Positions 1-64,000 of a stretch of 64,000 nucleotides of DNA are shown one piece after another. This DNA is from Spirochaetales bacterium (GTDB lineage: Bacteria; Spirochaetota; Spirochaetia; UBA9216): the NCBI GenBank assembly GCA_016839055.1, contig JAEKNX010000005.1, positions 186,001-250,000 of the forward strand, given 5' to 3'. Under the pieces are notes generated by a model that did not search any database, was not told where the DNA came from, and saw only the letters and a program-made list of their open reading frames with translations. Every line of letters starts with the position of its first letter. Within the stretch, counting starts at the first letter, position 1. Both the position numbers and the translations under genes were made by a program.

Positions 1-2
1 AA

Positions 3-1193
3 ATGAAGAAACTTTTAACCATCATGTTTGTGTTGCTGCTTACTGTCTCTTTTGCATGGGCAAAAGGAGATCAGGAAGTTTCTGACACTGAAAGCACCGG
101 CGTTGTTGCTACTGAATGGGAAATTCCATTCCTTAACTGTCTTACCGGTCCTATCGCAAGTATCGGCGAGTACCTGCAGTGGGGAGCAGAATACGCAGCT
201 GAGCAGATCAATGCTGCTGGTGGAATTTCAGGTGTACCTGTTAAGATAGTAAGAGTTGACACCGGAATGAGTCCTGAAAAGGGTACTGTCGAGATGTCAA
301 AGCTCGTTGCCGATGCTTTGGTAGTTATGGGTCCGGTTCCCGAACCTGTAATCATGGCAGCGGTTCCCATCGCTGTTGATGAGGGTCTCTACAGTTTTAC
401 TGCTACTACCTCCTTTGAGTATGCAGCAGAATACTTTCCATGGGCCATCTCTTGGTTCTCACCAACTGACGAAAAACTTCCGCCGATTGTAACCGCATGG
501 GCAGAGAAAGTTGAAGCCAAGAAAGTTGTACAGTTTGTAGAAAATTACGGCGCATGGCCCGGAATGGCTAGAGCCCACGTAATCGGCCTCGAAAAAGCTG
601 GTGTTACCGTCCTTGAAGACGTAGAAGTACCTACAGACGCTGTATCTCTCGGACCTCTTATTGTAAAAGCACTTGCTCAGAATCCTGATGCAATAGTTTT
701 TTCATGTAATGCCGAGAAAGTTGCCAAGATCATCATTGAGCTTAAGAACAGAGGCTGGGAAGACATGAACAAGATGCTTGTTTTCTCAAGTGCTGATGAC
801 GCGGCTCTTTACACAACCGGCGGCGACAAGATCAATGGTGTTATGATTTATAACTACAATGATCCTAACCTTGATACTGACAGGTGGAATGATTTTCGCC
901 AGGCTTTCAAGGATGATCATGAAGGCATCGAACCCTTCAGTCTTTCACCTAACTATTATGACGCAGTTTACATGATCAAACGAGCGATAGAAGAAACCGG
1001 TGTAACCGGTGATCCTAAAAAGCTTGCTGAAGAAAGAATTCTTATCAGAGATTTTTGTAACGACGTTAAAAACTTTGAAGGTCTCCAGTATGACTGGAGC
1101 AACAAGGGCGGATATCCTGCCGATAAACCTCTCTTCCTCTTTGAAATCCAGGGCGGAGAAAAGGTTCTTATAGCAAAGATTATTCCCGAATAG
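3..1193 (+). CDS. ABC transporter substrate-binding protein, Leu/Ile/Val (Peripla_BP_6) type
   Basis: A 396-residue periplasmic binding protein for an amino-acid or amide ABC importer. Residues 1-21 form a signal peptide (MKK, hydrophobic core, AWA cleavage region). The mature part has the class I fold signatures of LivJ-like proteins: an early GPIASIGEYLQWGAEYAAEQ-type segment, then NAAGGISG, and a central VVMGPVPEP loop. The specific ligand cannot be read from sequence. The ATG lies at the window edge, so its ribosome-binding site and any upstream transporter genes are not visible. A strong terminator follows, so this is the last gene of its transcript; partner permease and ATPase genes would lie upstream. 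Confidence 0.85.
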   Translation: MKKLLTIMFVLLLTVSFAWAKGDQEVSDTESTGVVATEWEIPFLNCLTGPIASIGEYLQWGAEYAAEQINAAGGISGVPVKIVRVDTGMSPEKGTVEMSKLVADALVVMGPVPEPVIMAAVPIAVDEGLYSFTATTSFEYAAEYFPWAISWFSPTDEKLPPIVTAWAEKVEAKKVVQFVENYGAWPGMARAHVIGLEKAGVTVLEDVEVPTDAVSLGPLIVKALAQNPDAIVFSCNAEKVAKIIIELKNRGWEDMNKMLVFSSADDAALYTTGGDKINGVMIYNYNDPNLDTDRWNDFRQAFKDDHEGIEPFSLSPNYYDAVYMIKRAIEETGVTGDPKKLAEERILIRDFCNDVKNFEGLQYDWSNKGGYPADKPLFLFEIQGGEKVLIAKIIPE

Positions 1194-1255
1194 GAATCGA
1201 CCATAAATGTAATGATGGTCAATCAGTGGGGCTCTGCCCCGCTGTTAATATATTG

Positions 1256-1292
1256 AGCCGCTGAAGGGGAACCCCGACAGCGGCTTTTTTTT
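1256..1292 (+). terminator. Rho-independent terminator after the binding-protein gene
   Basis: Perfect 8-bp stem AGCCGCTG/CAGCGGCT (1256-1263 with 1278-1285) closing on a GGGG/CCCC inner stem, followed by a run of eight T. It lies about 60 bases after the stop codon. Confidence 0.9.
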
Positions 1293-1296
1293 AATA

Positions 1297-1428
1297 TTAC
1301 CAGCCGCGGGGGGGCATGGCAGGGCAGCGTTTTAAGAGGATTTTAGAAAAACGTTTGCGAAGTTCCGGATTTATTTCTTCCTCTCCGAATATCTTCATAG
1401 TCTGTACATCTGTGAACCGCATCTTCAT
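1297..1428 (-). pseudogene. 43-codon reading frame, possible remnant
   Basis: An uninterrupted ATG-to-TAA frame of 43 codons reads MKMRFTDVQTMKIF at its start and is rich in charged residues. No ribosome-binding site precedes it and I recognise no family. It contains a copy (1408-1420) of the ATCCGTGAACCGC-like word also found twice near 13.8 kb. Chance or decayed coding sequence are both possible. Confidence 0.2.
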
Positions 1429-1489
1429 CAGTTTGAATTTTGATTCTGCTTATAATGACAACACAACGAACGATATTATGCACGCTCTA

Positions 1490-1716
1490 TTTTAAAGGTT
1501 TTTAGTAATTATAAAAAAAAAGCTCTCCCGCCCGGGGAGAACTTCTTTAATCTGAGGCTTAATTTCAAATTCTTTCTTAATCCAGGCTGCAATAAAAACC
1601 GCCGCATCTTTCTCATTGCCTCCGGTTTTAAGTCGGATGACCGAATTTATCTGTACGATCTTCTAAGTAAGAGCTGTCAGCTCATCCTTGTCGGCAGGAG
1701 ATAGAAGTTTTTCTTT
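1490..1716 (-). pseudogene. Degraded coding stretch beyond panE
   Basis: Directly after the panE stop the minus strand reads in one frame with a single in-frame TAG near 1661. The codons give protein-like sequence on both sides (LSPADKDELTALT, then KIVQINSVIRLKTGGNEKD and AAVFIAAWIKKEFE). There is no start codon. This looks like the C-terminal part of a decayed gene, but I do not recognise the family. With the 43-codon frame downstream, it accounts for the gap between the first gene and panE. Confidence 0.25.
1513..1540 (-). terminator. Minus-strand terminator downstream of panE
   Basis: Stem TCTCCC/GGGAGA (1524-1529 with 1535-1540) followed on the minus strand by a run of nine T (plus-strand A run 1513-1521). 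It would end the acetate kinase/peptidase/panE transcript. Confidence 0.7.
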
Positions 1717-1717
1717 A

Positions 1718-2650
1718 CTATCGCTTAGTATTCTTTCTTGCCAGGTCAATTGTTTTTACAAGGGCCGCAATGGTTTTATTTATGGGGACTGCAACACCGA
1801 GTCTATCGGCTTCCCGGACGATGGCGTTGTTTATAAAGTCTATCTCGGTAATGCTGCCGCGGTCGAAGTCTTGAAGCATGGAGGAACGGTTGAGGCCTGT
1901 TTTCTCTGCTACCGAATAAACAACTGAGAGAGGATCATCATAGGTTAGTTTTATACCACCCTTATCACAGACAGCGACAGCTTCGGCCACCAGGTCTTTC
2001 ATCATTTCTTTGGTTTCAGAGAAATCAAGCAGCTGGCCGTTCGTGAGTCCTGTAAGAGCCGTCAGGGCATTGATGCCGACGTTGATAACGAGTTTGCTCC
2101 ATACAAGGCTTTCAATATCATTCTCGGCCTCGGTCTCGAAACCTGCCTTTCGTAGCTCTTCGATGAAGGGTTTGAGCTTATCATTGTTTTTATCGGACAT
2201 ACAAAGGTGGGTAGGACCGTTTCCTGCGTGCCTAATATGGCCGGGACCGGCGAAGGTCGCGCCCTGTGATGTGACACCGGCAGCAGTATTAGACGCGCCG
2301 AAATGATTTTTAAGTATTTCTTCGTTGCCGAGTCCGTTCTGAAGCGTGAGGATAATAGTGTTTTCGCCCGCGAGGGCTTTGAAATTTGATGCAACTATAT
2401 CGGTGGCAGTCGATTTGACAAAAACGATGAATATGTCGGATCCTTTGACCGCTTCCGGCTTATCTGAGGCTGCGGGATTGACTATACTGACATCTCCGGT
2501 AGCAAGTGTTTCAATTTTTAGACCGTTGGTATTTACCGCCGCGACATGTTCTTTGTTAATATCATAAAGAACGACTTCATTTCCGCAGGCGGCAAGTTTT
2601 CCTCCAAAGAGGGATCCCATAGCTCCAGCGCCGATTATGGATATTTTCAT
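1718..2650 (-). CDS. panE: 2-dehydropantoate 2-reductase (ketopantoate reductase)
   Basis: A 310-residue PanE/ApbA family enzyme, normal family length, that reduces ketopantoate to pantoate with NADPH. The N-terminal Rossmann fingerprint IIGAGAMGSLFGGKL is at residues 4-18. The central LTLQNGLGN and the LVINVGINALTALTG segment, with the family's catalytic lysine in VWSKLVINVG, are typical of PanE. An AGGAG ribosome-binding site lies about 6 bases before the ATG. It is last in a minus-strand run after acetate kinase and the P1 peptidase. panB, the preceding pathway step, starts 2.6 kb away on the other strand, which supports the pantothenate assignment over other ApbA-fold reductases. Confidence 0.85.
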   Translation of the reverse strand: MKISIIGAGAMGSLFGGKLAACGNEVVLYDINKEHVAAVNTNGLKIETLATGDVSIVNPAASDKPEAVKGSDIFIVFVKSTATDIVASNFKALAGENTIILTLQNGLGNEEILKNHFGASNTAAGVTSQGATFAGPGHIRHAGNGPTHLCMSDKNNDKLKPFIEELRKAGFETEAENDIESLVWSKLVINVGINALTALTGLTNGQLLDFSETKEMMKDLVAEAVAVCDKGGIKLTYDDPLSVVYSVAEKTGLNRSSMLQDFDRGSITEIDFINNAIVREADRLGVAVPINKTIAALVKTIDLARKNTKR

Positions 2651-2668
2651 TAAGTACTCCTATAAAAT

Positions 2669-2758
2669 CCCGCCATCCGTGGCGGGTTGATGAATGGAAG
2701 TTTGGAAGCAAAGCTTCCAAACTTCATGATACAATTGAATATGGATGTTCAATTGTAT
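2669..2758. repeat. Three consecutive perfect hairpins between peptidase gene and panE
   Basis: Inverted repeats: CCCGCC/GGCGGG (2669-2686), a 13-bp stem (2697-2709 with 2713-2725, 3-nt loop) and an 11-bp stem (2729-2739 with 2748-2758, 8-nt loop). None is followed by a T run, so they look like mRNA processing or stability structures in the intercistronic gap rather than terminators. Confidence 0.7.
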
Positions 2759-2771
2759 TACTCCTGTCTAA

Positions 2772-3725
2772 TTATTCTCCGGCGTAGCCGGGTACTCCAT
2801 ATGCTGTTTTGGCAGCTTTAATTCCTGCTATAATTGCCATTGACATAACTTCAGCGGCCATGCTTCCAATAACTGTTAAATCGGCTTCAATATCACCTGT
2901 TGACATACAGAATACTGAGTCGCCGTCATACATTGTATGAATTGGGTTGATGGCCCTCGCATAACCGTCGTGAGTCATTTTCGCGACCTTTGTTGCCTGT
3001 GGTTTTGTCAGGCGTGCGTTAGTGGCAATTACACCAATAGTTGTGTTGCTCTTTATAGGATTTATCCCGTTTAGAGACTGTTTGAGATAGCTTAGCGTTC
3101 CCTGGAACTCGGAGCCTTCTTCGGGCCTGGTTCCCGCTATGATTTTGCCGGTTTTCTCGTCGATGATATCTCCAAAACAGTTGACGGCAACAATGGCGCC
3201 GAGAACTACATCGCCGACGGTTAGGCTTGCGGTTCCGATTCCGCCCTTCATTAGGCCGGCAGGTCCCCGTCCTTTTCCAATTGTAGCGCCGGTGCCGGCA
3301 CCAACGTTGCCCATCGAGCATTCAGTGGCTGTAGCGTTTAGACATGCCTGGTAGCCCATCTCAGCATCAGGCCGAATAGAGTAACTTGCAATTGGAAGGT
3401 CGAAAAGGACAGCGCCTGGAACAATAGGTACAATGCCCACTCCCACATCGAGGCCTTTACCGTTTTCTTCACACCAGCGCATTACACCGTCGGCGCCGGC
3501 TAGTCCGTAGGCGCTTCCGCCTCCCAGGTAAACGGCATTAATTGTTTGAACGAGGTTTATTGGGTTAAGGGCATCCGTTTCCCGGGTTCCGGGTCCGCCG
3601 CCCGCGACATCAACACCGGCTGCTGCAGGCTCTACAGCGATAATTACTGTGCAACCGGTTCCGCCTTCGGTATTTTGAGCATGGCCTACAAGTATTCCAG
3701 GTACATCACAAATTGAATTTATCAT
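2772..3725 (-). CDS. P1-family peptidase (DmpA/NylC-like Ntn hydrolase)
   Basis: A 317-residue member of the S58/P1 family of self-cleaving N-terminal-nucleophile hydrolases, which act on D- or beta-aminopeptides or cyclic amides. The predicted autocleavage site is Asn227-Thr228 in SNTTIGVIATNA, matching the NTT/GNS junction of the family and giving large and small subunits. Other family segments are IVGHAQNTEGGTGCTVI near the start and the glycine-rich GGGSAYGLAGADG at 68-80. An AGGAG lies 6 bases before the ATG. There is no signal peptide, so it acts in the cytoplasm. The natural substrate is unknown. It sits 15 bases after acetate kinase in the same operon. Confidence 0.8.
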   Translation of the reverse strand: MINSICDVPGILVGHAQNTEGGTGCTVIIAVEPAAAGVDVAGGGPGTRETDALNPINLVQTINAVYLGGGSAYGLAGADGVMRWCEENGKGLDVGVGIVPIVPGAVLFDLPIASYSIRPDAEMGYQACLNATATECSMGNVGAGTGATIGKGRGPAGLMKGGIGTASLTVGDVVLGAIVAVNCFGDIIDEKTGKIIAGTRPEEGSEFQGTLSYLKQSLNGINPIKSNTTIGVIATNARLTKPQATKVAKMTHDGYARAINPIHTMYDGDSVFCMSTGDIEADLTVIGSMAAEVMSMAIIAGIKAAKTAYGVPGYAGE

Positions 3726-3740
3726 ATTTTCTCCTAAGTA

Positions 3741-4940
3741 TTACTGCTGGTTAACCAGCATGTTGGTTTCCATTGCAATCATCAGCTCCTCATCCGTAGG
3801 AAGGGTGAGAACCTTAACCCGGGAATCGGCGGCTGATATTATTGCCTCTCCCCTGCTGTTTTCATTTAAGTTTTTATCTAATTCTATTCCAAGAACCTCG
3901 AGTCCGTCGCAGATCATTTGCCTTATCAGGCTTGAGTTTTCTCCGATTCCGGCAGTAAAAATAAGAGCGTCCATCCTTCCGCGAAGAGAGGCGGCAAGAG
4001 CACAGACATAACGCCTGATTGATCTTGAAAAAATGTTCAGGGCCAGGACTGCTCGTTCATTGCCGGTTCTGGAACTGCTGATAATATCACGGATATCGCT
4101 TGAAATGCCGCTTATTCCCAGAAGTCCGGATTTTTTATAGATTAGCTCTTTAACCTCTTCAGGCGTCATCCCCTCACGCATGATTAGCTGAAGAATTATT
4201 TCAGGGTCTACGTCTCCGGACCTCGTTCCCATAGGTACTCCGCACACCGTGCCGTAACCCACTGAGGTATCTACTCCGACGCATCCGATTGATGCGGCAA
4301 GTGATACTCCTCCGCCTATGTGACAGCTTACAGCACGAAAGTCGTCACGATGTGCGCCGCAGAGCTTGGCGGCCCTTATATTTACGTATTGGTGTGATGC
4401 TCCGTGAAATCCGAACTTGCGGTATCCCCAATTCTCATAGCAGCCGTAGTCGAGGGCGTAGAGATAGGCTTCTTTTTCCATTCCGCTATAGTATGCAGTA
4501 TCGAATGAAACAGTATGCGGGATATCCGGAAGCAGTTCACGTACGGCCCTTATTCCAAGAAGGCCGGCCGGATTATGAAGGGGCGCGAGGCCTACGTTAT
4601 CCTCAATTTTTTTCTCTACCTCTGAAGTAATAAGCTCGGGTTTTGTAAGAGTAGATCCGCCGTGAACAATTCGGTGGCCTACTGCGTTAATTTCAGAAAG
4701 ACTGTCGAGAACCCCTGTTTTCGGAGCTGTTACCTGTTTCAGCGCGATATCGATTGCTGTTTTATGGTCGGGAATTGAGGTGTTGATACTGATTTCTTCA
4801 TTTTTATCAGCCTGAAAGGAGACGGCCCCATCTATGCCTATTCTTTCTACCAAACCTTTACAAAGGGTACGTTTAGTTTTCATATCAAAGATCTGAAACT
4901 TCATTGAAGTGCTTCCGCTGTTAATTACAAGAATGTTCAA
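3741..4940 (-). CDS. ackA: Acetate kinase
   Basis: A 399-residue ASKHA-fold kinase converting acetyl phosphate and ADP to acetate and ATP. Signatures in order: NILVINSGSTSMKFQ at the N terminus (phosphate loop), AVGHRIVHGG, SFDTAYY, HGASHQYV, CHIGGGVSLA, and GTRSGDVDP near the middle. Propionate or butyrate use cannot be excluded. The start is a TTG at 4938-4940 with GGAGG seven bases upstream; no ATG fits the conserved N terminus better. No phosphotransacetylase gene is adjacent. It is first in the minus-strand operon with the P1 peptidase and panE. Confidence 0.9.
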   Translation of the reverse strand: MNILVINSGSTSMKFQIFDMKTKRTLCKGLVERIGIDGAVSFQADKNEEISINTSIPDHKTAIDIALKQVTAPKTGVLDSLSEINAVGHRIVHGGSTLTKPELITSEVEKKIEDNVGLAPLHNPAGLLGIRAVRELLPDIPHTVSFDTAYYSGMEKEAYLYALDYGCYENWGYRKFGFHGASHQYVNIRAAKLCGAHRDDFRAVSCHIGGGVSLAASIGCVGVDTSVGYGTVCGVPMGTRSGDVDPEIILQLIMREGMTPEEVKELIYKKSGLLGISGISSDIRDIISSSRTGNERAVLALNIFSRSIRRYVCALAASLRGRMDALIFTAGIGENSSLIRQMICDGLEVLGIELDKNLNENSRGEAIISAADSRVKVLTLPTDEELMIAMETNMLVNQQ

Positions 4941-5239
4941 TAAACGCCTCCGGATGATAGTAATTTATTTTAGCTGTATATCTTTGTCAACAGAACAAAA
5001 TATGATTCTTTATATTGTTAAAATATCAGAAAATAGGTTATAGTAATAGCGTCTAAATTGATATATACTGAGCTTGTTCCAAAAATAGTTAATTTGAAAC
5101 AAACTCATGAAGTGTTTTGATGACATTAAAGTTGCTTATAATGCAACTCCGTCGTTAAAAAACTTCTTCAGTCTATAAAGAGAAAATAATAAATATTATT
5201 ATTTCTTTATTAGCCAAAACAATTTTACAGGAGAAATAA
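4941..5239. promoter_or_regulatory. Divergent ackA/panB intergenic region with a candidate panB promoter
   Basis: AT-rich 299-base divergent gap. A consensus -10 box TATAAT lies at 5137-5142 with a weak -35 TTTTGA at 5115-5120 (16-base spacer) pointing to panB, which would leave an untranslated leader of about 90 bases. I see no convincing operator or riboswitch and no gene. Confidence 0.35.
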
Positions 5240-6106
5240 ATGAGTTCACATCCCGAAGCAACAAAAAAACTTCTATCAGCCGATCTTCAGAAGATGAAGG
5301 ACAACGGCGAAAAAATCTCAATGATTACAGCTTATTCCTACCCACAGGGTCTCATTGTTGATGAAGCAGGCATCGATATTATTCTTGTAGGTGATTCACT
5401 TGGAATGGTAGAGCTTGGTTATCAGGACACAGTTCCGGTAACAATGGACGAAATGCTGATGCACACCAAGGCTGTGGTAAGGGCAGTAAAGAGAGCGCAC
5501 ATTGTCGGCGACCTTCCTTTCATGTCCTACAATATTTCAACTGAGCAGGCTGTTACAAATGCAGGTATTCTCTATAAAGACGGTGGTTCCGACTCCGTTA
5601 AGTTTGAAGGCGGACAGGATTACGCCAGCGTTGCAGGTGCAATTACCCGCGCAGGAATCCCATTTTTCGCACACATCGGCCTCACACCTCAGACAGCTGC
5701 CATGATGGGCGGGTTTAAGGTTCAGGGCAAGTCACTTGACGATGCAAAGGCTGTTCTCGATGATGCTCTTGCAATGCAGGATGCCGGTGCCTTCGCCGTC
5801 ATTCTCGAAGCTATTCCCCAGCAGCTTGCTGCTATCATTACTGAAAAACTCACAATTCCTACTGTCGGTATCGGCGGCGGACCTGATTGTGCAGGCCAGG
5901 TACTGGTTCTTCATGACATGCTCGGACTCTTTCAGAGATTTACTCCGAAGTTTGTTAAGGTTTATGCTGATATGTACACAGCTCAGTGTAATGCTGTTAA
6001 AGAATTTGTCTCAGACGTTAAAGAAGTTAAGTTTCCGGCTGCCGAGCACAGCTTCAATATGAAGGCTGACGCGGTTGAAGAACTGAAGAAAGCTCTGGGA
6101 CTTTAA
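5240..6106 (+). CDS. panB: 3-methyl-2-oxobutanoate hydroxymethyltransferase
   Basis: A 288-residue PanB that transfers a hydroxymethyl group from 5,10-methylene-tetrahydrofolate to ketoisovalerate, the first committed step of pantothenate synthesis. Clear family motifs: MITAYSYPQ, the metal-binding GDSLGMVELGY, TVPVTMDEMLMHTKAV, SVKFEGG, and FAHIGLTPQ. An AGGAG lies 7 bases before the ATG. The stop is separated from folD by a single base, so the two are certainly co-transcribed. This fits chemically: FolD handles the folate one-carbon pool that PanB draws from. Cytoplasmic. Confidence 0.95.
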   Translation: MSSHPEATKKLLSADLQKMKDNGEKISMITAYSYPQGLIVDEAGIDIILVGDSLGMVELGYQDTVPVTMDEMLMHTKAVVRAVKRAHIVGDLPFMSYNISTEQAVTNAGILYKDGGSDSVKFEGGQDYASVAGAITRAGIPFFAHIGLTPQTAAMMGGFKVQGKSLDDAKAVLDDALAMQDAGAFAVILEAIPQQLAAIITEKLTIPTVGIGGGPDCAGQVLVLHDMLGLFQRFTPKFVKVYADMYTAQCNAVKEFVSDVKEVKFPAAEHSFNMKADAVEELKKALGL

Positions 6107-6107
6107 G

Positions 6108-7016
6108 ATGTCCGCGACTCTTATCAATGGTTCGGTGATTCGGGAAGAAATTCTTTCCGAACTCCGGGCCGAGACAGAGAAGCTGAAGGCTGAGTACGGA
6201 AAGGTACCCGGCCTGGTTACGATTCTCGTCGGTGAGAATCCGGCCTCGATGTCTTACGTCACTTTAAAGATCAAGACGGCCCAAAGCCTCGGTTATAACG
6301 AGGTTCAGGACAGTCGGCCGCCTGATATGAGTGAGGAGGATCTGCTTTCCCTCATTGATAGGTATAATAAGGATGATTCGATCAACGGCATCCTCGTGCA
6401 GCTTCCGCTGCCGAAACACATCGATGAGAAGAAAGTTCTTAACGCCATTGACCCGGACAAGGACGTCGATGGTTTTCATCCTGTGAATGTAGGCCGGCTT
6501 ATGATTGGCGGAGACGAGGTTAAGTTTCCTCCCTGTACGCCTGCAGCCATTCAGGAGATGATTATCCGGGCCGGAGTAGAGACAAAAGGTGCCGAAGTCG
6601 TGGTTGTAGGGCGGTCGAACATTGTTGGAAAGCCTATCGCGATCATGATGATGCAGAAGGGGCCGGGGGCTAATGCCACGGTAACCGTTGTACATACCGG
6701 ATCTAAGAATCTTGATGCGCATTGTCTGCGTGCCGACATTCTCATTGTTGCTGCCGGTGTTCCGGGGCTTGTTAAGCCTGAGTGGATTAAACCGGGGGCT
6801 TGCGTCATCGACGTAGGCGTGAACCGCATTGGTGAGAAGATAAGCAAGAAAACCGGTAAGACTATTGCAATCCTAAGCGGTGATGTTGACTTCGAGCCGG
6901 CTTGCGAGAGGGCGGGGTTTATTACTCCTGTTCCCGGCGGGGTCGGTCCAATGACCATCACAATGCTTATGAAGAATACGCTTAAGTCTTTCAAGTACAG
7001 CCTCGGACTTCTCTAA
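6108..7016 (+). CDS. folD: Methylenetetrahydrofolate dehydrogenase / methenyltetrahydrofolate cyclohydrolase
   Basis: A 302-residue bifunctional FolD interconverting 5,10-methylene-, methenyl- and 10-formyl-tetrahydrofolate. Visible signatures: SYVTLKIKTAQSLGY with the catalytic lysine of the cyclohydrolase site, the substrate strip GILVQLPLPKHID followed by DKDVDGFHPVN, the nucleotide-binding VVVGRSNIVGKP, and the C-terminal PGGVGPMTITMLM. Normal length. The start overlaps the panB translation stop region (one-base gap), implying translational coupling. A Rho-independent terminator follows within 30 bases, closing the panB-folD operon. Confidence 0.95.
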   Translation: MSATLINGSVIREEILSELRAETEKLKAEYGKVPGLVTILVGENPASMSYVTLKIKTAQSLGYNEVQDSRPPDMSEEDLLSLIDRYNKDDSINGILVQLPLPKHIDEKKVLNAIDPDKDVDGFHPVNVGRLMIGGDEVKFPPCTPAAIQEMIIRAGVETKGAEVVVVGRSNIVGKPIAIMMMQKGPGANATVTVVHTGSKNLDAHCLRADILIVAAGVPGLVKPEWIKPGACVIDVGVNRIGEKISKKTGKTIAILSGDVDFEPACERAGFITPVPGGVGPMTITMLMKNTLKSFKYSLGLL

Positions 7017-7044
7017 GTCTGAGGGTTTATCGATCTCAAATTAC

Positions 7045-7069
7045 AGCCGGGGGAGACTCCGGCTTTTTT
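7045..7069 (+). terminator. Terminator after folD
   Basis: Stem AGCCGG/CCGGCT (7045-7050 with 7059-7064) followed by six T. Confidence 0.85.
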
Positions 7070-7212
7070 GTAGGACAGAAAATAGTAGTTTTATTAAATC
7101 GAATTAAATAAATCGATGAAACTGTTAAAAAGTAAAAAGTTTCATTATCGAGAAGAAATGCCAAATGCTTATATCTGTTCTCGAGGCTCTTAATACGGTT
7201 GTCATCTGTTGA

Positions 7213-7578
7213 AAAAGAAGACTCCCTTCTGATGCACAATTAGACAATACATCTCCTTTAAGCCTCAGGGAGGATTTTAATAATGCGGTCAGACTCGGGG
7301 CTACCGAGATATCTACTTATCCCTTTATTTCATTCTCCTATACAAATAAAAAGTATCCTTCCATAGGCAGAAGGCTTCAGAAAAAACTTTTATCTGTCCT
7401 GGAAGATTCAGCCGAAGAGAATGGATGGAAGCGGACGAGCATCTGGACCTTTGCCAAGGAGGGTAGTGATAAATACTCTTCCATAACAAGAGAAAATTTT
7501 ATAGGCTTCGGTCCCAGCACTACTTCACTGCTAAAGGATGCGTTTAAAATAGATACCTTCTCTATGAGGAATATATAA
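7213..7578 (+). pseudogene. C-terminal remnant of a HemN-like radical SAM protein
   Basis: The plus strand reads about 120 codons without a start. The translation carries ATEISTYPFISFSYTNKKY, NFIGFGPSTTSLL and FKIDTFSM, the pattern of the middle and C-terminal part of coproporphyrinogen-III-oxidase-like (HemN/HemW) radical SAM proteins. The radical SAM CxxxCxxC region is absent. The same frame continues upstream of an in-frame TGA at 7210-7212 with less clear similarity. I read this as a truncated, decayed gene filling most of the 690-base gap between folD and the YhcH gene. The remaining bases (7579-7704) hold no recognisable gene. Confidence 0.6.
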
Positions 7579-7704
7579 AACAGTGGAAAGCCTGTACCCT
7601 GGTAAGCAGCCTATAGGAGGCTGTACCTGCAGCAGGCTCTGCTATAAGATTGAGTTTAGGAATTTGGCGGGCATTATTAACGAAATAATTGGGGAGGAGA
7701 TTGT

Positions 7705-8175
7705 ATGATATTTGGTCACGTTAACAAATTAAATGACATCAGCCTGTATCCGGAGCTTATCAGGAAGGGGCTGAGGTATTTAGCCGATACGGATTTCAGT
7801 AGAGTAAAGGCTGGAACCTATGAGCTTGATGGGGAAAATATGTACGCCATGGTTCAGGAGATTGAAACCGATGAGGTCGAAAATAGGCGACCAGAGTCGC
7901 ATGTCGAGTATGTGGATATTCAGTACCTGATATTGGGGGCGGAAAGAATAGGCTACGCTTCGGTTTGTGAGGGTTCGGTCGTTACCGAAGACTTAAGACC
8001 TGAGAAGGATGTTATCTTCTATGAGGCGCCAAAGAAGGAGACTATGCTGGATTTTGATGAAGGCAGTTTTGCTGTCTTTTTCCCCTCCGATATTCACAGG
8101 CCGGGATGTCTGTCCGGCAGGAAATCCAAGATTAGAAAGGTAGTTATCAAGATAAAATACGATATGATAGGCTGA
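7705..8175 (+). CDS. YhcH/YjgK/YiaL-family protein
   Basis: A 156-residue single-domain beta-barrel protein of the YhcH/YjgK/YiaL (EbgC-like) family, implicated in metabolism of sugar or sialic-acid derivatives. Diagnostic parts are HVEYVDIQYLILGAERIGYA and FFPSDIHRPGC, which include the metal-binding Glu/His/His residues expected in the cupin-like pocket. GGAGGAGATTGT precedes the ATG with good spacing. No sugar kinase or transporter is adjacent, so the substrate is open. The alpha-L-fucosidase 3.5 kb away is the nearest carbohydrate gene. Confidence 0.8.
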   Translation: MIFGHVNKLNDISLYPELIRKGLRYLADTDFSRVKAGTYELDGENMYAMVQEIETDEVENRRPESHVEYVDIQYLILGAERIGYASVCEGSVVTEDLRPEKDVIFYEAPKKETMLDFDEGSFAVFFPSDIHRPGCLSGRKSKIRKVVIKIKYDMIG

Positions 8176-8233
8176 GCCCCGAATGATGGCCGGGTGATCC
8201 CGGCAGTTGAGAAAATTCATACTGTTAACTTGA

Positions 8234-9016
8234 TTGTTCACCGATTTAAGTGTAGCGTCAGTGATTATGAACGCATTAAAATACAGTTTGAACCCCTTCG
8301 GCGGGGCGGTTATTGAGAGCCTGAGCCTTCCGGATTATCCGGATGATTTCACAGCGGGGCTGGCGGAAACCATTCGTATAATGAATGATGAAAATATAAA
8401 AGTTGTTTGGCTCAGCATTCCCATTGAGAAGTCTTTGCTGATTCCAGGGGCTGTTGCATCCGGCTTTATTTACCACCATGCGGGAAGCGGATACCTCGAA
8501 TTAACACTCAGCCTTCAAAAAGACGCCTACGTTCCTCCCTTTGCCACCCATTATGCTGGTGCCGGAGGTGTGGTAATTGACGATGATGGGAACCTTCTCA
8601 TAATTTCAGAGAAGTACCGTGGAAATTATAAAAAGCATTACAAACTTCCAGGTGGAACCCTCAACGAGGGTGAACATATTTCGGACGCGGTCTGCAGAGA
8701 GGTTCTTGAGGAAACCGGAATTAGAACCGAGTTTCAGTTTCTCTCGTCTTTCCGTCAATGTCATGGCTACCGGTATGGAAAATCCGACATTTATTTTGTG
8801 TGCCGCCTGAAACCATTGAACCGGAATATTATAATAGACACCCTGGAGATTGAAGAAGCTCTATGGATGCCGGTTGAAAAGTACCTGGCCTCCCCGGAAA
8901 CCCATCCTTTCAATAGAAGAATAGTCGAATCTGCCCTGGGCGGAAATGGAATTCGTCTGGAAGAGATAGAAGGATATGGAACAAAGGATACCCACGAGAT
9001 GCTTTTCCTGGAATAA
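8234..9016 (+). CDS. Nudix hydrolase with NUDT6-type N-terminal domain
   Basis: Residues 1-100 resemble the pre-Nudix domain of NUDT6/plant NUDT8-like proteins (IPIEKSLLIPGAV, then GFIYHHAGSGYLELTLSL). The Nudix fold follows, with a complete Nudix box GGTLNEGEHISDAVCREVLEETGI-type segment at about 137-160 matching Gx5Ex7REUxEExGU. It should hydrolyse a nucleoside-diphosphate-linked compound with Mg2+. The frame opens with TTG at 8234; the ATG at 8267 is equally possible, and neither has a good ribosome-binding site. It lies 58 bases after the YhcH gene in the same direction. Confidence 0.8.
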   Translation: MFTDLSVASVIMNALKYSLNPFGGAVIESLSLPDYPDDFTAGLAETIRIMNDENIKVVWLSIPIEKSLLIPGAVASGFIYHHAGSGYLELTLSLQKDAYVPPFATHYAGAGGVVIDDDGNLLIISEKYRGNYKKHYKLPGGTLNEGEHISDAVCREVLEETGIRTEFQFLSSFRQCHGYRYGKSDIYFVCRLKPLNRNIIIDTLEIEEALWMPVEKYLASPETHPFNRRIVESALGGNGIRLEEIEGYGTKDTHEMLFLE

Positions 9017-9053
9017 GGCTATTGTCCGGCCAACACCATATTAACAATAAAAC

Positions 9054-9082
9054 TTGATTGTTCAGGTCATGTATACTTATAT
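9054..9082 (+). promoter_or_regulatory. Candidate promoter of cysM
   Basis: TTGATT at 9054-9059, a 17-base spacer and TTATAT at 9077-9082. The cysM ATG is only 9 bases further on and lacks a ribosome-binding site, so a very short leader or leaderless mRNA is suggested. Confidence 0.35.
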
Positions 9083-9091
9083 TTATTAATA

Positions 9092-10006
9092 ATGAAGTAT
9101 GAAACAGTTGAAACAATTGTTGGCAGAACTCCCCTGGTGAAATTATTACACATAAATACTACCTCAAATACAATCCTCTTGAAACTAGAGGGACATAATC
9201 CCGGCGGCTCTGTCAAAGACAGGGCCGCGCTTAATATGATACTCCAGGCGGAAAAAGACGGAAGATTAAAGCCGGGCGGCTGCCTGGTTGAGGCGACAAG
9301 CGGAAACACCGGAATTGCTCTTGCGATGATTGCGGCAGTCAGGGGCTATAAGATTACCCTTGTTATGCCTGAGTCGGCCAGCCTTGAGCGGCGGAAGGTG
9401 ATGCGTGCCTACGGTGCTGAGCTTGTCCTTACTCCTCCTCTGCGGGGGATGGAGGCGGCAATAGACTGTGCCCGAAAGATGGAGAAAGAGAAGAGGGGGA
9501 TTATCCTCGATCAATTTTCAAACCCCGCAAACCCGGAAGCGCATTACAAGGGCACAGGACCTGAATTATGGGAGCAGACAGGCGGGATGATAGACTATTT
9601 CGTAAGCGCGATGGGAACTACAGGAACTATTATGGGGACATCCCGATTCCTTAAGGAAAAAACGCCTTCAGTCAGGATAATCGGTGTACAGCCGGAGGAA
9701 GGTTCTAAAATTCCGGGTATAAGAAAATGGCCTGAGGAATATATGCCCTCTTTTTTCGAACCGGAGAGGGTGGATGAGATAATAGAAGTCTCAGAAGAAG
9801 AGGCCCGGAGTACCGCACGTATTCTCTCAGTCTCTGAAGGAATTTTCTGCGGCCTCTCCGGCGGCGGAACTGTTGCAGCCGTCCTAAGGCTTGCCGGAAA
9901 GCTTGATAACAAAATCATCACTGCAATTATTCCGGATCGGGGAGACCGATATTTATCGACCGGAGTATTTCCGGGATTAGCCGGGCAGGAAGGAACTATG
10001 AGGTGA
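9092..10006 (+). CDS. cysM: Cysteine synthase B-type (O-acetylserine sulfhydrylase)
   Basis: A 304-residue fold-type II PLP enzyme. The PLP lysine is Lys42 in GHNPGGSVKDRAA; the substrate loop TSGNTGIALAM and the phosphate cradle GTTGTIMGTSRF are intact. The C-terminal PDRGDRYLSTGVF is characteristic of CysM rather than CysK. CysM enzymes accept thiosulfate as well as sulfide, giving S-sulfocysteine. The two downstream genes encode the halves of a YeeE/YedE thiosulfate-type transporter, four bases after the stop, so the cluster probably imports thiosulfate and fixes it into cysteine. The substrate preference is inferred from context. Confidence 0.9.
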   Translation: MKYETVETIVGRTPLVKLLHINTTSNTILLKLEGHNPGGSVKDRAALNMILQAEKDGRLKPGGCLVEATSGNTGIALAMIAAVRGYKITLVMPESASLERRKVMRAYGAELVLTPPLRGMEAAIDCARKMEKEKRGIILDQFSNPANPEAHYKGTGPELWEQTGGMIDYFVSAMGTTGTIMGTSRFLKEKTPSVRIIGVQPEEGSKIPGIRKWPEEYMPSFFEPERVDEIIEVSEEEARSTARILSVSEGIFCGLSGGGTVAAVLRLAGKLDNKIITAIIPDRGDRYLSTGVFPGLAGQEGTMR

Positions 10007-10010
10007 AAAG

Positions 10011-10574
10011 ATGCTTGATTTATTAAGAGGCCCGTGGCCCTGGTTTATCTCGGGACCGCTTTTGGGATTGATGGTTCCGTTATTATTGTTTACCGGCAAT
10101 AAACAGTTCGGAGTCTCATCATCACTGCGGCACATCTGCACAGCAATTTTCCCGTTAAAAGCGGATTATTTCAAGTATAAGTGGAAGGATTATCTATGGA
10201 GTCTGGTACTTGTCGCTGGAACAATAGTAGGCGCATTTTTCGCAGTTGTATTTCTGGATGGAGACAGCGCCCCCGCAGTTTCTGAGGCTGCTAAATCCAT
10301 GTTTGCACAATGGGGATTAAAAGAAATTGACGGAATTCTTCCGGCCGAGATTTTTTCCGTGCAGAATCTTCTTAGCCTGCCGACATTGCTGATGCTCGGA
10401 GTAGGAGGATTTTTTATCGGATTCGGAACCCGTTACGGAAACGGCTGTACATCAGGGCACGCGATTATGGGACTGTCGCTTCTTAATCCCGGCTCTCTCG
10501 CCGCCGTCATCAGTTTTTTCGCCGGTGGAATTATTGTCTCAAATTTTATTATTCCACTTCTGCTTCGGTTATAA
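10011..10574 (+). CDS. YeeE/YedE-family sulfur transporter, N-terminal half protein
   Basis: A 187-residue membrane protein with about five hydrophobic segments. It carries the family motif FGTRYGNGCTSGHAIMG, whose cysteine is part of the thiosulfate relay in the related TsuA transporter. Full-length YeeE proteins have two such halves in one chain of about 350 residues; here the halves are separate genes. It starts 4 bases after cysM, with GGTGAAAAG as a plausible ribosome-binding site, and ends 8 bases before the second half. Confidence 0.8.
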   Translation: MLDLLRGPWPWFISGPLLGLMVPLLLFTGNKQFGVSSSLRHICTAIFPLKADYFKYKWKDYLWSLVLVAGTIVGAFFAVVFLDGDSAPAVSEAAKSMFAQWGLKEIDGILPAEIFSVQNLLSLPTLLMLGVGGFFIGFGTRYGNGCTSGHAIMGLSLLNPGSLAAVISFFAGGIIVSNFIIPLLLRL

Positions 10575-10582
10575 GGAGGGTT

Positions 10583-11002
10583 GTGATGCTAAAACATCTT
10601 AAGTTTTTAATAATCGGAATTTTTTTCGGTATTGTTTTGATTAAATCAGAAGTCATCTCCTGGTTCCGTATTCAGGAGATGTTTCATTTTCAATCGTATT
10701 TCATGTACGCGATCATCGGGAGCGCTGTGGTTGTGGGAGCTATATCAGTACAGATAATAAAGAGGTCTAATCTTAAATCATTCAGCGGGGAAGAAATAAA
10801 CTTAACAGGCAAGCCTTTCAACAAGGTTGGAAACACCTTAGGCGGGCTTATTTTCGGCTTCGGTTGGGCCCTCACGGGTGCCTGTCCCGGGCCTCTCTAT
10901 GCGCTGCTCGGCGCTGGTTACTGGGCCATTCTCATAGCCATCATCAGCGCCCTTCTCGGCGTCATAGTATATGGCTACCTCCGGCCAAAGCTGCCTCATT
11001 AA
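10583..11002 (+). CDS. YeeE/YedE-family sulfur transporter, C-terminal half protein
   Basis: A 139-residue membrane protein with four hydrophobic segments and the second conserved cysteine motif, FGFGWALTGACPGPLYALLGAG. It is the partner of the preceding gene; the two together rebuild a TsuA/YeeE pore with its two cysteine relay sites. A strong AAGGAGG lies 7 bases before the ATG. No terminator is evident within the next 60 bases, so the next gene might be on the same transcript. Confidence 0.8.
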   Translation: MMLKHLKFLIIGIFFGIVLIKSEVISWFRIQEMFHFQSYFMYAIIGSAVVVGAISVQIIKRSNLKSFSGEEINLTGKPFNKVGNTLGGLIFGFGWALTGACPGPLYALLGAGYWAILIAIISALLGVIVYGYLRPKLPH

Positions 11003-11062
11003 TCAGTAACATTTTATCCTCGTCCAGGTGTTTAATAGCTATAAACGTTATGGAGGCTAATA

Positions 11063-11662
11063 ATGATAAAGAAACTATTAATAATAATCATTCTCCTTGT
11101 TTTAATTTCTTCAGGATTAATTGCTCAGGCGGCAGGCACAGGCTGGGGATGGCAGTTCGGGACGGGGATGAGCGGAAGCCTGTCCTATTTTGAAACCGGC
11201 GTTATGTTCCCGCGGATTAACGAGACTGTCTTCATCAACGCAAAACTCAGGGCTATGAGCGCGATTACCTGGACCAATTTTACCAATATGAATACAGGCG
11301 AGTCTGTTTCTTTCCATCCTGTTGTCCTCGGAGGACTAATCTCTGTCGGCGGAGGCAGCCCTATGATTGAGGATCACCTTAAGGTTTACGGCGGCTCAGA
11401 TATTTTTATTGGATATTCGATGACGCCCTATGACAGCCTGTTCTATCAAGTGGATAATCTTTTCCCGCCGAATATTACCTTCGGTATCTGGGGGCATTTC
11501 GGCCTCGAGTTCTTCACCTCGGAGAAAAACTCGATATTTATCCAGTCGGGAGGAGGATACAAAAGCATGTTTGTTGAAGACAAGACCAACCCCTATGCGG
11601 TGGCCGGAAGCTGGCCGGGAAGCGGATTTGGAATTGAGATGGGGTCGAATATCTATTTTTAA
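11063..11662 (+). CDS. Exported protein, possible small beta-barrel
   Basis: A 199-residue protein of no recognised family. Residues 1-22 are a signal peptide (IKKLLIIIILLVLISSG, cleavage after AQA). The mature sequence is rich in Gly, aromatic and alternating hydrophobic residues and ends in NIYF, as in outer-membrane beta-barrels. TGGAGG lies 8 bases before the ATG. Its 3' end overlaps the convergent fucosidase gene by 4 bases. Confidence 0.55.
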   Translation: MIKKLLIIIILLVLISSGLIAQAAGTGWGWQFGTGMSGSLSYFETGVMFPRINETVFINAKLRAMSAITWTNFTNMNTGESVSFHPVVLGGLISVGGGSPMIEDHLKVYGGSDIFIGYSMTPYDSLFYQVDNLFPPNITFGIWGHFGLEFFTSEKNSIFIQSGGGYKSMFVEDKTNPYAVAGSWPGSGFGIEMGSNIYF

Positions 11663-13602
11663 TCGTTCAGCTTCACCTCATCATTGGCAACGCTGCGGAT
11701 GGCGAACAAGGCAGCCAGGCCGCCGGCTGCCCCGGTATAGAGTGTTTTTATGATGATGTAGGCCCAATTCGAAAGTCCTGCAGGGCTAATAAGGTAGATA
11801 AGCCCGCTCATGAATACGCCTCCAAAGAGGATGACGCAGATAATTGTTATAAATAGTGCTCCAAGGGCCTCACTTTTGGGCAGCTTCAGTGCTAGGCGGG
11901 TGATAACTGTTTTTATCAGATTACCCTTGGTAAACTCCTTACGGGCGGAACTAATCAAAATCCACGACGTCAGAAAGGAGATTATGCCTGTTGAAATCAA
12001 AATATCTACCGCCGCCTCTCCGTAGGGAAGAGCTCCCCGGCTTCGATAGGTGAAGAACGCGATAAGAAAGTTTAAGCTTGAGTTAATAACCGCGCTCGTA
12101 ATTGCCTGTTTTCTGGCATATTTTAGAGCTTTGGTTCTCGTTTCTACCACAGGAGAATACTCTCCAAGCACCCTTCCATCAGCCTCAATTTCTAAAGCAA
12201 CCACCGATACGGCTTTATCCGGTGCCTCCCCTGGAAGGGATATTTCAAGATTCTCTCCCTTTTGGGAAAATTTAAGCGATTCTCCCCCAAAGAGGGCTGC
12301 TGATTTCACCTGTACTGGAAAAGATTTTATTTCAAGCCTTCGGCTCTCGGGCCATTCACTGATGTGCAGGAAGACCTTGTCATCATTATGAGTCGCCTGT
12401 CCCCAACCCTGTCCATACAAAGGAGTATATGTACTTCCATACATCGACTTGCCGTATTTTTTTAACCAAATGCTAACATACTCAAGGCGCTCTACAGCCT
12501 CAGGTGGAAATCTGCCGGAAGAATCAGGCCCGATGTTCAGAAGATAATTCCCGCCGCGGCTGACTACCTCTATTAGATTTCGAACTAGTTTTGCCGGCTC
12601 TTTCCAGTTTTTCTCTTTTGATTTATACGCCCAGCTATCTCCCATTGTCATGCAGGTTTCCCATGGCTGGAACTGCTCAGGTGCCGGATATGTCTCCTGG
12701 TGCACCGGCGTTAATTCAAGAGTTCCATCGCCATATTTCCGCATCTGCTTGCGTATCCAGACTTTTATTCCCGGAATCTTAAACAGGAAGCATATGAGCC
12801 GGTAAAATCCGTCGCCGTCCGGATCAAGCCCCGATGGGGGTTTGCCTGTGCGCGCCGGAATACCTGTTTTGGGTATAAACTGTTCAGGGGTTACAAAATC
12901 AAATCCATCGCCCAGGCGGTCGTTTATCAGGGTGGCAGGACTCAGCTCATGAATGAGTTTATGAAAACGGGGCGGATCGTATTTACCGTGACTCGCAAGC
13001 CCGTCAAACCAGAGAATCTTCACATCACCATAGTCGGTGAGCAGTTTTCGGATGTGGCTTTCCATGTAAGCAAGATAATCACCCCATACTTTACGTTTGG
13101 GCTCACCGGTCCAGTTCTTGACAACAGGTTTACCGGTATTGCGATACCCACTGTGATGCATATCAGGCGGTGAGTAGTAAAATCCCAGAGGCATTCCGGC
13201 CTTCCTGCAAGCCTCTGCGAGTTCAAGGCATATATCTTTCCCATAGGGCGTATTTGTTATCTTGTAATCAGTACCGGGCGCGTCGAACATGCAGAAACCG
13301 TCATGATGCTTGGCCGTGAAGACAATGTAGCGCATCCCGGCATCAGCTGCTATGCGAACCCATTCTTCGGCATCGAAATTAACCGGGTTGAATTCGGCCG
13401 GCAAGAGCTCATATTCTTTTTCGGTAATCCTGGTTTGGGTATTGAACATTACCTCCGACAGATCCGGAGCCATGACAGGCCAGGAGGCTTCAACTCCCGC
13501 CACCGAATATGCTCCCCAGTGAATAAATAAACCGAATTTGGCATCCTTATACCATGACAGCCGCTCTTCCGGTTTTAAAAGATTTTTTAAAATCGATGTC
13601 AT
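11659..13602 (-). CDS. GH29 alpha-L-fucosidase with C-terminal membrane domain
   Basis: From the ATG at 13602 (GGAGG 7 bases upstream) the protein has 647 residues. The frame stays open 31 codons further, but that extension has no start signal. The GH29 catalytic barrel spans about 1-390: KFGLFIHWGAYSVAG, YIVFTAKHHDGFCMFD, and the nucleophile Asp200 in ILWFDGL. A beta-sandwich-like part runs to about 490. It is followed by 150 residues with about four hydrophobic helices and charged connectors, not a usual part of GH29 enzymes. No signal peptide is seen, so the enzyme may be held at the inner membrane by its tail. Fucoside cleavage is a family inference. Confidence 0.85.
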   Translation of the reverse strand: MTSILKNLLKPEERLSWYKDAKFGLFIHWGAYSVAGVEASWPVMAPDLSEVMFNTQTRITEKEYELLPAEFNPVNFDAEEWVRIAADAGMRYIVFTAKHHDGFCMFDAPGTDYKITNTPYGKDICLELAEACRKAGMPLGFYYSPPDMHHSGYRNTGKPVVKNWTGEPKRKVWGDYLAYMESHIRKLLTDYGDVKILWFDGLASHGKYDPPRFHKLIHELSPATLINDRLGDGFDFVTPEQFIPKTGIPARTGKPPSGLDPDGDGFYRLICFLFKIPGIKVWIRKQMRKYGDGTLELTPVHQETYPAPEQFQPWETCMTMGDSWAYKSKEKNWKEPAKLVRNLIEVVSRGGNYLLNIGPDSSGRFPPEAVERLEYVSIWLKKYGKSMYGSTYTPLYGQGWGQATHNDDKVFLHISEWPESRRLEIKSFPVQVKSAALFGGESLKFSQKGENLEISLPGEAPDKAVSVVALEIEADGRVLGEYSPVVETRTKALKYARKQAITSAVINSSLNFLIAFFTYRSRGALPYGEAAVDILISTGIISFLTSWILISSARKEFTKGNLIKTVITRLALKLPKSEALGALFITIICVILFGGVFMSGLIYLISPAGLSNWAYIIIKTLYTGAAGGLAALFAIRSVANDEVKLND

Positions 13603-13784
13603 ATGAGAACCTCCGATAAGTTGCTTACATTGTATAACGAAGGCGGGAAAAACTGTTAACAAAAAATATTGTAGATAAAAAAGCGGATTTGTCATTTAGG
13701 AGGGGGAAGGCCAACCCCCTTCGGCCATGATGATAAAGAGGGGGCTGACTGAGAAGTAAATTTTTTGTTGTTTAATTTTTATTC

Positions 13785-13831
13785 ATCCGTGAACCGCTGC
13801 GCTGCTTTACTTTGCATATCCGTGAACCGCT
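13785..13831. repeat. Two copies of ATCCGTGAACCGCT, 33 bases apart
   Basis: Identical 14-base words at 13785-13798 and 13818-13831; a third, near-identical copy is at 1408-1420. A related ATCCGTGG follows near 13850. This looks like a dispersed intergenic repeat of unknown role. Confidence 0.6.
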
Positions 13832-13880
13832 TCTTTGTTCAGCAATGCAATCCGTGGTTAATTTTTCTTTTCTTAAATTT

Positions 13881-13914
13881 AAAAAGGGCTATCCAATACT
13901 TATTGGACAGCCCC
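13881..13914 (-). terminator. Terminator of the minus-strand lipoprotein transcript
   Basis: A 12-bp stem with one mismatch (GGGCTATCCAAT with ATTGGACAGCCC, 13886-13913) followed on the minus strand by five T. It lies about 60 bases past the last lipoprotein remnant. Confidence 0.8.
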
Positions 13915-13974
13915 TTCATTTTTTAAATAAATTACATTTTTCTATCGGATTTTGAACTAATTAAAAAAATAGCA

Positions 13975-14208
13975 TCACGGAAGTCCCGGAATGACTGTCA
14001 TGTCATCGTCATCGAAAGTTATATTCAAGGATGCATCAACTCTCAGAATTCGGGGAGCGCCCAGATCATAGGTTGCCCTTTGAGCATCCACACTTCTCAT
14101 GCTGGTAACCTCGGGAAACAGGGAGATAGCTAATATTCCCCCGGCTTTTTCTGTCAATCCGGTAAGAGCAATACTGATATTTAACTCTTGATCCGAGCCT
14201 TCAGAAAT
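13975..14208 (-). pseudogene. Internally deleted lipoprotein remnant
   Basis: An open frame of about 78 codons without a proper start. Its first part (LNISIALTGLTEKAGGILA then ISLFPE) matches the N-terminal region of the 18973-20580 lipoprotein (INLSGLSQKTGEVLL, VSLFPEGT). Its last part (LGAPRILRVD, LNITFDDDDMTVI) matches that protein's C-terminal end (LGTPQTLGDDPLDISIGDGD). The 400 residues between are missing, so this is a paralogue that lost its middle. It lies at the 3' end of the first hydrolase/kinase module. Confidence 0.6.
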
Positions 14209-14236
14209 TTACTGTGTAATGGCGGCTATATAATAT

Positions 14237-14980
14237 CTATTCAACCAGCGAATTTCCCGGATAGTAAGTTAACATATTATTTTTCATGACCGAATACCAG
14301 CCGTAACTGTCTATCTGACATTCGAAGTCACGATGAGAGGAGTCCCCGGATATTGCAAAATCAAGGTCGATATCCAAATCAGAATGAATCGGAACTTTTT
14401 CAATATAAACGTCCGGAAAATATGTCATCCTGGCTTTCTGCTGACCGTTAACAGTCAGAGTAACACTGTCCCAGGTAGTACTTTCAATGTACAGCATAAC
14501 AAGAGCTTCATCAGACTGTAGTCCGTCATCCGGATAATCCCATGAACCGTCGTAGGTATATGTATTATATCCTGTAAAGCCTTTGTATTCGTAATAGTAT
14601 AGTTTTGAATAATCATCAGGGGCATACTTATTGTACAGGGTATACTTTTCATATCCGCCGCTTTCATAATTAAATGTCAGCAAAGTTGAATTTTCGTCAA
14701 TAATTTATATATCCCAGGTTATCCCGGAGTAGCTGACATTATCGCTGTTGTTTCCCACAACATCGTTATCATTTATAAAAGTATAATCCACGGAACTGAG
14801 ATTTCCATAACCATCAGGAGAAAACACAATCTTGTTGCCATAAAGCTGCCAAGCATATTCAGGAATAATTGTTTCTTCAAGATATTCATCGTCAAACATT
14901 TCTAAAATTTCACATGAACTGATAATTAAAACAAGAATTATAATTAACAGACTAAGCCAGAATCTCTTAGATTTTATCAT
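14237..14980 (-). pseudogene. Lipoprotein gene interrupted by an in-frame TAA
   Basis: The ATG at 14980 has GGAGG 8 bases upstream; an ATG at 14995 is within that site and unlikely. The first 91 codons give a lipoprotein signal (LIIIILVLIISSC lipobox) and end at TAA 14705-14707. The same frame continues immediately for 156 more codons (IIDENSTLLTFNYESGG onward) to TAG at 14237. The two halves are one 247-residue protein split by a nonsense codon, unless the base is a sequencing error or the stop is read through. The family is not recognised. The gene lies 93 bases after the kinase stop. Confidence 0.65.
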
Positions 14981-15039
14981 CTCCAATTCCTCCATATATT
15001 ACAAACTGTATTAAGTTTTACACATGATGAAGGATGATG

Positions 15040-15082
15040 CATCGGTAGAATTACGGCTTTTTATCAGTAATTCTACTGATAA
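15040..15082 (-). promoter_or_regulatory. Candidate operator upstream of first lipoprotein gene, with hairpin at kinase stop
   Basis: CATCGGTAGAATTAC at 15040-15054 is identical to 15 bases at 23415-23429, in both cases 45-60 bases ahead of the first lipoprotein start. Next to it, 15061-15082 is a perfect palindrome TTATCAGTA/TACTGATAA around ATTC, overlapping the kinase stop codon and containing the same GTA-ATTC-TAC core. A binding site for the LuxR-type end of the neighbouring kinases is inferred. Confidence 0.45.
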
Positions 15083-17919
15083 AGTAAATTGATCAGTTCT
15101 ATACGATTCTGGGTGTTGGTCTTCTGATAAAGATGGTTCAGATGAGATGATACCGTTCGTGGTGAAATTGAGAGTTCGGCAGCAATCTCTTTATCCTGCA
15201 GTCCCTGCCGTACAAGCTCAACTATTCGCTGTTCAGCGGTTGTTATTCCCATGGTCTGCCAATCCGGACCGGAATGCTCATTTCCCGTATTTGTTATTAT
15301 CCGGTTCAAGCGCTCGGCCCCTCTGCTGTCTCGAACCGCCAGCTGATATGAGGCATTATGACTGTCAACAAGATTTTTCACCTTCTGTATTAACTCGGCG
15401 GCTGTGAAAGGTTTTTGGATATAATCTACGGCGCCTCTTTTCAAACCTTCAGCCTTGTCTTCAGCGTCGGCAAGCGCGGTGAGATATATAAACGGTACGT
15501 TTACATAATCACCGTTTCTCCGAAGCTCTTCGCGGAAAGTAAACCCGCTCATTTTCGGCATCATGACATCGCATATGATAAGCGAAACCTGCGGTGAAGT
15601 CTTAAGCCAACACAAGGCTTCAGCCCCTCCTGTGTACCAATTCAGATTGTAATCTTTACCAAGAAGATTCTGCAGCAGAGCCCCCATATCAGGATTATCT
15701 TCCACGAGCAATATCGTATCTTTTTCATCACTACTTTCGCTGACGTTTTCTGCAGTATAAAAAACAAGCTCTGATTCCACCCGTTCATGTCTGCTTTCGC
15801 GGAGTTCAGGGTTCAATTCGCTTTGCAAAAATTCCGAATGTCTTTCCGACTGCATCGGCATAATTATCGAAAAAGAGGCTCCTTCTCCGGGATGACCTTC
15901 AGCTTCAATTTTCCAGTCATGGATCTCTGCTATCTCGGCGACGAGTGCCAACCCTATTCCGCTCCCATCCCATGATCGTCCCTTATGCTCTTCAGCCTGA
16001 GTAAAACGCTGAAAGAGCCTGTTCTTTTCTTCAGGATAAAATCCGATTCCGCTGTCCCTGACGGTAAGCATTACTGTTTCATCACTTTCAGAACTCAGGA
16101 TCAGTTTTATACCACCTTTGTCGGTAAACTTCAGAGCATTATTTAAAAGGTTCAGAACCGCCGTTTCGAATAGAGTCTTATCAGCACAAACTGCAAGAAT
16201 CTCTTTCCCGGTATTGTTCTCAACCGTCAGTGAAATTCCTTTCTGCTCGGCGAGGGACTCGAGTTCTGCGGTTAACAGAATACAATAGCCGATAATGTCT
16301 ATGAGTTCAGGTTCGTATTTCATGGTTCCAAGATCAAGTCTTGCAAAATCAAGCAGCTGATTGATCTGGGTTTTAAGCCGCTTTACATTACGCTCCATCA
16401 GCTTAAATACCTTATGATCGACCGGGAGGTTTTCTCCGTATCGACCGCTCATTATACCCTCGAGAGGAACGGTCAGCAGCGTTAACGGCGTTCTAAGCTC
16501 ATGCGATACATTCGCGATGAAGTTGGTCTTGCTTCGATCAAGTTTCTTCAACTGTTCAAGAGCTTCATCAAGCTCTGCAGTTCTTTCCCTAACTTTTTTA
16601 TCAAGCAATTCTTTTTCCGCGAGAAGCTCGTTTGTTGTATCTTTCAAAGAATCCAGCTGCCTATCGATAACTTTTCTCGAGGAAACAAACCGGTTTCTTG
16701 TCGCTTTCAGTTTGTTCCGCCAGTTTAATGCCGCCGCCGCTGCTCCTCCGGTAATCAGTGCGAGAAGGACTGATATAATCAGAAAGCTTGTTCTCTGCGG
16801 TAAAAAAGCGCGGCTTGATACTGCTACCGCCATGACAATAAGCATAGATAATACCGCGGCTCCGTTTGTGAAATATGATGAATGAGGCGGATGCCAGCGG
16901 AGTCGGACTGTAAGGCTTAAATCGTTGGTTTTATCATAAATTAATTTTGTTTTTACCTTTTTACCGGTTGCCAGCTCGAGAAAGGCACGATGAACAGCGG
17001 GAACAGCTTCTTTTATTTTCTCAATTGAATGCTTTCGATAGAGATCAAACATTCCGGTTTGAACCGAGGGTTTTAAATTACATTTTATATATAGTGTATT
17101 CCGAACACTGGTGAATTCCATTCTGTAAATATTGTTCGTACGGCGCTGCCACTCCTGAAATCCTTCTACAGGCGAAATATCCGGCTGTAGAAAAATGGCT
17201 TTTGCAAGCTGATTATGAATAAGAAACCCATAAAAATGCGCAATACTGAATAATCTCGATTCATTTGTCAGTGCAATAAGAATACCGCCAATATGAGCCA
17301 TATATTCAAAACTGACTAGGATTCCTTCCTTTTCCAGAAATTTTCGCTTTATCTGATATTTTTCCAGGACACATCTATTGATAAACCTGATAGTTTCTAA
17401 TGCAAGTCTACGGCCGAGATCAACACTATCAAGACCACAAGAGTTGCAGATATATTTCTCTTCAACATATAAAAATAATGATGATAAATTTGTTATCGAT
17501 AGATATCCGTCGTTTAAACCACCGTCGTCTATTATCCAAGGAGGGAAATCGAGAAGTCCTTTTTCTATAATGCCATGATTCTCATTAAGCTGGGTGTTTT
17601 CATCTATAATATAACGAAACTGCTGGTCATTAAGACACATCTTCGTAAATTGAACCAGATAAAAATGAAATTCCAGGCTATAATGGATTTCAGGGTTTAG
17701 AAGTTCCTTGGAATCCAATTTCTCATAAGCATGTGGAAAATGCTGATTCAGAAGTTCTGTCATCTCATCAATAGAACCTCCCGCATTGGTAAATGCAGAA
17801 AGGATCTCTATAATTGCAGACGAGTAACACGGGAACCGGTCTGATGCATTCTTTACACTGCTCCACGGAGGGTGCAGCATCGTGCGTCCTCTGAGATCTA
17901 TGCCGGGCCAGTCAGACAA
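15073..17919 (-). CDS. Hybrid histidine kinase with receiver and LuxR-type DNA-binding domain (copy 1)
   Basis: A 948-residue one-piece signalling protein. Residues 1-345 form an unrecognised soluble sensor domain. Two membrane helices lie at about 353-396, a coiled coil at 405-460, and a HisKA with phospho-acceptor His473 (NVSHELRTPL) next. The HATPase has intact NLLNNALKF, DSGIGF and GSGIGLAL boxes. A receiver with Asp784 (IICDVMMPKMSGF, KPF) and a C-terminal LuxR/GerE helix-turn-helix (about 890-948, GLQDKEIAAELSISPRTVSSHL) end the chain. It could therefore sense, phosphorylate itself and bind DNA from the membrane. Its start overlaps the upstream hydrolase gene by 8 bases. It is closely related along its length to the 23992-26859 protein. 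Confidence 0.85.
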   Translation of the reverse strand: MSDWPGIDLRGRTMLHPPWSSVKNASDRFPCYSSAIIEILSAFTNAGGSIDEMTELLNQHFPHAYEKLDSKELLNPEIHYSLEFHFYLVQFTKMCLNDQQFRYIIDENTQLNENHGIIEKGLLDFPPWIIDDGGLNDGYLSITNLSSLFLYVEEKYICNSCGLDSVDLGRRLALETIRFINRCVLEKYQIKRKFLEKEGILVSFEYMAHIGGILIALTNESRLFSIAHFYGFLIHNQLAKAIFLQPDISPVEGFQEWQRRTNNIYRMEFTSVRNTLYIKCNLKPSVQTGMFDLYRKHSIEKIKEAVPAVHRAFLELATGKKVKTKLIYDKTNDLSLTVRLRWHPPHSSYFTNGAAVLSMLIVMAVAVSSRAFLPQRTSFLIISVLLALITGGAAAAALNWRNKLKATRNRFVSSRKVIDRQLDSLKDTTNELLAEKELLDKKVRERTAELDEALEQLKKLDRSKTNFIANVSHELRTPLTLLTVPLEGIMSGRYGENLPVDHKVFKLMERNVKRLKTQINQLLDFARLDLGTMKYEPELIDIIGYCILLTAELESLAEQKGISLTVENNTGKEILAVCADKTLFETAVLNLLNNALKFTDKGGIKLILSSESDETVMLTVRDSGIGFYPEEKNRLFQRFTQAEEHKGRSWDGSGIGLALVAEIAEIHDWKIEAEGHPGEGASFSIIMPMQSERHSEFLQSELNPELRESRHERVESELVFYTAENVSESSDEKDTILLVEDNPDMGALLQNLLGKDYNLNWYTGGAEALCWLKTSPQVSLIICDVMMPKMSGFTFREELRRNGDYVNVPFIYLTALADAEDKAEGLKRGAVDYIQKPFTAAELIQKVKNLVDSHNASYQLAVRDSRGAERLNRIITNTGNEHSGPDWQTMGITTAEQRIVELVRQGLQDKEIAAELSISPRTVSSHLNHLYQKTNTQNRIELINLLYQ

Positions 17920-18730
17920 TAGAGGTCTCCATGAATGAAAGAAGTTCAGGTGCTAAAGCAGTATTCCAGTCGGGCAAATGGGCACTATCGGAGATTATCT
18001 TTTTTCGACCCATAAGTAGTTTTTCTAATCGAGAATCCTTCAGATAGGCTATGTTGACCATTCTATCATTTTCGCCATAGACCGACATTACAGGAATCTT
18101 CGTTTTAACAAGAAATTCATGCTCGTTATGATATCCGCCCGCTGCAATGCTTTGCATCAGGTATTTACGTGTCGACGGGTCGGATGATTCAATCGCAGCG
18201 GCGAACACCGGGTATTCTTCTTCATTATCCGAAATGTTAGCGGCTATTATTTCAACTTGCCGTCTGGTGATGGTTTCTACAAAAAGCGACGCGCCTTCGG
18301 GCAGAGGAAGAAAAGCTTCTGAAAAATCCTCCAGATGTTCAAGCGGAGGGCTTCCTATCATGAAAATACCTTTGACAATCGAGCCGATGTTATTTCCTGC
18401 AGCCTCTATTGCAATGTGGCCGCCTAATGAAAAACCGAGCAGAACCACCTCGCTGATTCCGAGTTCACTCAATAATAATTCAATGAATTTTGCGTAACCG
18501 GTCATTGAATATGTTTCTTCGGGCTGATCCGGACGCGCAGAAACACCATGACCGGGGAAATCGAAGGTTACTAAAGGAAAGCGGCTTAATGAGGTATTTC
18601 CCCATAAAGGATCAAATATTTTCTGCGACAAGGAATTGCCATGGATGCATATTATCGCCGGGCCCGCACCTTCGCGCTGACACACAGATGTAGTTATACC
18701 ATTGATCTGTATCTTTTTTTCGAGCTTCAT
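17912..18730 (-). CDS. Alpha/beta-hydrolase (copy 1), coupled to the kinase
   Basis: A 272-residue alpha/beta-hydrolase without signal peptide. The catalytic triad is visible: Ser101 in LLGFSLGGHIA, Asp222 in VYGENDRMV, and His251 in DSAHLPDW. The oxyanion-hole HGNS motif is at 30-33 and FDFPGHGVS at 57-65. The substrate is unknown; esters, lactones or acyl compounds fit the fold. AGGAG lies 5 bases before the ATG. The 8-base overlap with the downstream kinase gene, repeated in the second module, implies that hydrolase and kinase work on the same signal, for example by the hydrolase making or clearing the kinase ligand. Confidence 0.8.
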   Translation of the reverse strand: MKLEKKIQINGITTSVCQREGAGPAIICIHGNSLSQKIFDPLWGNTSLSRFPLVTFDFPGHGVSARPDQPEETYSMTGYAKFIELLLSELGISEVVLLGFSLGGHIAIEAAGNNIGSIVKGIFMIGSPPLEHLEDFSEAFLPLPEGASLFVETITRRQVEIIAANISDNEEEYPVFAAAIESSDPSTRKYLMQSIAAGGYHNEHEFLVKTKIPVMSVYGENDRMVNIAYLKDSRLEKLLMGRKKIISDSAHLPDWNTALAPELLSFMETSIV

Positions 18731-18893
18731 TCATCTCCTGCCATATTTTTGCCTTAGAATAGTATACAGCCTTATATGTCAGGGATAAAGTAAAAAACTA
18801 ACGAGATTATTCGGGTTTATGAATCAAATACCTACGAGAAACTATTAAAGCTTTGAAGATCTATCAGCTAAAGGTAGATCTTCAGTTATTATT

Positions 18894-18959
18894 CTACGGA
18901 GCTGAGGAATAAACTGTCATATCATCAAAATCAGTAGTGACAGTTACGTCTCCGTTATA
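18894..18959 (-). pseudogene. C-terminal scrap of a lipoprotein paralogue
   Basis: About 20 codons ending in TAG read NGDVTVTTDFDDMTVYSSAP, the same ending pattern as the two related lipoproteins (DISIGDGDLTAITVE; NITFDDDDMTVIPGLP). It lies just past the stop of the 18973 gene in another frame, suggesting a collapsed tandem copy. A 9-bp hairpin GAAGATCTA/TAGATCTTC (18855-18883) follows and may end the transcript, although it lacks a T run. Confidence 0.4.
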
Positions 18960-18972
18960 TAAACATTTCCGA

Positions 18973-20580
18973 TCACTCTACGGTAATCGCCGTAAGATCT
19001 CCGTCTCCAATGGATATATCCAGAGGATCATCGCCGAGTGTTTGGGGAGTCCCAAGAGGAGACGATGCCCAGAGATCCCCCGTAGAGACTGTTTCACTCT
19101 GATCAATATCCAGAAGCATTATGTAATAAAAGGAGGTCGCGGCAGGTTCTCCAAGCAAAACCCTGGTATTATCCCGCCATTCACTATTATCATAAAAACG
19201 GTATTCTGAGGAGCTGAAATCATCACCAATGGAAACTGTCCCGGTTTCCGAGAGAATGAAGCACATATAGGCACCGCCGCTATCCTCTCCAACCATAAGC
19301 TGTGATCCAGTATAGGAGAAATTTATATAATAACTATTCATAATATCGTTTCGATCGTTTGAAGGAAAAGTATGATTTGCTCTACCTATTGTATACGGAT
19401 ACAGAGTTTCCTCAAGCACAACTCCTTCTTCAATAGTTAGAAGCCAGACATTATCGGAAGGATCACCCGTTGAAAGACTCCCATTTCCGTCGGCATCAAA
19501 ATATCCATAGTATAAATACTGTTGAGTAACAGGGAGCGGCTCAATCATATGAATTGAGGATGTCCCGGAATTAGTTATGGAATAAGAGGCTTCAGGACTG
19601 CCGGCTACCATGTTCGGGAATGTATTTGTGATTGTCGGATCCGCCTCATCTATTGCGTAGAGCTCAACGATCCATGGATGGGCTGCATCAATTGGCAGAA
19701 GATCTGCAATTACGGATGGAAAGGATATTTTCACAGCGCCTGTTTTTGCAGGATCGGTGCTTAGACAGGGGATATCAGCGGGGGTATACGGAAAGTCATT
19801 CTCCTGGGTTCCCAGGATTGTAATATTCATAACAGCTACAGCATCTCCGGAATCAATAGTAAAGTCATCGTCTTCGTTGTAATCCAGAAGAAGTTGCAGG
19901 TCATATTCTCCGGGTGGAAAGGTAACCATGACCGAGTCGCCAATAGTTTCTTCAGCATTTCCCGCAGCGTCTAAGGTTAGGGTTGCAGCATTCAAGACAT
20001 CAGGTGACCCTGAATCTCTAAGTACAGCTATTACGGTTTTTCCAAGATAGTAATCGGGGTAGCCCGAAAGTTGAACTGTAACAGAACCGCCGGTTTGGTT
20101 ACTCTCAATTTCATCAAAATCTGCAGCAACAAGAGTCACGGAAAGATCTTCGTTTCCAACAGTTATATCCCGGGGAATCAGATAAAGTTCGCCGACATTC
20201 CCTTCGAAATCCTCATTCTCATCTACCAAACCCATCAGAGTATAGGTCCCGGCGGCAACACCGAAGGCGACCCCTGGCTCGTCACAAAGCACAGCCGATG
20301 CATCGCCGCTTTCGTCAATGATTTCCATGCAGTAGGCTAACTGGTCATCCACATTTCCAATTATGGTACCCTCTGGAAATAAAGAGACCAATAAAACTTC
20401 TCCTGTTTTTTGCGATAAGCCGGAGAGATTGATATTGATATTGAATCCCTCTTCCGTCTCATCCGCTACCTCCTCAGGATCTGGGGCAGGAGTATCCGGC
20501 AAATCCATAGCAGTGTCACAAGAAAAGAAGATCAAGGTGATACAGAAAAATACAAACAATAGTCTTTTTTTAGAATTCAT
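18973..20580 (-). CDS. Repeat-containing surface lipoprotein
   Basis: A 535-residue lipoprotein from the ATG at 20580 (GGAGG 7 bases upstream; the eight extra upstream codons lack a start signal). The lipobox is LIFFSC at about residues 14-19, followed by a Pro/Asp/Glu-rich linker. The rest contains at least four related beta-sandwich-like units, each with a GEVLLVSLFPEGT-like strand and a DENEDFEG / DYNEDDDFTIDSGD / DADGNGSLSTGD acidic loop, resembling calcium-binding loops of carbohydrate-binding or prealbumin-like modules. No known family was recognised. It is last of three lipoprotein genes downstream of kinase copy 2. Confidence 0.65.
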   Translation of the reverse strand: MNSKKRLLFVFFCITLIFFSCDTAMDLPDTPAPDPEEVADETEEGFNININLSGLSQKTGEVLLVSLFPEGTIIGNVDDQLAYCMEIIDESGDASAVLCDEPGVAFGVAAGTYTLMGLVDENEDFEGNVGELYLIPRDITVGNEDLSVTLVAADFDEIESNQTGGSVTVQLSGYPDYYLGKTVIAVLRDSGSPDVLNAATLTLDAAGNAEETIGDSVMVTFPPGEYDLQLLLDYNEDDDFTIDSGDAVAVMNITILGTQENDFPYTPADIPCLSTDPAKTGAVKISFPSVIADLLPIDAAHPWIVELYAIDEADPTITNTFPNMVAGSPEASYSITNSGTSSIHMIEPLPVTQQYLYYGYFDADGNGSLSTGDPSDNVWLLTIEEGVVLEETLYPYTIGRANHTFPSNDRNDIMNSYYINFSYTGSQLMVGEDSGGAYMCFILSETGTVSIGDDFSSSEYRFYDNSEWRDNTRVLLGEPAATSFYYIMLLDIDQSETVSTGDLWASSPLGTPQTLGDDPLDISIGDGDLTAITVE

Positions 20581-20610
20581 TTTTTCCCTCCAAATATTTA
20601 ACAATTATTA

Positions 20611-20639
20611 TTGTTTCTGTAATATCCCGGATCATTCCA
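20611..20639 (-). repeat. 29-base intercistronic repeat, copy 1
   Basis: Shares 27 of 29 bases with 22355-22383 (core TTGTTTCTGT and ATATCCCGG on the plus strand). Each copy lies between the stop of one lipoprotein gene and about 31-32 bases before the ATG of the next. Possibly a promoter/operator or recombination scar. Confidence 0.6.
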
Positions 20640-22323
20640 AAGATGCTAAAAGAGTCAATTTATCCTGTAACTCCGGTCCTTCTGGGGTTATAGTCCAGGT
20701 TGAGGTGAAATCCCAGGTTGAATAAACTGTCGAAGCGGAGTTTATGAATTCTGCTGAAGAGAGGTCAGTTCCGGCATCACCATTTGGCACGGCGGAAACA
20801 GAAAAACTCATTGTCATGTTATCATTCACATAGATTTGTGATAAATTTCCAAGAGAGCTACCTACAAAAAGGTTTGCATTGATGTTCTCAGCTGTACCCG
20901 AACCTATTGAATCTCCAAAGGCAATACAGTTTTCTATACTCCCGTCACTTCCCAGCTGTCCTGCAAATCCACCAATCGTCACTCCATTAATTCCGATAAC
21001 ACTCCCTGTCGTATAACAGTTCTTTACACTCCGTGAGGTCCCTGCGATAAATCCTCCAATTTGTGAAGAACTCACAGAATCTATAGATCCAGTGGTATAA
21101 CAATCTTCTACACTCATATAGGCCAAACCAATAAAACTACCGATTATCCCGGAGATGTCGCTATTTACAGTACCGGTAGAAGAACAGTTCGAAATTCTTG
21201 AGTTATCATCATCATAGTAAGCTGAATCGTAGTTGATATAGCCTATAAAGCCGCCGTAGGACGTCCCTCCAGATTCCAGGATCATTACGTTTCCAGTATT
21301 ATGACAGTTAATCACTGATGCATTTCGAAGCCGACCGATGAATCCTCCCCCCTGGCCATTAAGGGTAACATCACCGGTAGATAAACTATCCGATACTAAG
21401 GAAGTGTCATCTTCTCCATATAAAAATCCTACTGCACCTCCTGTATCCAATCCACCGCTTACATCCGCCAAATTGTGGGATTCAGTCATGGAGCCTAAAT
21501 GAAGAAGACGCCCGGCAAGGCCTCCTGTATAGTCATCACCACTAACACTGCTTCCATCCTGAACAGTACAAGAGCTGAAATTTATTAGACCTGCGTCGAT
21601 ATCTCCAACAATTCCCCCTGTATAAGACCCGCCATCAATGGTTCCCTGAAATACACAGCCCGAGAGTAAAATATCCAAATCATAAGAGCTATAAATCTTA
21701 CCGACAAGTCCACCAGTATTTGAATCTCCTGTTATAACTGCTCCGGTAACCGAACATAATTCTAGAATGATACTGCCGGTTTCATCCCCTTCATAATAAT
21801 CATCGAGCCTGCCTATGACAGCTCCTACAAGCCCATCACCAGTGACTATTGGATTTTCAAGAACAAGATTATGAATTCGGGATGTCACTCCAGCAGCACC
21901 AAACAGTCCAACAAAAGATTCATCGGGACGGTTTATATAGAGATTAGAAATAGTATAATTTTGTCCATCAAAAGACCCGCTGAATTTTGCATCCTGATTC
22001 TCAAAGGTTGCATAAGAGCCAATGGGTTGAAATCCCTCGCCTGAAGTAAGCGAGATGTCAACAACTCCGCTTTCATAACTCCCGGGATCATTAAAATCCA
22101 GATCACAGGTGAGCACATAATCTCCCGAGAGGCCGTCAGCAACTCTGATCAAATCCTCAATACTATCAATATTACCATCCCATTCAGAAGATTGATCACC
22201 GGAGTCAGAGTCATCAGCGGCATCATCATTTTCGCTGAATTCTGGTGTATCTACTGTTCCCTCTATATCACATGCAATAAATATAATAGAGATACATAGC
22301 ATTAAATAAATAAACTTTTTCAT
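20632..22323 (-). CDS. GLUG-repeat surface lipoprotein
   Basis: A 563-residue lipoprotein starting at the ATG 22323, with GGAGG 9 bases upstream; an in-frame TTG two codons earlier is not needed. The lipobox is SIIFIAC at residues 14-20. After an acidic linker come about eight GLUG-type repeats (GGLVGKIYSS, GGIVGDI, GGLAGRLL, GGAVGFLY, GGFIGRLR, GGFIGYIN, GGFIAGTS, GGFAGQLG), a parallel beta-helix module of bacterial surface and adhesin proteins. It is probably displayed on the outer membrane. It is the middle gene of the three-lipoprotein set. Confidence 0.8.
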   Translation of the reverse strand: MKKFIYLMLCISIIFIACDIEGTVDTPEFSENDDAADDSDSGDQSSEWDGNIDSIEDLIRVADGLSGDYVLTCDLDFNDPGSYESGVVDISLTSGEGFQPIGSYATFENQDAKFSGSFDGQNYTISNLYINRPDESFVGLFGAAGVTSRIHNLVLENPIVTGDGLVGAVIGRLDDYYEGDETGSIILELCSVTGAVITGDSNTGGLVGKIYSSYDLDILLSGCVFQGTIDGGSYTGGIVGDIDAGLINFSSCTVQDGSSVSGDDYTGGLAGRLLHLGSMTESHNLADVSGGLDTGGAVGFLYGEDDTSLVSDSLSTGDVTLNGQGGGFIGRLRNASVINCHNTGNVMILESGGTSYGGFIGYINYDSAYYDDDNSRISNCSSTGTVNSDISGIIGSFIGLAYMSVEDCYTTGSIDSVSSSQIGGFIAGTSRSVKNCYTTGSVIGINGVTIGGFAGQLGSDGSIENCIAFGDSIGSGTAENINANLFVGSSLGNLSQIYVNDNMTMSFSVSAVPNGDAGTDLSSAEFINSASTVYSTWDFTSTWTITPEGPELQDKLTLLASLE

Positions 22324-22354
22324 ACACAATATCCTCCAATTTTCACAAACACTA

Positions 22355-22383
22355 TTGTTTCTGTCATATCCCGGAACATTCCA
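22355..22383 (-). repeat. 29-base intercistronic repeat, copy 2
   Basis: Second copy of the element described at 20611-20639, located between the first and second lipoprotein genes of the set. Confidence 0.6.
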
Positions 22384-22388
22384 TATAG

Positions 22389-23369
22389 TTATTCTCCTCC
22401 GAAGATGAAGGCTGAACCTGAAGCGCTGCCGTTATCATCATCAAAAGGCACACCAATAATTGCATAATCACCAGAGATAGAAACAGAGTTACCAAAAGAA
22501 TCAGTTGCAGCCCCGTCGGCGGCTAATAACTTATCTACCTGCGGCCATAGGGTGAAATTCGCCCGTATTTCAACATCCCCGCTTGAAAGCATGACAGTAG
22601 TTTCGGAGCTGTTTACGTCTCCAACACTTACACTGCCGCCGTTTTCTACGGACCAATTAGCAAATTGACAGCCGGTTGCAGGAATGGCAGTGATGCTAAT
22701 TGGAATATTCTCAACTACCTCTACAACTCTCGCTGGCATTGTGGTTCCATTGCCGTCACTGCTGACGGTCAGGAAGAGTGCTAACCCAAAATTAACCTGA
22801 ACCGTTCCGCCTGTTTCAGTCAGGGTAACAGTTGTTGATTCTGCATAAATATCATCGACAGTAATACCTGTTCCATCCTCAACAGACCAATGCGAAAAAG
22901 CATAGCCGGCATCTGATATGGCCGTGCTATCAGTGCTATGGTCTTTAGCTGCTTCCTGGGCGCCTGAGGGTGTGACTGTGCCGTTTGCAGAAGCCTGGAT
23001 GATGAGATCAAGATAGCTGATTGTGTAGGATGCTGCCGTAACTCCGGAGATCTCCATATTCTCACATTTAGCGGCTGCTTTTATTAATAGATTATTGCCG
23101 TCTCCGGCAACAGGAATGACAGCAGAATAGATTAGAGAACCAATATCAGGTTCAGTACCGTCAAGAGTATAATAAATTACCGCCCCGTCAGTCGGGCAGG
23201 AAATGGTTACTTCGATATCTTTGTTATAGGTTCCATCGCTTGCCCCGAATACCGGGCTTTGGGTAACATCAGCATCAGGGCTCAACGGAGACTCCGCGCA
23301 GGCAAAAAGAAGCAACAGGCAACATGAAAGCAGCAGTATTGAAATAAAATTAAATTTGCGCTTTTTCAT
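22389..23369 (-). CDS. Multi-domain lipoprotein with chitobiase-type, InlB-type and one FG-GAP unit
   Basis: A 326-residue lipoprotein. The lipobox LLLLFAC is at about 18-24. Residues 40-115 match the chitobiase/beta-hexosaminidase C-terminal type repeat (VTISCPTDGAVIYYTLDGTEPD). Two divergent InlB-type B-repeats follow (GTVTPSG, GYAFSHWSVEDG; GCQFANWSVENGG). A single FG-GAP unit, AADGAATDSFGNSVSISGDY, then ends the protein abruptly. Such proteins normally carry several FG-GAP units, so the gene may be shortened at its 3' end. AGGAG lies 7 bases before the ATG. It is first of the lipoprotein genes after kinase copy 2. Confidence 0.75.
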   Translation of the reverse strand: MKKRKFNFISILLLSCCLLLLFACAESPLSPDADVTQSPVFGASDGTYNKDIEVTISCPTDGAVIYYTLDGTEPDIGSLIYSAVIPVAGDGNNLLIKAAAKCENMEISGVTAASYTISYLDLIIQASANGTVTPSGAQEAAKDHSTDSTAISDAGYAFSHWSVEDGTGITVDDIYAESTTVTLTETGGTVQVNFGLALFLTVSSDGNGTTMPARVVEVVENIPISITAIPATGCQFANWSVENGGSVSVGDVNSSETTVMLSSGDVEIRANFTLWPQVDKLLAADGAATDSFGNSVSISGDYAIIGVPFDDDNGSASGSAFIFGGE

Positions 23370-23414
23370 TCTAATACTCCTGAATTTAATTTTAAATCGG
23401 GAGCAGGATTAAAA

Positions 23415-23429
23415 CATCGGTAGAATTAC
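23415..23429 (-). promoter_or_regulatory. Candidate operator upstream of second-module lipoprotein genes
   Basis: The 15-base word CATCGGTAGAATTAC is identical to 15040-15054 in the first module and lies 46 bases before the lipoprotein ATG. ATCC also recurs 7-9 bases downstream on the minus strand in both places. Confidence 0.45.
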
Positions 23430-23991
23430 TGAATTTTATACATAAAATTACCTAAAAATAGAGAACAAAGCACACACGAGGAGGTTCTAACGTAGGCGGT
23501 ATATTCTGAAACTGTTATGGGAGGGGGGATAAATCAGGTTTCCTGATAACAAATATAAATTATATTTGACATAGTCTGACGGAGTCTGTATTTGTAGGAT
23601 TAAGAAAAAAAATCAATAATATCACTAACGAAAATGAGTCCGCTTTCAATAGCAAGTCCGAGGATTGCGAATAACATTTCAGCGCTCATTGCGGCACGCC
23701 ACGAGATGCTTTTTGTAAAATAAGATTTTGTTGCTTCACTAAAAATTGCCCTATACACTTAAGGGCAGGGGCAGATTTTTTAATTATCACTTTTTTCGAT
23801 AGTTATTTGAAAAATATGAAAAAACAGCATTAGCGGACTGCCGGCCTAGCGGCTTCTTGACTTATACCAAAAGGCCGTTTTTCTCCGCTTCAAATTATTA
23901 AATAAAGTTTGCCATATAAAGTCGCCTGGGTCATCCAGAGAATTACTTAAAATCTTAGGTAATATTACCTTTTTTTCAATAAATGAGAAAC
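23430..23991. other. Long gap between kinase copy 2 and lipoprotein genes
   Basis: About 560 bases without a convincing gene. It holds a 14-bp perfect palindrome AGGTAATATTACCT at 23957-23970, 22 bases past the kinase stop. It also holds a small inverted repeat GCCCT/AGGGC near 23747-23766, and a 29-codon minus-strand frame (23600-23689, MSAEMLFAILGLAI at its start) encoding one hydrophobic helix without a ribosome-binding site. The last may be a gene scrap. Confidence 0.3.
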
Positions 23992-26859
23992 CTATAAAAC
24001 GGGATAGAGCTTATTAAGCAGCTCTATCCTGTTCTGGGTGTCGGTTTTACGATATAGATTGCTGAGGTGTGAAGATATTGTGCGGGTTGATAGGGATAGT
24101 GCCTGGGCAATCTCTTTGTCCTGCAGTCCCTGCCGTACAAGCTCAACTATTCGCTGTTCAGCGGTTGTTATTCCATATTGATTCCCAATTAACTGGTTTA
24201 CCATTGATTCTTTTTTAGTAGAGAGCCGAATAAGACGCTCGATACTCTCACTGTCCCTGAGGGCCTGCCGGTAACTGGCTTTGTGGGTTTCAAGGAGGTT
24301 TTGTATCTTTAACAGCAGCTCGCTGCTTGAAAATGGTTTCTGAATGTAATCCAGGGCGCCGCTTTTCAGACCCTGAACCTTATCCTTGGGGTCTGCCAGT
24401 GCTGTCAGGAAGACAAATGGAATTTCACTATGGGTTCCGGCTTTAACCAGTTCCCGGCGAAAAGAAAAGCCGCTCATTCCGGGCATCATTATATCGCAGA
24501 TAATGAGTGAAACAGGCGGGTTACTCTTCAGATAATCCAGCGCTTTGGTTCCGCTTCCGCACCAGTGTAGATTGTACCTGGTCTCAAGTAGAACCCTCAG
24601 AATCTCTACCATATCCGGATTATCTTCAACTATAAGGATTGAATCTCTTTTTGATGTATAGTCTGTTTCTTCGCATGAAACCGGACTCATTATCCCTGAA
24701 GCGACCCGGGATCTCCGATATTCCCCGTCGGATAGCGGGCTTTCCTGTACTGCCTCAGTCAGCAGAGGCATAATCAGGGAAAACGATGAGCCTATTCCCG
24801 GACTGCTTTCCACATCCATCAGCCACTCATGGCGCCCTGCTATTTCTTTAGTCAGAGCCAGACCTAAGCCTGTCCCCTCATGATGTCTGTCTTTATGTTC
24901 ATCAGCCTGGGTAAAACGCTGAAAAATGCGGTCCTTCTCCTCTGGAGAAAAGCCTAATCCGGTATCCTTCACCGTGAGCTTAATCTTGTCTTCTCCGGAA
25001 TGCAGGCTTAGGATAAGACTGATACCTCCTTTATTAGTGAACTTCAAGGCGTTGTTCAGGAGGTTCAGCATTGCGGTCTCAAGCAGGGCCTCATCGGCTT
25101 CGATTATCAATTCCTGCCTTCCTGTTTCATTGACAACAGAAAGGTACAGCCCTTTCTGCTCGGCAAGTGATTCAAGTTCTGCTGTTAAATTCCTGCAGTA
25201 GGAGATTAGGGGAATCTTCATTGGTTTGAAGGGGATGGTATCCAGATCCAACCTGGCGAAATCAAGGAGTTGACTGATCTGATTTCTTAGGCGATCCACA
25301 TTTCGTCGCATAATTGAGAAGACAGGGTGCTGGGAAGGAATATTCTGACCGTATCTGTCCTGTTGCACACCTTCAAGCGGTACGGAAAGCAGAGTAAGGG
25401 GAGTTCGAAGTTCGTGGGAAACATTGGCGATAAAATTGGTCTTCGCCTTATCAAGAGCTTTCAGCTGCTCAAGGGCCTCATTCAGCTTTTCTGTACGTTC
25501 CTTAACCTTCCGCTCGAGAGAGTTACGTTCCTGAAGCAGGTCCTTAGCTGATTTATTCAGAGAGTCGAGCTGGTCATCAATGAGCTTCTTGGATTCTGTA
25601 AATTTGTTTTTGATGGTGGTAAGCTTTGCCTTTCTTTGGATTGATAGAATGGTGAGGCCTATGATTATTAGAGTTCCAAAACCCATATTGATGATTGAAG
25701 CAGTCCCGGGAAGGAACAGGCGTGTAACTATCAGAAAAAAGAAAACTGCTGCCAGTCCGGCACCAGCGGCGATGGGGTAGGCCTTTGCTGTCTTATATGG
25801 CGATTTTAAACGAATTATTACGTTGAAGAAATCCTGATCAGCTTTCTTAACCGGTGTTTTCATCTTAGCCGGCCGCCCCGTAGCATGTTCTATGAAAGCT
25901 AAAGAGGCTGCTGAATTTCCCTGCATACATTTATTTATGGCAAATGCCTGGTAGATACTGCACATTTTTGATTGGAGAAAATCATGAAGGTCGAATTTGA
26001 TGCGGAGTGTCCTCCCGCGTTCGATTATCTGCAGATTATAGAGATTACTTGAGCTGTCGGTCCATTGCCGGAATCCTTCAATGGGCGATAGAGTAGGCTG
26101 CAGGAATACAGCTTTTGCCAGAAGGTTACTGTTCTTGAATCCATAGTACATTGCGTGGAAATTAAATTTTGAATCGTTGGTTAACATCTCAAAAATACTC
26201 GCCGAATATAGAATGAATTCGAGACTCACGAGAATACCGATGCGGTCGATAAAACTTCGTTTAATTCGATCCTCGGCTAAAACAAGATGGTTTAGACAGG
26301 CCAGGCTTAAGCGTGATATATTTTGGCCAGGGTTTTTGTCTGCTTCTGGAGAGAAGGGGGGCCTTGGCAGTGAATTCTCTACATAGGAGAAGAACGCTTT
26401 AATGTTAGTTATAGAGAAATACTCTTTCTGATTTTCAATATTTCCAGTGAGCCATGGTTTGAATCTCATAGGTCCCTGTTCTATAATGTTATGGCACTTA
26501 TCGAGTTGGGGTTCTTCATCTATTACATAGGGAAATCCTTCGTTTTCGAGAAGTAATTTAGTGAATTGAAGGATATAGAAATAGTATTCAAGACTGTAGT
26601 ACCTTTCGACGGAAAACAGCTCTGCCGATGAAAGATCATAATCAGAATTCGGAACATGATCGTTAAGAAGGATAGAAAGCTCCTCTACATCCCCGCCCTC
26701 ATCTTGAAAAGCTTTAATAATTCTAACGATAGGTTTTCCCGGTTGGGTGAAAAGTTCTTTCTTTTTTCGAGACAGGCTATTCCATTCATCCAAAGCTATC
26801 CAGGGATGATAGAGCATCTTTCGGCCTTTTAAACTGATTCCGAAATTTTCGCTCATCAT
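23992..26859 (-). CDS. Hybrid histidine kinase with receiver and LuxR-type DNA-binding domain (copy 2)
   Basis: A 955-residue paralogue of the 15073-17919 kinase with the same order: an unrecognised sensor of about 350 residues, two membrane helices, a coiled coil, HisKA with His482 (NVSHELRTPL), HATPase, a receiver with Asp789 (IICDIMMPGMSGF), and a LuxR/GerE helix-turn-helix. The HTH segment GLQDKEIAQALSLSTRTISSHL is nearly the same as in copy 1, so both may bind similar DNA, while the sensor halves have diverged more. The ATG overlaps the hydrolase stop by 4 bases. Three intact lipoprotein genes lie downstream and are the likely targets or partners. Confidence 0.85.
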   Translation of the reverse strand: MMSENFGISLKGRKMLYHPWIALDEWNSLSRKKKELFTQPGKPIVRIIKAFQDEGGDVEELSILLNDHVPNSDYDLSSAELFSVERYYSLEYYFYILQFTKLLLENEGFPYVIDEEPQLDKCHNIIEQGPMRFKPWLTGNIENQKEYFSITNIKAFFSYVENSLPRPPFSPEADKNPGQNISRLSLACLNHLVLAEDRIKRSFIDRIGILVSLEFILYSASIFEMLTNDSKFNFHAMYYGFKNSNLLAKAVFLQPTLSPIEGFRQWTDSSSNLYNLQIIERGRTLRIKFDLHDFLQSKMCSIYQAFAINKCMQGNSAASLAFIEHATGRPAKMKTPVKKADQDFFNVIIRLKSPYKTAKAYPIAAGAGLAAVFFFLIVTRLFLPGTASIINMGFGTLIIIGLTILSIQRKAKLTTIKNKFTESKKLIDDQLDSLNKSAKDLLQERNSLERKVKERTEKLNEALEQLKALDKAKTNFIANVSHELRTPLTLLSVPLEGVQQDRYGQNIPSQHPVFSIMRRNVDRLRNQISQLLDFARLDLDTIPFKPMKIPLISYCRNLTAELESLAEQKGLYLSVVNETGRQELIIEADEALLETAMLNLLNNALKFTNKGGISLILSLHSGEDKIKLTVKDTGLGFSPEEKDRIFQRFTQADEHKDRHHEGTGLGLALTKEIAGRHEWLMDVESSPGIGSSFSLIMPLLTEAVQESPLSDGEYRRSRVASGIMSPVSCEETDYTSKRDSILIVEDNPDMVEILRVLLETRYNLHWCGSGTKALDYLKSNPPVSLIICDIMMPGMSGFSFRRELVKAGTHSEIPFVFLTALADPKDKVQGLKSGALDYIQKPFSSSELLLKIQNLLETHKASYRQALRDSESIERLIRLSTKKESMVNQLIGNQYGITTAEQRIVELVRQGLQDKEIAQALSLSTRTISSHLSNLYRKTDTQNRIELLNKLYPVL

Positions 26860-27695
26860 CTATTATTCAGGAAGGACAATAACTCATCGGCATATCCCGG
26901 TGAGCGGTCCCAAATCGGCATGTGTTCTGTCTCTGGAAGCCAACTTAATTTCCGGTCTGATCCCAGAATCTTCTGAAAGGATGGGTCTTTGATATAATCG
27001 AAATTAATAAGGGAATCGTTCTCTCCAAATAAGAGCCGACTCGGCAGCTTTGACTCCTTTATCCATTTTTTCTCATTTTTGAGCCCCGAAACGGCCAGGT
27101 TCTTCACCAGGTTGGTTCGGGCCTCCGGATCTGACACAAGCAGTATTTTCTTCAGTTTTTTTTGCTCAGATTTTCGGCGGTCGAGTTTTGCAGCAAGAAA
27201 TTCGGCTCCCTCATCAGTCATAGGACCTGTAAAGAAGGATGCCCCTTCCGGAAGAGGATTGAAGGCTGCTTGTGAATCTTCCAGGCGGCTTAGTGGAGGT
27301 GTTCCCATCAGAAACAATCCGTAGAGGCCGGTAAGCCCCGGCTGAACTGCGCATTGCAGGGCAATATGGCCTCCCAGGCTGTGGCCTATGATGATATACT
27401 TTTCCAGTCCAAAATGCGTCACCAGGGCCGTAAGATGGCGGGCATATCCGGAGAAGCAGTAGCTTTTCTCCGGATTCGATGGACGTTTGGACTTTCCATG
27501 CCCGGGCAGATCATAGGTAATAAGGGCGTAGTTATCGAATCTCGGATCGCTCCACAGCGGAGCATAGGTCTGCTGGGAAAGGGAGTTGCCGTGAATGCAC
27601 AAAAGAACAGGCTCGTTGCCCGTTCTGTGAGTGACGGCGGTGGAGACCCCGTCAATTTCTATCATCTCAGGGTGTATATTACTTTTACCTGACAT
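26856..27695 (-). CDS. Alpha/beta-hydrolase (copy 2), coupled to the kinase
   Basis: Paralogue of the 17912-18730 hydrolase. Conserved points: CIHGNSLSQQ, YDLPGHGKS, nucleophile in IIGHSLGGHIALQ (GHSLG instead of GFSLG), acid in FGENDSLIN, and histidine in ETEHMPIW. The frame is open to 27770. I place the start at the ATG 27695 (279 residues); the ATG at 27665 matches copy 1 even better and cannot be excluded. No start has a strong ribosome-binding site, and a TATAAT just upstream of 27695 suggests a very short leader. It begins the second hydrolase/kinase/lipoprotein transcript. Confidence 0.75.
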   Translation of the reverse strand: MSGKSNIHPEMIEIDGVSTAVTHRTGNEPVLLCIHGNSLSQQTYAPLWSDPRFDNYALITYDLPGHGKSKRPSNPEKSYCFSGYARHLTALVTHFGLEKYIIIGHSLGGHIALQCAVQPGLTGLYGLFLMGTPPLSRLEDSQAAFNPLPEGASFFTGPMTDEGAEFLAAKLDRRKSEQKKLKKILLVSDPEARTNLVKNLAVSGLKNEKKWIKESKLPSRLLFGENDSLINFDYIKDPSFQKILGSDRKLSWLPETEHMPIWDRSPGYADELLSFLNNR

Positions 27696-27907
27696 AAATT
27701 TATTATATCGCAGCAAGTGAGTTGGCGATAGTAAAAAAAACGAGGAAGGGCGGCTCAATGCATAAGACAAGACTCTATAACCGATATTTCAATGTCACTG
27801 ATTTTTTGAGGTCTTATCAGAAAGCCTTCAAACTGAAAATTAAACCGCTGAACGATAATCCGTTCCGGTTTGATGAATTTTATTAAAAGAGGTATATTAA
27901 AAACACC

Positions 27908-28123
27908 ATGAGGAAATACGCTAGTATAGATTTCTCCATATGCAACCCGACAAAGCATGACGGTAAAACAGGATTATGCATGGCCGTCCCAGCCTGTAAA
28001 CATCAACTTCTGGAACAGGAGGCACCTTTTGAGGGCCCCCTTCTATCGACAGCCATGTGTATAGGCTGCGGTGAATGTGCTAGAGCCTGCCCCCTCCGCG
28101 CCATAACCGTATTATCTTCCTAA
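27908..28123 (+). CDS. Small ferredoxin resembling the ABCE1 N-terminal iron-sulfur domain
   Basis: A 71-residue iron-sulfur protein. The C-terminal half has a full [4Fe-4S] motif, Cys51-Cys54-Cys57-Cys61 in CIGCGECARACPLRAI. The N-terminal half has Cys12, Cys24 and Cys30 in a spacing like the first part of the RNase L inhibitor (ABCE1) ferredoxin domain (VDxxxCxPxKC), but with only seven cysteines in all. A second cluster would need a non-cysteine ligand or may be absent. An electron carrier role is inferred. There is no clear ribosome-binding site and no partner gene next to it. Confidence 0.65.
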   Translation: MRKYASIDFSICNPTKHDGKTGLCMAVPACKHQLLEQEAPFEGPLLSTAMCIGCGECARACPLRAITVLSS

Positions 28124-28432
28124 GGATTATTTAATAGATTTAAGGAATTGTGTTTTTTTATTGTTCATCCTGCTTCCTCCGGTAATTGCTTTTACTCAGA
28201 CAAGCCTTCCTGGAGATGAGCAGAAGGCTGACGATGAATCATTCAGCCGGGAACTTTCGGCTATTGGCGGAGATTGTTGATGTGGCAACTGCAAAAATCC
28301 GGATATGACTATGTTATTGAAGCGGCTATAATAGAGGTCTATTTAGTCGAATAAAAGAACTATAGCCTTGATCATATGCATATGATAAATTAATATTTAT
28401 ACCAGTCATTTTTACAAAGGGAAGTTAGACTT
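28124..28432 (+). other. Gap with scrap of an exported protein
   Basis: Between ferredoxin and exporter genes. The frame 28161-28280 (TTG start, 39 codons) begins FILLPPVIAFTQTSLPGD, like the end of a signal peptide, and in-frame hydrophobic codons extend further upstream without a start. This is probably a truncated secreted-protein gene. Nothing else was recognised before the exporter ribosome-binding site. Confidence 0.25.
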
Positions 28433-30214
28433 ATGTATACATTCTCACAAATACCCTCAAGCTCCGGCAAGGGTTTATGGTTTTTACTCCGGGGATACAA
28501 GGTTAAATTCTTCTCAGCCCTGCTGTCTCAAGCTGTTGCTGTCGCAGCCGGCACCGCCGGGTTTTTTGTACTCAGATATTATGTAGATGATGCGGTAACC
28601 ACAGGCAGCTGGCGTTTTCCTCTAATCTATTTTTCCCTTTTTTATATTGCCTTCGCCCTGATCCGAGGGTTTTTCTCCTTCTTAACCGCCAGGGGAACCG
28701 GTTCTACGGCGGAGGGAATTGCGAGAGACTTAAGAAACTCCATCTTTGATCATACCCAGAAATTATCTTTTTCTTATCATGATAATAATAGAACCGGAGA
28801 GCTAATCCAGAAATCGACTTCTGATGTGGATACGATAAGAAGGTTTTACAGCGAGATGATTTCAGGCTTATCGAATATCCTGTTTATGTTCATTATCAAC
28901 CTTGTTTCAATTTTTTATCTCAATGTGAGGCTTGCCCTGCTGTCGATACTGGTTATTCCGGTTATAGCCGTAATCTCAACAGTCTTCTTCAAGAAGATCC
29001 ATGAGTCTTATGAATCCTATCAGGATCAGGACGGGAAGGTCTCCGCTGCCGTTCAGGAAAACCTTACAGGAGTGAGGGTCGTCCGGGCCTTTGCGAGGGC
29101 TGAATTTGAAAAAGAAAAGTTTGATGTGGAGAATCTTGAAAAACTAAAGAGGGGCAGAAGGTTCATGATAAATCATGCTCTATACTGGCCGACTTCTCAT
29201 ATAATCTGTGCCGCGCAGTTGATTTTCGGAATAACAACCGGTGCCCTCATGGTTATTGAAGGTACTCTTTCAGTAGGTGATATGGCCGCCTACATCGGTT
29301 TTATAAATACAATTATCTGGCCCGTTCAGCAGATGGGTCGAATCATCGCGCAGTTGTCAACGTCATCAGTATCCTACGGGAGGATTGCCTCGATTTTACT
29401 GAATAACCAGGAAGACCTTGTTTCCGGAAATGATGATAAAGATCTCAAGGGCGAAATTCAGTTTATAAATGTATCTTTCAGTTATGATAATTCCGCGGCT
29501 GTCCTGAAAAACATCAATTTCAGCTGCCTTTCCGGTGAGTCAATAGCTCTTCTAGGGGAAACAGGCTCAGGAAAAACCTCCCTTGTGAATCTGCTTCCGG
29601 GTTTCTACATCAAGGATGATGGGGAGCTCCTTCTTGATGGTATTCCGATAGAAGAATATTCCAGGCATTATCTCCGTGCAAATATCGGGATTGTTGAGCA
29701 GGAGCCTTTCCTGTTCTCAACCAGCATAAAAGAGAATATCACTTACGGGGTTAAAAGAAAGATAACCGACGCTGAAGTTTACGCTGCCGCCCGTGCCGCT
29801 GCCATTCATGACAGTATTGTTGCTTTTCCGCAGGGCTATGACACAATGGTGGGTGAGAAGGGTGTTACTCTGTCTGGCGGACAGAAGCAGAGGATAGCTA
29901 TAGCCCGTACTATTTTAAAAGATCCCAAAATCCTTATCCTCGATGATTCAACCTCGGCAGTGGATGCCGAGACCGAAGATGAAATCCGGGGGGCCCTGGA
30001 CAATTTGATGGTCGGAAGAACAACCTTTATAATCGCCCATAGAATTCAGAGCCTTATAGCGGCTGACCAGATTCTTGTTTTTAAAGAGGGTGAGATAATT
30101 CAGCGTGGAGATCATAAGGGGCTGATAAAGGAACAGGGTTTCTATAAACATGTTTTCGAGCTTCAGAACAGAATTGAAGCAGAGCTTGAAGAGGAGCTGT
30201 TGCATGGCAGATAA
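28433..30214 (+). CDS. ABC exporter half-transporter, degenerate-site subunit
   Basis: A 593-residue type IV ABC exporter subunit: six membrane helices in residues 1-320 and a nucleotide-binding domain after 340. Walker A is GETGSGKTS at about 375 and the signature LSGGQKQR at about 479. Walker B reads ILILDDSTSAVD, with Asp in place of the catalytic Glu. This is the pattern of the degenerate partner in heterodimers such as TM287/288. It overlaps the next gene by 11 bases, so the two form one transporter. The substrate (drug, lipid or peptide) is not predictable. AAGGGAAG precedes the ATG. Confidence 0.85.
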   Translation: MYTFSQIPSSSGKGLWFLLRGYKVKFFSALLSQAVAVAAGTAGFFVLRYYVDDAVTTGSWRFPLIYFSLFYIAFALIRGFFSFLTARGTGSTAEGIARDLRNSIFDHTQKLSFSYHDNNRTGELIQKSTSDVDTIRRFYSEMISGLSNILFMFIINLVSIFYLNVRLALLSILVIPVIAVISTVFFKKIHESYESYQDQDGKVSAAVQENLTGVRVVRAFARAEFEKEKFDVENLEKLKRGRRFMINHALYWPTSHIICAAQLIFGITTGALMVIEGTLSVGDMAAYIGFINTIIWPVQQMGRIIAQLSTSSVSYGRIASILLNNQEDLVSGNDDKDLKGEIQFINVSFSYDNSAAVLKNINFSCLSGESIALLGETGSGKTSLVNLLPGFYIKDDGELLLDGIPIEEYSRHYLRANIGIVEQEPFLFSTSIKENITYGVKRKITDAEVYAAARAAAIHDSIVAFPQGYDTMVGEKGVTLSGGQKQRIAIARTILKDPKILILDDSTSAVDAETEDEIRGALDNLMVGRTTFIIAHRIQSLIAADQILVFKEGEIIQRGDHKGLIKEQGFYKHVFELQNRIEAELEEELLHGR

Positions 30215-32003
30215 TCATTTTAAAGAAGAAGAGTTTAATAATAAATTAAATACAAAAACAGCAATGAGAATTCTATCACAGGCGAAACCTCACTGGCTGT
30301 TATTGACCGGATTTATTATCTGTATTATGGCCACAGCTTTTCTTGAAGCCTGCGGCACTTTTATTGTAAAACTCGCGATCGATGAGGCAATTATTCCCGG
30401 TAATAAAGAATTGCTATTTGAAAATTTTTTTACTTACGGTATTCTTCATTTCCTTTTGGCAGTCGTAGTTTTTGGGTTTATCTACTGTGCCGGGCGTCTG
30501 GGAGAACAGCTCCAATATGATCTCCGGAAAAAACTCTTTGGACATCTACAGAATTTGTCTTTTTCTTATTTTGACAAGACTCCGGTTGGATGGATAATCT
30601 CAAGATTAACATCCGATATTCAGAGGGTCTCAGATCTTGTGACATGGAATTTTCTTGATATTGTCTGGGCTGTTACAAATATTACATCGGCTATGATTTT
30701 TATGTTCATTATCAACTGGAAACTGGCACTCATAGTGGCCGTCACCATGCCGGTTCTGATAACAATAGCCCTCAGGTTTCAGAAATATATTATTGGCGAG
30801 TTTCGAAAGGTTCGATCAATTAATTCTAAAATTACCGGAGCATACAATGAGAATATTACCGGAGTTAAAATAATCAAGGCGCTGGTGCGGGAGAAAAAGA
30901 ACCTGTCCATCTTCAGTGAATTAACTGATGATATGTATAAGGCTTCTTACAGGGCTATCTGGCTTTCCGCAATCTTTCTGCCTATAGTTCAGCTTATTAC
31001 CGCCGTATCATTCGGCGCCGTATTATGGTTCGGCGGATTCCAGTTTAAAATGGGCCTGTTTACAATAGGAGGAATACAGGCGTTCATAAGCTATATAACC
31101 TTCATGATGTGGCCCGTGCAGGATCTGGCCCGTGTATATGGAGAGATGCAGCAGGCTGTAGCCAGCGCTGAGAGAGTTTTCTCTCTTATGGATACTCAGC
31201 CGGACATTTTAGATCTGGAGGGGGCCATTGATGTCGATTCGGTAAAGGGTGAAATTGAGTTTGAGGGCGTAAGTTTTTATTATGAGGAAAATAACCCGGT
31301 TCTGACCGACTTTTCTCTCAAAGTGAAGCAGGGGGAAACTATCGCCATAGTAGGGCCAACCGGAGGCGGAAAATCAACCATCGTCAATCTTGTCTGCCGA
31401 TTTTATCAGCCCAAAGAAGGAAGAATCCTCATGGGTGGCCGTGACTACACCGGATTTACACAGCAGTCTCTCCAGTCGAAACTTGGAGTAGTTCTTCAAG
31501 CGCCTCATCTTTTCTCGGGAACTATCATGGACAATATTCGCTACGGCAGGCTTGATGCCTCTGATAAAGAGGTTGTCGAAGCTTCAAAGCTTGCCCGTTC
31601 ACATGATTTCATCAAGGAACTGCCGAAGCAGTATAATGAAGATGTCGGTGAAGAGGGTACCCTCCTTTCGGTGGGGCAGAAGCAGCTTATTTCTCTGGCA
31701 CGAGCGGTGCTTGCAAGACCTGATATAATTATTATGGATGAAGCGACCAGCTCCATCGATACTATAACAGAAGAATTGATCCAGAAGGGGATGGACAGCC
31801 TGCTGTCGGATTCCACAGGCTTTGTTATAGCCCACAGACTATCCACGATACGCAACGCGGATCGAATCCTCGTCATCGAGAAAGGACGAATAAAAGAATC
31901 CGGAAGTCACAAGGAACTGCTGAAAGAGAAGGGGCATTATTATGATCTTTATACCCGGCAGTTTAGAAAGGAACGCGAGAAAGATCTGCATGTATTCAGT
32001 TGA
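30204..32003 (+). CDS. ABC exporter half-transporter, catalytic-site subunit
   Basis: A 599-residue partner of the preceding subunit from the ATG at 30204, with GAGGAG 7 bases upstream; the open frame further upstream lies inside the previous gene. It has six membrane helices and a nucleotide-binding domain with Walker A GPTGGGKST (about 383) and Walker B IIIMDEATSSID with catalytic Glu (about 510). The signature is LSVGQKQ, a Gly-to-Val change. The hydrolytic site thus pairs this Walker A/B with LSGGQ of the other subunit; the second site has both a changed signature and Asp for Glu. Confidence 0.85.
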   Translation: MADNHFKEEEFNNKLNTKTAMRILSQAKPHWLLLTGFIICIMATAFLEACGTFIVKLAIDEAIIPGNKELLFENFFTYGILHFLLAVVVFGFIYCAGRLGEQLQYDLRKKLFGHLQNLSFSYFDKTPVGWIISRLTSDIQRVSDLVTWNFLDIVWAVTNITSAMIFMFIINWKLALIVAVTMPVLITIALRFQKYIIGEFRKVRSINSKITGAYNENITGVKIIKALVREKKNLSIFSELTDDMYKASYRAIWLSAIFLPIVQLITAVSFGAVLWFGGFQFKMGLFTIGGIQAFISYITFMMWPVQDLARVYGEMQQAVASAERVFSLMDTQPDILDLEGAIDVDSVKGEIEFEGVSFYYEENNPVLTDFSLKVKQGETIAIVGPTGGGKSTIVNLVCRFYQPKEGRILMGGRDYTGFTQQSLQSKLGVVLQAPHLFSGTIMDNIRYGRLDASDKEVVEASKLARSHDFIKELPKQYNEDVGEEGTLLSVGQKQLISLARAVLARPDIIIMDEATSSIDTITEELIQKGMDSLLSDSTGFVIAHRLSTIRNADRILVIEKGRIKESGSHKELLKEKGHYYDLYTRQFRKEREKDLHVFS

Positions 32004-32103
32004 CGCGTCAACAGGATGGAACTTTTGCCTTATCAATTGCCATACAAGTGGTTCTTGTTGACTTCAAACCCGGCACACACTAAAATTGATTAACAGAAGA
32101 GGG

Positions 32104-32249
32104 AATTTCAAAAATCAGGGATTTTTGAAATTACTACTTTAGATTTAAATGAAGTTTTTTGACAACTTGTAATGCTATAATAATTTAGCTTCTTGTTGTC
32201 AAAAATACTTCAAAGGCTCTGTGAAAAATAACCGATTTTTGAAAGAGCC
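32104..32249 (+). repeat. Three hairpins in the leader of the diguanylate cyclase gene
   Basis: A perfect 13-bp stem AATTTCAAAAATC/GATTTTTGAAATT with a 3-nt loop (32104-32132). Next is a 16-bp stem with one bulge (32151-32166 with 32195-32211), and then an imperfect 15-bp stem (32215-32229 with 32235-32249). TCAAAAAT-like words recur in all three. No T run follows, so an mRNA structure or multiple protein sites are possible. Confidence 0.6.
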
Positions 32250-32282
32250 TCAGGATAATAATCTTCGCTAAGGTGTTTTAAT

Positions 32283-33941
32283 TTGAAATGGTATCATCGG
32301 TTCTATCTGAAAGTTTTTATTTCCATTTATGCTTCAATCCTCCTGACAATAATATGCTTTTCAGTTGTATCCTCCTTTCTGATGACTGAGATTTTAGAAG
32401 AAAATGCCTATGACGAATTACGAGTCGACAATATTACTCTGAAAAAACAACTTGATTTGAACCTGTTATTTGTTGAGACGGCCATAAATCAGCTTGCCGA
32501 ATCTGAGGATGTTTTAGCATTAAATATGAAAAGAGTTGATCTGCATTCTCAGCATTTGATTGAGAGTATGAAGATAGTGTCACAAATCTATATCATGGAT
32601 GTTCAGGGTATGCAGTTTTATAAATCATCATATATTGAAACCATGGGAGACCGTTCGGACAGGGATTATTTTAAGACGGCAATAACAGGAAAGTCCACGT
32701 TTTCTGATGTTATTATTTCAAGAAGCACAAATATTCCTATAACAGTCTATGCCAGTCCTATTTATCGGGATGGTAAAATAGACGGTGTTATCGGTGCAAG
32801 TATCGACCTATCTTATTTAAGCGAATTATCAGCAACACTTCGTTCAAGCAGTGACTCATATGGATTTGTTGTTGATCTGAAGGGCCGCATCATAGGCCAT
32901 CCTGATCCTGTAATTGTGGCTGAGATGACGGATATTAATTACATGTCCATGGTTTCTGATGTTCTCTCAGGTAAAACCGGTGTAGGAGAATACGTTTTAG
33001 ATGGAGTTGAAAAACTTGTAGCATATACACCATCAGAAAAATCCGGATGGGGAGTTCTGGTGCAGATTCCTAAGAAAGAAGCTTTTGAAATGATTGTTTT
33101 ATTAAATAAGCTGCTGTTTCTCACGGCATTTTTCATCTTGCTGGTTTCTTTCGTTGTTGTGGTAATTATTTCACGACGGCTGCAGATGCCTGTTGAAGAT
33201 ATTATTGATATGATTGAAAAAATTGAAAATAATCAGAAGCTGAATCAAATCCCTCTGTGGAAAGATAATGAATTTGGAAAAATCAAAAAAAAGCTGCTAT
33301 CTATGGATAGAACGATTCATGAGTATTATATCGAACTGGAAGATCGAGTTGAAACACGAACAGCTGAATTACAGCAGGCCTTATCAGAACTTGAAAGTAC
33401 TAAGACAGAGTTGGAGACGGCTAATGAGATGTTGAGCTCGATGTCCCGTACTGATGCCCTGACTAATCTGCCAAACCGGAGAGCTTTGGATGAGTATATA
33501 GAAAGAACGAGATCAATTGCCCTGCGTCTTAATTTACCGATTGCTATATTGATGGCAGATATAGACTATTTTAAAAAATTTAATGATAAATATGGACATC
33601 AAGAAGGTGATAAATGTCTTGTCAGGGTCAGCGAATGTCTGTTGAGTCAGATACCCCGCCAGGTTGATTTTCTTGCCCGTTACGGCGGAGAAGAGTTTAT
33701 AGTGATTCTCATGGATACTGACAGCGAGGGGGCTCATAAAGTGGCACAAAAGCTTTGTCATATGGTTGAAGCTTTAAGCATTCCCAACGAAGGATCTCCT
33801 GATAATAAATTTATAACCGTCAGCATTGGAGTCTCGTGGACCTCAAGTCTTGAAAATATAAAAATCGAGAAACTTATTTTTGAGGCTGACAGCAATCTCT
33901 ATAAGGCAAAAAATATGGGTCGCAATTGTGTCTATGGCTAA
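32283..33941 (+). CDS. Membrane diguanylate cyclase (dCache-GGDEF)
   Basis: A 552-residue c-di-GMP synthase. The first membrane helix is at 10-35, followed by a double-Cache periplasmic sensor (about 40-270, with the YFKTAITGKSTFSDV and YASPIYRDGKIDGVIGASID strands). A second membrane helix follows (about 275-300), then a coiled coil and the GGDEF domain. The active site is GGEEF at 468-472 and the inhibitory I-site RQVD is at 459-462, so product feedback is expected. The start is TTG with AAGGTG 8 bases upstream. It sits alone behind a structured 280-base leader. PilZ and other c-di-GMP-linked genes occur near the window end. Confidence 0.85.
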   Translation: MKWYHRFYLKVFISIYASILLTIICFSVVSSFLMTEILEENAYDELRVDNITLKKQLDLNLLFVETAINQLAESEDVLALNMKRVDLHSQHLIESMKIVSQIYIMDVQGMQFYKSSYIETMGDRSDRDYFKTAITGKSTFSDVIISRSTNIPITVYASPIYRDGKIDGVIGASIDLSYLSELSATLRSSSDSYGFVVDLKGRIIGHPDPVIVAEMTDINYMSMVSDVLSGKTGVGEYVLDGVEKLVAYTPSEKSGWGVLVQIPKKEAFEMIVLLNKLLFLTAFFILLVSFVVVVIISRRLQMPVEDIIDMIEKIENNQKLNQIPLWKDNEFGKIKKKLLSMDRTIHEYYIELEDRVETRTAELQQALSELESTKTELETANEMLSSMSRTDALTNLPNRRALDEYIERTRSIALRLNLPIAILMADIDYFKKFNDKYGHQEGDKCLVRVSECLLSQIPRQVDFLARYGGEEFIVILMDTDSEGAHKVAQKLCHMVEALSIPNEGSPDNKFITVSIGVSWTSSLENIKIEKLIFEADSNLYKAKNMGRNCVYG

Positions 33942-33948
33942 AACCGGC

Positions 33949-34353
33949 TTAGTCGCAGTTGCGGAAAACAATCCAGATAGATGCAAGGATTACCAGCTGC
34001 GGTGAAATAGAAGCCAGCCATTTGATGAATGTAGGTTCAAAAGGGTTGTTGAAAAAATAACTTAGAACAATGTTAAAGGCCCAGAAAATAAAAATTATCA
34101 AGAGCAGAATGCTTAACAGCCGGTTCGGAATGAGTTTAAATAGGCTTCCAGCAAGTAGAATCCCTGCCGCTATTTCGATAATAGCCATTATTATAGGGAT
34201 AACATCATTGCTGCCGCCGAAGGTTTTATTGATGCCTCTCAGAAGTTCGGCTCCTCCGGAATTATAACTGTTTATACCCTGAATCCCTATTACAATAAAC
34301 ATTAGAGATAGCGCTAATTGAAGAAAAAAGAATGAGTTGACTGTTTTTTTCAA
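33949..34353 (-). CDS. Small four-helix membrane protein
   Basis: A 134-residue protein with four hydrophobic segments (about 8-24, 50-70, 77-98, 112-130) and a basic C terminus. No family was recognised; a DoxX-like arrangement is only a guess. It starts at TTG with AAGGAG 7 bases upstream, and ends convergently 7 bases from the cyclase stop. Confidence 0.55.
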   Translation of the reverse strand: MKKTVNSFFFLQLALSLMFIVIGIQGINSYNSGGAELLRGINKTFGGSNDVIPIIMAIIEIAAGILLAGSLFKLIPNRLLSILLLIIFIFWAFNIVLSYFFNNPFEPTFIKWLASISPQLVILASIWIVFRNCD

Positions 34354-34814
34354 AATGTTCTCCTTAAAAAAAATAGTTATATATTGATTTTATCATCTTA
34401 TATCTATTTATTGTACGAAATATTTAGTGTAGTAGCAATCTTTGTTCGTAGGTTACAAGGTGAACAAAGGGGCAAAGCTATATGAATGATCAAAACAGGG
34501 AATCTCCTTTTAAATGCTTCTTGATTACATGGAGTTCAAATCCGCCAGCTATTAGAAGCTGAACAGGCAGTTGGCCGCTGCTACTAGCTGAAAAATCCGG
34601 TAATTCTTAGATTAAAGCAAACTAACTAGTAATGTTTATGATATTTTCATAGTAATGTTTATAATAGCAAGCTAGAACTGTTTATATGATCAAGCTAGTA
34701 CTGTTTATATGATCAAGCTAGTACTGTTTATCATTTAAACTAGTAATACACCGAATAGTATTACAGGAACATATACGGATAATGGCGGCAATACAATAGA
34801 CTATATCTCGCAGA
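34354..34814. other. AT-rich gap holding a tandem repeat
   Basis: A 460-base gap between the membrane protein start and the amidohydrolase stop. Apart from the 23-bp repeats at 34627-34740, I see a short GCTATTAGAAGC/GCTGCTACTAGC-like similarity near 34550-34590, but no gene and no clear promoter. Confidence 0.5.
34627..34740. repeat. Five tandem 23-bp repeats
   Basis: Units begin at 34627, 34650, 34673, 34696 and 34719; each starts TAG(T/A)A(A/C)TGTTTAT. Units 3-5 are most alike, and a sixth partial unit starts at 34741. The last full unit is 22 bp. The repeats are contiguous, without spacers. Function unknown; an iteron-like or multimeric protein-binding site is possible. Confidence 0.85.
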
Positions 34815-35861
34815 TCAGTATTTTGTTTTACATAGTAATATTCGTTCGGCATTTTTATATAGTATGCTGTCTCTGCAAGCAGAATCTCCTTCCGTCGCCG
34901 ATAAAACCCGGGATAGAGTAAGAGCCTGTGGTAGAGCCGGCCAGTCGGAACCGAACAGTAGTCTCTGTGAACCTACTTCATTTATCAAATATTTTATACT
35001 ACCGGAAGATTGTGAGGATAGCTCGGCATAACACATAGGGAAAACTTTTAAATATTCGGCAACCTCTTTATATTCCTGAATTCCGCTGTGACCGAAGATA
35101 AATGAGAAATCAGAGGGCATCTTTTTCAGAAGGTGGCCGAAAATTTCCACTCTCGTTGACTGAAGAATCTTCCACATTGTAGTTGAACAATTTTCTTTTT
35201 TTATATTGTTGACTGCGCCTGTATGAAATAATACGGGTAAGCCTTCTTCATGACATATTTTCATTAATTTTAACAAAGGCTGGAAATCATTTTTTAATTC
35301 CATATCCGTTACTTTTAATTTCAATCCTCTGAATCCGATATCTTTATAATATATTATCTTTTCTTTCATTTTTTTATCTAAGGGATGAACCGAACAGAAC
35401 GCTATAAAGTTATCAGGATATTCTTTTTCCAATTTAAAAGCTTCCATTGAACAGTCATGTCTTTTAGTACTGATAGGAAGAACAACGTTTTTTGCAATCA
35501 TGTTTTCCTTCTGGGATTTGAAGCAGTTTTCATAGGTGCCTCCATTACACATGTCCTTGAATATACTATATCCTGCCATTGAAAATTGAATCAGAGACTT
35601 AAGGCCTTTTTTCTGTTCTTCCGGATTCACCTTTTCCCAATACGGAATCGATAAATCTATTTTTTCTGGGCCCGGTAATGCTTTATATGTAATTTTATTT
35701 CCTTTTTTATTCGGATCAACTTTTTTCAGCGGAAGGACATTGGACATATGAGTATGAAAATCAATAACAGTCAGTTTCTCATCACAATCTATAACATATT
35801 CACCGTCGGTATTCAGTTTTAAATATTTTTCCTGTCTCACAACATCTTTTTTTGTCAGCAT
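34815..35861 (-). CDS. Amidohydrolase 2-family metal-dependent hydrolase
   Basis: A 348-residue TIM-barrel hydrolase of the amidohydrolase-related (PF04909) group. Metal-ligand segments are in order: DFHTHMSN near residue 34, a central lysine-bearing GFRGLKLKVTDME, LFHTGAVNN, FIFGHSGIQEY, and the terminal LLFGSDWPAL aspartate. These enzymes include decarboxylases and lactonases; the substrate is unknown. No signal peptide. It starts 12 bases after the TetR gene stop, so TetR probably controls it and its substrate may be the inducer. Confidence 0.75.
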   Translation of the reverse strand: MLTKKDVVRQEKYLKLNTDGEYVIDCDEKLTVIDFHTHMSNVLPLKKVDPNKKGNKITYKALPGPEKIDLSIPYWEKVNPEEQKKGLKSLIQFSMAGYSIFKDMCNGGTYENCFKSQKENMIAKNVVLPISTKRHDCSMEAFKLEKEYPDNFIAFCSVHPLDKKMKEKIIYYKDIGFRGLKLKVTDMELKNDFQPLLKLMKICHEEGLPVLFHTGAVNNIKKENCSTTMWKILQSTRVEIFGHLLKKMPSDFSFIFGHSGIQEYKEVAEYLKVFPMCYAELSSQSSGSIKYLINEVGSQRLLFGSDWPALPQALTLSRVLSATEGDSACRDSILYKNAERILLCKTKY

Positions 35862-35873
35862 AAAAAATCCTTT

Positions 35874-36476
35874 CTATAATCCTATTCCGTTTAATATCGT
35901 ATCCAACCCATGTGCTATAATTTCCTGATAATTTTCATTGCTTTCGAACTCGTAATTATCAAGATTTATAATGAAGGAAGTTAACAAATAGGCAACTACC
36001 TTCGTATTCAAATCTTTTCGTAGTTCTCCTTTATTTACATAGAGTTCTAAAGCATCCTCCAGCATTCGATAACTTTTTGGAATTTCATTTTGTAAGACAG
36101 CTTTTCTTACTTCCTGTGGACATTCATCGGTAAATCTTTTTTTCAAATTGATAAGCCGCAAATCGTTGTTTTCATATGCTAAAGTTGAATCTAAAAGATG
36201 AATAATATAATCCTTAAAACCCAATTCTTCTGAATAAATTACTGCTTCTTCAATTTTTTCTTTTTTTTCATTTCCTATCTGATTAAAGATGAACAAAAAT
36301 AAATCATTTTTATTTTCGAAATACTGATAGAAACTTCCTTTAGGAATTTCAGCTTTTTCGACAATCATATCAATTGTAACTTTTCTGTAATGTACTTTGG
36401 AAAACTCAGTTAATGCAGAATCAATAATTCTCTCCTGCTTTTCTTTAGGTAAGTTGAAAAAAGTATCACTTGGCAT
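35874..36476 (-). CDS. TetR-family transcriptional regulator
   Basis: A 200-residue regulator. The N-terminal helix-turn-helix is typical (RIIDSALTEFS, VTIDMIVEKAEIPKGSFYQYF), followed by an all-helical ligand-binding part of usual length. It lies between a membrane protein gene (10 bases before) and the amidohydrolase (12 bases after), all in one operon. Its likely operators are the overlapping palindromes at 36903-36934 in front of the operon. AGGAGAAAT precedes the ATG. Confidence 0.85.
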   Translation of the reverse strand: MPSDTFFNLPKEKQERIIDSALTEFSKVHYRKVTIDMIVEKAEIPKGSFYQYFENKNDLFLFIFNQIGNEKKEKIEEAVIYSEELGFKDYIIHLLDSTLAYENNDLRLINLKKRFTDECPQEVRKAVLQNEIPKSYRMLEDALELYVNKGELRKDLNTKVVAYLLTSFIINLDNYEFESNENYQEIIAHGLDTILNGIGL

Positions 36477-36486
36477 ATTATTTCTC

Positions 36487-36882
36487 CTAATATATATATA
36501 TTCCCATCAGAATAAGAGTCATGGAAAACAGAACGACTGACAGATTCAACTGAAAGAACTTTTTTTTACTATTCAGCATAGCTGAAGCAAAACTTCTGAA
36601 TTTTTTATAATTGAACAAAAGGGTAAATATTTTTACCGATGTTAGTGACATCAAAATAGCTATAATCCAGCTATGTCTGATATCTGTTTTTACAACCATG
36701 TACCAGGTGAACAGAATCAGAAGAATATCAGCCAAAGCCATTAAATATATCCACTTGGGTTTTTTCTCAGAATATGCACTATCAATTTCCCACTTATTCC
36801 ATTTTTCTCCCAGCACACCGATGATGATTCTGCTGATAATTCCTACCGCAGCCCAGAAATAACATAGATACTCAAAATACAT
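36487..36882 (-). CDS. Small membrane protein of the TetR operon
   Basis: A 131-residue protein with four hydrophobic helices and no recognised family. The start is the ATG at 36882, with AAGGAGTG 6 bases upstream; the open frame extends to 36963 but would run through the operator and promoter. It is first in the operon. Export or sensing of the TetR ligand is a possible role, by position only. Confidence 0.6.
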   Translation of the reverse strand: MYFEYLCYFWAAVGIISRIIIGVLGEKWNKWEIDSAYSEKKPKWIYLMALADILLILFTWYMVVKTDIRHSWIIAILMSLTSVKIFTLLFNYKKFRSFASAMLNSKKKFFQLNLSVVLFSMTLILMGIYIY

Positions 36883-36902
36883 AATTAACACTCCTTGTGT
36901 CA

Positions 36903-36963
36903 CATGACTAATAGTCATGTGACTGTTAGTCATGAATATGCAGTAAATACTTATTACTGTCAA
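36903..36963 (-). promoter_or_regulatory. Promoter and overlapping palindromic operators of the TetR operon
   Basis: A perfect 17-base palindrome CATGACTAATAGTCATG (36903-36919) overlaps a second, imperfect one CATGTGACTGTTAGTCATG (36916-36934). A -35 box TTGACA lies on the minus strand at 36958-36963, with a weak -10 near 36935-36940, so a bound TetR would cover the start of transcription. Confidence 0.6.
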
Positions 36964-37361
36964 GGTTTTATCAAAGGTATAGTGGGTATTATGCTATAAA
37001 AGAATTCACATGCGGGAATAGTTTGCATTAATGTAAATAGTGCAACTCTCCGGTCAATAATGAGCCCTGCTGTTAAAACACATTTAGAAGAAGTTTTGAG
37101 TTCATCATTCCTTAAGACATCCTGCTTATTGTGGTCCTCATTTTCTGGGGGGTGAACATATGTACTGGCTAGTCTTTTTGAACCTAGCCTTGTTAAACGG
37201 TTGGCTTCAGTAGTTCCTCAGTTGGTCATAACACTGGTTGGGGTGGGGCTGCCGTGAGTGTATCCGGTAGTTCTCATTTAATATGGTTATATTTCTTGGC
37301 CCGTCAGCTCTTGAAATTCCACAGTTGATGGTCGAGATTAAGTTTATAAGGAAAAATAATC
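36964..37361. other. Gap without recognisable gene
   Basis: About 400 bases between the TetR operon promoter and the MtrA-like gene. I see only short open frames with no start signals and no convincing terminator, RNA or repeat. Confidence 0.4.
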
Positions 37362-38042
37362 TCAATCATTTTCTTTCTGTTTTTTTTTGATTCTCCGAAT
37401 CAATTCTTGCATGTTAGAAACTGCTTTTTCCTCATTTTTGTCTTTTGGCAACTTCCATGCTTCCATCACTCGTTGTGTTATACACCCAATCAAAGGTGGT
37501 TTAGAATAGGCTCCGATATCATAAAGAGTATACCCTTCAAAATCTGTAGGGGTCTCCTGATAGCATGCGCGGACTACTCTTGAGATACTCTCAGGAGTTC
37601 CTTTAAATTGTAGGTTAATTAGTGATACTTGTTCTCTAAACCTTTCAATATAATCGATAGGAATATTGTAAAGAAGTGGATGTGGAGAATCTGTACCGAT
37701 TATTCGTTTATTCACATCCACACCATTTTCAAAGAGGGCTATTAAAGCCTCTCCGGTAAGATGACCCTCTGATTCCGGTCCTGTAAGGACGAGATAGCGG
37801 ATATTGGGGTTAGCAATAACATTACAGATTATTTTTTCAAAACCAATATTTTCAGTTTGAACAGTTCCTGAAAGTGCAGCTCCCGATTCAATTCCACTTC
37901 GTACAAGCGCTTCAATTTCCTGAGGTATTTGATCATCCGGGCGTGAGAGTATTACACAAACAGCTACAGGTGAAAAATCATTTCCACGTATAAATCTTCC
38001 TTCTTCTGGTGGGTATTCATAAGGTGGGGGGATTTTCTTCAT
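37362..38042 (-). CDS. MtrA-like corrinoid protein
   Basis: A 226-residue protein related to subunit A of the archaeal tetrahydromethanopterin S-methyltransferase, which carries a corrinoid cofactor. The core motif EGHLTGEALIALFENGVD and KRIIGTDSPHPLL follows the MtrA pattern. His94 in the GHLTG motif occupies the place of the MtrA cobalt-ligand histidine (His84 in the studied archaeal protein). The archaeal C-terminal membrane anchor is missing; instead there is a Lys-rich tail, so the protein is soluble. GGAG precedes the ATG. It follows acr3 by 48 bases in an arsenic operon with no other Mtr subunits, which suggests a methyl-transfer step on an arsenic compound or an arsenic-linked sensor; this role is inference. 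Confidence 0.75.
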   Translation of the reverse strand: MKKIPPPYEYPPEEGRFIRGNDFSPVAVCVILSRPDDQIPQEIEALVRSGIESGAALSGTVQTENIGFEKIICNVIANPNIRYLVLTGPESEGHLTGEALIALFENGVDVNKRIIGTDSPHPLLYNIPIDYIERFREQVSLINLQFKGTPESISRVVRACYQETPTDFEGYTLYDIGAYSKPPLIGCITQRVMEAWKLPKDKNEEKAVSNMQELIRRIKKKQKEND

Positions 38043-38090
38043 TCCATCTCCTTTTTTAGATCGAAATTCATTATTTGGTAATCGATTCCA

Positions 38091-39119
38091 TTACCGGTCT
38101 CTTGATGCTCGTGCAATTTTAACCAAACTCAGCATCACAGGAACTTCAACCAAGACACCGACGACAGTTGTAAGGGTCGCACCTGAGGACAAGCCAAAGA
38201 GACTGATAGAGACAGCTACGGCTAACTCGAAAAAATTAGAAGCCCCGATCATTCCAGATGGTGCAGCGACAGCGTATGGCACTTTCCAGAGTTTCGACCA
38301 TCCGAATCCCAGAAAGAATATAAAGTAGGTTTGTATAATAAGAGGTACAGCAATAAGCACTATTGCCAATGGCTTAGCCAGGATTGTTTCTCCCTGAAAA
38401 GAGAAAATGATCACGAGGGTCAAAAGAAGTCCTGCTTCTGTTATACCGTCAAATTTTTTACAGAATATATTTTCAAACCATTCTTTAGTATGATTCTTCA
38501 GCAGGATTGTTCTTGTTATAAATCCTGCGGCCAACGGTATAACTACAAACAGAATAACTGAAAAAAACAAAGTGTCCATTGGAATATGTACATCACTTAC
38601 ACCGAGCAGAAATGCTACAATCGGAGCAAATGCAAACAGGATTATTAAATCGTTGATAGCGACCTGGACTACGGTGTATCCGGGATCTCCATCAGAGAGA
38701 TAGCTCCATACAAAAACCATTGCAGTACAAGGCGCAGCGCCCAGAAGAACCGCACCGGCTAAATATTCTGTCGCTATCAAATCAGGAATTAAAGTTTTGA
38801 AGACAACTTTTAAAAAGAAGCTTGCAATTAAATACATGGTAAATGGCTTTATCAGCCAATTAACAACTAAAGTGATGATAAGCCCTTTAGGTTTTTTTCC
38901 GGCGTTCACAATACTTTTGAAATCAACTTTTAGCATCATTGGGTAAATCATCAACCAGATGAGAATTGCTACAGGTATTGATACTTTTGCATATTCAAAT
39001 TTCTCCAGGATCTTCGGAACTACCGGAAAAAACACTCCGATTACTACCCCAAGTGCTATACATACTGCTACCCAAATAGATAGATATCTTGCAAACCCCC
39101 CAATCTTCTTTTCGGCCAT
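38091..39119 (-). CDS. acr3: Arsenite efflux permease Acr3
   Basis: A 342-residue BASS-fold carrier with ten hydrophobic helices. The catalytic cysteine Cys131 lies in AAPCTAMVFVWSYLSDGDP, the Acr3 hallmark, and the N-terminal part IPVAILIWLMIYPMM is typical. It exports trivalent arsenite (some members also antimonite) using the proton gradient. GGAG lies before the ATG. It follows arsR across a 151-base gap containing a hairpin, and precedes the MtrA-like gene; control by ArsR is expected. Confidence 0.9.
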   Translation of the reverse strand: MAEKKIGGFARYLSIWVAVCIALGVVIGVFFPVVPKILEKFEYAKVSIPVAILIWLMIYPMMLKVDFKSIVNAGKKPKGLIITLVVNWLIKPFTMYLIASFFLKVVFKTLIPDLIATEYLAGAVLLGAAPCTAMVFVWSYLSDGDPGYTVVQVAINDLIILFAFAPIVAFLLGVSDVHIPMDTLFFSVILFVVIPLAAGFITRTILLKNHTKEWFENIFCKKFDGITEAGLLLTLVIIFSFQGETILAKPLAIVLIAVPLIIQTYFIFFLGFGWSKLWKVPYAVAAPSGMIGASNFFELAVAVSISLFGLSSGATLTTVVGVLVEVPVMLSLVKIARASRDR

Positions 39120-39174
39120 TATTATTCTCCTAAAAGAACGTATTGTTTATTCTCTTCTTTGCCCTTGTATTATG

Positions 39175-39201
39175 GAGTTCATCCATTGTATTGATGAACT
39201 C
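39175..39201 (-). other. Hairpin between arsR and acr3
   Basis: Perfect 9-bp stem GAGTTCATC/GATGAACTC (39175-39183 with 39193-39201) with a 9-base loop and no T run; an intercistronic mRNA structure is likely. Confidence 0.6.
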
Positions 39202-39270
39202 ATATTTTAGGATGTTGAAAAAGAAATCAGCTGCGTGTTCCCGGATTCGAATGTAAAACATCAAGAATAA

Positions 39271-39588
39271 TCATAAACCAAGCTGTTTTCTTCTATTGTT
39301 GAGTACAACTCCTTCCGCACAGGTAGACAATTCAAGAACACATGGCGCTGTCAACCGGTACTCCACACGTGTACCGGTTTTATTATCATCCACTAGTCCG
39401 GCATCTTTTAGTTGGGATAAATGTTTGGAAGCTGCCGATTTTGGAATCCCCGCTTCTTCTGCAAGCTCGCAAACGCACCATGGCTTTTCTTTAAGTTTCT
39501 CCAAAAAATATATTCGTATCGGGTGTGCTAGAGCTTTGAACATATGAGCTCTTCTCTCGGATCTGCGTTTCTCTTCTTCACTAATCAT
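39271..39588 (-). CDS. arsR: ArsR/SmtB-family arsenic-responsive repressor
   Basis: A 105-residue winged-helix repressor: RAHMFKALAHPIRIYFLEKL, then the recognition helix IPKSAASKHLSQLKDAGLV and the wing TGTRVEYRL. Cys38 and Cys40 (WCVCELA) form the CxC pair seen in arsenite-sensing ArsR proteins; Cys83 and Cys90 at the C terminus could complete a thiolate site. It is divergent from the redox/permease operon, and two matching inverted repeats lie in the shared promoter region. Confidence 0.9.
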   Translation of the reverse strand: MISEEEKRRSERRAHMFKALAHPIRIYFLEKLKEKPWCVCELAEEAGIPKSAASKHLSQLKDAGLVDDNKTGTRVEYRLTAPCVLELSTCAEGVVLNNRRKQLGL

Positions 39589-39597
39589 ATCTATAAG

Positions 39598-39664
39598 GTT
39601 TCAAATTCAAGAAACTTTGTCAATACCGCTTGACAATTATTTATTAGTTTCTTAATATTGAAAC
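39598..39664 (+). promoter_or_regulatory. Divergent arsenic promoter with two matching operators
   Basis: Operator-like repeats GTTTC-N8-GAAAC at 39598-39615 and at 39647-39664. A plus-strand promoter TTGACA (39630-39635), 17-base spacer, TAATAT (39653-39658) is overlapped by the second repeat. The first repeat lies just before the arsR start. Repression of both transcripts by ArsR is inferred. Confidence 0.65.
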
Positions 39665-39715
39665 AAAGAAACAATCGGAGATTTTAATAAATAATTTTTT
39701 ACTGAGGAGACTTAA

Positions 39716-39955
39716 ATGAAAATTCAAATTTTAGGCACAGGATGCCCTAAATGTAAAGCTCTTGAAGCTTCCGCGCTTGAGGCCGTAAAAAAATCAGGTT
39801 CAGATGCTCAAGTAATAAAGGTTACAGACCTGGATGAAATAATGAATATGGGTGTAATGATGACCCCGGCATTGGCTATAGACGGAGAGGTAAAATCAGC
39901 AGGCAAAGTGCTGACTCCAGATCAAGTTGCCGAATATATCAAGGCGGTTATGTAA
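39716..39955 (+). CDS. Small redox-active disulfide (thioredoxin-like) protein
   Basis: A 79-residue minimal thioredoxin fold of the 'redox-active disulfide protein 2' group (MTH895/TM0996-like). The active site CPKC is at residues 10-13 (GTGCPKCKALE) and the cis-Pro is in MMTPALAIDGE. AGGAG lies 8 bases before the ATG. It is first in the plus-strand operon under the ArsR-type operator. A role in thiol reduction for arsenic handling or for the neighbouring permease is inferred. Confidence 0.85.
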   Translation: MKIQILGTGCPKCKALEASALEAVKKSGSDAQVIKVTDLDEIMNMGVMMTPALAIDGEVKSAGKVLTPDQVAEYIKAVM

Positions 39956-39956
39956 T

Positions 39957-40328
39957 ATGTCTTGTTCTTGCTCTTGCGTAAATGATAAAAAAGTAAAGCT
40001 TCTTTACTCCTGTTCAGGCGCTAGTAATACAGGACACCTTGCAGACCAGGTTTATAGAAAGTTGATGAATACAGGAGTAGGTTCAGGCACCTGCCTGGCT
40101 GCTGTCGGAGCGGATTTATCCGGTTTCATTGTGTCGGCAAAAGACTCCGATGAGAACATCATCATTGACGGTTGTTCCGTCGGCTGTGGTAAAAAGATTT
40201 TTGAGAAAAACAGCTTACCCTATACTCATTTTATAACAACCGATTTTGATGTTCAGAAAGGGAAGACTGAGATTACACCCGAAGTTATTTCAAGAGTTAC
40301 CTTAGAAATTCAATCTCAAATAGGATAG
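39957..40328 (+). CDS. DGC-domain putative zinc-binding protein
   Basis: A 123-residue cysteine-rich protein of the DGC family (PF08859, COG4273). It has N-terminal MSCSCSC, then LYSCSGASNTGHLADQV, SGTCLAAVG, and the family motif IDGCSVGCGKKIFE. Ten cysteines could bind a soft metal or metalloid. The start is the ATG at 39957, one base after the previous stop; the upstream in-frame TTG lies inside the previous gene. These proteins commonly accompany thioredoxin-like proteins and SO_0444/ArsP-type permeases in anaerobes. The biochemical function is unproven. Confidence 0.75.
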   Translation: MSCSCSCVNDKKVKLLYSCSGASNTGHLADQVYRKLMNTGVGSGTCLAAVGADLSGFIVSAKDSDENIIIDGCSVGCGKKIFEKNSLPYTHFITTDFDVQKGKTEITPEVISRVTLEIQSQIG

Positions 40329-40333
40329 TAAAA

Positions 40334-41518
40334 ATGGCAAAAAAAGAATTTGGGCCAAATAAAACCCTGGGAATAGTGGGAATTGTATTTCTTGCAGCCT
40401 ATTTCATCCCCTTTGATTCACCCCGTGTTGCCGGGGCCCTGCAGGAAGCATTTCTTATGCTTGGAGACTACGCTCGTCAGCATGTCCTTCTCTGTCTGGT
40501 TCCGGCAATGTTTATCGCCGGCGCTGTAACTGTATTTCTCAATCAGCAGGCTGTTATCCGCTATCTTGGACCCAAAGCCCCTAAAGCGGTAGCTTATGGA
40601 GTGGCTTCTGTTTCTGGGGCAATCCTCGCTGTATGTTCATGTACGGTTTTACCTTTATTCAAGGGAATTTATAAGAAGGGTGCAGGTCTGGGTCCTGCGG
40701 TGAGTTTTCTGTATTCAGGTCCGGCAATCAACATTCTGGCAATAGTACTGTCATATAAGATTTTCGGATGGGAAATGGGACTCGCGAGAATGATTGGAGC
40801 TGTACTTTTTGCAGTGATCATCGGATTGGTAATGCAGTTTATATTTCGGAAGGAAGATGAACAGCGGTTGTCCGATGAACGAATGTTTCAATATGAAAAC
40901 TCTGGAGAGGAACGTTCGTTAGGCAAGATGGCAGTTTATATGTTTTCCATGATAGGTATCCTGGTATTCATCAACTGGGCCAACTCAAACGGCGGAAGCG
41001 TAGTCTGGGATGTAATCTATAAGAGTAAATATTGGATTACCGGAGCCTTCGGACTTGTCCTCATCTACTGTCTTGTTAAATGGTTCTCGCGAAGTGAGAT
41101 GAAAACATGGGCGGAAGCAACAAGAGACTTTGCGCTGCAGATTTTCCCATACTTGTTTTTCGGTGTTCTGGTCGCGGGCTTCCTGCTTGGCCGTCCGAAT
41201 CATGATGCTCTTATTCCGACATCCTGGGTAGCCTCTCTTGTCGGAGGCAATTCAGTACTATCAAATTTTATTGCCTCTATCTCAGGAGCTTTCATGTACT
41301 TTGCCACACTGACTGAAGTCCCAATATTACAGGGATTAATTGGTGCGGGAATGGGAAAAGGTCCTGCATTGGCGCTTTTGCTCGCAGGCCCCTCATTATC
41401 CCTGCCGTCCATGCTTGTAATCGGCGGAGAACTTGGTTTTAAAAAGACCGCTGTGTATGTAGTCCTGGTTGTAGTTTTATCGACATTAGCCGGCTGGATT
41501 TTCGGAATAATAATATAA
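40334..41518 (+). CDS. ArsP/SO_0444-type permease (PF03773)
   Basis: A 394-residue permease with about eight to ten helices in two repeats. The signature VCSCTVLPLFKGIYKKGAG with a CxC pair in a membrane helix, followed by FLYSGPAINILA, places it in the DUF318 family. That family includes ArsP exporters of trivalent organoarsenicals and SO_0444-like metal exporters. The second repeat contains FGVLVAGFLLG and LLLAGPSLSLPSM. In this context an arsenic or organoarsenic substrate is likely. It begins 5 bases after the DGC gene. Confidence 0.75.
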   Translation: MAKKEFGPNKTLGIVGIVFLAAYFIPFDSPRVAGALQEAFLMLGDYARQHVLLCLVPAMFIAGAVTVFLNQQAVIRYLGPKAPKAVAYGVASVSGAILAVCSCTVLPLFKGIYKKGAGLGPAVSFLYSGPAINILAIVLSYKIFGWEMGLARMIGAVLFAVIIGLVMQFIFRKEDEQRLSDERMFQYENSGEERSLGKMAVYMFSMIGILVFINWANSNGGSVVWDVIYKSKYWITGAFGLVLIYCLVKWFSRSEMKTWAEATRDFALQIFPYLFFGVLVAGFLLGRPNHDALIPTSWVASLVGGNSVLSNFIASISGAFMYFATLTEVPILQGLIGAGMGKGPALALLLAGPSLSLPSMLVIGGELGFKKTAVYVVLVVVLSTLAGWIFGIII

Positions 41519-41535
41519 TACCTGGTGAGAAAAAG

Positions 41536-42717
41536 ATGAAAAACAAGAATGCAATGCTGATGACACTTGGGCTGCTTGCGTTTATGACAAACGGCGATAA
41601 CTATGCGGCTGCACCTCTGCTGCTGAAAATTTCTGAGGATTTAGGAATTTCTCTGCAGCATGCAGCCTATTCGGTGACGGCTTATATGCTTTCATTCGGG
41701 TTATTCACCCTCATATTCGGGCCTCTTTCCGACAGATTCGGAAAAATTCAGGTAATCAGAATTGCTGCCTTTGGGACAGCTCTTTTCAGCATTCTTGGCG
41801 GCTTTGCGTTTAATCTGCAGAGCCTGATGATTTTCAGGGCTTTCAACGGTGCCTTCGGGGCAGGAGTTTTTCCTGTAACGATGGCTCTTGTCGGCCAGTC
41901 ATTCAATGATAAAGAAAGGCAGGGAGCACTAGGAAAGGTTATGGGAATAATGTTTCTCGGCGGGGCCACAGCCACAGCAATAGGCGGCGCTCTCGCATAT
42001 TTCGGTTCCTGGCGGCTGGTCTATATCGTATACGGAATCGGTGAGCTTATAATAGCTCTTGTTATTCTGAAAACTCTTGAAAAGGATTCCGGCGTTGTCA
42101 CAGAGCTTAACTTCATCAAGGCTTATAAAGCACCTTTAAGCAATTTAAGGTTTATGCGCCTGGTCATTGTAATCTTTTTTGTCGGATTCGCGGTATTCGG
42201 AAGCTTCACCTACTCAGGAAAACTGATGCAAGAGCTTACCGGCTTTACAGTTCTTCAGGTAGGACTCATTTTATCATTTTTTGGACTCGGAACTGTCTTT
42301 GGCGGCCGGATTGCTCCAAGGATGAAAAAACTGCTTAAACACGGTTTTCTCGTTTCGGCAGGAATAATGGGGTTTGCAGGACTTTATATACTATCCTCAT
42401 TCAGCAATATAGTACTTCTCTGTATAGGATTGTTTGGATTTGGAGTCGCGTTTATATTTCTGCAGTCAAGCCTTGTCTCTACAGCACAGGCTAAACTTCC
42501 AAAAATGAGAGGAACCGCAATGTCGCTTGCATCCTTTAATATGTTTATCGGCGGTGCTGTCGGTACAGCCGTAAACGGCCGAATTATGATACAGCAGAAT
42601 ATAAACTTGATTTTCTTTTATGCCTCATTCATTATATTAGCAGTCGGTCTTATAGCAGCTTTTTTTATAGCGGGATTTGAGCTGAGACAAAAAAAGGCAG
42701 CAGGAGTAAAATTTTAG
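41536..42717 (+). CDS. Major facilitator superfamily exporter
   Basis: A 393-residue MFS carrier with twelve hydrophobic helices. The loop 2-3 motif GPLSDRFGKIQVIRI and motif C-like AIGGALAYFGSWRLVYIVYG indicate a drug:H+ antiporter 1 type exporter. An acidic patch NGDNYA occurs in helix 1. GGTGAGAAAAAG precedes the ATG, and the stop overlaps the GTG of the next gene by one base. The position inside the arsenic operon suggests export of an arsenic species or conjugate, but the family does not define the substrate. Confidence 0.75.
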   Translation: MKNKNAMLMTLGLLAFMTNGDNYAAAPLLLKISEDLGISLQHAAYSVTAYMLSFGLFTLIFGPLSDRFGKIQVIRIAAFGTALFSILGGFAFNLQSLMIFRAFNGAFGAGVFPVTMALVGQSFNDKERQGALGKVMGIMFLGGATATAIGGALAYFGSWRLVYIVYGIGELIIALVILKTLEKDSGVVTELNFIKAYKAPLSNLRFMRLVIVIFFVGFAVFGSFTYSGKLMQELTGFTVLQVGLILSFFGLGTVFGGRIAPRMKKLLKHGFLVSAGIMGFAGLYILSSFSNIVLLCIGLFGFGVAFIFLQSSLVSTAQAKLPKMRGTAMSLASFNMFIGGAVGTAVNGRIMIQQNINLIFFYASFIILAVGLIAAFFIAGFELRQKKAAGVKF

Positions 42718-43415
42718 TGGAATTTATAGTTATCTTAATCAAAGGAATGTCAGAGCCATCAATCTGGGCGTTCCTCGCGGCGGCAATTTGGGGTGTAGTC
42801 AGTGTTATCTTAAGCCCGTGTCATCTTGGTTCTCTGCCATTAATTGTTGCATATATAAACAATAAAGAAAAACCGGATACCCGGGTGGCGTTTAAACTTT
42901 CCTTATTTTTCGGACTTGGCCTGTTAATTATGTTGGCAGCAATCGGCCTGCTGACAAGCGCCGCGGGCCGGATTTTAGGTGATGTTGGATCAGGCTTACT
43001 AATTGGTGTTGCGATATTTTTAATAATTTGCGGATTATGGCTTATGGATATAATTCCACTTGCTAAATTGTCTTTTTCATTTGTTCCAAAGACTTACCGG
43101 CCCGGTAAATTAGGGGCATTTATTCTTGGCCTTGTTTACGGAATTGCTTTGGGTCCATGCAGTTTTGCGTTTATGGCACCTATGCTGGGGTTCGTTTTCT
43201 CTGCATCAGGGACGACAATATCCTTCGGTTTTGCACTCATGTTATTTTATGCATTAGGACATACCGCCGTTATCGTGGCAGCTGGAACATTTGGAGATGC
43301 AGTAGGAAGGTTTCTTCAAAAAGGTCGGGCAGGAAAACTCATTCCAATCTTCAAACGCCTTTGCGGACTATCTGTGATCGCCGTAGGAATATATCAATTA
43401 GTTTCAGCTTTATAA
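42717..43415 (+). CDS. CcdA/DsbD-type transmembrane thiol reductant carrier
   Basis: A 232-residue six-helix protein of the CcdA/DsbD transmembrane family. The redox cysteines are Cys35 in ILSPCHLGSLP and Cys149 in ALGPCSFAFMAP, in helices 1 and 4 as expected. It would move electrons from cytoplasmic thioredoxin to the outside. It starts with GTG overlapping the MFS stop (TAGTG). The next gene encodes an exported thioredoxin, its natural electron acceptor, so together they make an extracytoplasmic thiol-reducing pathway in this operon. Confidence 0.85.
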   Translation: MEFIVILIKGMSEPSIWAFLAAAIWGVVSVILSPCHLGSLPLIVAYINNKEKPDTRVAFKLSLFFGLGLLIMLAAIGLLTSAAGRILGDVGSGLLIGVAIFLIICGLWLMDIIPLAKLSFSFVPKTYRPGKLGAFILGLVYGIALGPCSFAFMAPMLGFVFSASGTTISFGFALMLFYALGHTAVIVAAGTFGDAVGRFLQKGRAGKLIPIFKRLCGLSVIAVGIYQLVSAL

Positions 43416-43435
43416 AATAATTTTTGGAGGAAAAT

Positions 43436-43837
43436 ATGAAAAATATAATAAGGGTTATTGTAGTACTATTTTTATTCACAACTATATCATGCAGCAAAGA
43501 TGCACAGGCAGAAGGCAACGAAGCAGCAGCCACCAGTAAAAATACCGAGCCAGCAGTTATCACATTTGTCGAACTAGGTTCAGTCAATTGTGTTCCATGC
43601 AAAATGATGCAGCCAATAATGGAGCAGGTTGAAGTTGATTTTGGAGAAAAAGTTGTAGTTGTTTTTCACGACGTCTGGACTGCAGCCGGAGAACCCTATG
43701 CCGCAGAATATAAAATAAAGGCAATTCCTACTCAGGTGTTTTTAGATAAAGAGGGCAATGAATACTTCCGTCATGTAGGGTTTTTCCCACAGGACGAATT
43801 GTATCAAATCCTGGAACAGGGATTAGCTCTCGATTAA
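43436..43837 (+). CDS. Thioredoxin-fold lipoprotein
   Basis: A 133-residue exported thioredoxin. The start is the ATG at 43436, which has GGAGG 7 bases upstream; the TTG at 43424 is inside that site. A lipobox TTISC ends at Cys19, followed by an Ala/Glu-rich linker. The thioredoxin fold has active site Cys52-Val-Pro-Cys55 (SVNCVPCKMMQP) and cis-Pro in KAIPTQVFLD. It should be anchored outside the inner membrane and be kept reduced by the adjacent CcdA-like protein. Last gene of the plus-strand arsenic operon. Confidence 0.85.
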   Translation: MKNIIRVIVVLFLFTTISCSKDAQAEGNEAAATSKNTEPAVITFVELGSVNCVPCKMMQPIMEQVEVDFGEKVVVVFHDVWTAAGEPYAAEYKIKAIPTQVFLDKEGNEYFRHVGFFPQDELYQILEQGLALD

Positions 43838-43860
43838 TAATGTAAAAACAACGCTTAGAC

Positions 43861-43900
43861 TATTAAATTAATGTAGTATTAATTCTACATTGGTTTAATA
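43861..43900 (+). terminator. Hairpin after the arsenic operon
   Basis: A 16-bp stem with two G-U pairs (43861-43876 with 43885-43900) and an 8-base loop. AT-rich and without a proper T run, so its strength as a terminator is uncertain. Confidence 0.4.
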
Positions 43901-44014
43901 GTACTTCGATATAAGTCATATTGATTGATTGAGAAACAATTGACAGGTGCAATATAGATGTTTTATTATATTACACATAAACTTTATCGAAATATTTTTA
44001 AGGATTAGGCTTAA

Positions 44015-44275
44015 ATGGATTGGAAAAAAGCAATTGATAATGAAATAGTCTGCTATTGTCAGAATGTAAATAAAGGAATTATTGTTTCTGCCGTCAAATC
44101 AGGTACGATAACCTTGGCTCTAGTAAAAGATGCCACTTCTGCTTGTACTGGCGGGAACTGCAAAGAATTGAATCCTTCAGATAAATGCTGCTCGGGGGAT
44201 ATTTTAGAGCTGATAAAAATCTATTCCGATGATTCTAAAGAATCTGAATCGTCTTGCTGTTGCTGTAATTCATAG
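44015..44275 (+). CDS. BFD-like [2Fe-2S] protein with polycysteine tail
   Basis: An 86-residue protein of the BFD-like [2Fe-2S]-binding group related to the nitrite reductase iron-sulfur domain. The cluster ligands are Cys13, Cys15, Cys44 and Cys49 (IVCYCQNVNKG, SACTGGNCKELNP), followed by Cys58-Cys59 (KCCSGDI). The C terminus is SSCCCCNS: four consecutive cysteines, outside the known domain. It is 178 bases beyond the arsenic operon with its own start signal. Electron transfer or binding of a soft metal or metalloid by the tail is inferred. Confidence 0.7.
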   Translation: MDWKKAIDNEIVCYCQNVNKGIIVSAVKSGTITLALVKDATSACTGGNCKELNPSDKCCSGDILELIKIYSDDSKESESSCCCCNS

Positions 44276-44405
44276 ATGGCATTTTTTATTATATTTTTTA
44301 TCAATCCCACTTTTCAATAATCCAGTTTTGAGATCACTATTTGATTACTTGTAGATTTGAGAGATATCCTTCATACTGATTCGACACTTTATAAAAGGAA
44401 AAAAT

Positions 44406-44870
44406 ATGAAAATCATAAAAATCTTTATTGTTCTGATCCTTCTTGCAGCTCCTGTTATGGCCGAGAAAAATCGAGATGTTGTAACGATAGGGGAATTTGA
44501 CAGTACCCTCCAGGGATTCAGCTTTACAAGCGGAGGGATTGTAAAAGTCGATGAGGAGGCTGAGTCTCTTCCGATTAAAATTGATTTTATCTTTGATCTG
44601 CCCAATGGTCTAGGCATGAATAACAGCGCACTCGACAGTTGGTTTCCCGGAGAAGGCATGGTTCAGGATCTTGGTAACATCCCCCTTGAGAAAAATGTGG
44701 ATTTTATAGACGATGATTTTGCACCCTACCTGATTCCAGATGAGATAATAGCCGGTCATACCTATCTGATGAAGCTGGCAGGAAGCGATAAGTACGGAAG
44801 GATTAAAATTATAGATTTTGATGAAGACAACAGCCGCCTTACCTTTAAATGGGTATATCTGGATGAGTAG
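44406..44870 (+). CDS. Exported protein of unknown function
   Basis: A 154-residue protein with a clear signal peptide (IIKIFIVLILLAAPVMA, cleavage at residue 19-20). The mature part is acidic, with beta-rich sequence, and shows no known family; an FKBP-like or lipocalin-like fold cannot be judged by eye. AAAGGAAAAA precedes the ATG. It stands alone. Confidence 0.55.
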   Translation: MKIIKIFIVLILLAAPVMAEKNRDVVTIGEFDSTLQGFSFTSGGIVKVDEEAESLPIKIDFIFDLPNGLGMNNSALDSWFPGEGMVQDLGNIPLEKNVDFIDDDFAPYLIPDEIIAGHTYLMKLAGSDKYGRIKIIDFDEDNSRLTFKWVYLDE

Positions 44871-44950
44871 AAGCTGAAAAAGATCCTGTAAGTACCGATA
44901 AGCCTGGATATTAATATCGGTACTGCAAGATTCAGCTATAAAGGAAAGTC

Positions 44951-45199
44951 TTAAAAGTTAATTCCAAGACTGGTTTTAAGACCCAATTCTGTATAGAGAT
45001 GATCGGTAAGCCCTTCCTGGGGCTGATCCTGGGTTCTGAATTGCATATAAACTTCAAGGGCATTCCATGTAATGGTTTCACTAATCATTTCAATACCCAG
45101 TCCTATAACAGGGGTGAAATTGAAGGCATTCGGATATACTGAGTTTAAGAAATACTCTGCCTGTAGACCAGCCGTCGCATATACAGTTCCATATTTCAT
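44951..45199 (-). pseudogene. C-terminal fragment of an outer-membrane beta-barrel protein
   Basis: 82 codons with alternating hydrophobic residues ending in SLGINF, the terminal phenylalanine signature of outer-membrane barrels. There is no signal peptide and no ribosome-binding site at the ATG, so only the last few strands of a barrel protein seem to remain. Confidence 0.4.
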
Positions 45200-45382
45200 T
45201 GATCGGTTCTTGTATCTCTGAATTCCTAGTTATCATAACCGTCAATTCTATAGGCCGTTAAAAGGAATTCTATTTACTTCTTTTCGATCACAGTTCCAGG
45301 GAAGAACCACTAAATAATAATTTAATATTATACTTAAAAGTTGGTTATACAATGAAGATTTAAATGATAATATTACTTCACC

Positions 45383-45970
45383 ATGCAGAATGAATTATTT
45401 AATGAAGAAATTGAAGACTCAGCAGAAGAAAATACTAAAAATTATGTCAATGCTGATTTAGGTGGACAGTCTTTTTTTAATTTGGAATTTAACAATTGCG
45501 ATTTTACAGGGGCACATCTGCAGAATACAGAATTCGAATCCTGCCGGTTTATTGATTGTAATATTACTAATCCACTGATCAATCAGACCAGATTTATTGA
45601 TGTAAGCTTCAGTGGCTGCAAGCTCCTTGGGGTAGGTTTCTTTCAGGCCAACCCTTTTGCCCTCGATATTTCATTTGAAAATTGCAGGTTGAGTAACTGT
45701 AATTTTACTGATTTAAAGATACATAATACCATTTTTCGAAAATGTGAAATTGTCGAGTGTTACTTTCAGAATACTGATTTGAACGGAGCGTGCTTTGACG
45801 GGTCTTCTTTCAGGGAAACACTGTTTCATGAATCAATTATTGAGCGGTCTTCATTCATCAATTCATCCGGCTATGATATAAATCCTCTCAATAATAGATT
45901 AAAAGGTGCGGTTTTTTCAACTCCGGATGTTCTTAATCTTCTCAATTGTTTTGGAATAAAAATAAAATAA
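45383..45970 (+). CDS. Pentapeptide-repeat protein
   Basis: A 195-residue protein made largely of A(D/N)LXX-like pentapeptides forming a right-handed quadrilateral beta-helix. Examples from about residue 30 to 160 are FNNCDFTGAHLQNTEF, ESCRFIDCNI, ENCRLSNCNFTDL and QNTDLNGACFDGSSF. No extra domain and no signal peptide. Such proteins act as structural or protein-binding scaffolds; gyrase protection is known for a few members but cannot be claimed here. It has no operon partners. Confidence 0.75.
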   Translation: MQNELFNEEIEDSAEENTKNYVNADLGGQSFFNLEFNNCDFTGAHLQNTEFESCRFIDCNITNPLINQTRFIDVSFSGCKLLGVGFFQANPFALDISFENCRLSNCNFTDLKIHNTIFRKCEIVECYFQNTDLNGACFDGSSFRETLFHESIIERSSFINSSGYDINPLNNRLKGAVFSTPDVLNLLNCFGIKIK

Positions 45971-46047
45971 CTTTTCTATAAATCATAACTACTGTTAGCT
46001 CATTATCTTCTATATGATATAAAGAAATCACGACTATGTAGATCTAT

Positions 46048-46289
46048 TTGACTGTTACCCTTTTATCTGTTCTTGAGAATCCGCTTCTGCCCCCGTTTAA
46101 CAATGCCGCCGAAGGAGCTATCAGACCTTTCGGTATTGGAGGAACTGGATGTTTTTGGCAACTGTGCGCGAGGCATAAGCTTCTGCTACATTTTATATTC
46201 TACTTGAATCGGCTAAGCTTCAAAAGCTTTCTGTTTACAATTATTTCTACTATCTCTTCCGAAATCTGCCATACTGTGAACGGCGTTAA
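46048..46289 (+). pseudogene. IS66-family transposase C-terminal remnant
   Basis: One frame reads PPFNNAAEGAIRPFGIG, the IS66 DDE-domain ending (NNxAERAIRPFxxGRKNW). After a frameshift the next frame continues NWMFLATVREA, a stop, then ASATFYILLESAKLQKLSV and YNYFYYLFRNLP, which is the standard IS66 tail. With a frameshift, a stop and no 5' part it is dead. No terminal inverted repeats were identified. The remainder of the gap 45971-46440 shows nothing else. Confidence 0.75.
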
Positions 46290-46458
46290 GGTTCTCCGTT
46301 TTTCGGATGATACTCTCATCGGTTGAGACAGTTGTCCATACTTGAACCCTGAACGAAAATAAGAAACTTTATTATATGACATAATTCTGCCATATTTTCT
46401 CATTAAAGTATTAATACAGCCTGAGACACTCAGGTGAAAAATGATGAGGAGACAAAAA

Positions 46459-46989
46459 ATGAAAATGATTAAGAATGGTATTATGATAGCGGCATTCTTA
46501 CTGATTGTTCCGATGGTTCTTACAGCAATGGGCAACAGTGAGAAAGCTTACGGCGAGGTTCTTGATGAAGAATTCACAGCCATAGTGGAAGCGCTTGAGG
46601 CGGGAGATCTTGATATGAAGACTGCGGTCGAACAGCTTCATGATCTGCGGACTGAGAATGACAGAGAAAACATTGATGATTATCAGATAATGGAAAAACT
46701 GATGGCTGAGGTACAGAACCGTGAAATGACAGCAACTCAGGCAAGGGTTCAGTTTTGTGAACTCAGCGAAAGTGAAACAGACCTCACCGAATTACAGCTT
46801 AGAACCCGGACAAGAACTATGGATCAAATAAGAATACAGGATGCTTCAGGTGACCAGGTTAGAGAAGGTGAATCCGGATCAGGAAATGGGTCTGGTTCCG
46901 GGACTGGGAAAGATACCTCCGGCCAGCCTGATAAGGGGACTCCAGAAAAAGCGGGCGGCAGTGCGGACAATTCTAACGGTAAAAATTAA
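46459..46989 (+). CDS. Exported protein, paralogue 1 upstream of a two-component system
   Basis: A 176-residue protein from the ATG at 46459 (GAGGAG 7 bases upstream; an ATG at 46441 overlaps that site). The signal peptide ends near LTAMG. A helical middle section (EQLHDLRTENDRENIDDYQ, NREMTATQARVQF) is followed by a Gly/Ser-rich, disordered tail. It shares the TAMGxSE junction, the LHDLR motif and the helical pattern with the next gene product, so the pair arose by duplication. No known family. Confidence 0.6.
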   Translation: MKMIKNGIMIAAFLLIVPMVLTAMGNSEKAYGEVLDEEFTAIVEALEAGDLDMKTAVEQLHDLRTENDRENIDDYQIMEKLMAEVQNREMTATQARVQFCELSESETDLTELQLRTRTRTMDQIRIQDASGDQVREGESGSGNGSGSGTGKDTSGQPDKGTPEKAGGSADNSNGKN

Positions 46990-47096
46990 TATTTATTAGC
47001 ATAAAGCCGCTTCACCAAGTGAATTGCTATTGATATAAACGGGGTGTATACTAATGTATGCATCCCATATTAACAAAGCGAGGTTATGGAACAATT

Positions 47097-47897
47097 ATGA
47101 AAATGCTTAAACTTAGTCCTATACTGATGTTTTTGTTTATGATATTCATCCTGACCGGCAATTTAACAGCTATGGGAGCCAGCGAGGGCTCTCATGCCTA
47201 TGAGTCTGCGCTTAAACAGGTTTTTGATGAGCTAATTGATGGCATTTACAACAGTGAAACCCAAGCCGTTTCGGCAAAAATAAAGCTCCATGATCTGCGC
47301 GATAAATATGATATTTCTTACACCGATGAAGCTGGTATTCTCGACGCGATAATTGATCGTGCACAAGAGCAGTCATTAACACGTGATGAGGCTCAATTCT
47401 TTTTCCAGCTTTTGCAGGAAGGAAAACTGATGGAGTACAGAAAGGAAGCATCCAGAAAGAGATCTGAACTGCATCACAGGGAGCTTTTGTCTCTGCTCAG
47501 GCAGAAGCTCGAATCTTCAAGCTCGCAGGAAGGCAGTGTTAGCGGCCTTTTGCCTATCCTTAATAATTACTATAATTTTGTAGGCCTTGAGTATGATAAG
47601 GAATATTCAAGCCTCAGCAGCCTGATTATTTCCCTTGAAAACGGCAGTATTACGGCCGGAGATATGATGAGTAATCTCAGTTCAATGGATCAGCAGTTGA
47701 GTAACAATAGTAATCGGGAAAATACTCCAGGCAGTAATGAGCGGATTAATCAAATAAATGCTCAGCAATCTATTGAAAACGGCAGTCAGCAGGGCTCAGA
47801 GGGCGGGGCCTCGCAGCCGACTGAAGGTCCGCATTCTTCAGGAGCGGGCGAACAGAAGCCGCAGGGCGGCGGTATGAACGCGAACTCCCGAAAATAA
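47097..47897 (+). CDS. Exported protein, paralogue 2 upstream of a two-component system
   Basis: A 266-residue protein from the ATG at 47097 (GAGGTTATGG upstream; the open frame starts 13 codons earlier without a ribosome-binding site). It has a signal peptide to about LTAMG, then a helical region with KLHDLRDKYD and SLTRDEAQFFFQL matching the previous protein. A second helical part and a Gly/Ser/Gln-rich tail follow. It lies 12 bases before the response regulator gene. A periplasmic accessory or sensor partner of the kinase, in the manner of CpxP, is a guess from position. Confidence 0.6.
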   Translation: MKMLKLSPILMFLFMIFILTGNLTAMGASEGSHAYESALKQVFDELIDGIYNSETQAVSAKIKLHDLRDKYDISYTDEAGILDAIIDRAQEQSLTRDEAQFFFQLLQEGKLMEYRKEASRKRSELHHRELLSLLRQKLESSSSQEGSVSGLLPILNNYYNFVGLEYDKEYSSLSSLIISLENGSITAGDMMSNLSSMDQQLSNNSNRENTPGSNERINQINAQQSIENGSQQGSEGGASQPTEGPHSSGAGEQKPQGGGMNANSRK

Positions 47898-47909
47898 GGC
47901 AGCAAGATA

Positions 47910-48587
47910 TTGAATGCAACTATACTGATAGTCGAGGATGAAGCCCGGAGTGCAAAGTGGCTCAAAACCTATCTCGAACGCGCGGGCTTTTGTGCCGAAA
48001 TAGCCTATGACGGACAAACCGGACTTAACATTGCCCGCAGGATAAATCCTGATCTCATCCTGCTTGATCTGATGCTTCCTGTTTTAAGCGGCACTGAAGT
48101 ATGCCGTATCCTCCGTAAAGAATCCGATGTACCGATTATTATGCTCACAGCAAGGGGCAGCATGGAGGACCGGATAAACGGTCTTGACGGCGGTGCTGAT
48201 GATTACATAGTCAAGCCATTTGAACCCGAGGAAGTAATTGTCAGAATAAAAGCGGTACTAAGAAGAACCATGGGAACTATGAAGAAAAAACTGACTTGCG
48301 GACCTATCAGCATAGAGGAAGAGAAGGAAACTGTTTTCATAGGAGAGCAGCCAATCTCTCTGAGCCATGTCCAGTTTGCGATTTTCCTCGTTTTCATCAA
48401 GAACCCCGGAGTCGTACTGACACGAGGGCAGATTATTGAACAGGCATTTGATAACGATTTCGATGCTTATGAACGCGCCATTGATACTCATATCCGCAGA
48501 TTACGGAAACTTATACACAGAAACGGTTTCGAGCCTATTCAGACAGTTTACGGCGGGGGATATAAACTGGTATGCGCTTCTCTATAA
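47910..48587 (+). CDS. OmpR/PhoB-family response regulator
   Basis: A 225-residue regulator: receiver with Asp53 (LILLDLMLPVLSG), acidic pair VEDEA, Lys in VKPF, and a C-terminal winged helix (AIDTHIRRLRKLI, VYGGGYKL). The start is TTG at 47910. It overlaps the kinase gene by 16 bases, so the two are a coupled pair. Its targets are probably the preceding exported-protein genes. Confidence 0.85.
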   Translation: MNATILIVEDEARSAKWLKTYLERAGFCAEIAYDGQTGLNIARRINPDLILLDLMLPVLSGTEVCRILRKESDVPIIMLTARGSMEDRINGLDGGADDYIVKPFEPEEVIVRIKAVLRRTMGTMKKKLTCGPISIEEEKETVFIGEQPISLSHVQFAIFLVFIKNPGVVLTRGQIIEQAFDNDFDAYERAIDTHIRRLRKLIHRNGFEPIQTVYGGGYKLVCASL

Positions 48588-49948
48588 AATCAATCTACTT
48601 TCAGGTGCTCATCTCATTTATTCTGATTATTTTTTTCACTCTTGCGATCAGTACGATTATCGAATATCATACATACTCTTCGCAGCTGCCAATACTTTTT
48701 ACAGAAATTAGAACAAAAACTATTGCTCAGAATCTCAGCTCTGCCTATACAAGGGACAATGGCTGGGACAACCTCGATCTTGAAATACAGCGGATCAGCA
48801 ATCTTGATAGTCTGAATACCCTGGATGAATCAACTCAAAGAATCATTGTTCGGGATAGTGACGGGAAAACTATTTATAATAGCTTTCTTAATATCATCCG
48901 GATTGAAAACATTGTTCTGGTAGAAGGTGAATCTCAGTTCATTATCGACTTTAAAACTTCCAAGGCCGTGGGAATTGTCACTGTTTATATCAGTCAGGAC
49001 TATCTGCTTAAGCATGCTCATGCCTATATCATAGAGCTGTTGAAATCCGGAATTTATAAAGGACTTATTACCGCGGGCATTGCCTTTATTCTAAGTCTCC
49101 TGTTTTCCCGCCGAATTACACGTCCGGTAATTCGGCTGACTGAGGCCGCGCAATCTATTGACGTCGGCGGTGAAAGTAATAAGATTTCAATTACATCATC
49201 TGACGAACTCGGGCGATTAAGCAGCGCGTTTAACTCCATGATTACGTCCCTCAATAGTCAGAGAAAACTCAGAAAGAAACTTCTTACGGATGTCTCTCAT
49301 CAAATCAATACCCCGCTTAACGCCATTCGGCTTGAAGCGAGAGGTCTGTCAGACGGACTTGTATCGGCTGAGGAGGCTAGTCATTTTATAATTGCTGAAG
49401 TCGATTCCCTTAGGAACATCATTTACGATCTGGACTGGCTGGCCGAAACCGATTCTGGAGTCTACACCTTAAATAAGGTGGAATATCAGCTCACTAGGCT
49501 GATTGATGAGGAAGTTAGACGCTGGGTTCATAAGGCTGAAGCACAGAAATTAAAGCTGATAATAACCGAAAATTCTGATAAACTGCCTCCGGTTCTCATA
49601 GATGTTATAAGGATTAGCACTGTTATAGGAAACCTGATAGATAATGCCATGAAGTATTCGACTGAAGGCGGACAAATTAATATAGGATGTTCTCTTGATA
49701 ATTATCAGTTGATTGTTTCAGTATGTGACGATGGCCCCGCGATTGCACCGGAGCATAGATCTCATATATTTGAACGTTTTTATCGTATAAAAAAAAGTGA
49801 TAAGCCTGATATACCCGGGCGGGGGCTTGGCCTTTCAATAGTAAAGCAGATTGTGGAGTTACATAAAGGTCGAATCTGGCTTGAATGCGGAGAAGAGAAG
49901 GGGAATTGCTTCTTTTTTTCCCTGCCGGTTAAGATTCTTATCTCATAA
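48572..49948 (+). CDS. Membrane sensor histidine kinase with unusual H-box
   Basis: A 458-residue kinase: membrane helices at about 8-28 and 160-178 around a periplasmic domain of about 130 residues, a HAMP linker (RRITRPVIRLTEAAQSI), HisKA, and a HATPase with GNLIDNAMKYS, CDDGPAI and GRGLGLSIV. The phospho-acceptor region reads DVSHQINTPLNA with His243 followed by Gln, where most HisKA kinases have Glu or Asp. That residue helps catalyse phosphotransfer and dephosphorylation, so the kinase/phosphatase balance may differ. Its partner is the upstream regulator. Confidence 0.85.
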   Translation: MRFSIKSIYFQVLISFILIIFFTLAISTIIEYHTYSSQLPILFTEIRTKTIAQNLSSAYTRDNGWDNLDLEIQRISNLDSLNTLDESTQRIIVRDSDGKTIYNSFLNIIRIENIVLVEGESQFIIDFKTSKAVGIVTVYISQDYLLKHAHAYIIELLKSGIYKGLITAGIAFILSLLFSRRITRPVIRLTEAAQSIDVGGESNKISITSSDELGRLSSAFNSMITSLNSQRKLRKKLLTDVSHQINTPLNAIRLEARGLSDGLVSAEEASHFIIAEVDSLRNIIYDLDWLAETDSGVYTLNKVEYQLTRLIDEEVRRWVHKAEAQKLKLIITENSDKLPPVLIDVIRISTVIGNLIDNAMKYSTEGGQINIGCSLDNYQLIVSVCDDGPAIAPEHRSHIFERFYRIKKSDKPDIPGRGLGLSIVKQIVELHKGRIWLECGEEKGNCFFFSLPVKILIS

Positions 49949-50302
49949 AATTGCTGTCTCATCAGATAGATGCTCAGTCTCATGACCGCCGAGAACGTGA
50001 AGTGCGGCAGGGCTATCCCCTTGGGGAGTAGAATTATTGCAGTTGCCGATTCTTTTGATGCTATTACAAGCTCCAGAACGTAGTTCATACCTTGAAGCGT
50101 TTAAGGAGATAAAAGACTGCAGAGGGAAGCAGTTCTGTCCTGATACCGGCAACACAATTGTCAACGGCACAATTGTGAAATATCTTGATTTAAAGCCTGT
50201 ATATTTTTATGGCACTACAATCAGTGGGGCGGCGGCATTTATGGGACTTAACAGATTATGTTTTTGTTCGCGATAGATTGATAGACTGATAAATTAAATT
50301 AA
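49949..50302. other. Gap with possible gene scrap
   Basis: No convincing gene. The plus strand from about 50085 reads YLEAFKEIKDCRGKQFCPD, reminiscent of the end of an HD-GYP domain but too short to be sure. It runs into a 25-base inverted repeat CACAATTGT/ACAATTGTG at 50153-50177. A decayed fragment is likely. Confidence 0.25.
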
Positions 50303-50331
50303 TTGACAATCAGTAATATGATGTGTTAAAT
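50303..50331 (+). promoter_or_regulatory. Promoter of the importer/radical SAM operon
   Basis: TTGACA at 50303-50308, a 17-base spacer and TTAAAT at 50326-50331. Transcription would begin near 50338, leaving a leader of about 255 bases before the first start codon. Confidence 0.55.
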
Positions 50332-50342
50332 TACTGCTTGTA

Positions 50343-50500
50343 GATTCTCCGAACCGTTTTACCTAAGGATTTTATCTAAGGGAAGGCGGTCACTGTTTCG
50401 GACATAAACCGAACAAAAGGAATTACAGGAAACTGTAATTCCTCCCGTATTTGGAAAGGAGAAACTCGCCTGCACTGCCCAAAATCTCTAAGGCGGAATA
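50343..50500 (+). ncRNA. Candidate molybdenum/tungsten-cofactor (Moco/Tuco-like) riboswitch
   Basis: The long leader contains CTCCGAACCG, a perfect hairpin AGGAATTACAG/CTGTAATTCCT (50418-50441), CCTCCCGT, GGAAAGGAGAAACTCGCCT and AAAATCTCTAAGGCGG. The order of CCTCCCG, GGAAA, ACTCGCCT and AAAATCTC resembles what I recall of the Moco RNA motif. The genes downstream, a FecB/FecCD-type importer of the kind that includes MolBCA, would suit it. I could not run a covariance model, so the class is uncertain; a structured leader is well supported. Confidence 0.45.
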
Positions 50501-50592
50501 GAAGAGTTCCTTCCACAAACTACGGTATTCATTCGGCAATCCCTGTCAAAACAGTATGGTTATCTCTATAGACTAAAAAAACAGGAGTAGGT

Positions 50593-51684
50593 ATGAAAAA
50601 GAAGTTTTTTGCTTTTTTTTTGCTGGTATGTTTTCTAATGTTTTCTTCAAGTTTCATTTATTCAGCAGGAGCGCAGGAATCCGGGATAGATGAAAAAAAG
50701 ATTGAAAGTGAGAACGCCGGGAATGTAAATCAGTCTGAAACCCGGGTTATAAGGGATATGAGGGGCCGAAGTGTTGAAATCCCTGTAGAAATAAGCCGGG
50801 CAGCGAGTGTGTTTCCTTATGTTTCTTTTATAACCTTGGCGCTGGGCGGTGGAGATGTTCTTGTGGGTATAGATTCTTCGTCTACAGGAAATGAAAATCT
50901 TATGCGCACCTATCCGGAAATTAAGGATGTTCCTGCTATGGGAATGTTTTTCAATGTCAATCCGGAGAGCATTCTTGAGGCGGACCCTCAGGTTGTTTTT
51001 ACGGTGAATTGGGACAAGGATCCTGATAAAACACAAAGTCTGCTGAATGTGCCTGTAATATGTGTTGATCTTAACCTTTATAAAGAAAGTATTGAATTTT
51101 TGTCCGGTATTATCGGCGATTCTGCTGAATCAAGGGCCAACGAGCTAATCTCTTACTATGAAGAGAAAAAGGACCTTATAAAAAGAAGCATAAGTAAGGC
51201 CGATGTGAATGAACTAACAAAGGTTTATATTGCCGGCGGCAAGGGAATCCACTCAACCTATGGAAAGGAATCTACATGGCAATATGAAATAGCAGATGCC
51301 GGCGGAATTAATGTTGCAGCGGATGTATTCGGCGGAGGAGCTCAGGAAGTATCCTCGGAACAAATTATAATATGGGATCCTGAGGTAATTGTACTGGATC
51401 TATCTTGTCCGGATTCGGCTGAAGATATCCTGAATGATGAAATGTTTCAGGATCTTTCTGCAGTAAAAAGCGGAAGAATATATTACGCCCCAGCCGGTTT
51501 CCTTGATACTTTCGGTCGTCCGCATATGGAATCGGCCTTAGCCCGTTTATGGCTGGCCGATAAATTATATCCGGAGGAGATTAATATTAATATTACTGAT
51601 GAGGCAAAAGCGTTCTATTTGAAATTTTACGGTATAGAACTGTCGGATTCAGAAATAAGCATCATTCTTAATCCGAAAAAATAA
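50593..51684 (+). CDS. FecB/MolB-type metal-chelate or oxyanion binding lipoprotein
   Basis: A 363-residue class III binding protein with an N-terminal export signal (FFAFFLLVCFLMFSSSFIYSAG). Two lobes are joined by a long helix (SAESRANELISYYEEKKDLIKRS). Typical segments are DMRGRSVEIP, SFITLALGGGDVLVGID, ILEADPQVVF, IIIWDPEVIVLD and GRPHMESALARLWLADKLYP. The family carries siderophores, cobalamin, haem or molybdate/tungstate. The leader upstream makes molybdate or tungstate the favoured guess. AGGAG precedes the ATG. Permease and ATPase genes follow. Confidence 0.75.
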   Translation: MKKKFFAFFLLVCFLMFSSSFIYSAGAQESGIDEKKIESENAGNVNQSETRVIRDMRGRSVEIPVEISRAASVFPYVSFITLALGGGDVLVGIDSSSTGNENLMRTYPEIKDVPAMGMFFNVNPESILEADPQVVFTVNWDKDPDKTQSLLNVPVICVDLNLYKESIEFLSGIIGDSAESRANELISYYEEKKDLIKRSISKADVNELTKVYIAGGKGIHSTYGKESTWQYEIADAGGINVAADVFGGGAQEVSSEQIIIWDPEVIVLDLSCPDSAEDILNDEMFQDLSAVKSGRIYYAPAGFLDTFGRPHMESALARLWLADKLYPEEININITDEAKAFYLKFYGIELSDSEISIILNPKK

Positions 51685-51725
51685 TCTACTCTCCGGTAAG
51701 GTGCAGCAGATTATAGAGTATTTTA

Positions 51726-51757
51726 AAAACCCGGTTAGTGAAAACTAACCGGGTTTT
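51726..51757 (+). terminator. Strong hairpin inside the importer operon
   Basis: Perfect 13-bp stem AAAACCCGGTTAG/CTAACCGGGTTTT (51726-51738 with 51745-51757) ending in TTTT, located between binding-protein and permease genes. It can act as a partial terminator, favouring binding-protein expression. Confidence 0.75.
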
Positions 51758-51800
51758 ATGAAAGAAGCTTTGGAGTATTTTTGTAATTAAAGAGGATAAT

Positions 51801-51953
51801 GTGAATTTAAATAGATATTCAAAAATTTTTATCATTGCTTTTTTTGTTTCAACCTCTGCGGTATTCGCAGCTTACCCGAGGAGCATCCTGCTTAACTGGG
51901 ACCCTGATGTCATTATTCTGCTTAACGGAGCTGATATTGATGCTGGATTATAA
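51801..51953 (+). CDS. 50-residue exported minigene, probable binding-protein remnant
   Basis: Starts with GTG after GAGGATAAT. Residues 1-24 are a full signal peptide (FIIAFFVSTSAVFAA), followed by only 26 residues including NWDPDVIILLNGADID, which resembles the IIIWDPEVIVLDLS strand of the preceding binding protein. It looks like a second FecB-type gene that lost its middle by deletion, or a surviving micro-protein. It ends 5 bases before the permease start. Confidence 0.45.
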   Translation: MNLNRYSKIFIIAFFVSTSAVFAAYPRSILLNWDPDVIILLNGADIDAGL

Positions 51954-51958
51954 ATCTG

Positions 51959-52987
51959 ATGAATAATGACCAGGAATCCGATCGGAGATTCAACATAGTA
52001 GCGCTGTCTTTCGGCCTGCTACTTGTACTTCTTTTCATGGTATCGCTGTTTTCCGGCAGATATTCGATTCCTCCCGGGCTTATGTGTCGCGTGCTGCTTT
52101 CCAAAGTAATACATATTGATATGACATGGTCCAGGACTGTTGAAACGGTAATCTTTAATATAAGGCTTCCGAGAACAGTACTTGCGGCTCTGATAGGAGG
52201 AAGTCTTGCTGTCTGCGGGGCTTCTTTTCAGGGGATGTTCCAGAATCCTCTGGTCAGTCCGGACATCCTCGGCGTAACATCAGGGGCGGGATTCGGCGCG
52301 GCTTTGGCTATTCTGCTTTGGAACCAGGTTGCCTTGATACAGGCTTCTGCTTTTATTTTCGGCATACTTGCTGTTTTTATCGCTTATATAGTCAGCCGGG
52401 TATTCAGGCCTACTCCAACCCTGATGCTGGTTCTTTCCGGTATTATTGTAGGTTCCATTTTTTCAGCTCTTTTATCCCTGATAAAATATGTAGCAGATCC
52501 GAATCAGAAACTGCCGGCTATAGTTTTCTGGCTGATGGGGAGCCTCGCCGGAGTTTCCAAAAAGGAACTTGTAACCGTAGCAATTCCAATTCTTGTGGGG
52601 ACTGCAGGATTATTTCTTGTACGGTGGCTTATAAATATTCTATCCATGGGTGATGAGGAAGCCCATTCCATGGGAATCCGATCCGGCTCGCTAAAACTGT
52701 TTATTATCGTTTGTGCTACCATAGTTACGGCTTCTTCGGTAAGCGCCTGCGGCATTATCGGCTGGGTGGGGCTGGTTGTGCCTCATATTTGCCGCATGAT
52801 TATTGGTTCGAATCACACCCGCTTGATTCCTCTTTCGTTTCTTGGAGGAGGCTGTTTTCTGCTTGGAGTTGATACGATTGCCAGGACGGTGATTTCGGCC
52901 GAGATACCGCTGGGAATTCTTACAGCGCTTATCGGAGCGCCTTTCTTTGCCTTCTTACTCAGGAAAACAGGTGGCAAACCGGGATGA
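51959..52987 (+). CDS. FecCD-family importer permease
   Basis: A 342-residue type II importer permease with about ten helices. Motifs: FNIRLPRTVLAALIGGSLAVCG, FQNPLVSPDILGVTSGAGFGA, LVLSGIIVGS, and the cytoplasmic coupling segment IGWVGLVVPHICRMIIG. It dimerises to form the channel for the FecB-type binding protein. The ATG has no clear ribosome-binding site, so translation may be coupled to the minigene just upstream. The stop overlaps the ATPase start by 4 bases. Confidence 0.85.
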   Translation: MNNDQESDRRFNIVALSFGLLLVLLFMVSLFSGRYSIPPGLMCRVLLSKVIHIDMTWSRTVETVIFNIRLPRTVLAALIGGSLAVCGASFQGMFQNPLVSPDILGVTSGAGFGAALAILLWNQVALIQASAFIFGILAVFIAYIVSRVFRPTPTLMLVLSGIIVGSIFSALLSLIKYVADPNQKLPAIVFWLMGSLAGVSKKELVTVAIPILVGTAGLFLVRWLINILSMGDEEAHSMGIRSGSLKLFIIVCATIVTASSVSACGIIGWVGLVVPHICRMIIGSNHTRLIPLSFLGGGCFLLGVDTIARTVISAEIPLGILTALIGAPFFAFLLRKTGGKPG

Positions 52988-53844
52988 GTGGTACAGCTAT
53001 TGAATTATACGAAACAGCATTTTCCTACGGACAGAAACCTGTATTTACTGATGTATCCGGAAAGATAAACCGTGGAGAGGTCGTGTGTCTTCTCGGAGCA
53101 AACGGATGCGGTAAGACAACTTTAATGAAATGCATGAACGGACTACTGACATTTGGCAGCGGGAAAGCGTTCATTTTCGGGAAAGATTTATATTCTCTGA
53201 ACTCGAAGGATCTTGCAATGAAAAGTGCCTTTGTTTTTCAGGGATACTCACAGGTTTTCTCATATTCTGTTACCGACATTGTTCTCACCGGACGCGGCCC
53301 TCATCTTGGTTTTTTTTCTTTTCCGGGAAAAGCAGACAAACAAAAAGCTCTTTCAATACTGGAAAATATGCACATCAGCCATCTATCTTCAAGATATTTT
53401 CCTACCCTCAGCGGAGGAGAACAACAACTTATCATGATAGCCCGGGCATTGGCACAGGAACCCTCCATACTTTTTCTTGACGAGCCGGCTTCGGCGCTGG
53501 ATTTCGGGAATCAGCAGTATTTGTTAAGAACTATAAAGAGTTTGGCTGATGTATATGGAATAACAATAGTAATGTCGACCCATTATCCAAATCATGCATT
53601 GACGGTCGCAGATAAAATATGGGCCATGAAAGACGGCAGAATAATCAGTTCAGGTTCTCCTCTTGAAGTTCTGACTGAAGAAAATATTTATAAGCTTTAT
53701 AAAGTACCGGCCAGAGTGGTTGAAGTAAGGGAAAGCGGAATCAACTCTTTTGCTGTGATACCTCTTGATGATACAACCGGTGATAAAGAAGATTATTTCA
53801 TCCCCGCGGGAAAAGGTAAACAAAATGAGCAATGTAAGATGTAA
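52984..53844 (+). CDS. FecE/BtuD-type importer ATPase
   Basis: A 286-residue ABC ATPase: Walker A LLGANGCGKTTLMKC, Q-loop FVFQGYSQ, signature LSGGEQQLIMIARAL, Walker B ILFLDEPASALD, and H-loop STHYPNHAL. All catalytic residues are present. It powers the preceding permease. It overlaps the permease by 4 bases and the radical SAM gene by 20 bases, which ties the enzyme to the importer at translation level. Confidence 0.9.
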   Translation: MSGTAIELYETAFSYGQKPVFTDVSGKINRGEVVCLLGANGCGKTTLMKCMNGLLTFGSGKAFIFGKDLYSLNSKDLAMKSAFVFQGYSQVFSYSVTDIVLTGRGPHLGFFSFPGKADKQKALSILENMHISHLSSRYFPTLSGGEQQLIMIARALAQEPSILFLDEPASALDFGNQQYLLRTIKSLADVYGITIVMSTHYPNHALTVADKIWAMKDGRIISSGSPLEVLTEENIYKLYKVPARVVEVRESGINSFAVIPLDDTTGDKEDYFIPAGKGKQNEQCKM

Positions 53845-56065
53845 TTACTGTGAGAAGAAGTGCCTGTTGACAGAAAACGATTTCGGGTACTGCGGGATGT
53901 ACAGGGCGGAAAATGGAAGGGTGGTGGAAAGATTTCCTTTTCATTTTTCCAGTATCGGAGATTCATATATAGAAGGCATTCCCTTCTATCACGTACTTCC
54001 CGGGAGCAGAACTCTTGTTCTCGGAAGCTCAGGATGCAATATCGATTGCGCATATTGCTCCAACTCCTATGTTGCCAGATCGAAAGTGGAAGATACATTA
54101 CGCCTGTCTTATTCGCCTGAAGCAATAATCAGAATGGCAAAAGACGCGGATTGCCAGTCCATAACTTTTCCGATTAACGAGCCGGCTGTTATTCTACCGA
54201 CTGTTCTGGAAATGGCAAAGGAAGCGGCGAAGGCCGGAATCCCGACCGGAGTCCTTACAAACGGGCTGATGACCGAATCATCTGCATATGCACTGGCAGA
54301 GGCTGTGGATTTTATAAATGTGAGCATTAAAGCTGTCAGTAAAAACAGTATATCAGCCCTGCTCGGCTGGTATGATCTTGATGTGCTTTTCCGTAATATC
54401 TCGATATTTAATGATAACTCGCATCTGGAGTTGAGCACGCCAATTGTGCAGGGAGTAAATGATTCCGACATTCCGGCAATAGCAAGATTTATTTCAGATC
54501 TGGATAGAAGTATTCCGTGGCATGTTTTCCGATTGCTTCCGGAATATCGTATGTCGGATATGGATCGTCCTAACATCCAGAGGGTGGCCACCGCCATTGA
54601 GAAAGAAAAGAAGAATATTGACTATATATACTTCAGCAATTTCCTCGGATCATTATGGGTTGACACCCTCTGCCCGGATTGCGGGAAAAAGGTTATCGAG
54701 AGGATCAACTTCGGAGGCTGCAACGCTAAATGTGTAAACATGGATCTGGATTCAGGAGGGTGCCCTGTCTGCGGTAAAAATATTCCCATATATAAAAACA
54801 AATCAATTTCAGGCGAATATGATTCAGCGTATAATATGCAGAAGTCTTCTCCGGTAAAGCGTTCTGCTATAATCAATAATGATATAGCCGTTATTGATGT
54901 TATCGACTGGCAGGCCGATGTAGAGATGAAGACCGGTAAACTTCTTGATATTGAAGATAGCATTAACGGCAATGGGGCTGACAAGGCAAAAAAAATAATA
55001 TCAGAGATTAAATCTCATCTTAAGGAAAATCAGTATCCAGGAGATCTGAACGGCAATTCCTGTGAATGGATAACGAATAATGCTCTGGCAATAGATGAAA
55101 TATATAAGCCTGATTTCTTGTTTATTAATTACTGCGATATCTTTTTCAATACGGTCTTTTCTCCAGAGAACGATGATAAAATAGAAGAGATTCGAAAAAA
55201 GGTTTTCAATGAGGTTCGCAGGTTAATTGAAAATACTGATTATGAACCTGTAATAGTCGGCCTTGGCAATCTTTGTGATATTTCCGGAGAAATCACTTTA
55301 TCGGAAATAGACGCTCATATTGAAGCCTTTGGAATGTATTGTCAGTATGCGGGGGTGTTTTCTCCTTCGGAGGAGGCGCTTAAAAGTATTGAATCTATGC
55401 GCGGAATACGGAAGATGATCTCCAGGGAATCATTAGAGAATACTCGCGGCATTTCCTCTGATTTTATTGAAAGATGTCCTGATTATATTCTGTGCGCCGA
55501 AGAAGGATTCTATTTTCGGGGATACAGTACTGCCGCAAGACCTTTTTATAAACTACCTTCTCAGGATGAGAGTATTCCTGTTTCAGGGATAAAGAGCAGC
55601 GAGGTTAAAAATATTACCGATATAGCTCCATATATTCTTAATTCCCTTGAAAAGAAAAAGATCGCCTTGATTTTCATTGAGGGCCTGGGTACAAAGGATT
55701 TTCCGTATAAATCGATGAATATCGGCTCCTCACAGGATTGGTTTTATTATCCTCATAATAATGATATGTATTTATCAATACTCACGGGAGAACCGTTCAC
55801 CTCCAGGCCTTATCCTCCGGCAAACCAGGCTTATAAATATGACGGCTATGATTCTCCTTTTCCATATTCAGCCTATTATGAATACATCGAACCTGATTCC
55901 ATAGGAAGAAGATTTAAGGGGAAAAGCGCCTCTGTGGGCGGGAGAAGCGTGTTGACACATGTTGCCGCTGGAACAGACATAACAATAGAATGTTTCGCGC
56001 GGGCTCTTTACAATCATGGTACTATTGCGGTTATGAATGTAGATAAGCTTAAAAACTTGGATTAG
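53825..56065 (+). CDS. AmmeMemoRadiSam-type radical SAM enzyme fused to an unrecognised 400-residue domain
   Basis: A 746-residue protein from the ATG at 53825 (AAAAGG upstream, 20-base overlap with the ATPase gene). Residues 1-330 are a PflA-like radical SAM protein: N-terminal cysteines 6, 9, 13 and 23 (RCNYCEKKC, GYCGMYR), cluster motif Cys71-x3-Cys75-x2-Cys78 (GCNIDCAYCSNS), and two zinc-ribbon-like pairs (LCPDCGKK, GCPVCGKN) near 285-330. Residues 340-746 match no family I know; they contain PDFLFINYCDIFFNTVF and PVIVGLGNLCDISGEI. Fusion and importer linkage suggest it modifies a protein or cofactor dependent on the imported ligand. Confidence 0.75.
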   Translation: MSNVRCNYCEKKCLLTENDFGYCGMYRAENGRVVERFPFHFSSIGDSYIEGIPFYHVLPGSRTLVLGSSGCNIDCAYCSNSYVARSKVEDTLRLSYSPEAIIRMAKDADCQSITFPINEPAVILPTVLEMAKEAAKAGIPTGVLTNGLMTESSAYALAEAVDFINVSIKAVSKNSISALLGWYDLDVLFRNISIFNDNSHLELSTPIVQGVNDSDIPAIARFISDLDRSIPWHVFRLLPEYRMSDMDRPNIQRVATAIEKEKKNIDYIYFSNFLGSLWVDTLCPDCGKKVIERINFGGCNAKCVNMDLDSGGCPVCGKNIPIYKNKSISGEYDSAYNMQKSSPVKRSAIINNDIAVIDVIDWQADVEMKTGKLLDIEDSINGNGADKAKKIISEIKSHLKENQYPGDLNGNSCEWITNNALAIDEIYKPDFLFINYCDIFFNTVFSPENDDKIEEIRKKVFNEVRRLIENTDYEPVIVGLGNLCDISGEITLSEIDAHIEAFGMYCQYAGVFSPSEEALKSIESMRGIRKMISRESLENTRGISSDFIERCPDYILCAEEGFYFRGYSTAARPFYKLPSQDESIPVSGIKSSEVKNITDIAPYILNSLEKKKIALIFIEGLGTKDFPYKSMNIGSSQDWFYYPHNNDMYLSILTGEPFTSRPYPPANQAYKYDGYDSPFPYSAYYEYIEPDSIGRRFKGKSASVGGRSVLTHVAAGTDITIECFARALYNHGTIAVMNVDKLKNLD

Positions 56066-56133
56066 TAAATTAATGGAGTAAAGAGTATTTTACCAAAAAA
56101 TACATTTTCAGAATATGCTTGAAAATGGTTCTG

Positions 56134-56151
56134 CCAGAGGATGTCCTCTGG
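56134..56151. repeat. 18-bp perfect palindrome before the signalling cluster
   Basis: CCAGAGGA-TG-TCCTCTGG at 56134-56151, between the radical SAM stop and the next promoter. A protein-binding site or short hairpin. Confidence 0.6.
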
Positions 56152-56212
56152 TCTGGAATTGAGTTTAAGACTTGCAGCTATAATTTGAATTACCGATTGT
56201 TCCATATTCCGT

Positions 56213-56240
56213 TTGACAATCGCCTTTTCATTACTAAACT
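56213..56240 (+). promoter_or_regulatory. Candidate promoter of the signalling cluster
   Basis: TTGACA at 56213-56218, a 16-base spacer and TAAACT at 56235-56240, about 30 bases before the kinase ATG. An imperfect CGCCTT/AAGGCG repeat (56221-56256) spans the start region. Confidence 0.4.
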
Positions 56241-56269
56241 TAATAGTATGAAGGCGGAACGCTGACGCT

Positions 56270-58663
56270 ATGGCCCTTGAGGTAATATTTAATTACAGAA
56301 GGCATTTTCTCAGTTATTTTTTAATAATTCTTATTATTTCCGAATCAATATCATCAACTCATTTTTTTATGAAAAGTATTCAGGGAATCCCTGTATTAAC
56401 GAGCAATATTGTTCTGTCTTCCGTGCTTGGAGTTTTAATAGCATTTGTTATGGCTTTTGTAATCCTGAAACACAAGGAGCAGGAAGAATACAAGAGGCTA
56501 AATCCCTCAATCGAGTTCATAATAGGCAGAAAAGAGAAACTGTTCTTTATCAATAAAGCCTCGATCAATTTTTTCGGATTTAACACCCTTTCCCAAAAAG
56601 AAATAAAAGATGAAATCAAAAGATGGGTGGAGCAAAACTCCCCGAATATTTATAGGGCCAGCCATGAGAAGTTTGAATATTCAAAGGACGGCAGGACTAT
56701 ACTTTTTACCAAAGTTATTGACCTTGTAAACCATAATATTTTCTTTTTCGGCACAGATATTACAGATCAGAAAAACTCTGAGGTAAAGATACGCAGGCTG
56801 CTTGCAGCTATTGAGCAGAGCGCTAATTCCGTGCTGATAACCGACTCCGACGGTTCAATTAATTATGTTAACAAGGCCTTTGAGCGGTTCACCGGCTATC
56901 GTCAGAATGAGGTTATAGGTAAGACTCCGGCAATCCTAAAAAGCGGATATCATGATAATTGTTTCTATGACAACCTATGGGAGACGATACTCAGCGGAAG
57001 TGTATGGAATGGAACATTCATGAACAAGCGCAAGGACGGAGAGATGTACTGGGAAAATACAACAATAACGCCTATCTGTGGCAGCAATGGCGATATTTTC
57101 TCGTATATAGCCTTGAAAGAGGATATAACCCTAAAGAAACAGATGGAGCAGGAATTACGGCTGGCAAAGGACGAGGCCGAAAGATCCAACAAACTCAAGA
57201 GTGACTTCCTTGCAAATATTTCCCATGAGATCCGCACCCCGCTGAATGGCATTCTTGGATTCACTGATGTAATTCTTTGCAATGAGACTGATGATGAAAA
57301 CAGAGAAATGTTAAGGCTGATATTGAAGTCCGGACGAGATCTGTTAGAGCTGATAAACGAAGTGCTGGATCTTTCAAAGATTGAGGCTGACAGGATTGAG
57401 ATCGAGTCTTATCCATTCTCTCTCTGTGAGATGCTGTTGCTGCTGGAAAAACAGTTTTCCGTATTTGCCGGGGAAAAATCATTGAAGTTGGAATTCCATA
57501 CTCCAGGGAATATGCCGCCCCGGTTAACCGGGGGAGAAAAGCAGATCAAGCAGATTTTGAATAATCTTATAGGAAATGCATTGAAGTTTACTGAAAAAGG
57601 TTTTGTCAGGGTCGTAACCGGCTATGAAAACGGAATATTGCAGATTTCCGTGACAGACAGCGGGATGGGGATGTCCGAAGAACAGCAGCTTCGGGTTTTC
57701 GACGCTTTTCAGCAGGCCGGCCCGATGATAAACAATAAATACAAGGGTACGGGACTAGGTCTGACAATATCGAGGAGACTTGCAAGGCTGATGGCGGGCG
57801 ATATTACCGTTCAGAGTGTCGAGAATAAGGGGGCCAGTTTCACCCTGAGAATTCCCCTCCTGCCGGGAAGCCTTCAGGACGAGGCGGAATACTCGGAGCT
57901 GATCCCTGTCGAAGGCGAGTTAGTTGATATTGATTCTGAAGTCCCGGCGGTTATTGTTAAAGACCGGCTGCCAGGATTTGTTGCTGAAAAGCCCAAAACG
58001 CCTCCCAGGTTATTAACAGTATGTGATGAAGAGGTCAGTTTTCAGAGATTGGAAGAAATAAATCAGGCGCACGGTATGTCGACTGAACTCGTGGCTGATG
58101 CTGTGAGCGCCTTCAGGATGCTGGATGAGAATGAGTATGATATCCTTCTCATGGATACAAGAAGCACCAGAATTGGGGACAGGGAGCTTATCTCCATAAT
58201 AAGAGAACGGTCTGAATACGATAATCTCTATGTGATTATCATTACCGAGGATGTCAGCCCGGATGCGGAGAAGAGATATCTGTCTATGGGGTATGATTAC
58301 TATCTTTCAAAGCCTATAGATCACAACCGAATTATGATCCACATCAATCTCTTTCTTAAGCGTTATGAGGACAGTGAACTTCGGAGATATATCTATGATA
58401 CATCAGAGCTCCATAGTTCCGAGCTCAAAAAGCTTGAAATAGAACTGAGACGACTGAAAAGAATTGTTATTGATGACGATTTCGACGATATCCTGACTGT
58501 AACAGAGGAGATCGCCGGGATATCTCAAAAGGATGTTGTTCAGGAGATCTCAGCAGATCTGCGAGAAATTTGGGAAATCATTGATGAGACGGCTCTGACG
58601 GAATTCATTCTGAATACGCAGGATATCTATGCTCATACGGCTGAAGTAAGGGACGTGGAATAA
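56270..58663 (+). CDS. PAS-containing hybrid histidine kinase
   Basis: A 797-residue kinase. Two membrane helices lie at about 12-68 with almost no loop between, then a linker, a PAS domain (about 180-280, ITDSDGSINYVNKAFERFTGY) and PAC. HisKA carries His319 (ANISHEIRTPLNG). The HATPase has NNLIGNALKF, DSGMGM and GTGLGLTIS. A C-terminal receiver-like domain (ILLMDTRSTRIG, LSKPID) has the Asp but lacks the usual acidic pair at its start, which reads LTVCDEEVS. A helical tail resembling an HPt domain, without an obvious histidine motif, ends the protein. The stop is directly followed by the effector gene. Confidence 0.8.
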   Translation: MALEVIFNYRRHFLSYFLIILIISESISSTHFFMKSIQGIPVLTSNIVLSSVLGVLIAFVMAFVILKHKEQEEYKRLNPSIEFIIGRKEKLFFINKASINFFGFNTLSQKEIKDEIKRWVEQNSPNIYRASHEKFEYSKDGRTILFTKVIDLVNHNIFFFGTDITDQKNSEVKIRRLLAAIEQSANSVLITDSDGSINYVNKAFERFTGYRQNEVIGKTPAILKSGYHDNCFYDNLWETILSGSVWNGTFMNKRKDGEMYWENTTITPICGSNGDIFSYIALKEDITLKKQMEQELRLAKDEAERSNKLKSDFLANISHEIRTPLNGILGFTDVILCNETDDENREMLRLILKSGRDLLELINEVLDLSKIEADRIEIESYPFSLCEMLLLLEKQFSVFAGEKSLKLEFHTPGNMPPRLTGGEKQIKQILNNLIGNALKFTEKGFVRVVTGYENGILQISVTDSGMGMSEEQQLRVFDAFQQAGPMINNKYKGTGLGLTISRRLARLMAGDITVQSVENKGASFTLRIPLLPGSLQDEAEYSELIPVEGELVDIDSEVPAVIVKDRLPGFVAEKPKTPPRLLTVCDEEVSFQRLEEINQAHGMSTELVADAVSAFRMLDENEYDILLMDTRSTRIGDRELISIIRERSEYDNLYVIIITEDVSPDAEKRYLSMGYDYYLSKPIDHNRIMIHINLFLKRYEDSELRRYIYDTSELHSSELKKLEIELRRLKRIVIDDDFDDILTVTEEIAGISQKDVVQEISADLREIWEIIDETALTEFILNTQDIYAHTAEVRDVE

Positions 58664-60322
58664 TTGCAAAAGCCTACGATATTGATAGTCGATGACAACA
58701 AGATCAATACTGAGATCCTCTTTCTGATGCTGAAGGATATCTACAACCTTCGGATAGCCAGAAATGGAGAGGAGTGCCTTAAAAGAAGCATTATAAAGCC
58801 GTATCCGGATCTGATTCTGCTTGACGTGATGATGCCTGTGCTGGATGGGTTCGAGACGATAAGGCTTCTAAAGCGTGACGAGCGCATCAGGGAAATACCT
58901 GTTATATTCCTGACGGCCCTTTCAAATAAGGACGATGTAATAAAGGGCTTTGAATTGGGCGCGGTTGATTATCTTGTAAAGCCGTTTAACATAACTGAAC
59001 TCAAGGCGAGACTCAGGACCCACCTTGATCTGAAACTGAGTAGGCAGCAGATTCGAGTTCAAAAACAGGATTTGGAGATGCTCAATGAAAGGTTGCAGGA
59101 CAGAATTGCCGAACAGAGGATTTTTATAGAGAATGCAAGGCTTCTTCAGGCGAGTCTTATACAGAAGGAAATACCTCTGTTATCCGAGTTTAATATCCAG
59201 GCGCTTTATCTGCCATCTGAGGATCTTGGCGGAGATTTCTTTTCCATCGTTAAGGGAGTCCATGAGCACAAGCTTGTAATCATGCTGGGCGATTGTACCG
59301 GTCATGGACTCGAATCGTCTATCGAATCGTCCCTGCTTACAAGCATTGTGCGGAAAATGATGTTTAACCTTTTTAAAAGTAATGACACCGGAATGTTTCT
59401 GAAGGAGGTGAACAGGGAATTCATCAAGGTTGCGGAGGCGGATCAGTTTCCAACGATGTTTCTCTGCATTATTGATCTGGATACAAAGATTTTGAAGTAT
59501 TCAAATGCTAACGGTGTTTTACCAAGTTTACTTAGAGACGGCAGGATTTTTAGTATAGAGCCTGTGAACGGAATGCATCTCGGATATTCAGTCGATACCC
59601 GGTATGAAAGCATATCTCTCCAGCTCGAGGAGGACGATCGCCTCTACTTCTATTCAGACGCTGTTCTGGAATATGAAACGGTAAGGTATGATTTTTCCGG
59701 GCGTGAATGCTTTGAGAAAATACTGAATCAAAAAAATAAATGTCCGTCAGATGATTTCCGATCGATTATAAGAGAGTTTGAAAGAACCTCCGGGCGATTG
59801 CCGCTGGAGGATGATACAACCTTGATTCAGCTTGACTATTCCGGGACCATGGGAAGGAGCTACACTTTCTCGAGCTTAAGTGAATATGAATCCATCCTTA
59901 CGGAGATAAAATCTTGCCTGCGCCGAAAAGATTATCCTGAAGATGAGATTAGCGGAATATCCATAGGACTAGATGAGCTCTGTATGAATGCGTTTCAACA
60001 TGGAAACAAGGAAGAACCGGACAGAATTATTGAGCTCACTGCCTTGATTTCATGTAGGAGTCTTAGCTTTACGGTCACGGATATGGGCGACGGTTTCAAC
60101 CCCCTTGATGTACCTGACCCTGTTGACTCTATTATTGAGATCTACGAAAGCGACAAGATGGACGAATATATGCACGGCAGGGGAATAGCAGTGGCCAGAA
60201 CCTTCTACGATACCATAGAGTATAACGAGAAGGGCAATTCTGTCTGCCTGCGAAAGGCAAAAAAGCCTGAGACGGTAGTTTTTTCGTATGAGAAAGAGAT
60301 GTATGAACGAGAAGGAATTTAA
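58664..60322 (+). CDS. Receiver-PP2C phosphatase-HATPase effector (RsbU/RsbW-like)
   Basis: A 552-residue three-part regulator. The receiver with Asp54 (LILLDVMMPVLDGF, VKPF) is followed by a short coiled coil and a SpoIIE-type PP2C phosphatase (about 170-385; metal residues in EDLGGDFF, GDCTGHG and LEDDTTL). An anti-sigma-type HATPase follows (about 410-540, GLDELCMNAFQHG, DMGDGF, HGRGIAVA). It combines switch phosphatase and kinase of a partner-switching pathway in one chain, controlled by phosphorylation from the upstream hybrid kinase. It starts with TTG immediately after the kinase stop. No STAS antagonist gene is seen nearby. Confidence 0.85.
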   Translation: MQKPTILIVDDNKINTEILFLMLKDIYNLRIARNGEECLKRSIIKPYPDLILLDVMMPVLDGFETIRLLKRDERIREIPVIFLTALSNKDDVIKGFELGAVDYLVKPFNITELKARLRTHLDLKLSRQQIRVQKQDLEMLNERLQDRIAEQRIFIENARLLQASLIQKEIPLLSEFNIQALYLPSEDLGGDFFSIVKGVHEHKLVIMLGDCTGHGLESSIESSLLTSIVRKMMFNLFKSNDTGMFLKEVNREFIKVAEADQFPTMFLCIIDLDTKILKYSNANGVLPSLLRDGRIFSIEPVNGMHLGYSVDTRYESISLQLEEDDRLYFYSDAVLEYETVRYDFSGRECFEKILNQKNKCPSDDFRSIIREFERTSGRLPLEDDTTLIQLDYSGTMGRSYTFSSLSEYESILTEIKSCLRRKDYPEDEISGISIGLDELCMNAFQHGNKEEPDRIIELTALISCRSLSFTVTDMGDGFNPLDVPDPVDSIIEIYESDKMDEYMHGRGIAVARTFYDTIEYNEKGNSVCLRKAKKPETVVFSYEKEMYEREGI

Positions 60323-60427
60323 AGATTACAGTAAATCTTCAATATAAAGGCTTTGAAATTTGATTTTGGAAAATCCTTTTTCTATAATTAAACTATTGAA
60401 GATGATAAAAACGATAGATAGCAGAGG

Positions 60428-60517
60428 TTCTTGCAAAACTCGTGTTATTGAAAACCTAGGGTTTTTTGCAAGAAATCGTTGGAGTGTTTTTGACATATCA
60501 ATATAATTATATATGGT
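60428..60517 (+). promoter_or_regulatory. Hairpin and candidate promoter before the chemoreceptor gene
   Basis: An 11-bp inverted repeat TTCTTGCAAAA/TTTTGCAAGAA (60428-60438 with 60464-60474), then TTGACA at 60490-60495, a 16-base spacer and TATGGT at 60512-60517. The repeat may end the upstream transcript or bind a regulator. Confidence 0.4.
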
Positions 60518-60579
60518 ATGAATAATTATCAAAAAACTCCAATTCCCTAAGCATATTTATTATGTGCAGGAGTAAATGG

Positions 60580-62649
60580 ATGAAATTAAGAACTATACTG
60601 TTTACAGGTTTTTTAGGGATGGCGGCAATTACCTTGATTATTGGAGTAACCGCTTTTCTTATGAGCAATGTCACATTAAAGGCAAATCAAAATGTCATTG
60701 CATTGAGTAAAGTAGAGTCAGATTTATTAACGGCTATATCTGCACATAATAAATGGAAAGCATCATTGGAAGAATCGTTTATTGAGAATCTGGATGGCAT
60801 TCATGTTCAGCTCGATGGTCATGAATGCGGATTCGGCAACTGGTTCTATAAGGGGGGACTGGAAGAATTAAAATTATTATCTCCGGAAATTGCTGAGATA
60901 ATTACCCTTGTTGAACAAAGCCATTTGAATTTGCATAAAACTGCGGAGAAAATGAATGAAACATGGAAACAAATTCATCCTGGATTGAATGAAGAATTAT
61001 ATAGAAGGTTGAGTGACCACAATGCATGGGCAACGAACTTAATCGAAGATATTTTACAGGGCAGGGTATCCGATGCTGAAATTGATCATAGGCAATGTGG
61101 CTTTGGTTTGTTTTTAGCAAGTGACTGGAATAAAGAATTAGAAAAATCATGGCCTGAATACAAACGATTAATTGATCCAATAAAGATACATCATGAGAAT
61201 TTACATCAGGCTGTAATTACAATAAACAACACCCCTGACGTGGATGAAAAATACAAGCTCTTTGTTCAAAATGTTACACCTGAGTTGGCTTTTATAAAAG
61301 ATAGTTTTCAGGATATCATTTTAATGGAACAAGTTTTAGTTAATGGACAGTCCTCTGCAAAGTATATCTTTAATAATGAGACATCAGGTTATCTTAATGA
61401 TGTTGAGCTTGGTATTAACGAAACGATTAATCAGATAGGTAAAGAAAAAAGTATCTTAGAGACTGATGCAAACAAACTTAATATAATTCAAAATATTGTT
61501 ATCTGGATAGGAATTGGTTTAGGTGTTTTAATTGGCATTATTGTTGCTGTTTTTATAACCAGATCCATCACAAGGAAATTAGGAGGAGAACCTGCTGAAA
61601 TATCAATAATAGCTGAAAATATTGCTAAAGGTAATCTGGATTTGAAATTTGATGAAAGAAATGCAATAGGGATATTCGCTTCGATGAAAAATATGACATC
61701 AAGTCTTACAGAAATTGTATCTTCAGTTCTCGCAGGCAGCGAACAGATAGCGGCGGCAAGCGAGGAACTGGCTTCCGGTAATCAGGATCTGTCGAATAGG
61801 ACTGAACAACAGGCCTCAGCTCTTGAAGAAACCTCGTCGGCAATTGAGGAGATGAGCGCATCGGTTAAATCCAATGCCGATAGCACGGCCTCGGCAGACA
61901 AGCTTTCCAGAGACGCTGTCCAGAAGACAGAATTGGGCTCGGATTCCGTCAAAAAAATGGTTACTACTATGAATGAGATAAATGATTCAAGCAACAGGAT
62001 TTCCGACATAATAGAGGTTATTAATAATATTGCTTTTCAGACTAATCTTCTTGCATTGAATGCGTCGATTGAGGCGGCCCGGGCCGGAGAACAGGGCAAG
62101 GGTTTTGCTGTAGTCGCGGTAGAGGTTCGGAAGCTTGCGAAGCGTTCAGATCGGGCTGCACGAGAAATTGCGGATATAATCAAGGAGAGCGGCCGAAAGG
62201 TCGAAGAAGGCGTTGATGTAGCAAGTAGTGCCGGAAGCATGCTGGAAGAGATCAATTCAGCCGTAAAGAAGGTGACCGCGCTTGTGGCGGAGATATCTGC
62301 CGCCTCGCAGGAACAGCTGTCGAGCGTTGAGCAGATAGACCAGACTCTTACCAGCCTGGATGAGAATACTCAGAAGAACGCGGCTATGGTCGAGGAGGCT
62401 GCTTCTGCAACAGAGGAACTCTCCTCGCAGGCTCAGGAGCTTAATTCCACTATACAGTTTTTCAAGATCGGGCATGGCACTCGACTGAATAAGCAGAAGA
62501 CTTCTGTCGGAGTTCGCCTAATGAGGGACACAAAGACAAAGAACAAGAAACAGGGCAAATCCTCAGAAATTGAGTCCGAAACGGATTCAGAAGGTTCGTA
62601 CGAAACCTTTTCTAATCTGGCAAGCGAAGGTGAGTTCGATGAATTCTGA
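60580..62649 (+). CDS. Methyl-accepting chemotaxis protein with tandem periplasmic CZB domains
   Basis: A 689-residue chemoreceptor from the ATG at 60580 (AGGAG 7 bases upstream). Membrane helix 1 is at 5-27 and helix 2 at about 310-330. Between them are two chemoreceptor zinc-binding (CZB) domains. The first has His56, His81/Cys83 (HECGFGNW), His115 and His119; the second has His147, His170/Cys173 (HRQCGFG), His204/205 and His209. A HAMP-like linker, the methyl-helices and the standard tip [20 protein letters not shown] follow, so it signals through CheW/CheA. CZB domains are usually cytoplasmic, at receptor C termini; a periplasmic pair suggests zinc or oxidant sensing outside the inner membrane. 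Confidence 0.85.
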
Positions 62650-63229
62650 TAGTTTTGAAAGTCCGAATCCGGCCGATCCCTCAGCCGAAGAGCGTTTTAC
62701 CGAACTTTATAAAGATATTGATCACGAAGACGAGGATATGCTGGTAAGCCAGCTTAATATGAATGTCTCAAACCAGTATGTCGTCTTTTCAGTTGGCGAT
62801 GAGGAATATGGAATTCCGATATTGGCTGTGCAGGAGATTATCTCTCTACCTAATCTAACCCGGATTCCCGGGATTCCTGAATACATTCCCGGAATAATAA
62901 ATCTTCGGGGAAATATCATTCCTCTTCATCTGCTTCGGAGTAAATTCCAACTTTCACTTGAAGCGCTGAACAACAACACCATTGTTATAATTGTCCAGAT
63001 AGGCGATAAGCAGAAGAAGACAGTCGGGCTGATAGTGGATGCGGTTTCAGATGTAGCGAGCATTACTGAGGAGAATCAGCGTGAAACTCCTGATTTTAGC
63101 GGTAATATTGATGTCAGCTATGTTGAAAAGATAGGTCAGATTGGGCAGAAAATGGTAATAATAATCAATCTGGAAAGGTTTTTTACGGAAAAAGAGATAT
63201 CTGTAATAGAGAATGCGAGCAAGGGATAA
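62639..63229 (+). CDS. cheW: CheW-type coupling protein
   Basis: A 196-residue CheW with an acidic N-terminal extension of about 55 residues before the SH3-like domain ([43 protein letters not shown]). The ATG at 62639 lies inside the chemoreceptor's last codons (11-base overlap) with AAGGTGAG 7 bases upstream; the longer frame to 62570 is a shadow of the receptor gene. It is probably a dedicated adaptor for the adjacent receptor. No cheA is in view. Confidence 0.85.
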
Positions 63230-63894
63230 TGAAAACCACAATTGTTCTTGAGACAGACAAAAAACGGTTAGCCGGAAATCTGGCCAGCCCGGAGAGGCGG
63301 TTTGAATTCTTTGAATCCGAGCAGAGTGCCTACCTGTTTCACCTGGAACAGACTGAAGTGGATTCTTATATCCTGGAAGACACTGGAAACGACGTCCGAT
63401 CGCTTATTCGAAATGTGCGTAATATAAGGTTTCTAAACGAAATGGTGTCAATTATTCTGTTTGGAGAGGGAAGTATTCCTGATGAATTGCATCAAGACGA
63501 ACATAACATAACTAAATGCTCAACGATAGAAGAACTTGTGCTGATGCTGGAAGCCATACCTGAAAACAAGAGGAAATATAACAGGGTAAGGTGGCCGGTA
63601 TCTGCGTGGTTTAACGGTACGAATTCTCTGGAGGGACAGCGTGATAAGGGTATGGTTACTTCAATATCTTCCGGCGGATGTATGATTTTTTCAGATCGAA
63701 TGCCTGCTGCGGGTGAGGCACTGTTTATAACGATTATTTTTAATGATTTCGATTTTCTTGTCGAAGGAGTGATTCTTCGACAAGATACAAGAGGGTTTGC
63801 CGTTCAGTTTAGGGAGATATCATCCTGGACGCAGACAATAATCCAGAGGATAGTCGATGAGAGGATCTTAATAGAACTCAAAAATATCGACTAA
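63229..63894 (+). CDS. PilZ-domain protein
   Basis: A 221-residue protein whose start overlaps the cheW stop by one base. Residues 1-110 show a degenerate receiver-like pattern without clear catalytic residues. Residues 118-215 form a PilZ domain: RKYNRVRWPVSAW supplies the RxxxR c-di-GMP motif and SISSGGCMIFS the (D/N)xSxxG-like motif, with Ser in the first position. Binding of c-di-GMP is therefore likely but not certain. It would link the chemoreceptor operon to second-messenger control, for example of motility. Confidence 0.75.
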   Translation: MKTTIVLETDKKRLAGNLASPERRFEFFESEQSAYLFHLEQTEVDSYILEDTGNDVRSLIRNVRNIRFLNEMVSIILFGEGSIPDELHQDEHNITKCSTIEELVLMLEAIPENKRKYNRVRWPVSAWFNGTNSLEGQRDKGMVTSISSGGCMIFSDRMPAAGEALFITIIFNDFDFLVEGVILRQDTRGFAVQFREISSWTQTIIQRIVDERILIELKNID

Positions 63895-63911
63895 GCAGCA
63901 TATAGGTTGTT

Positions 63912-64000
63912 ATGGGATTATATAAAACAGAACAAAATATTACGATAAACTCCAGGCTGCAACCGTTCATATCGAGTTTGCAGATTTTCATTCATAGATA
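63912..64000 (+). CDS. Start of a further gene, cut by the window edge
   Basis: An ATG at 63912, 17 bases after the PilZ gene, opens a frame of 29 codons to the window end (MGLYKTEQNITINSRLQPF at its start). The tight spacing suggests the same operon. Too short to identify. Confidence 0.4.
   Translation, partial: MGLYKTEQNITINSRLQPFISSLQIFIHR

Follow-up and report, generated by a model that had tools for sequence, protein, structure and literature searches.

The window, a 64,000-nucleotide stretch of DNA from a Spirochaetales bacterium, carries on its forward strand an ABC importer operon and an open reading frame that joins a radical-SAM (rSAM) enzyme to a second large domain, referred to here as family X. 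The genes and control elements concerned are the following.

50303..50332, + strand: promoter-like sigma-70 site, TTGACA-18-TAAATT (10/12 consensus, TG ahead of the second hexamer)
50335-50478, + strand: Moco/Tuco (Molybdenum/Tungsten) riboswitch RF01055, P3 stem present (81.2 bits, gathering score 36, E 4e-18; Rfam)
50593..51684, + strand: fecB-type periplasmic substrate-binding protein (Peripla_BP_2, PF01497, E 6.7e-18)
51721..51757, + strand: terminator-like 13-bp hairpin 3' of fecB, aaaacccggttagt-gaaa-actaaccgggtttt, with a short T run
51801..51953, + strand: probable remnant of a second fecB, ~50 codons (signal peptide and NWDPDVIIL motif, recognised by reading the sequence)
51959..52987, + strand: FecCD/BtuC-type permease (PF01032, E 1.9e-88)
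52984..53844, + strand: importer ABC ATPase (ABC_tran, PF00005, E 9e-29)
53825-56065, + strand: rSAM-X fusion ORF, ATG start, 746 aa
53825..54832, + strand: radical-SAM domain, fusion residues 1-336 (PF04055, 58 bits; TIGR04337, 148 bits, cut-off 220)
54833..56062, + strand: family X domain, fusion residues 337-746 (full-length homologues in a 49-row alignment; family AlphaFold2 (AF2) model, pLDDT 91.6)

The binding protein, permease and ATPase all score over the Pfam cut-offs of PF01497, PF01032 and PF00005, which identifies a FecBCD-type (type II) importer and confirms the FecB/FecCD system recognised in the earlier note, and the ORF coordinates bear out its claim that the fusion and ATPase genes overlap by exactly 20 bases. 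Two fecB genes are present in several relatives. The genes adjoining the window fusion encode importer, histidine kinase and regulator proteins; just 5' of the operon, at 46441-49948, two small secreted proteins are followed by an OmpR-type regulator and a histidine kinase.

The riboswitch begins just past the promoter-like site and ends 115 bases ahead of fecB, and its P3 stem reads UGUUUCGG...CCGAACA in the covariance alignment. Promoter-like sites of such quality are no commoner in the region than in shuffles, and it is the place of this one just 5' of the riboswitch that makes it a candidate promoter. Folding of the leader gave no strong structure signal (z -1.3). Given the hairpin after fecB, the riboswitch may act mainly on that gene, with read-through feeding the later ones; the fusion gene itself may be a candidate for riboswitch control.

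According to Regulski et al. (PMC2408646), RF01055 copies with a P3 stem correlate with molybdenum and those without it with tungsten, and on this published correlation the window riboswitch would be the Moco and not the Tuco variant. P3 is absent from the copies inspected in six relatives' loci (L013, L016, L034, L036, L040 and L042). The window genome holds seven copies of RF01055, two of them bearing P3: that of the importer operon and one on contig C26 (L136). Copies lacking P3 lead TupABC, an aldehyde ferredoxin oxidoreductase (AOR) and a xanthine-dehydrogenase-like enzyme, and others of this kind lead purine genes and a cluster of substrate-binding and molybdopterin-binding proteins. One P3-less copy, at 323-439 of L138 (contig C33), lies ahead of apparent purine synthesis genes that were read as adenylosuccinate lyase, IMP dehydrogenase, adenylosuccinate synthetase and GMP synthase; the molybdopterin precursor is GTP.

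On C26, the P3-bearing riboswitch (432-578) heads a stretch at 633-4001 that encodes a lipoprotein without annotation, followed by a TonB receptor. This receptor matches from end to end those next to X in L009 (28%, E 2e-89) and L011 (E 3e-67); other X-linked receptors match far more poorly. ModA has no match in the window genome (~97% complete), where the best ModB score is 107 against a cut-off of 182.6, and a ModABC system was thus not recognised. Given this pattern of regulation and the absence of ModA, the simplest reading would be that FecBCD and the C26 receptor import molybdenum, and TupABC tungsten. MolBCA-type importers of molybdenum or tungsten (Mo/W) belong to the FecCD family. The present system would share Mo/W uptake with MolBCA and with ModABC/TupABC, as the riboswitch and the missing ModA suggest, but differs from them in having a neighbouring or co-regulated TonB receptor and a cytosolic rSAM-X partner.

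Among relatives, RF01055 lies directly 5' of the X-bearing operon in L013, L016, L036, L039, L042 and L043, and in L015 it lies directly 5' of rSAM-X with no importer in between; more copies occur in L034, L040 and L126. Altogether, ~688 kb of relatives' loci contain 12 matches, where the density over 43 such genomes (176 matches in ~162 Mb) would predict ~0.75. In most X loci scanned there is no riboswitch at the operon. An ordinary importer of iron or cobalamin type, close to molybdenum genes by accident, would agree with FecB, FecCD and the ATPase best matching iron, haem and B12 families, as most of this superfamily does; we give this reading hardly any credence in view of the riboswitch heading both this operon and those of relatives (~16-fold enriched), the lack of ModA in the genome, and the Mod, MoeA and molybdopterin-binding neighbours found at X loci. 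As in the RF01055 regulon of Regulski et al. 2008 (PMC2408646), which is known to take in ModABC and genes of cofactor synthesis, the riboswitch stands before genes for transport and for the cofactor, but the pairing of FecBCD with rSAM-X is not among the targets named in the portion of that paper available to us.

The N-terminal part of the fusion belongs to the radical-SAM superfamily, with PF04055 matching residues 68-223 at 58.2 bits (Pfam cut-off 29.5) and a CX3CX2C motif (C71/C75/C78) conserved in 57 sequences, so that the ~330-residue rSAM region with complete cluster cysteines described earlier holds. Further cysteines conserved across the 57 relatives are C6, C9, C13, C23, C283, C286, C313 and C316. 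The highest-scoring NCBIfam model is AmmeMemoSam_rS (TIGR04337) at 147.7 bits, to which the rSAM part of a relative aligns over its full length (1-319 on 12-329 of 349). However, scores fall short of the cut-off of 220 in all six proteins tested (119-168 bits, the range set by the five relatives), and glycyl-radical activase models reach at most 50.6 bits against cut-offs of 131 and up. By its sequence, then, the enzyme is related to the AmmeMemoRadiSam protein but falls short of the family cut-off; the label AmmeMemoRadiSam/PflA-like in the earlier note stands as kinship with the AmmeMemo enzyme, not as membership of that family or of the activases. The adjoining partner also appears to differ, AMMECR1 and Memo in the known system and X here. 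In the rSAM tree, AmmeMemo rows are not cleanly separated from X-linked ones, as long branches come together there.

Family X (~395-410 residues) is a real conserved family, usually encoded by a gene of its own in relatives; in three other genomes of the same phylum, a stand-alone X of ~380 residues directly follows a separate rSAM gene beside FecBCD. Residues ~337-746 of the fusion have no Pfam match over cut-off and no NCBIfam or PDB sequence match, and other members of the family have no credible match in the same three collections. A Thiaminase-1 (Pfam) match in one of 34 members (E 0.02-0.06) was rejected as chance, and a weak X match in genome G206 proved false, the ORF reading as the flagellar switch protein FliM. 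A contig scan found 36 X loci in Bacillota, Desulfobacterota, Myxococcota-labelled bins, Spirochaetota and Actinomycetota, and whole-genome profile searches added further ones; in these profile searches X was rare, with matches in 15 of the 380 genomes from Sporomusa's class and 6 of the 395 from Geobacter's phylum. No description of the rSAM-X pair was found in the open-access literature searched.

Neighbourhoods were compared over 57 loci, or 52 distinct ones after five doubly fetched contigs had been removed by hand. The distinct loci belong to the Bacillota, Desulfobacterota, Spirochaetota and Actinomycetota. An rSAM gene lies directly 5' of X in 51 of the 52 (56/57 before deduplication), and FecCD is near X in 44, three of the eight loci without it being short contigs. 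Import and radical chemistry therefore belong together, as the earlier note had supposed, in a neighbourhood conserved across four phyla; the note had made its proposal depend on such conservation. It had also called for a survey of the same fusion beside FecCD importers; a second lineage with rSAM-X in a single ORF occurs in Desulfobacterota (L075-L077, wide loci L078-L080), but X is mostly a separate gene. As the Desulfobacterota fusions sit far from the window protein in the rSAM tree, the fusion probably arose twice, and two fusions combined with near-perfect adjacency suggest a single step in which both rSAM and X take part.

The step performed with X appears not to be tied to one importer, since five loci (L015, L028, L081, L085 and L127) carry X without FecCD within 17-19 kb. 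X follows ModABC in L014, lies beside ModA and ModB in L031, and in L085 (9796-10938) is part of a ModABC operon with no adjacent rSAM gene, the best rSAM relative in that genome being only 34% identical. MoeA genes are found near X in L028 (two) and L030, HTH-PBP regulators beside it in L081 and L085, and molybdopterin-binding-type proteins near it in L127. In L127, two proteins (747-2585 and 4602-6350) join a tetrapyrrole-methylase domain to a molybdopterin-binding-like region, close to an X operon that also has ExbB.

Accessory genes recur across the 52 loci: methyltransferases (21 loci), TonB receptors (18), FmdE and TrmO-like genes (16 each), ExbB (15) and DUF364 (11). One reading of these genes, which we consider rather unlikely, is that rSAM and X, with the methyltransferase, DUF364 and FmdE neighbours, make a secreted Mo/W chelator (a molybdophore) that is recaptured through a TonB receptor and FecBCD. 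The frequency of methyltransferase, FmdE and DUF364 genes and of TonB/ExbB genes at X loci agrees with it, as does the proposed part of DUF364 in the synthesis of pterin- or siderophore-like chelators (PMC2954201). However, comparison of the loci revealed no shared gene for a peptide synthetase, a precursor peptide or an exporter, MATE-like exporters being confined to L015 and L021, and the flanks of the window operon have none of the accessory genes. The DUF364/FmdE heavy-metal clusters of PMC2954201 share these genes with many X loci, but the available portion of that paper does not mention rSAM-X and the window operon is without DUF364 and FmdE genes. The occurrence of X with ModABC (L014, L085) and of rSAM-X alone behind a riboswitch (L015) makes a metal species or cofactor intermediate a likelier substrate than one particular chelator.

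A fold search, also called for in the earlier note, was possible with an AF2 model built from 49 relatives, with the Sporomusa ovata sequence as query and the window sequence in row 2 (pLDDT 91.6, pTM 0.92); it superseded a model from four sequences that was too poor (pLDDT 55). Foldseek against the PDB gave a single match below 0.001, ENPP6 (E 6.5e-4, prob 1.00, TM-score 0.32), followed by ENPP4 (E 0.019, prob 0.97, TM-score 0.26), the low TM-scores reflecting that just ~214 columns align; nothing significant was found among viral structures. By hhalign, X residues 41-214 align with the C-terminal half (195-398) of PF01663-type (type I phosphodiesterase) proteins from related genomes (E 4.7e-4), and residues 243-261 (VALILVEGVG) align weakly with their N-terminal VLVIILDGMG strand. 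Of 60 column shuffles, 59 scored 22.7 or less against the observed 37.9, and the remaining one, an aberrant 138 over 25 columns at the sequence end, was judged an artefact. With the two halves aligning in swapped order, model and alignments suggest that X is a circularly permuted fold of the alkaline-phosphatase/ENPP superfamily; in global hhalign comparisons the permuted order was better for one phosphodiesterase set and about equal for the other, giving no clear choice. Where the earlier note found a C-terminal part resembling nothing known, the lack of sequence matches stands, but the region is a conserved family and a candidate for an alkaline-phosphatase-like fold.

The superfamily's catalytic apparatus is apparently not retained. 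X has YAQQY and TGD where the phosphatases carry their NPD..H and DHG ligands, and with these D/H positions replaced, X is, as judged from the alignment, without the alkaline-phosphatase metal site, while it has new invariant H, E and C residues. New conserved positions, numbered as in the window fusion, are D358, W362, Q363, P405-G406-D407, W415, E619 and H712 and, in the C-terminal sequence ECFARNLxNQGxMAV, E722, C723, R726 and G732.

There are two further readings. The first, which we regard as quite improbable, takes rSAM as an activase that installs a radical or oxidised residue in X, for instance at the invariant C723 or G732, so that X itself would be the enzyme. Pyruvate formate-lyase activase and anaerobic sulfatase maturase (anSME) act on partners in this way, the sulfatases are members of the alkaline-phosphatase superfamily, and the strict 1:1 adjacency of rSAM and X, the two fusions, the resemblance of the rSAM domain to glycyl-radical activases and the invariant Cys and Gly close to the C terminus of X would all fit. 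But X was rejected both as a glycyl-radical enzyme, having no RVxGY-type motif, and as an anSME-type sulfatase, having no C-x-(P/A)-x-R at its conserved Cys (ECFAR), and every activase model scored far under its cut-off. The second, very unlikely in our estimation, is that the cell salvages a pterin cofactor intact (Moco, Tuco or a precursor), much as BtuB-BtuFCD takes up cobalamin, with rSAM-X remodelling the pterin. The BtuC-like permease, a riboswitch that senses the cofactor and a best fold match of X in a nucleotide-pyrophosphatase/phosphodiesterase family are in its favour, but Moco in its free form is highly unstable, and the metal ligands required for phosphodiester cleavage are missing from X.

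The link of the locus to Mo/W is, at the level of sequence, well supported, and the metal is named on account of the riboswitch at the head of this operon and those of relatives, the absence of ModA and the Mod, MoeA and molybdopterin-binding neighbours. On balance, we lean somewhat towards reading the locus as an uptake-and-processing module for molybdenum (tungsten in relatives), in which rSAM-X would work on the metal species once this had entered the cytosol. A molybdenum complex too large for porins would pass the outer membrane by way of a TonB-dependent receptor, whose gene lies elsewhere in the genome after a second Moco-type riboswitch, and FecBCD would then carry it across the inner membrane. 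In the cytosol rSAM and X, as one complex, would act on the metal species or its carrier, with X as the oxyanion- or ligand-binding partner and rSAM providing the radical step, and would yield a metal form usable by molybdopterin cofactor synthesis; plentiful Moco would lower expression through the riboswitch. The metal or cofactor maturation pathway raised in the earlier note is thus upheld as a metal/cofactor pathway that can be named as Mo/W, but "maturation" is a conjecture, and the chemistry assigned to rSAM-X here is our inference.

Folds of the alkaline-phosphatase type take tetrahedral oxyanions as ligands, and molybdate and tungstate are phosphate-like; by this analogy X could be a demetallated oxyanion binder, which we put forward as a hypothesis only, since the loss of the phosphatase metal ligands makes any ligand of X a guess. 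Tentatively, and with considerable doubt, X might represent a new class of cytosolic molybdate/tungstate-handling proteins, built on a permuted and demetallated alkaline-phosphatase fold, which together with rSAM would perform an undescribed radical step between uptake and cofactor synthesis.

Mo/W formate dehydrogenases and related enzymes are essential to anaerobes that live in syntrophy, reduce sulfate or metals, or are acetogens, and to our knowledge little is understood of how such organisms acquire these metals where sulfide ties them up. In the module, uptake through TonB/FecBCD, a riboswitch that senses the cofactor and the unexplained rSAM/X pair come together as a single system open to test, and a family so far without annotation gains its first functional lead; the presence of the module in cultured hosts (Sporomusa ovata, S. 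silvacetica and Syntrophomonas wolfei) makes such tests practical.

Several unusual gene arrangements were also seen at X loci. In L032 (10506-12242), an rSAM domain of related type is fused to a FecB-like binding domain with no obvious signal peptide, beside the X operon, and in L046 (7995-9070, on a contig shared with L082) the X gene is split in two by a frame change and stops. A single ORF in L038 (7995-10082) comprises X, a TrmO-like (TsaA) and an FmdE-like region, and a separate TrmO-FmdE protein is encoded near X in Sporomusa (L019, 10954-11781).
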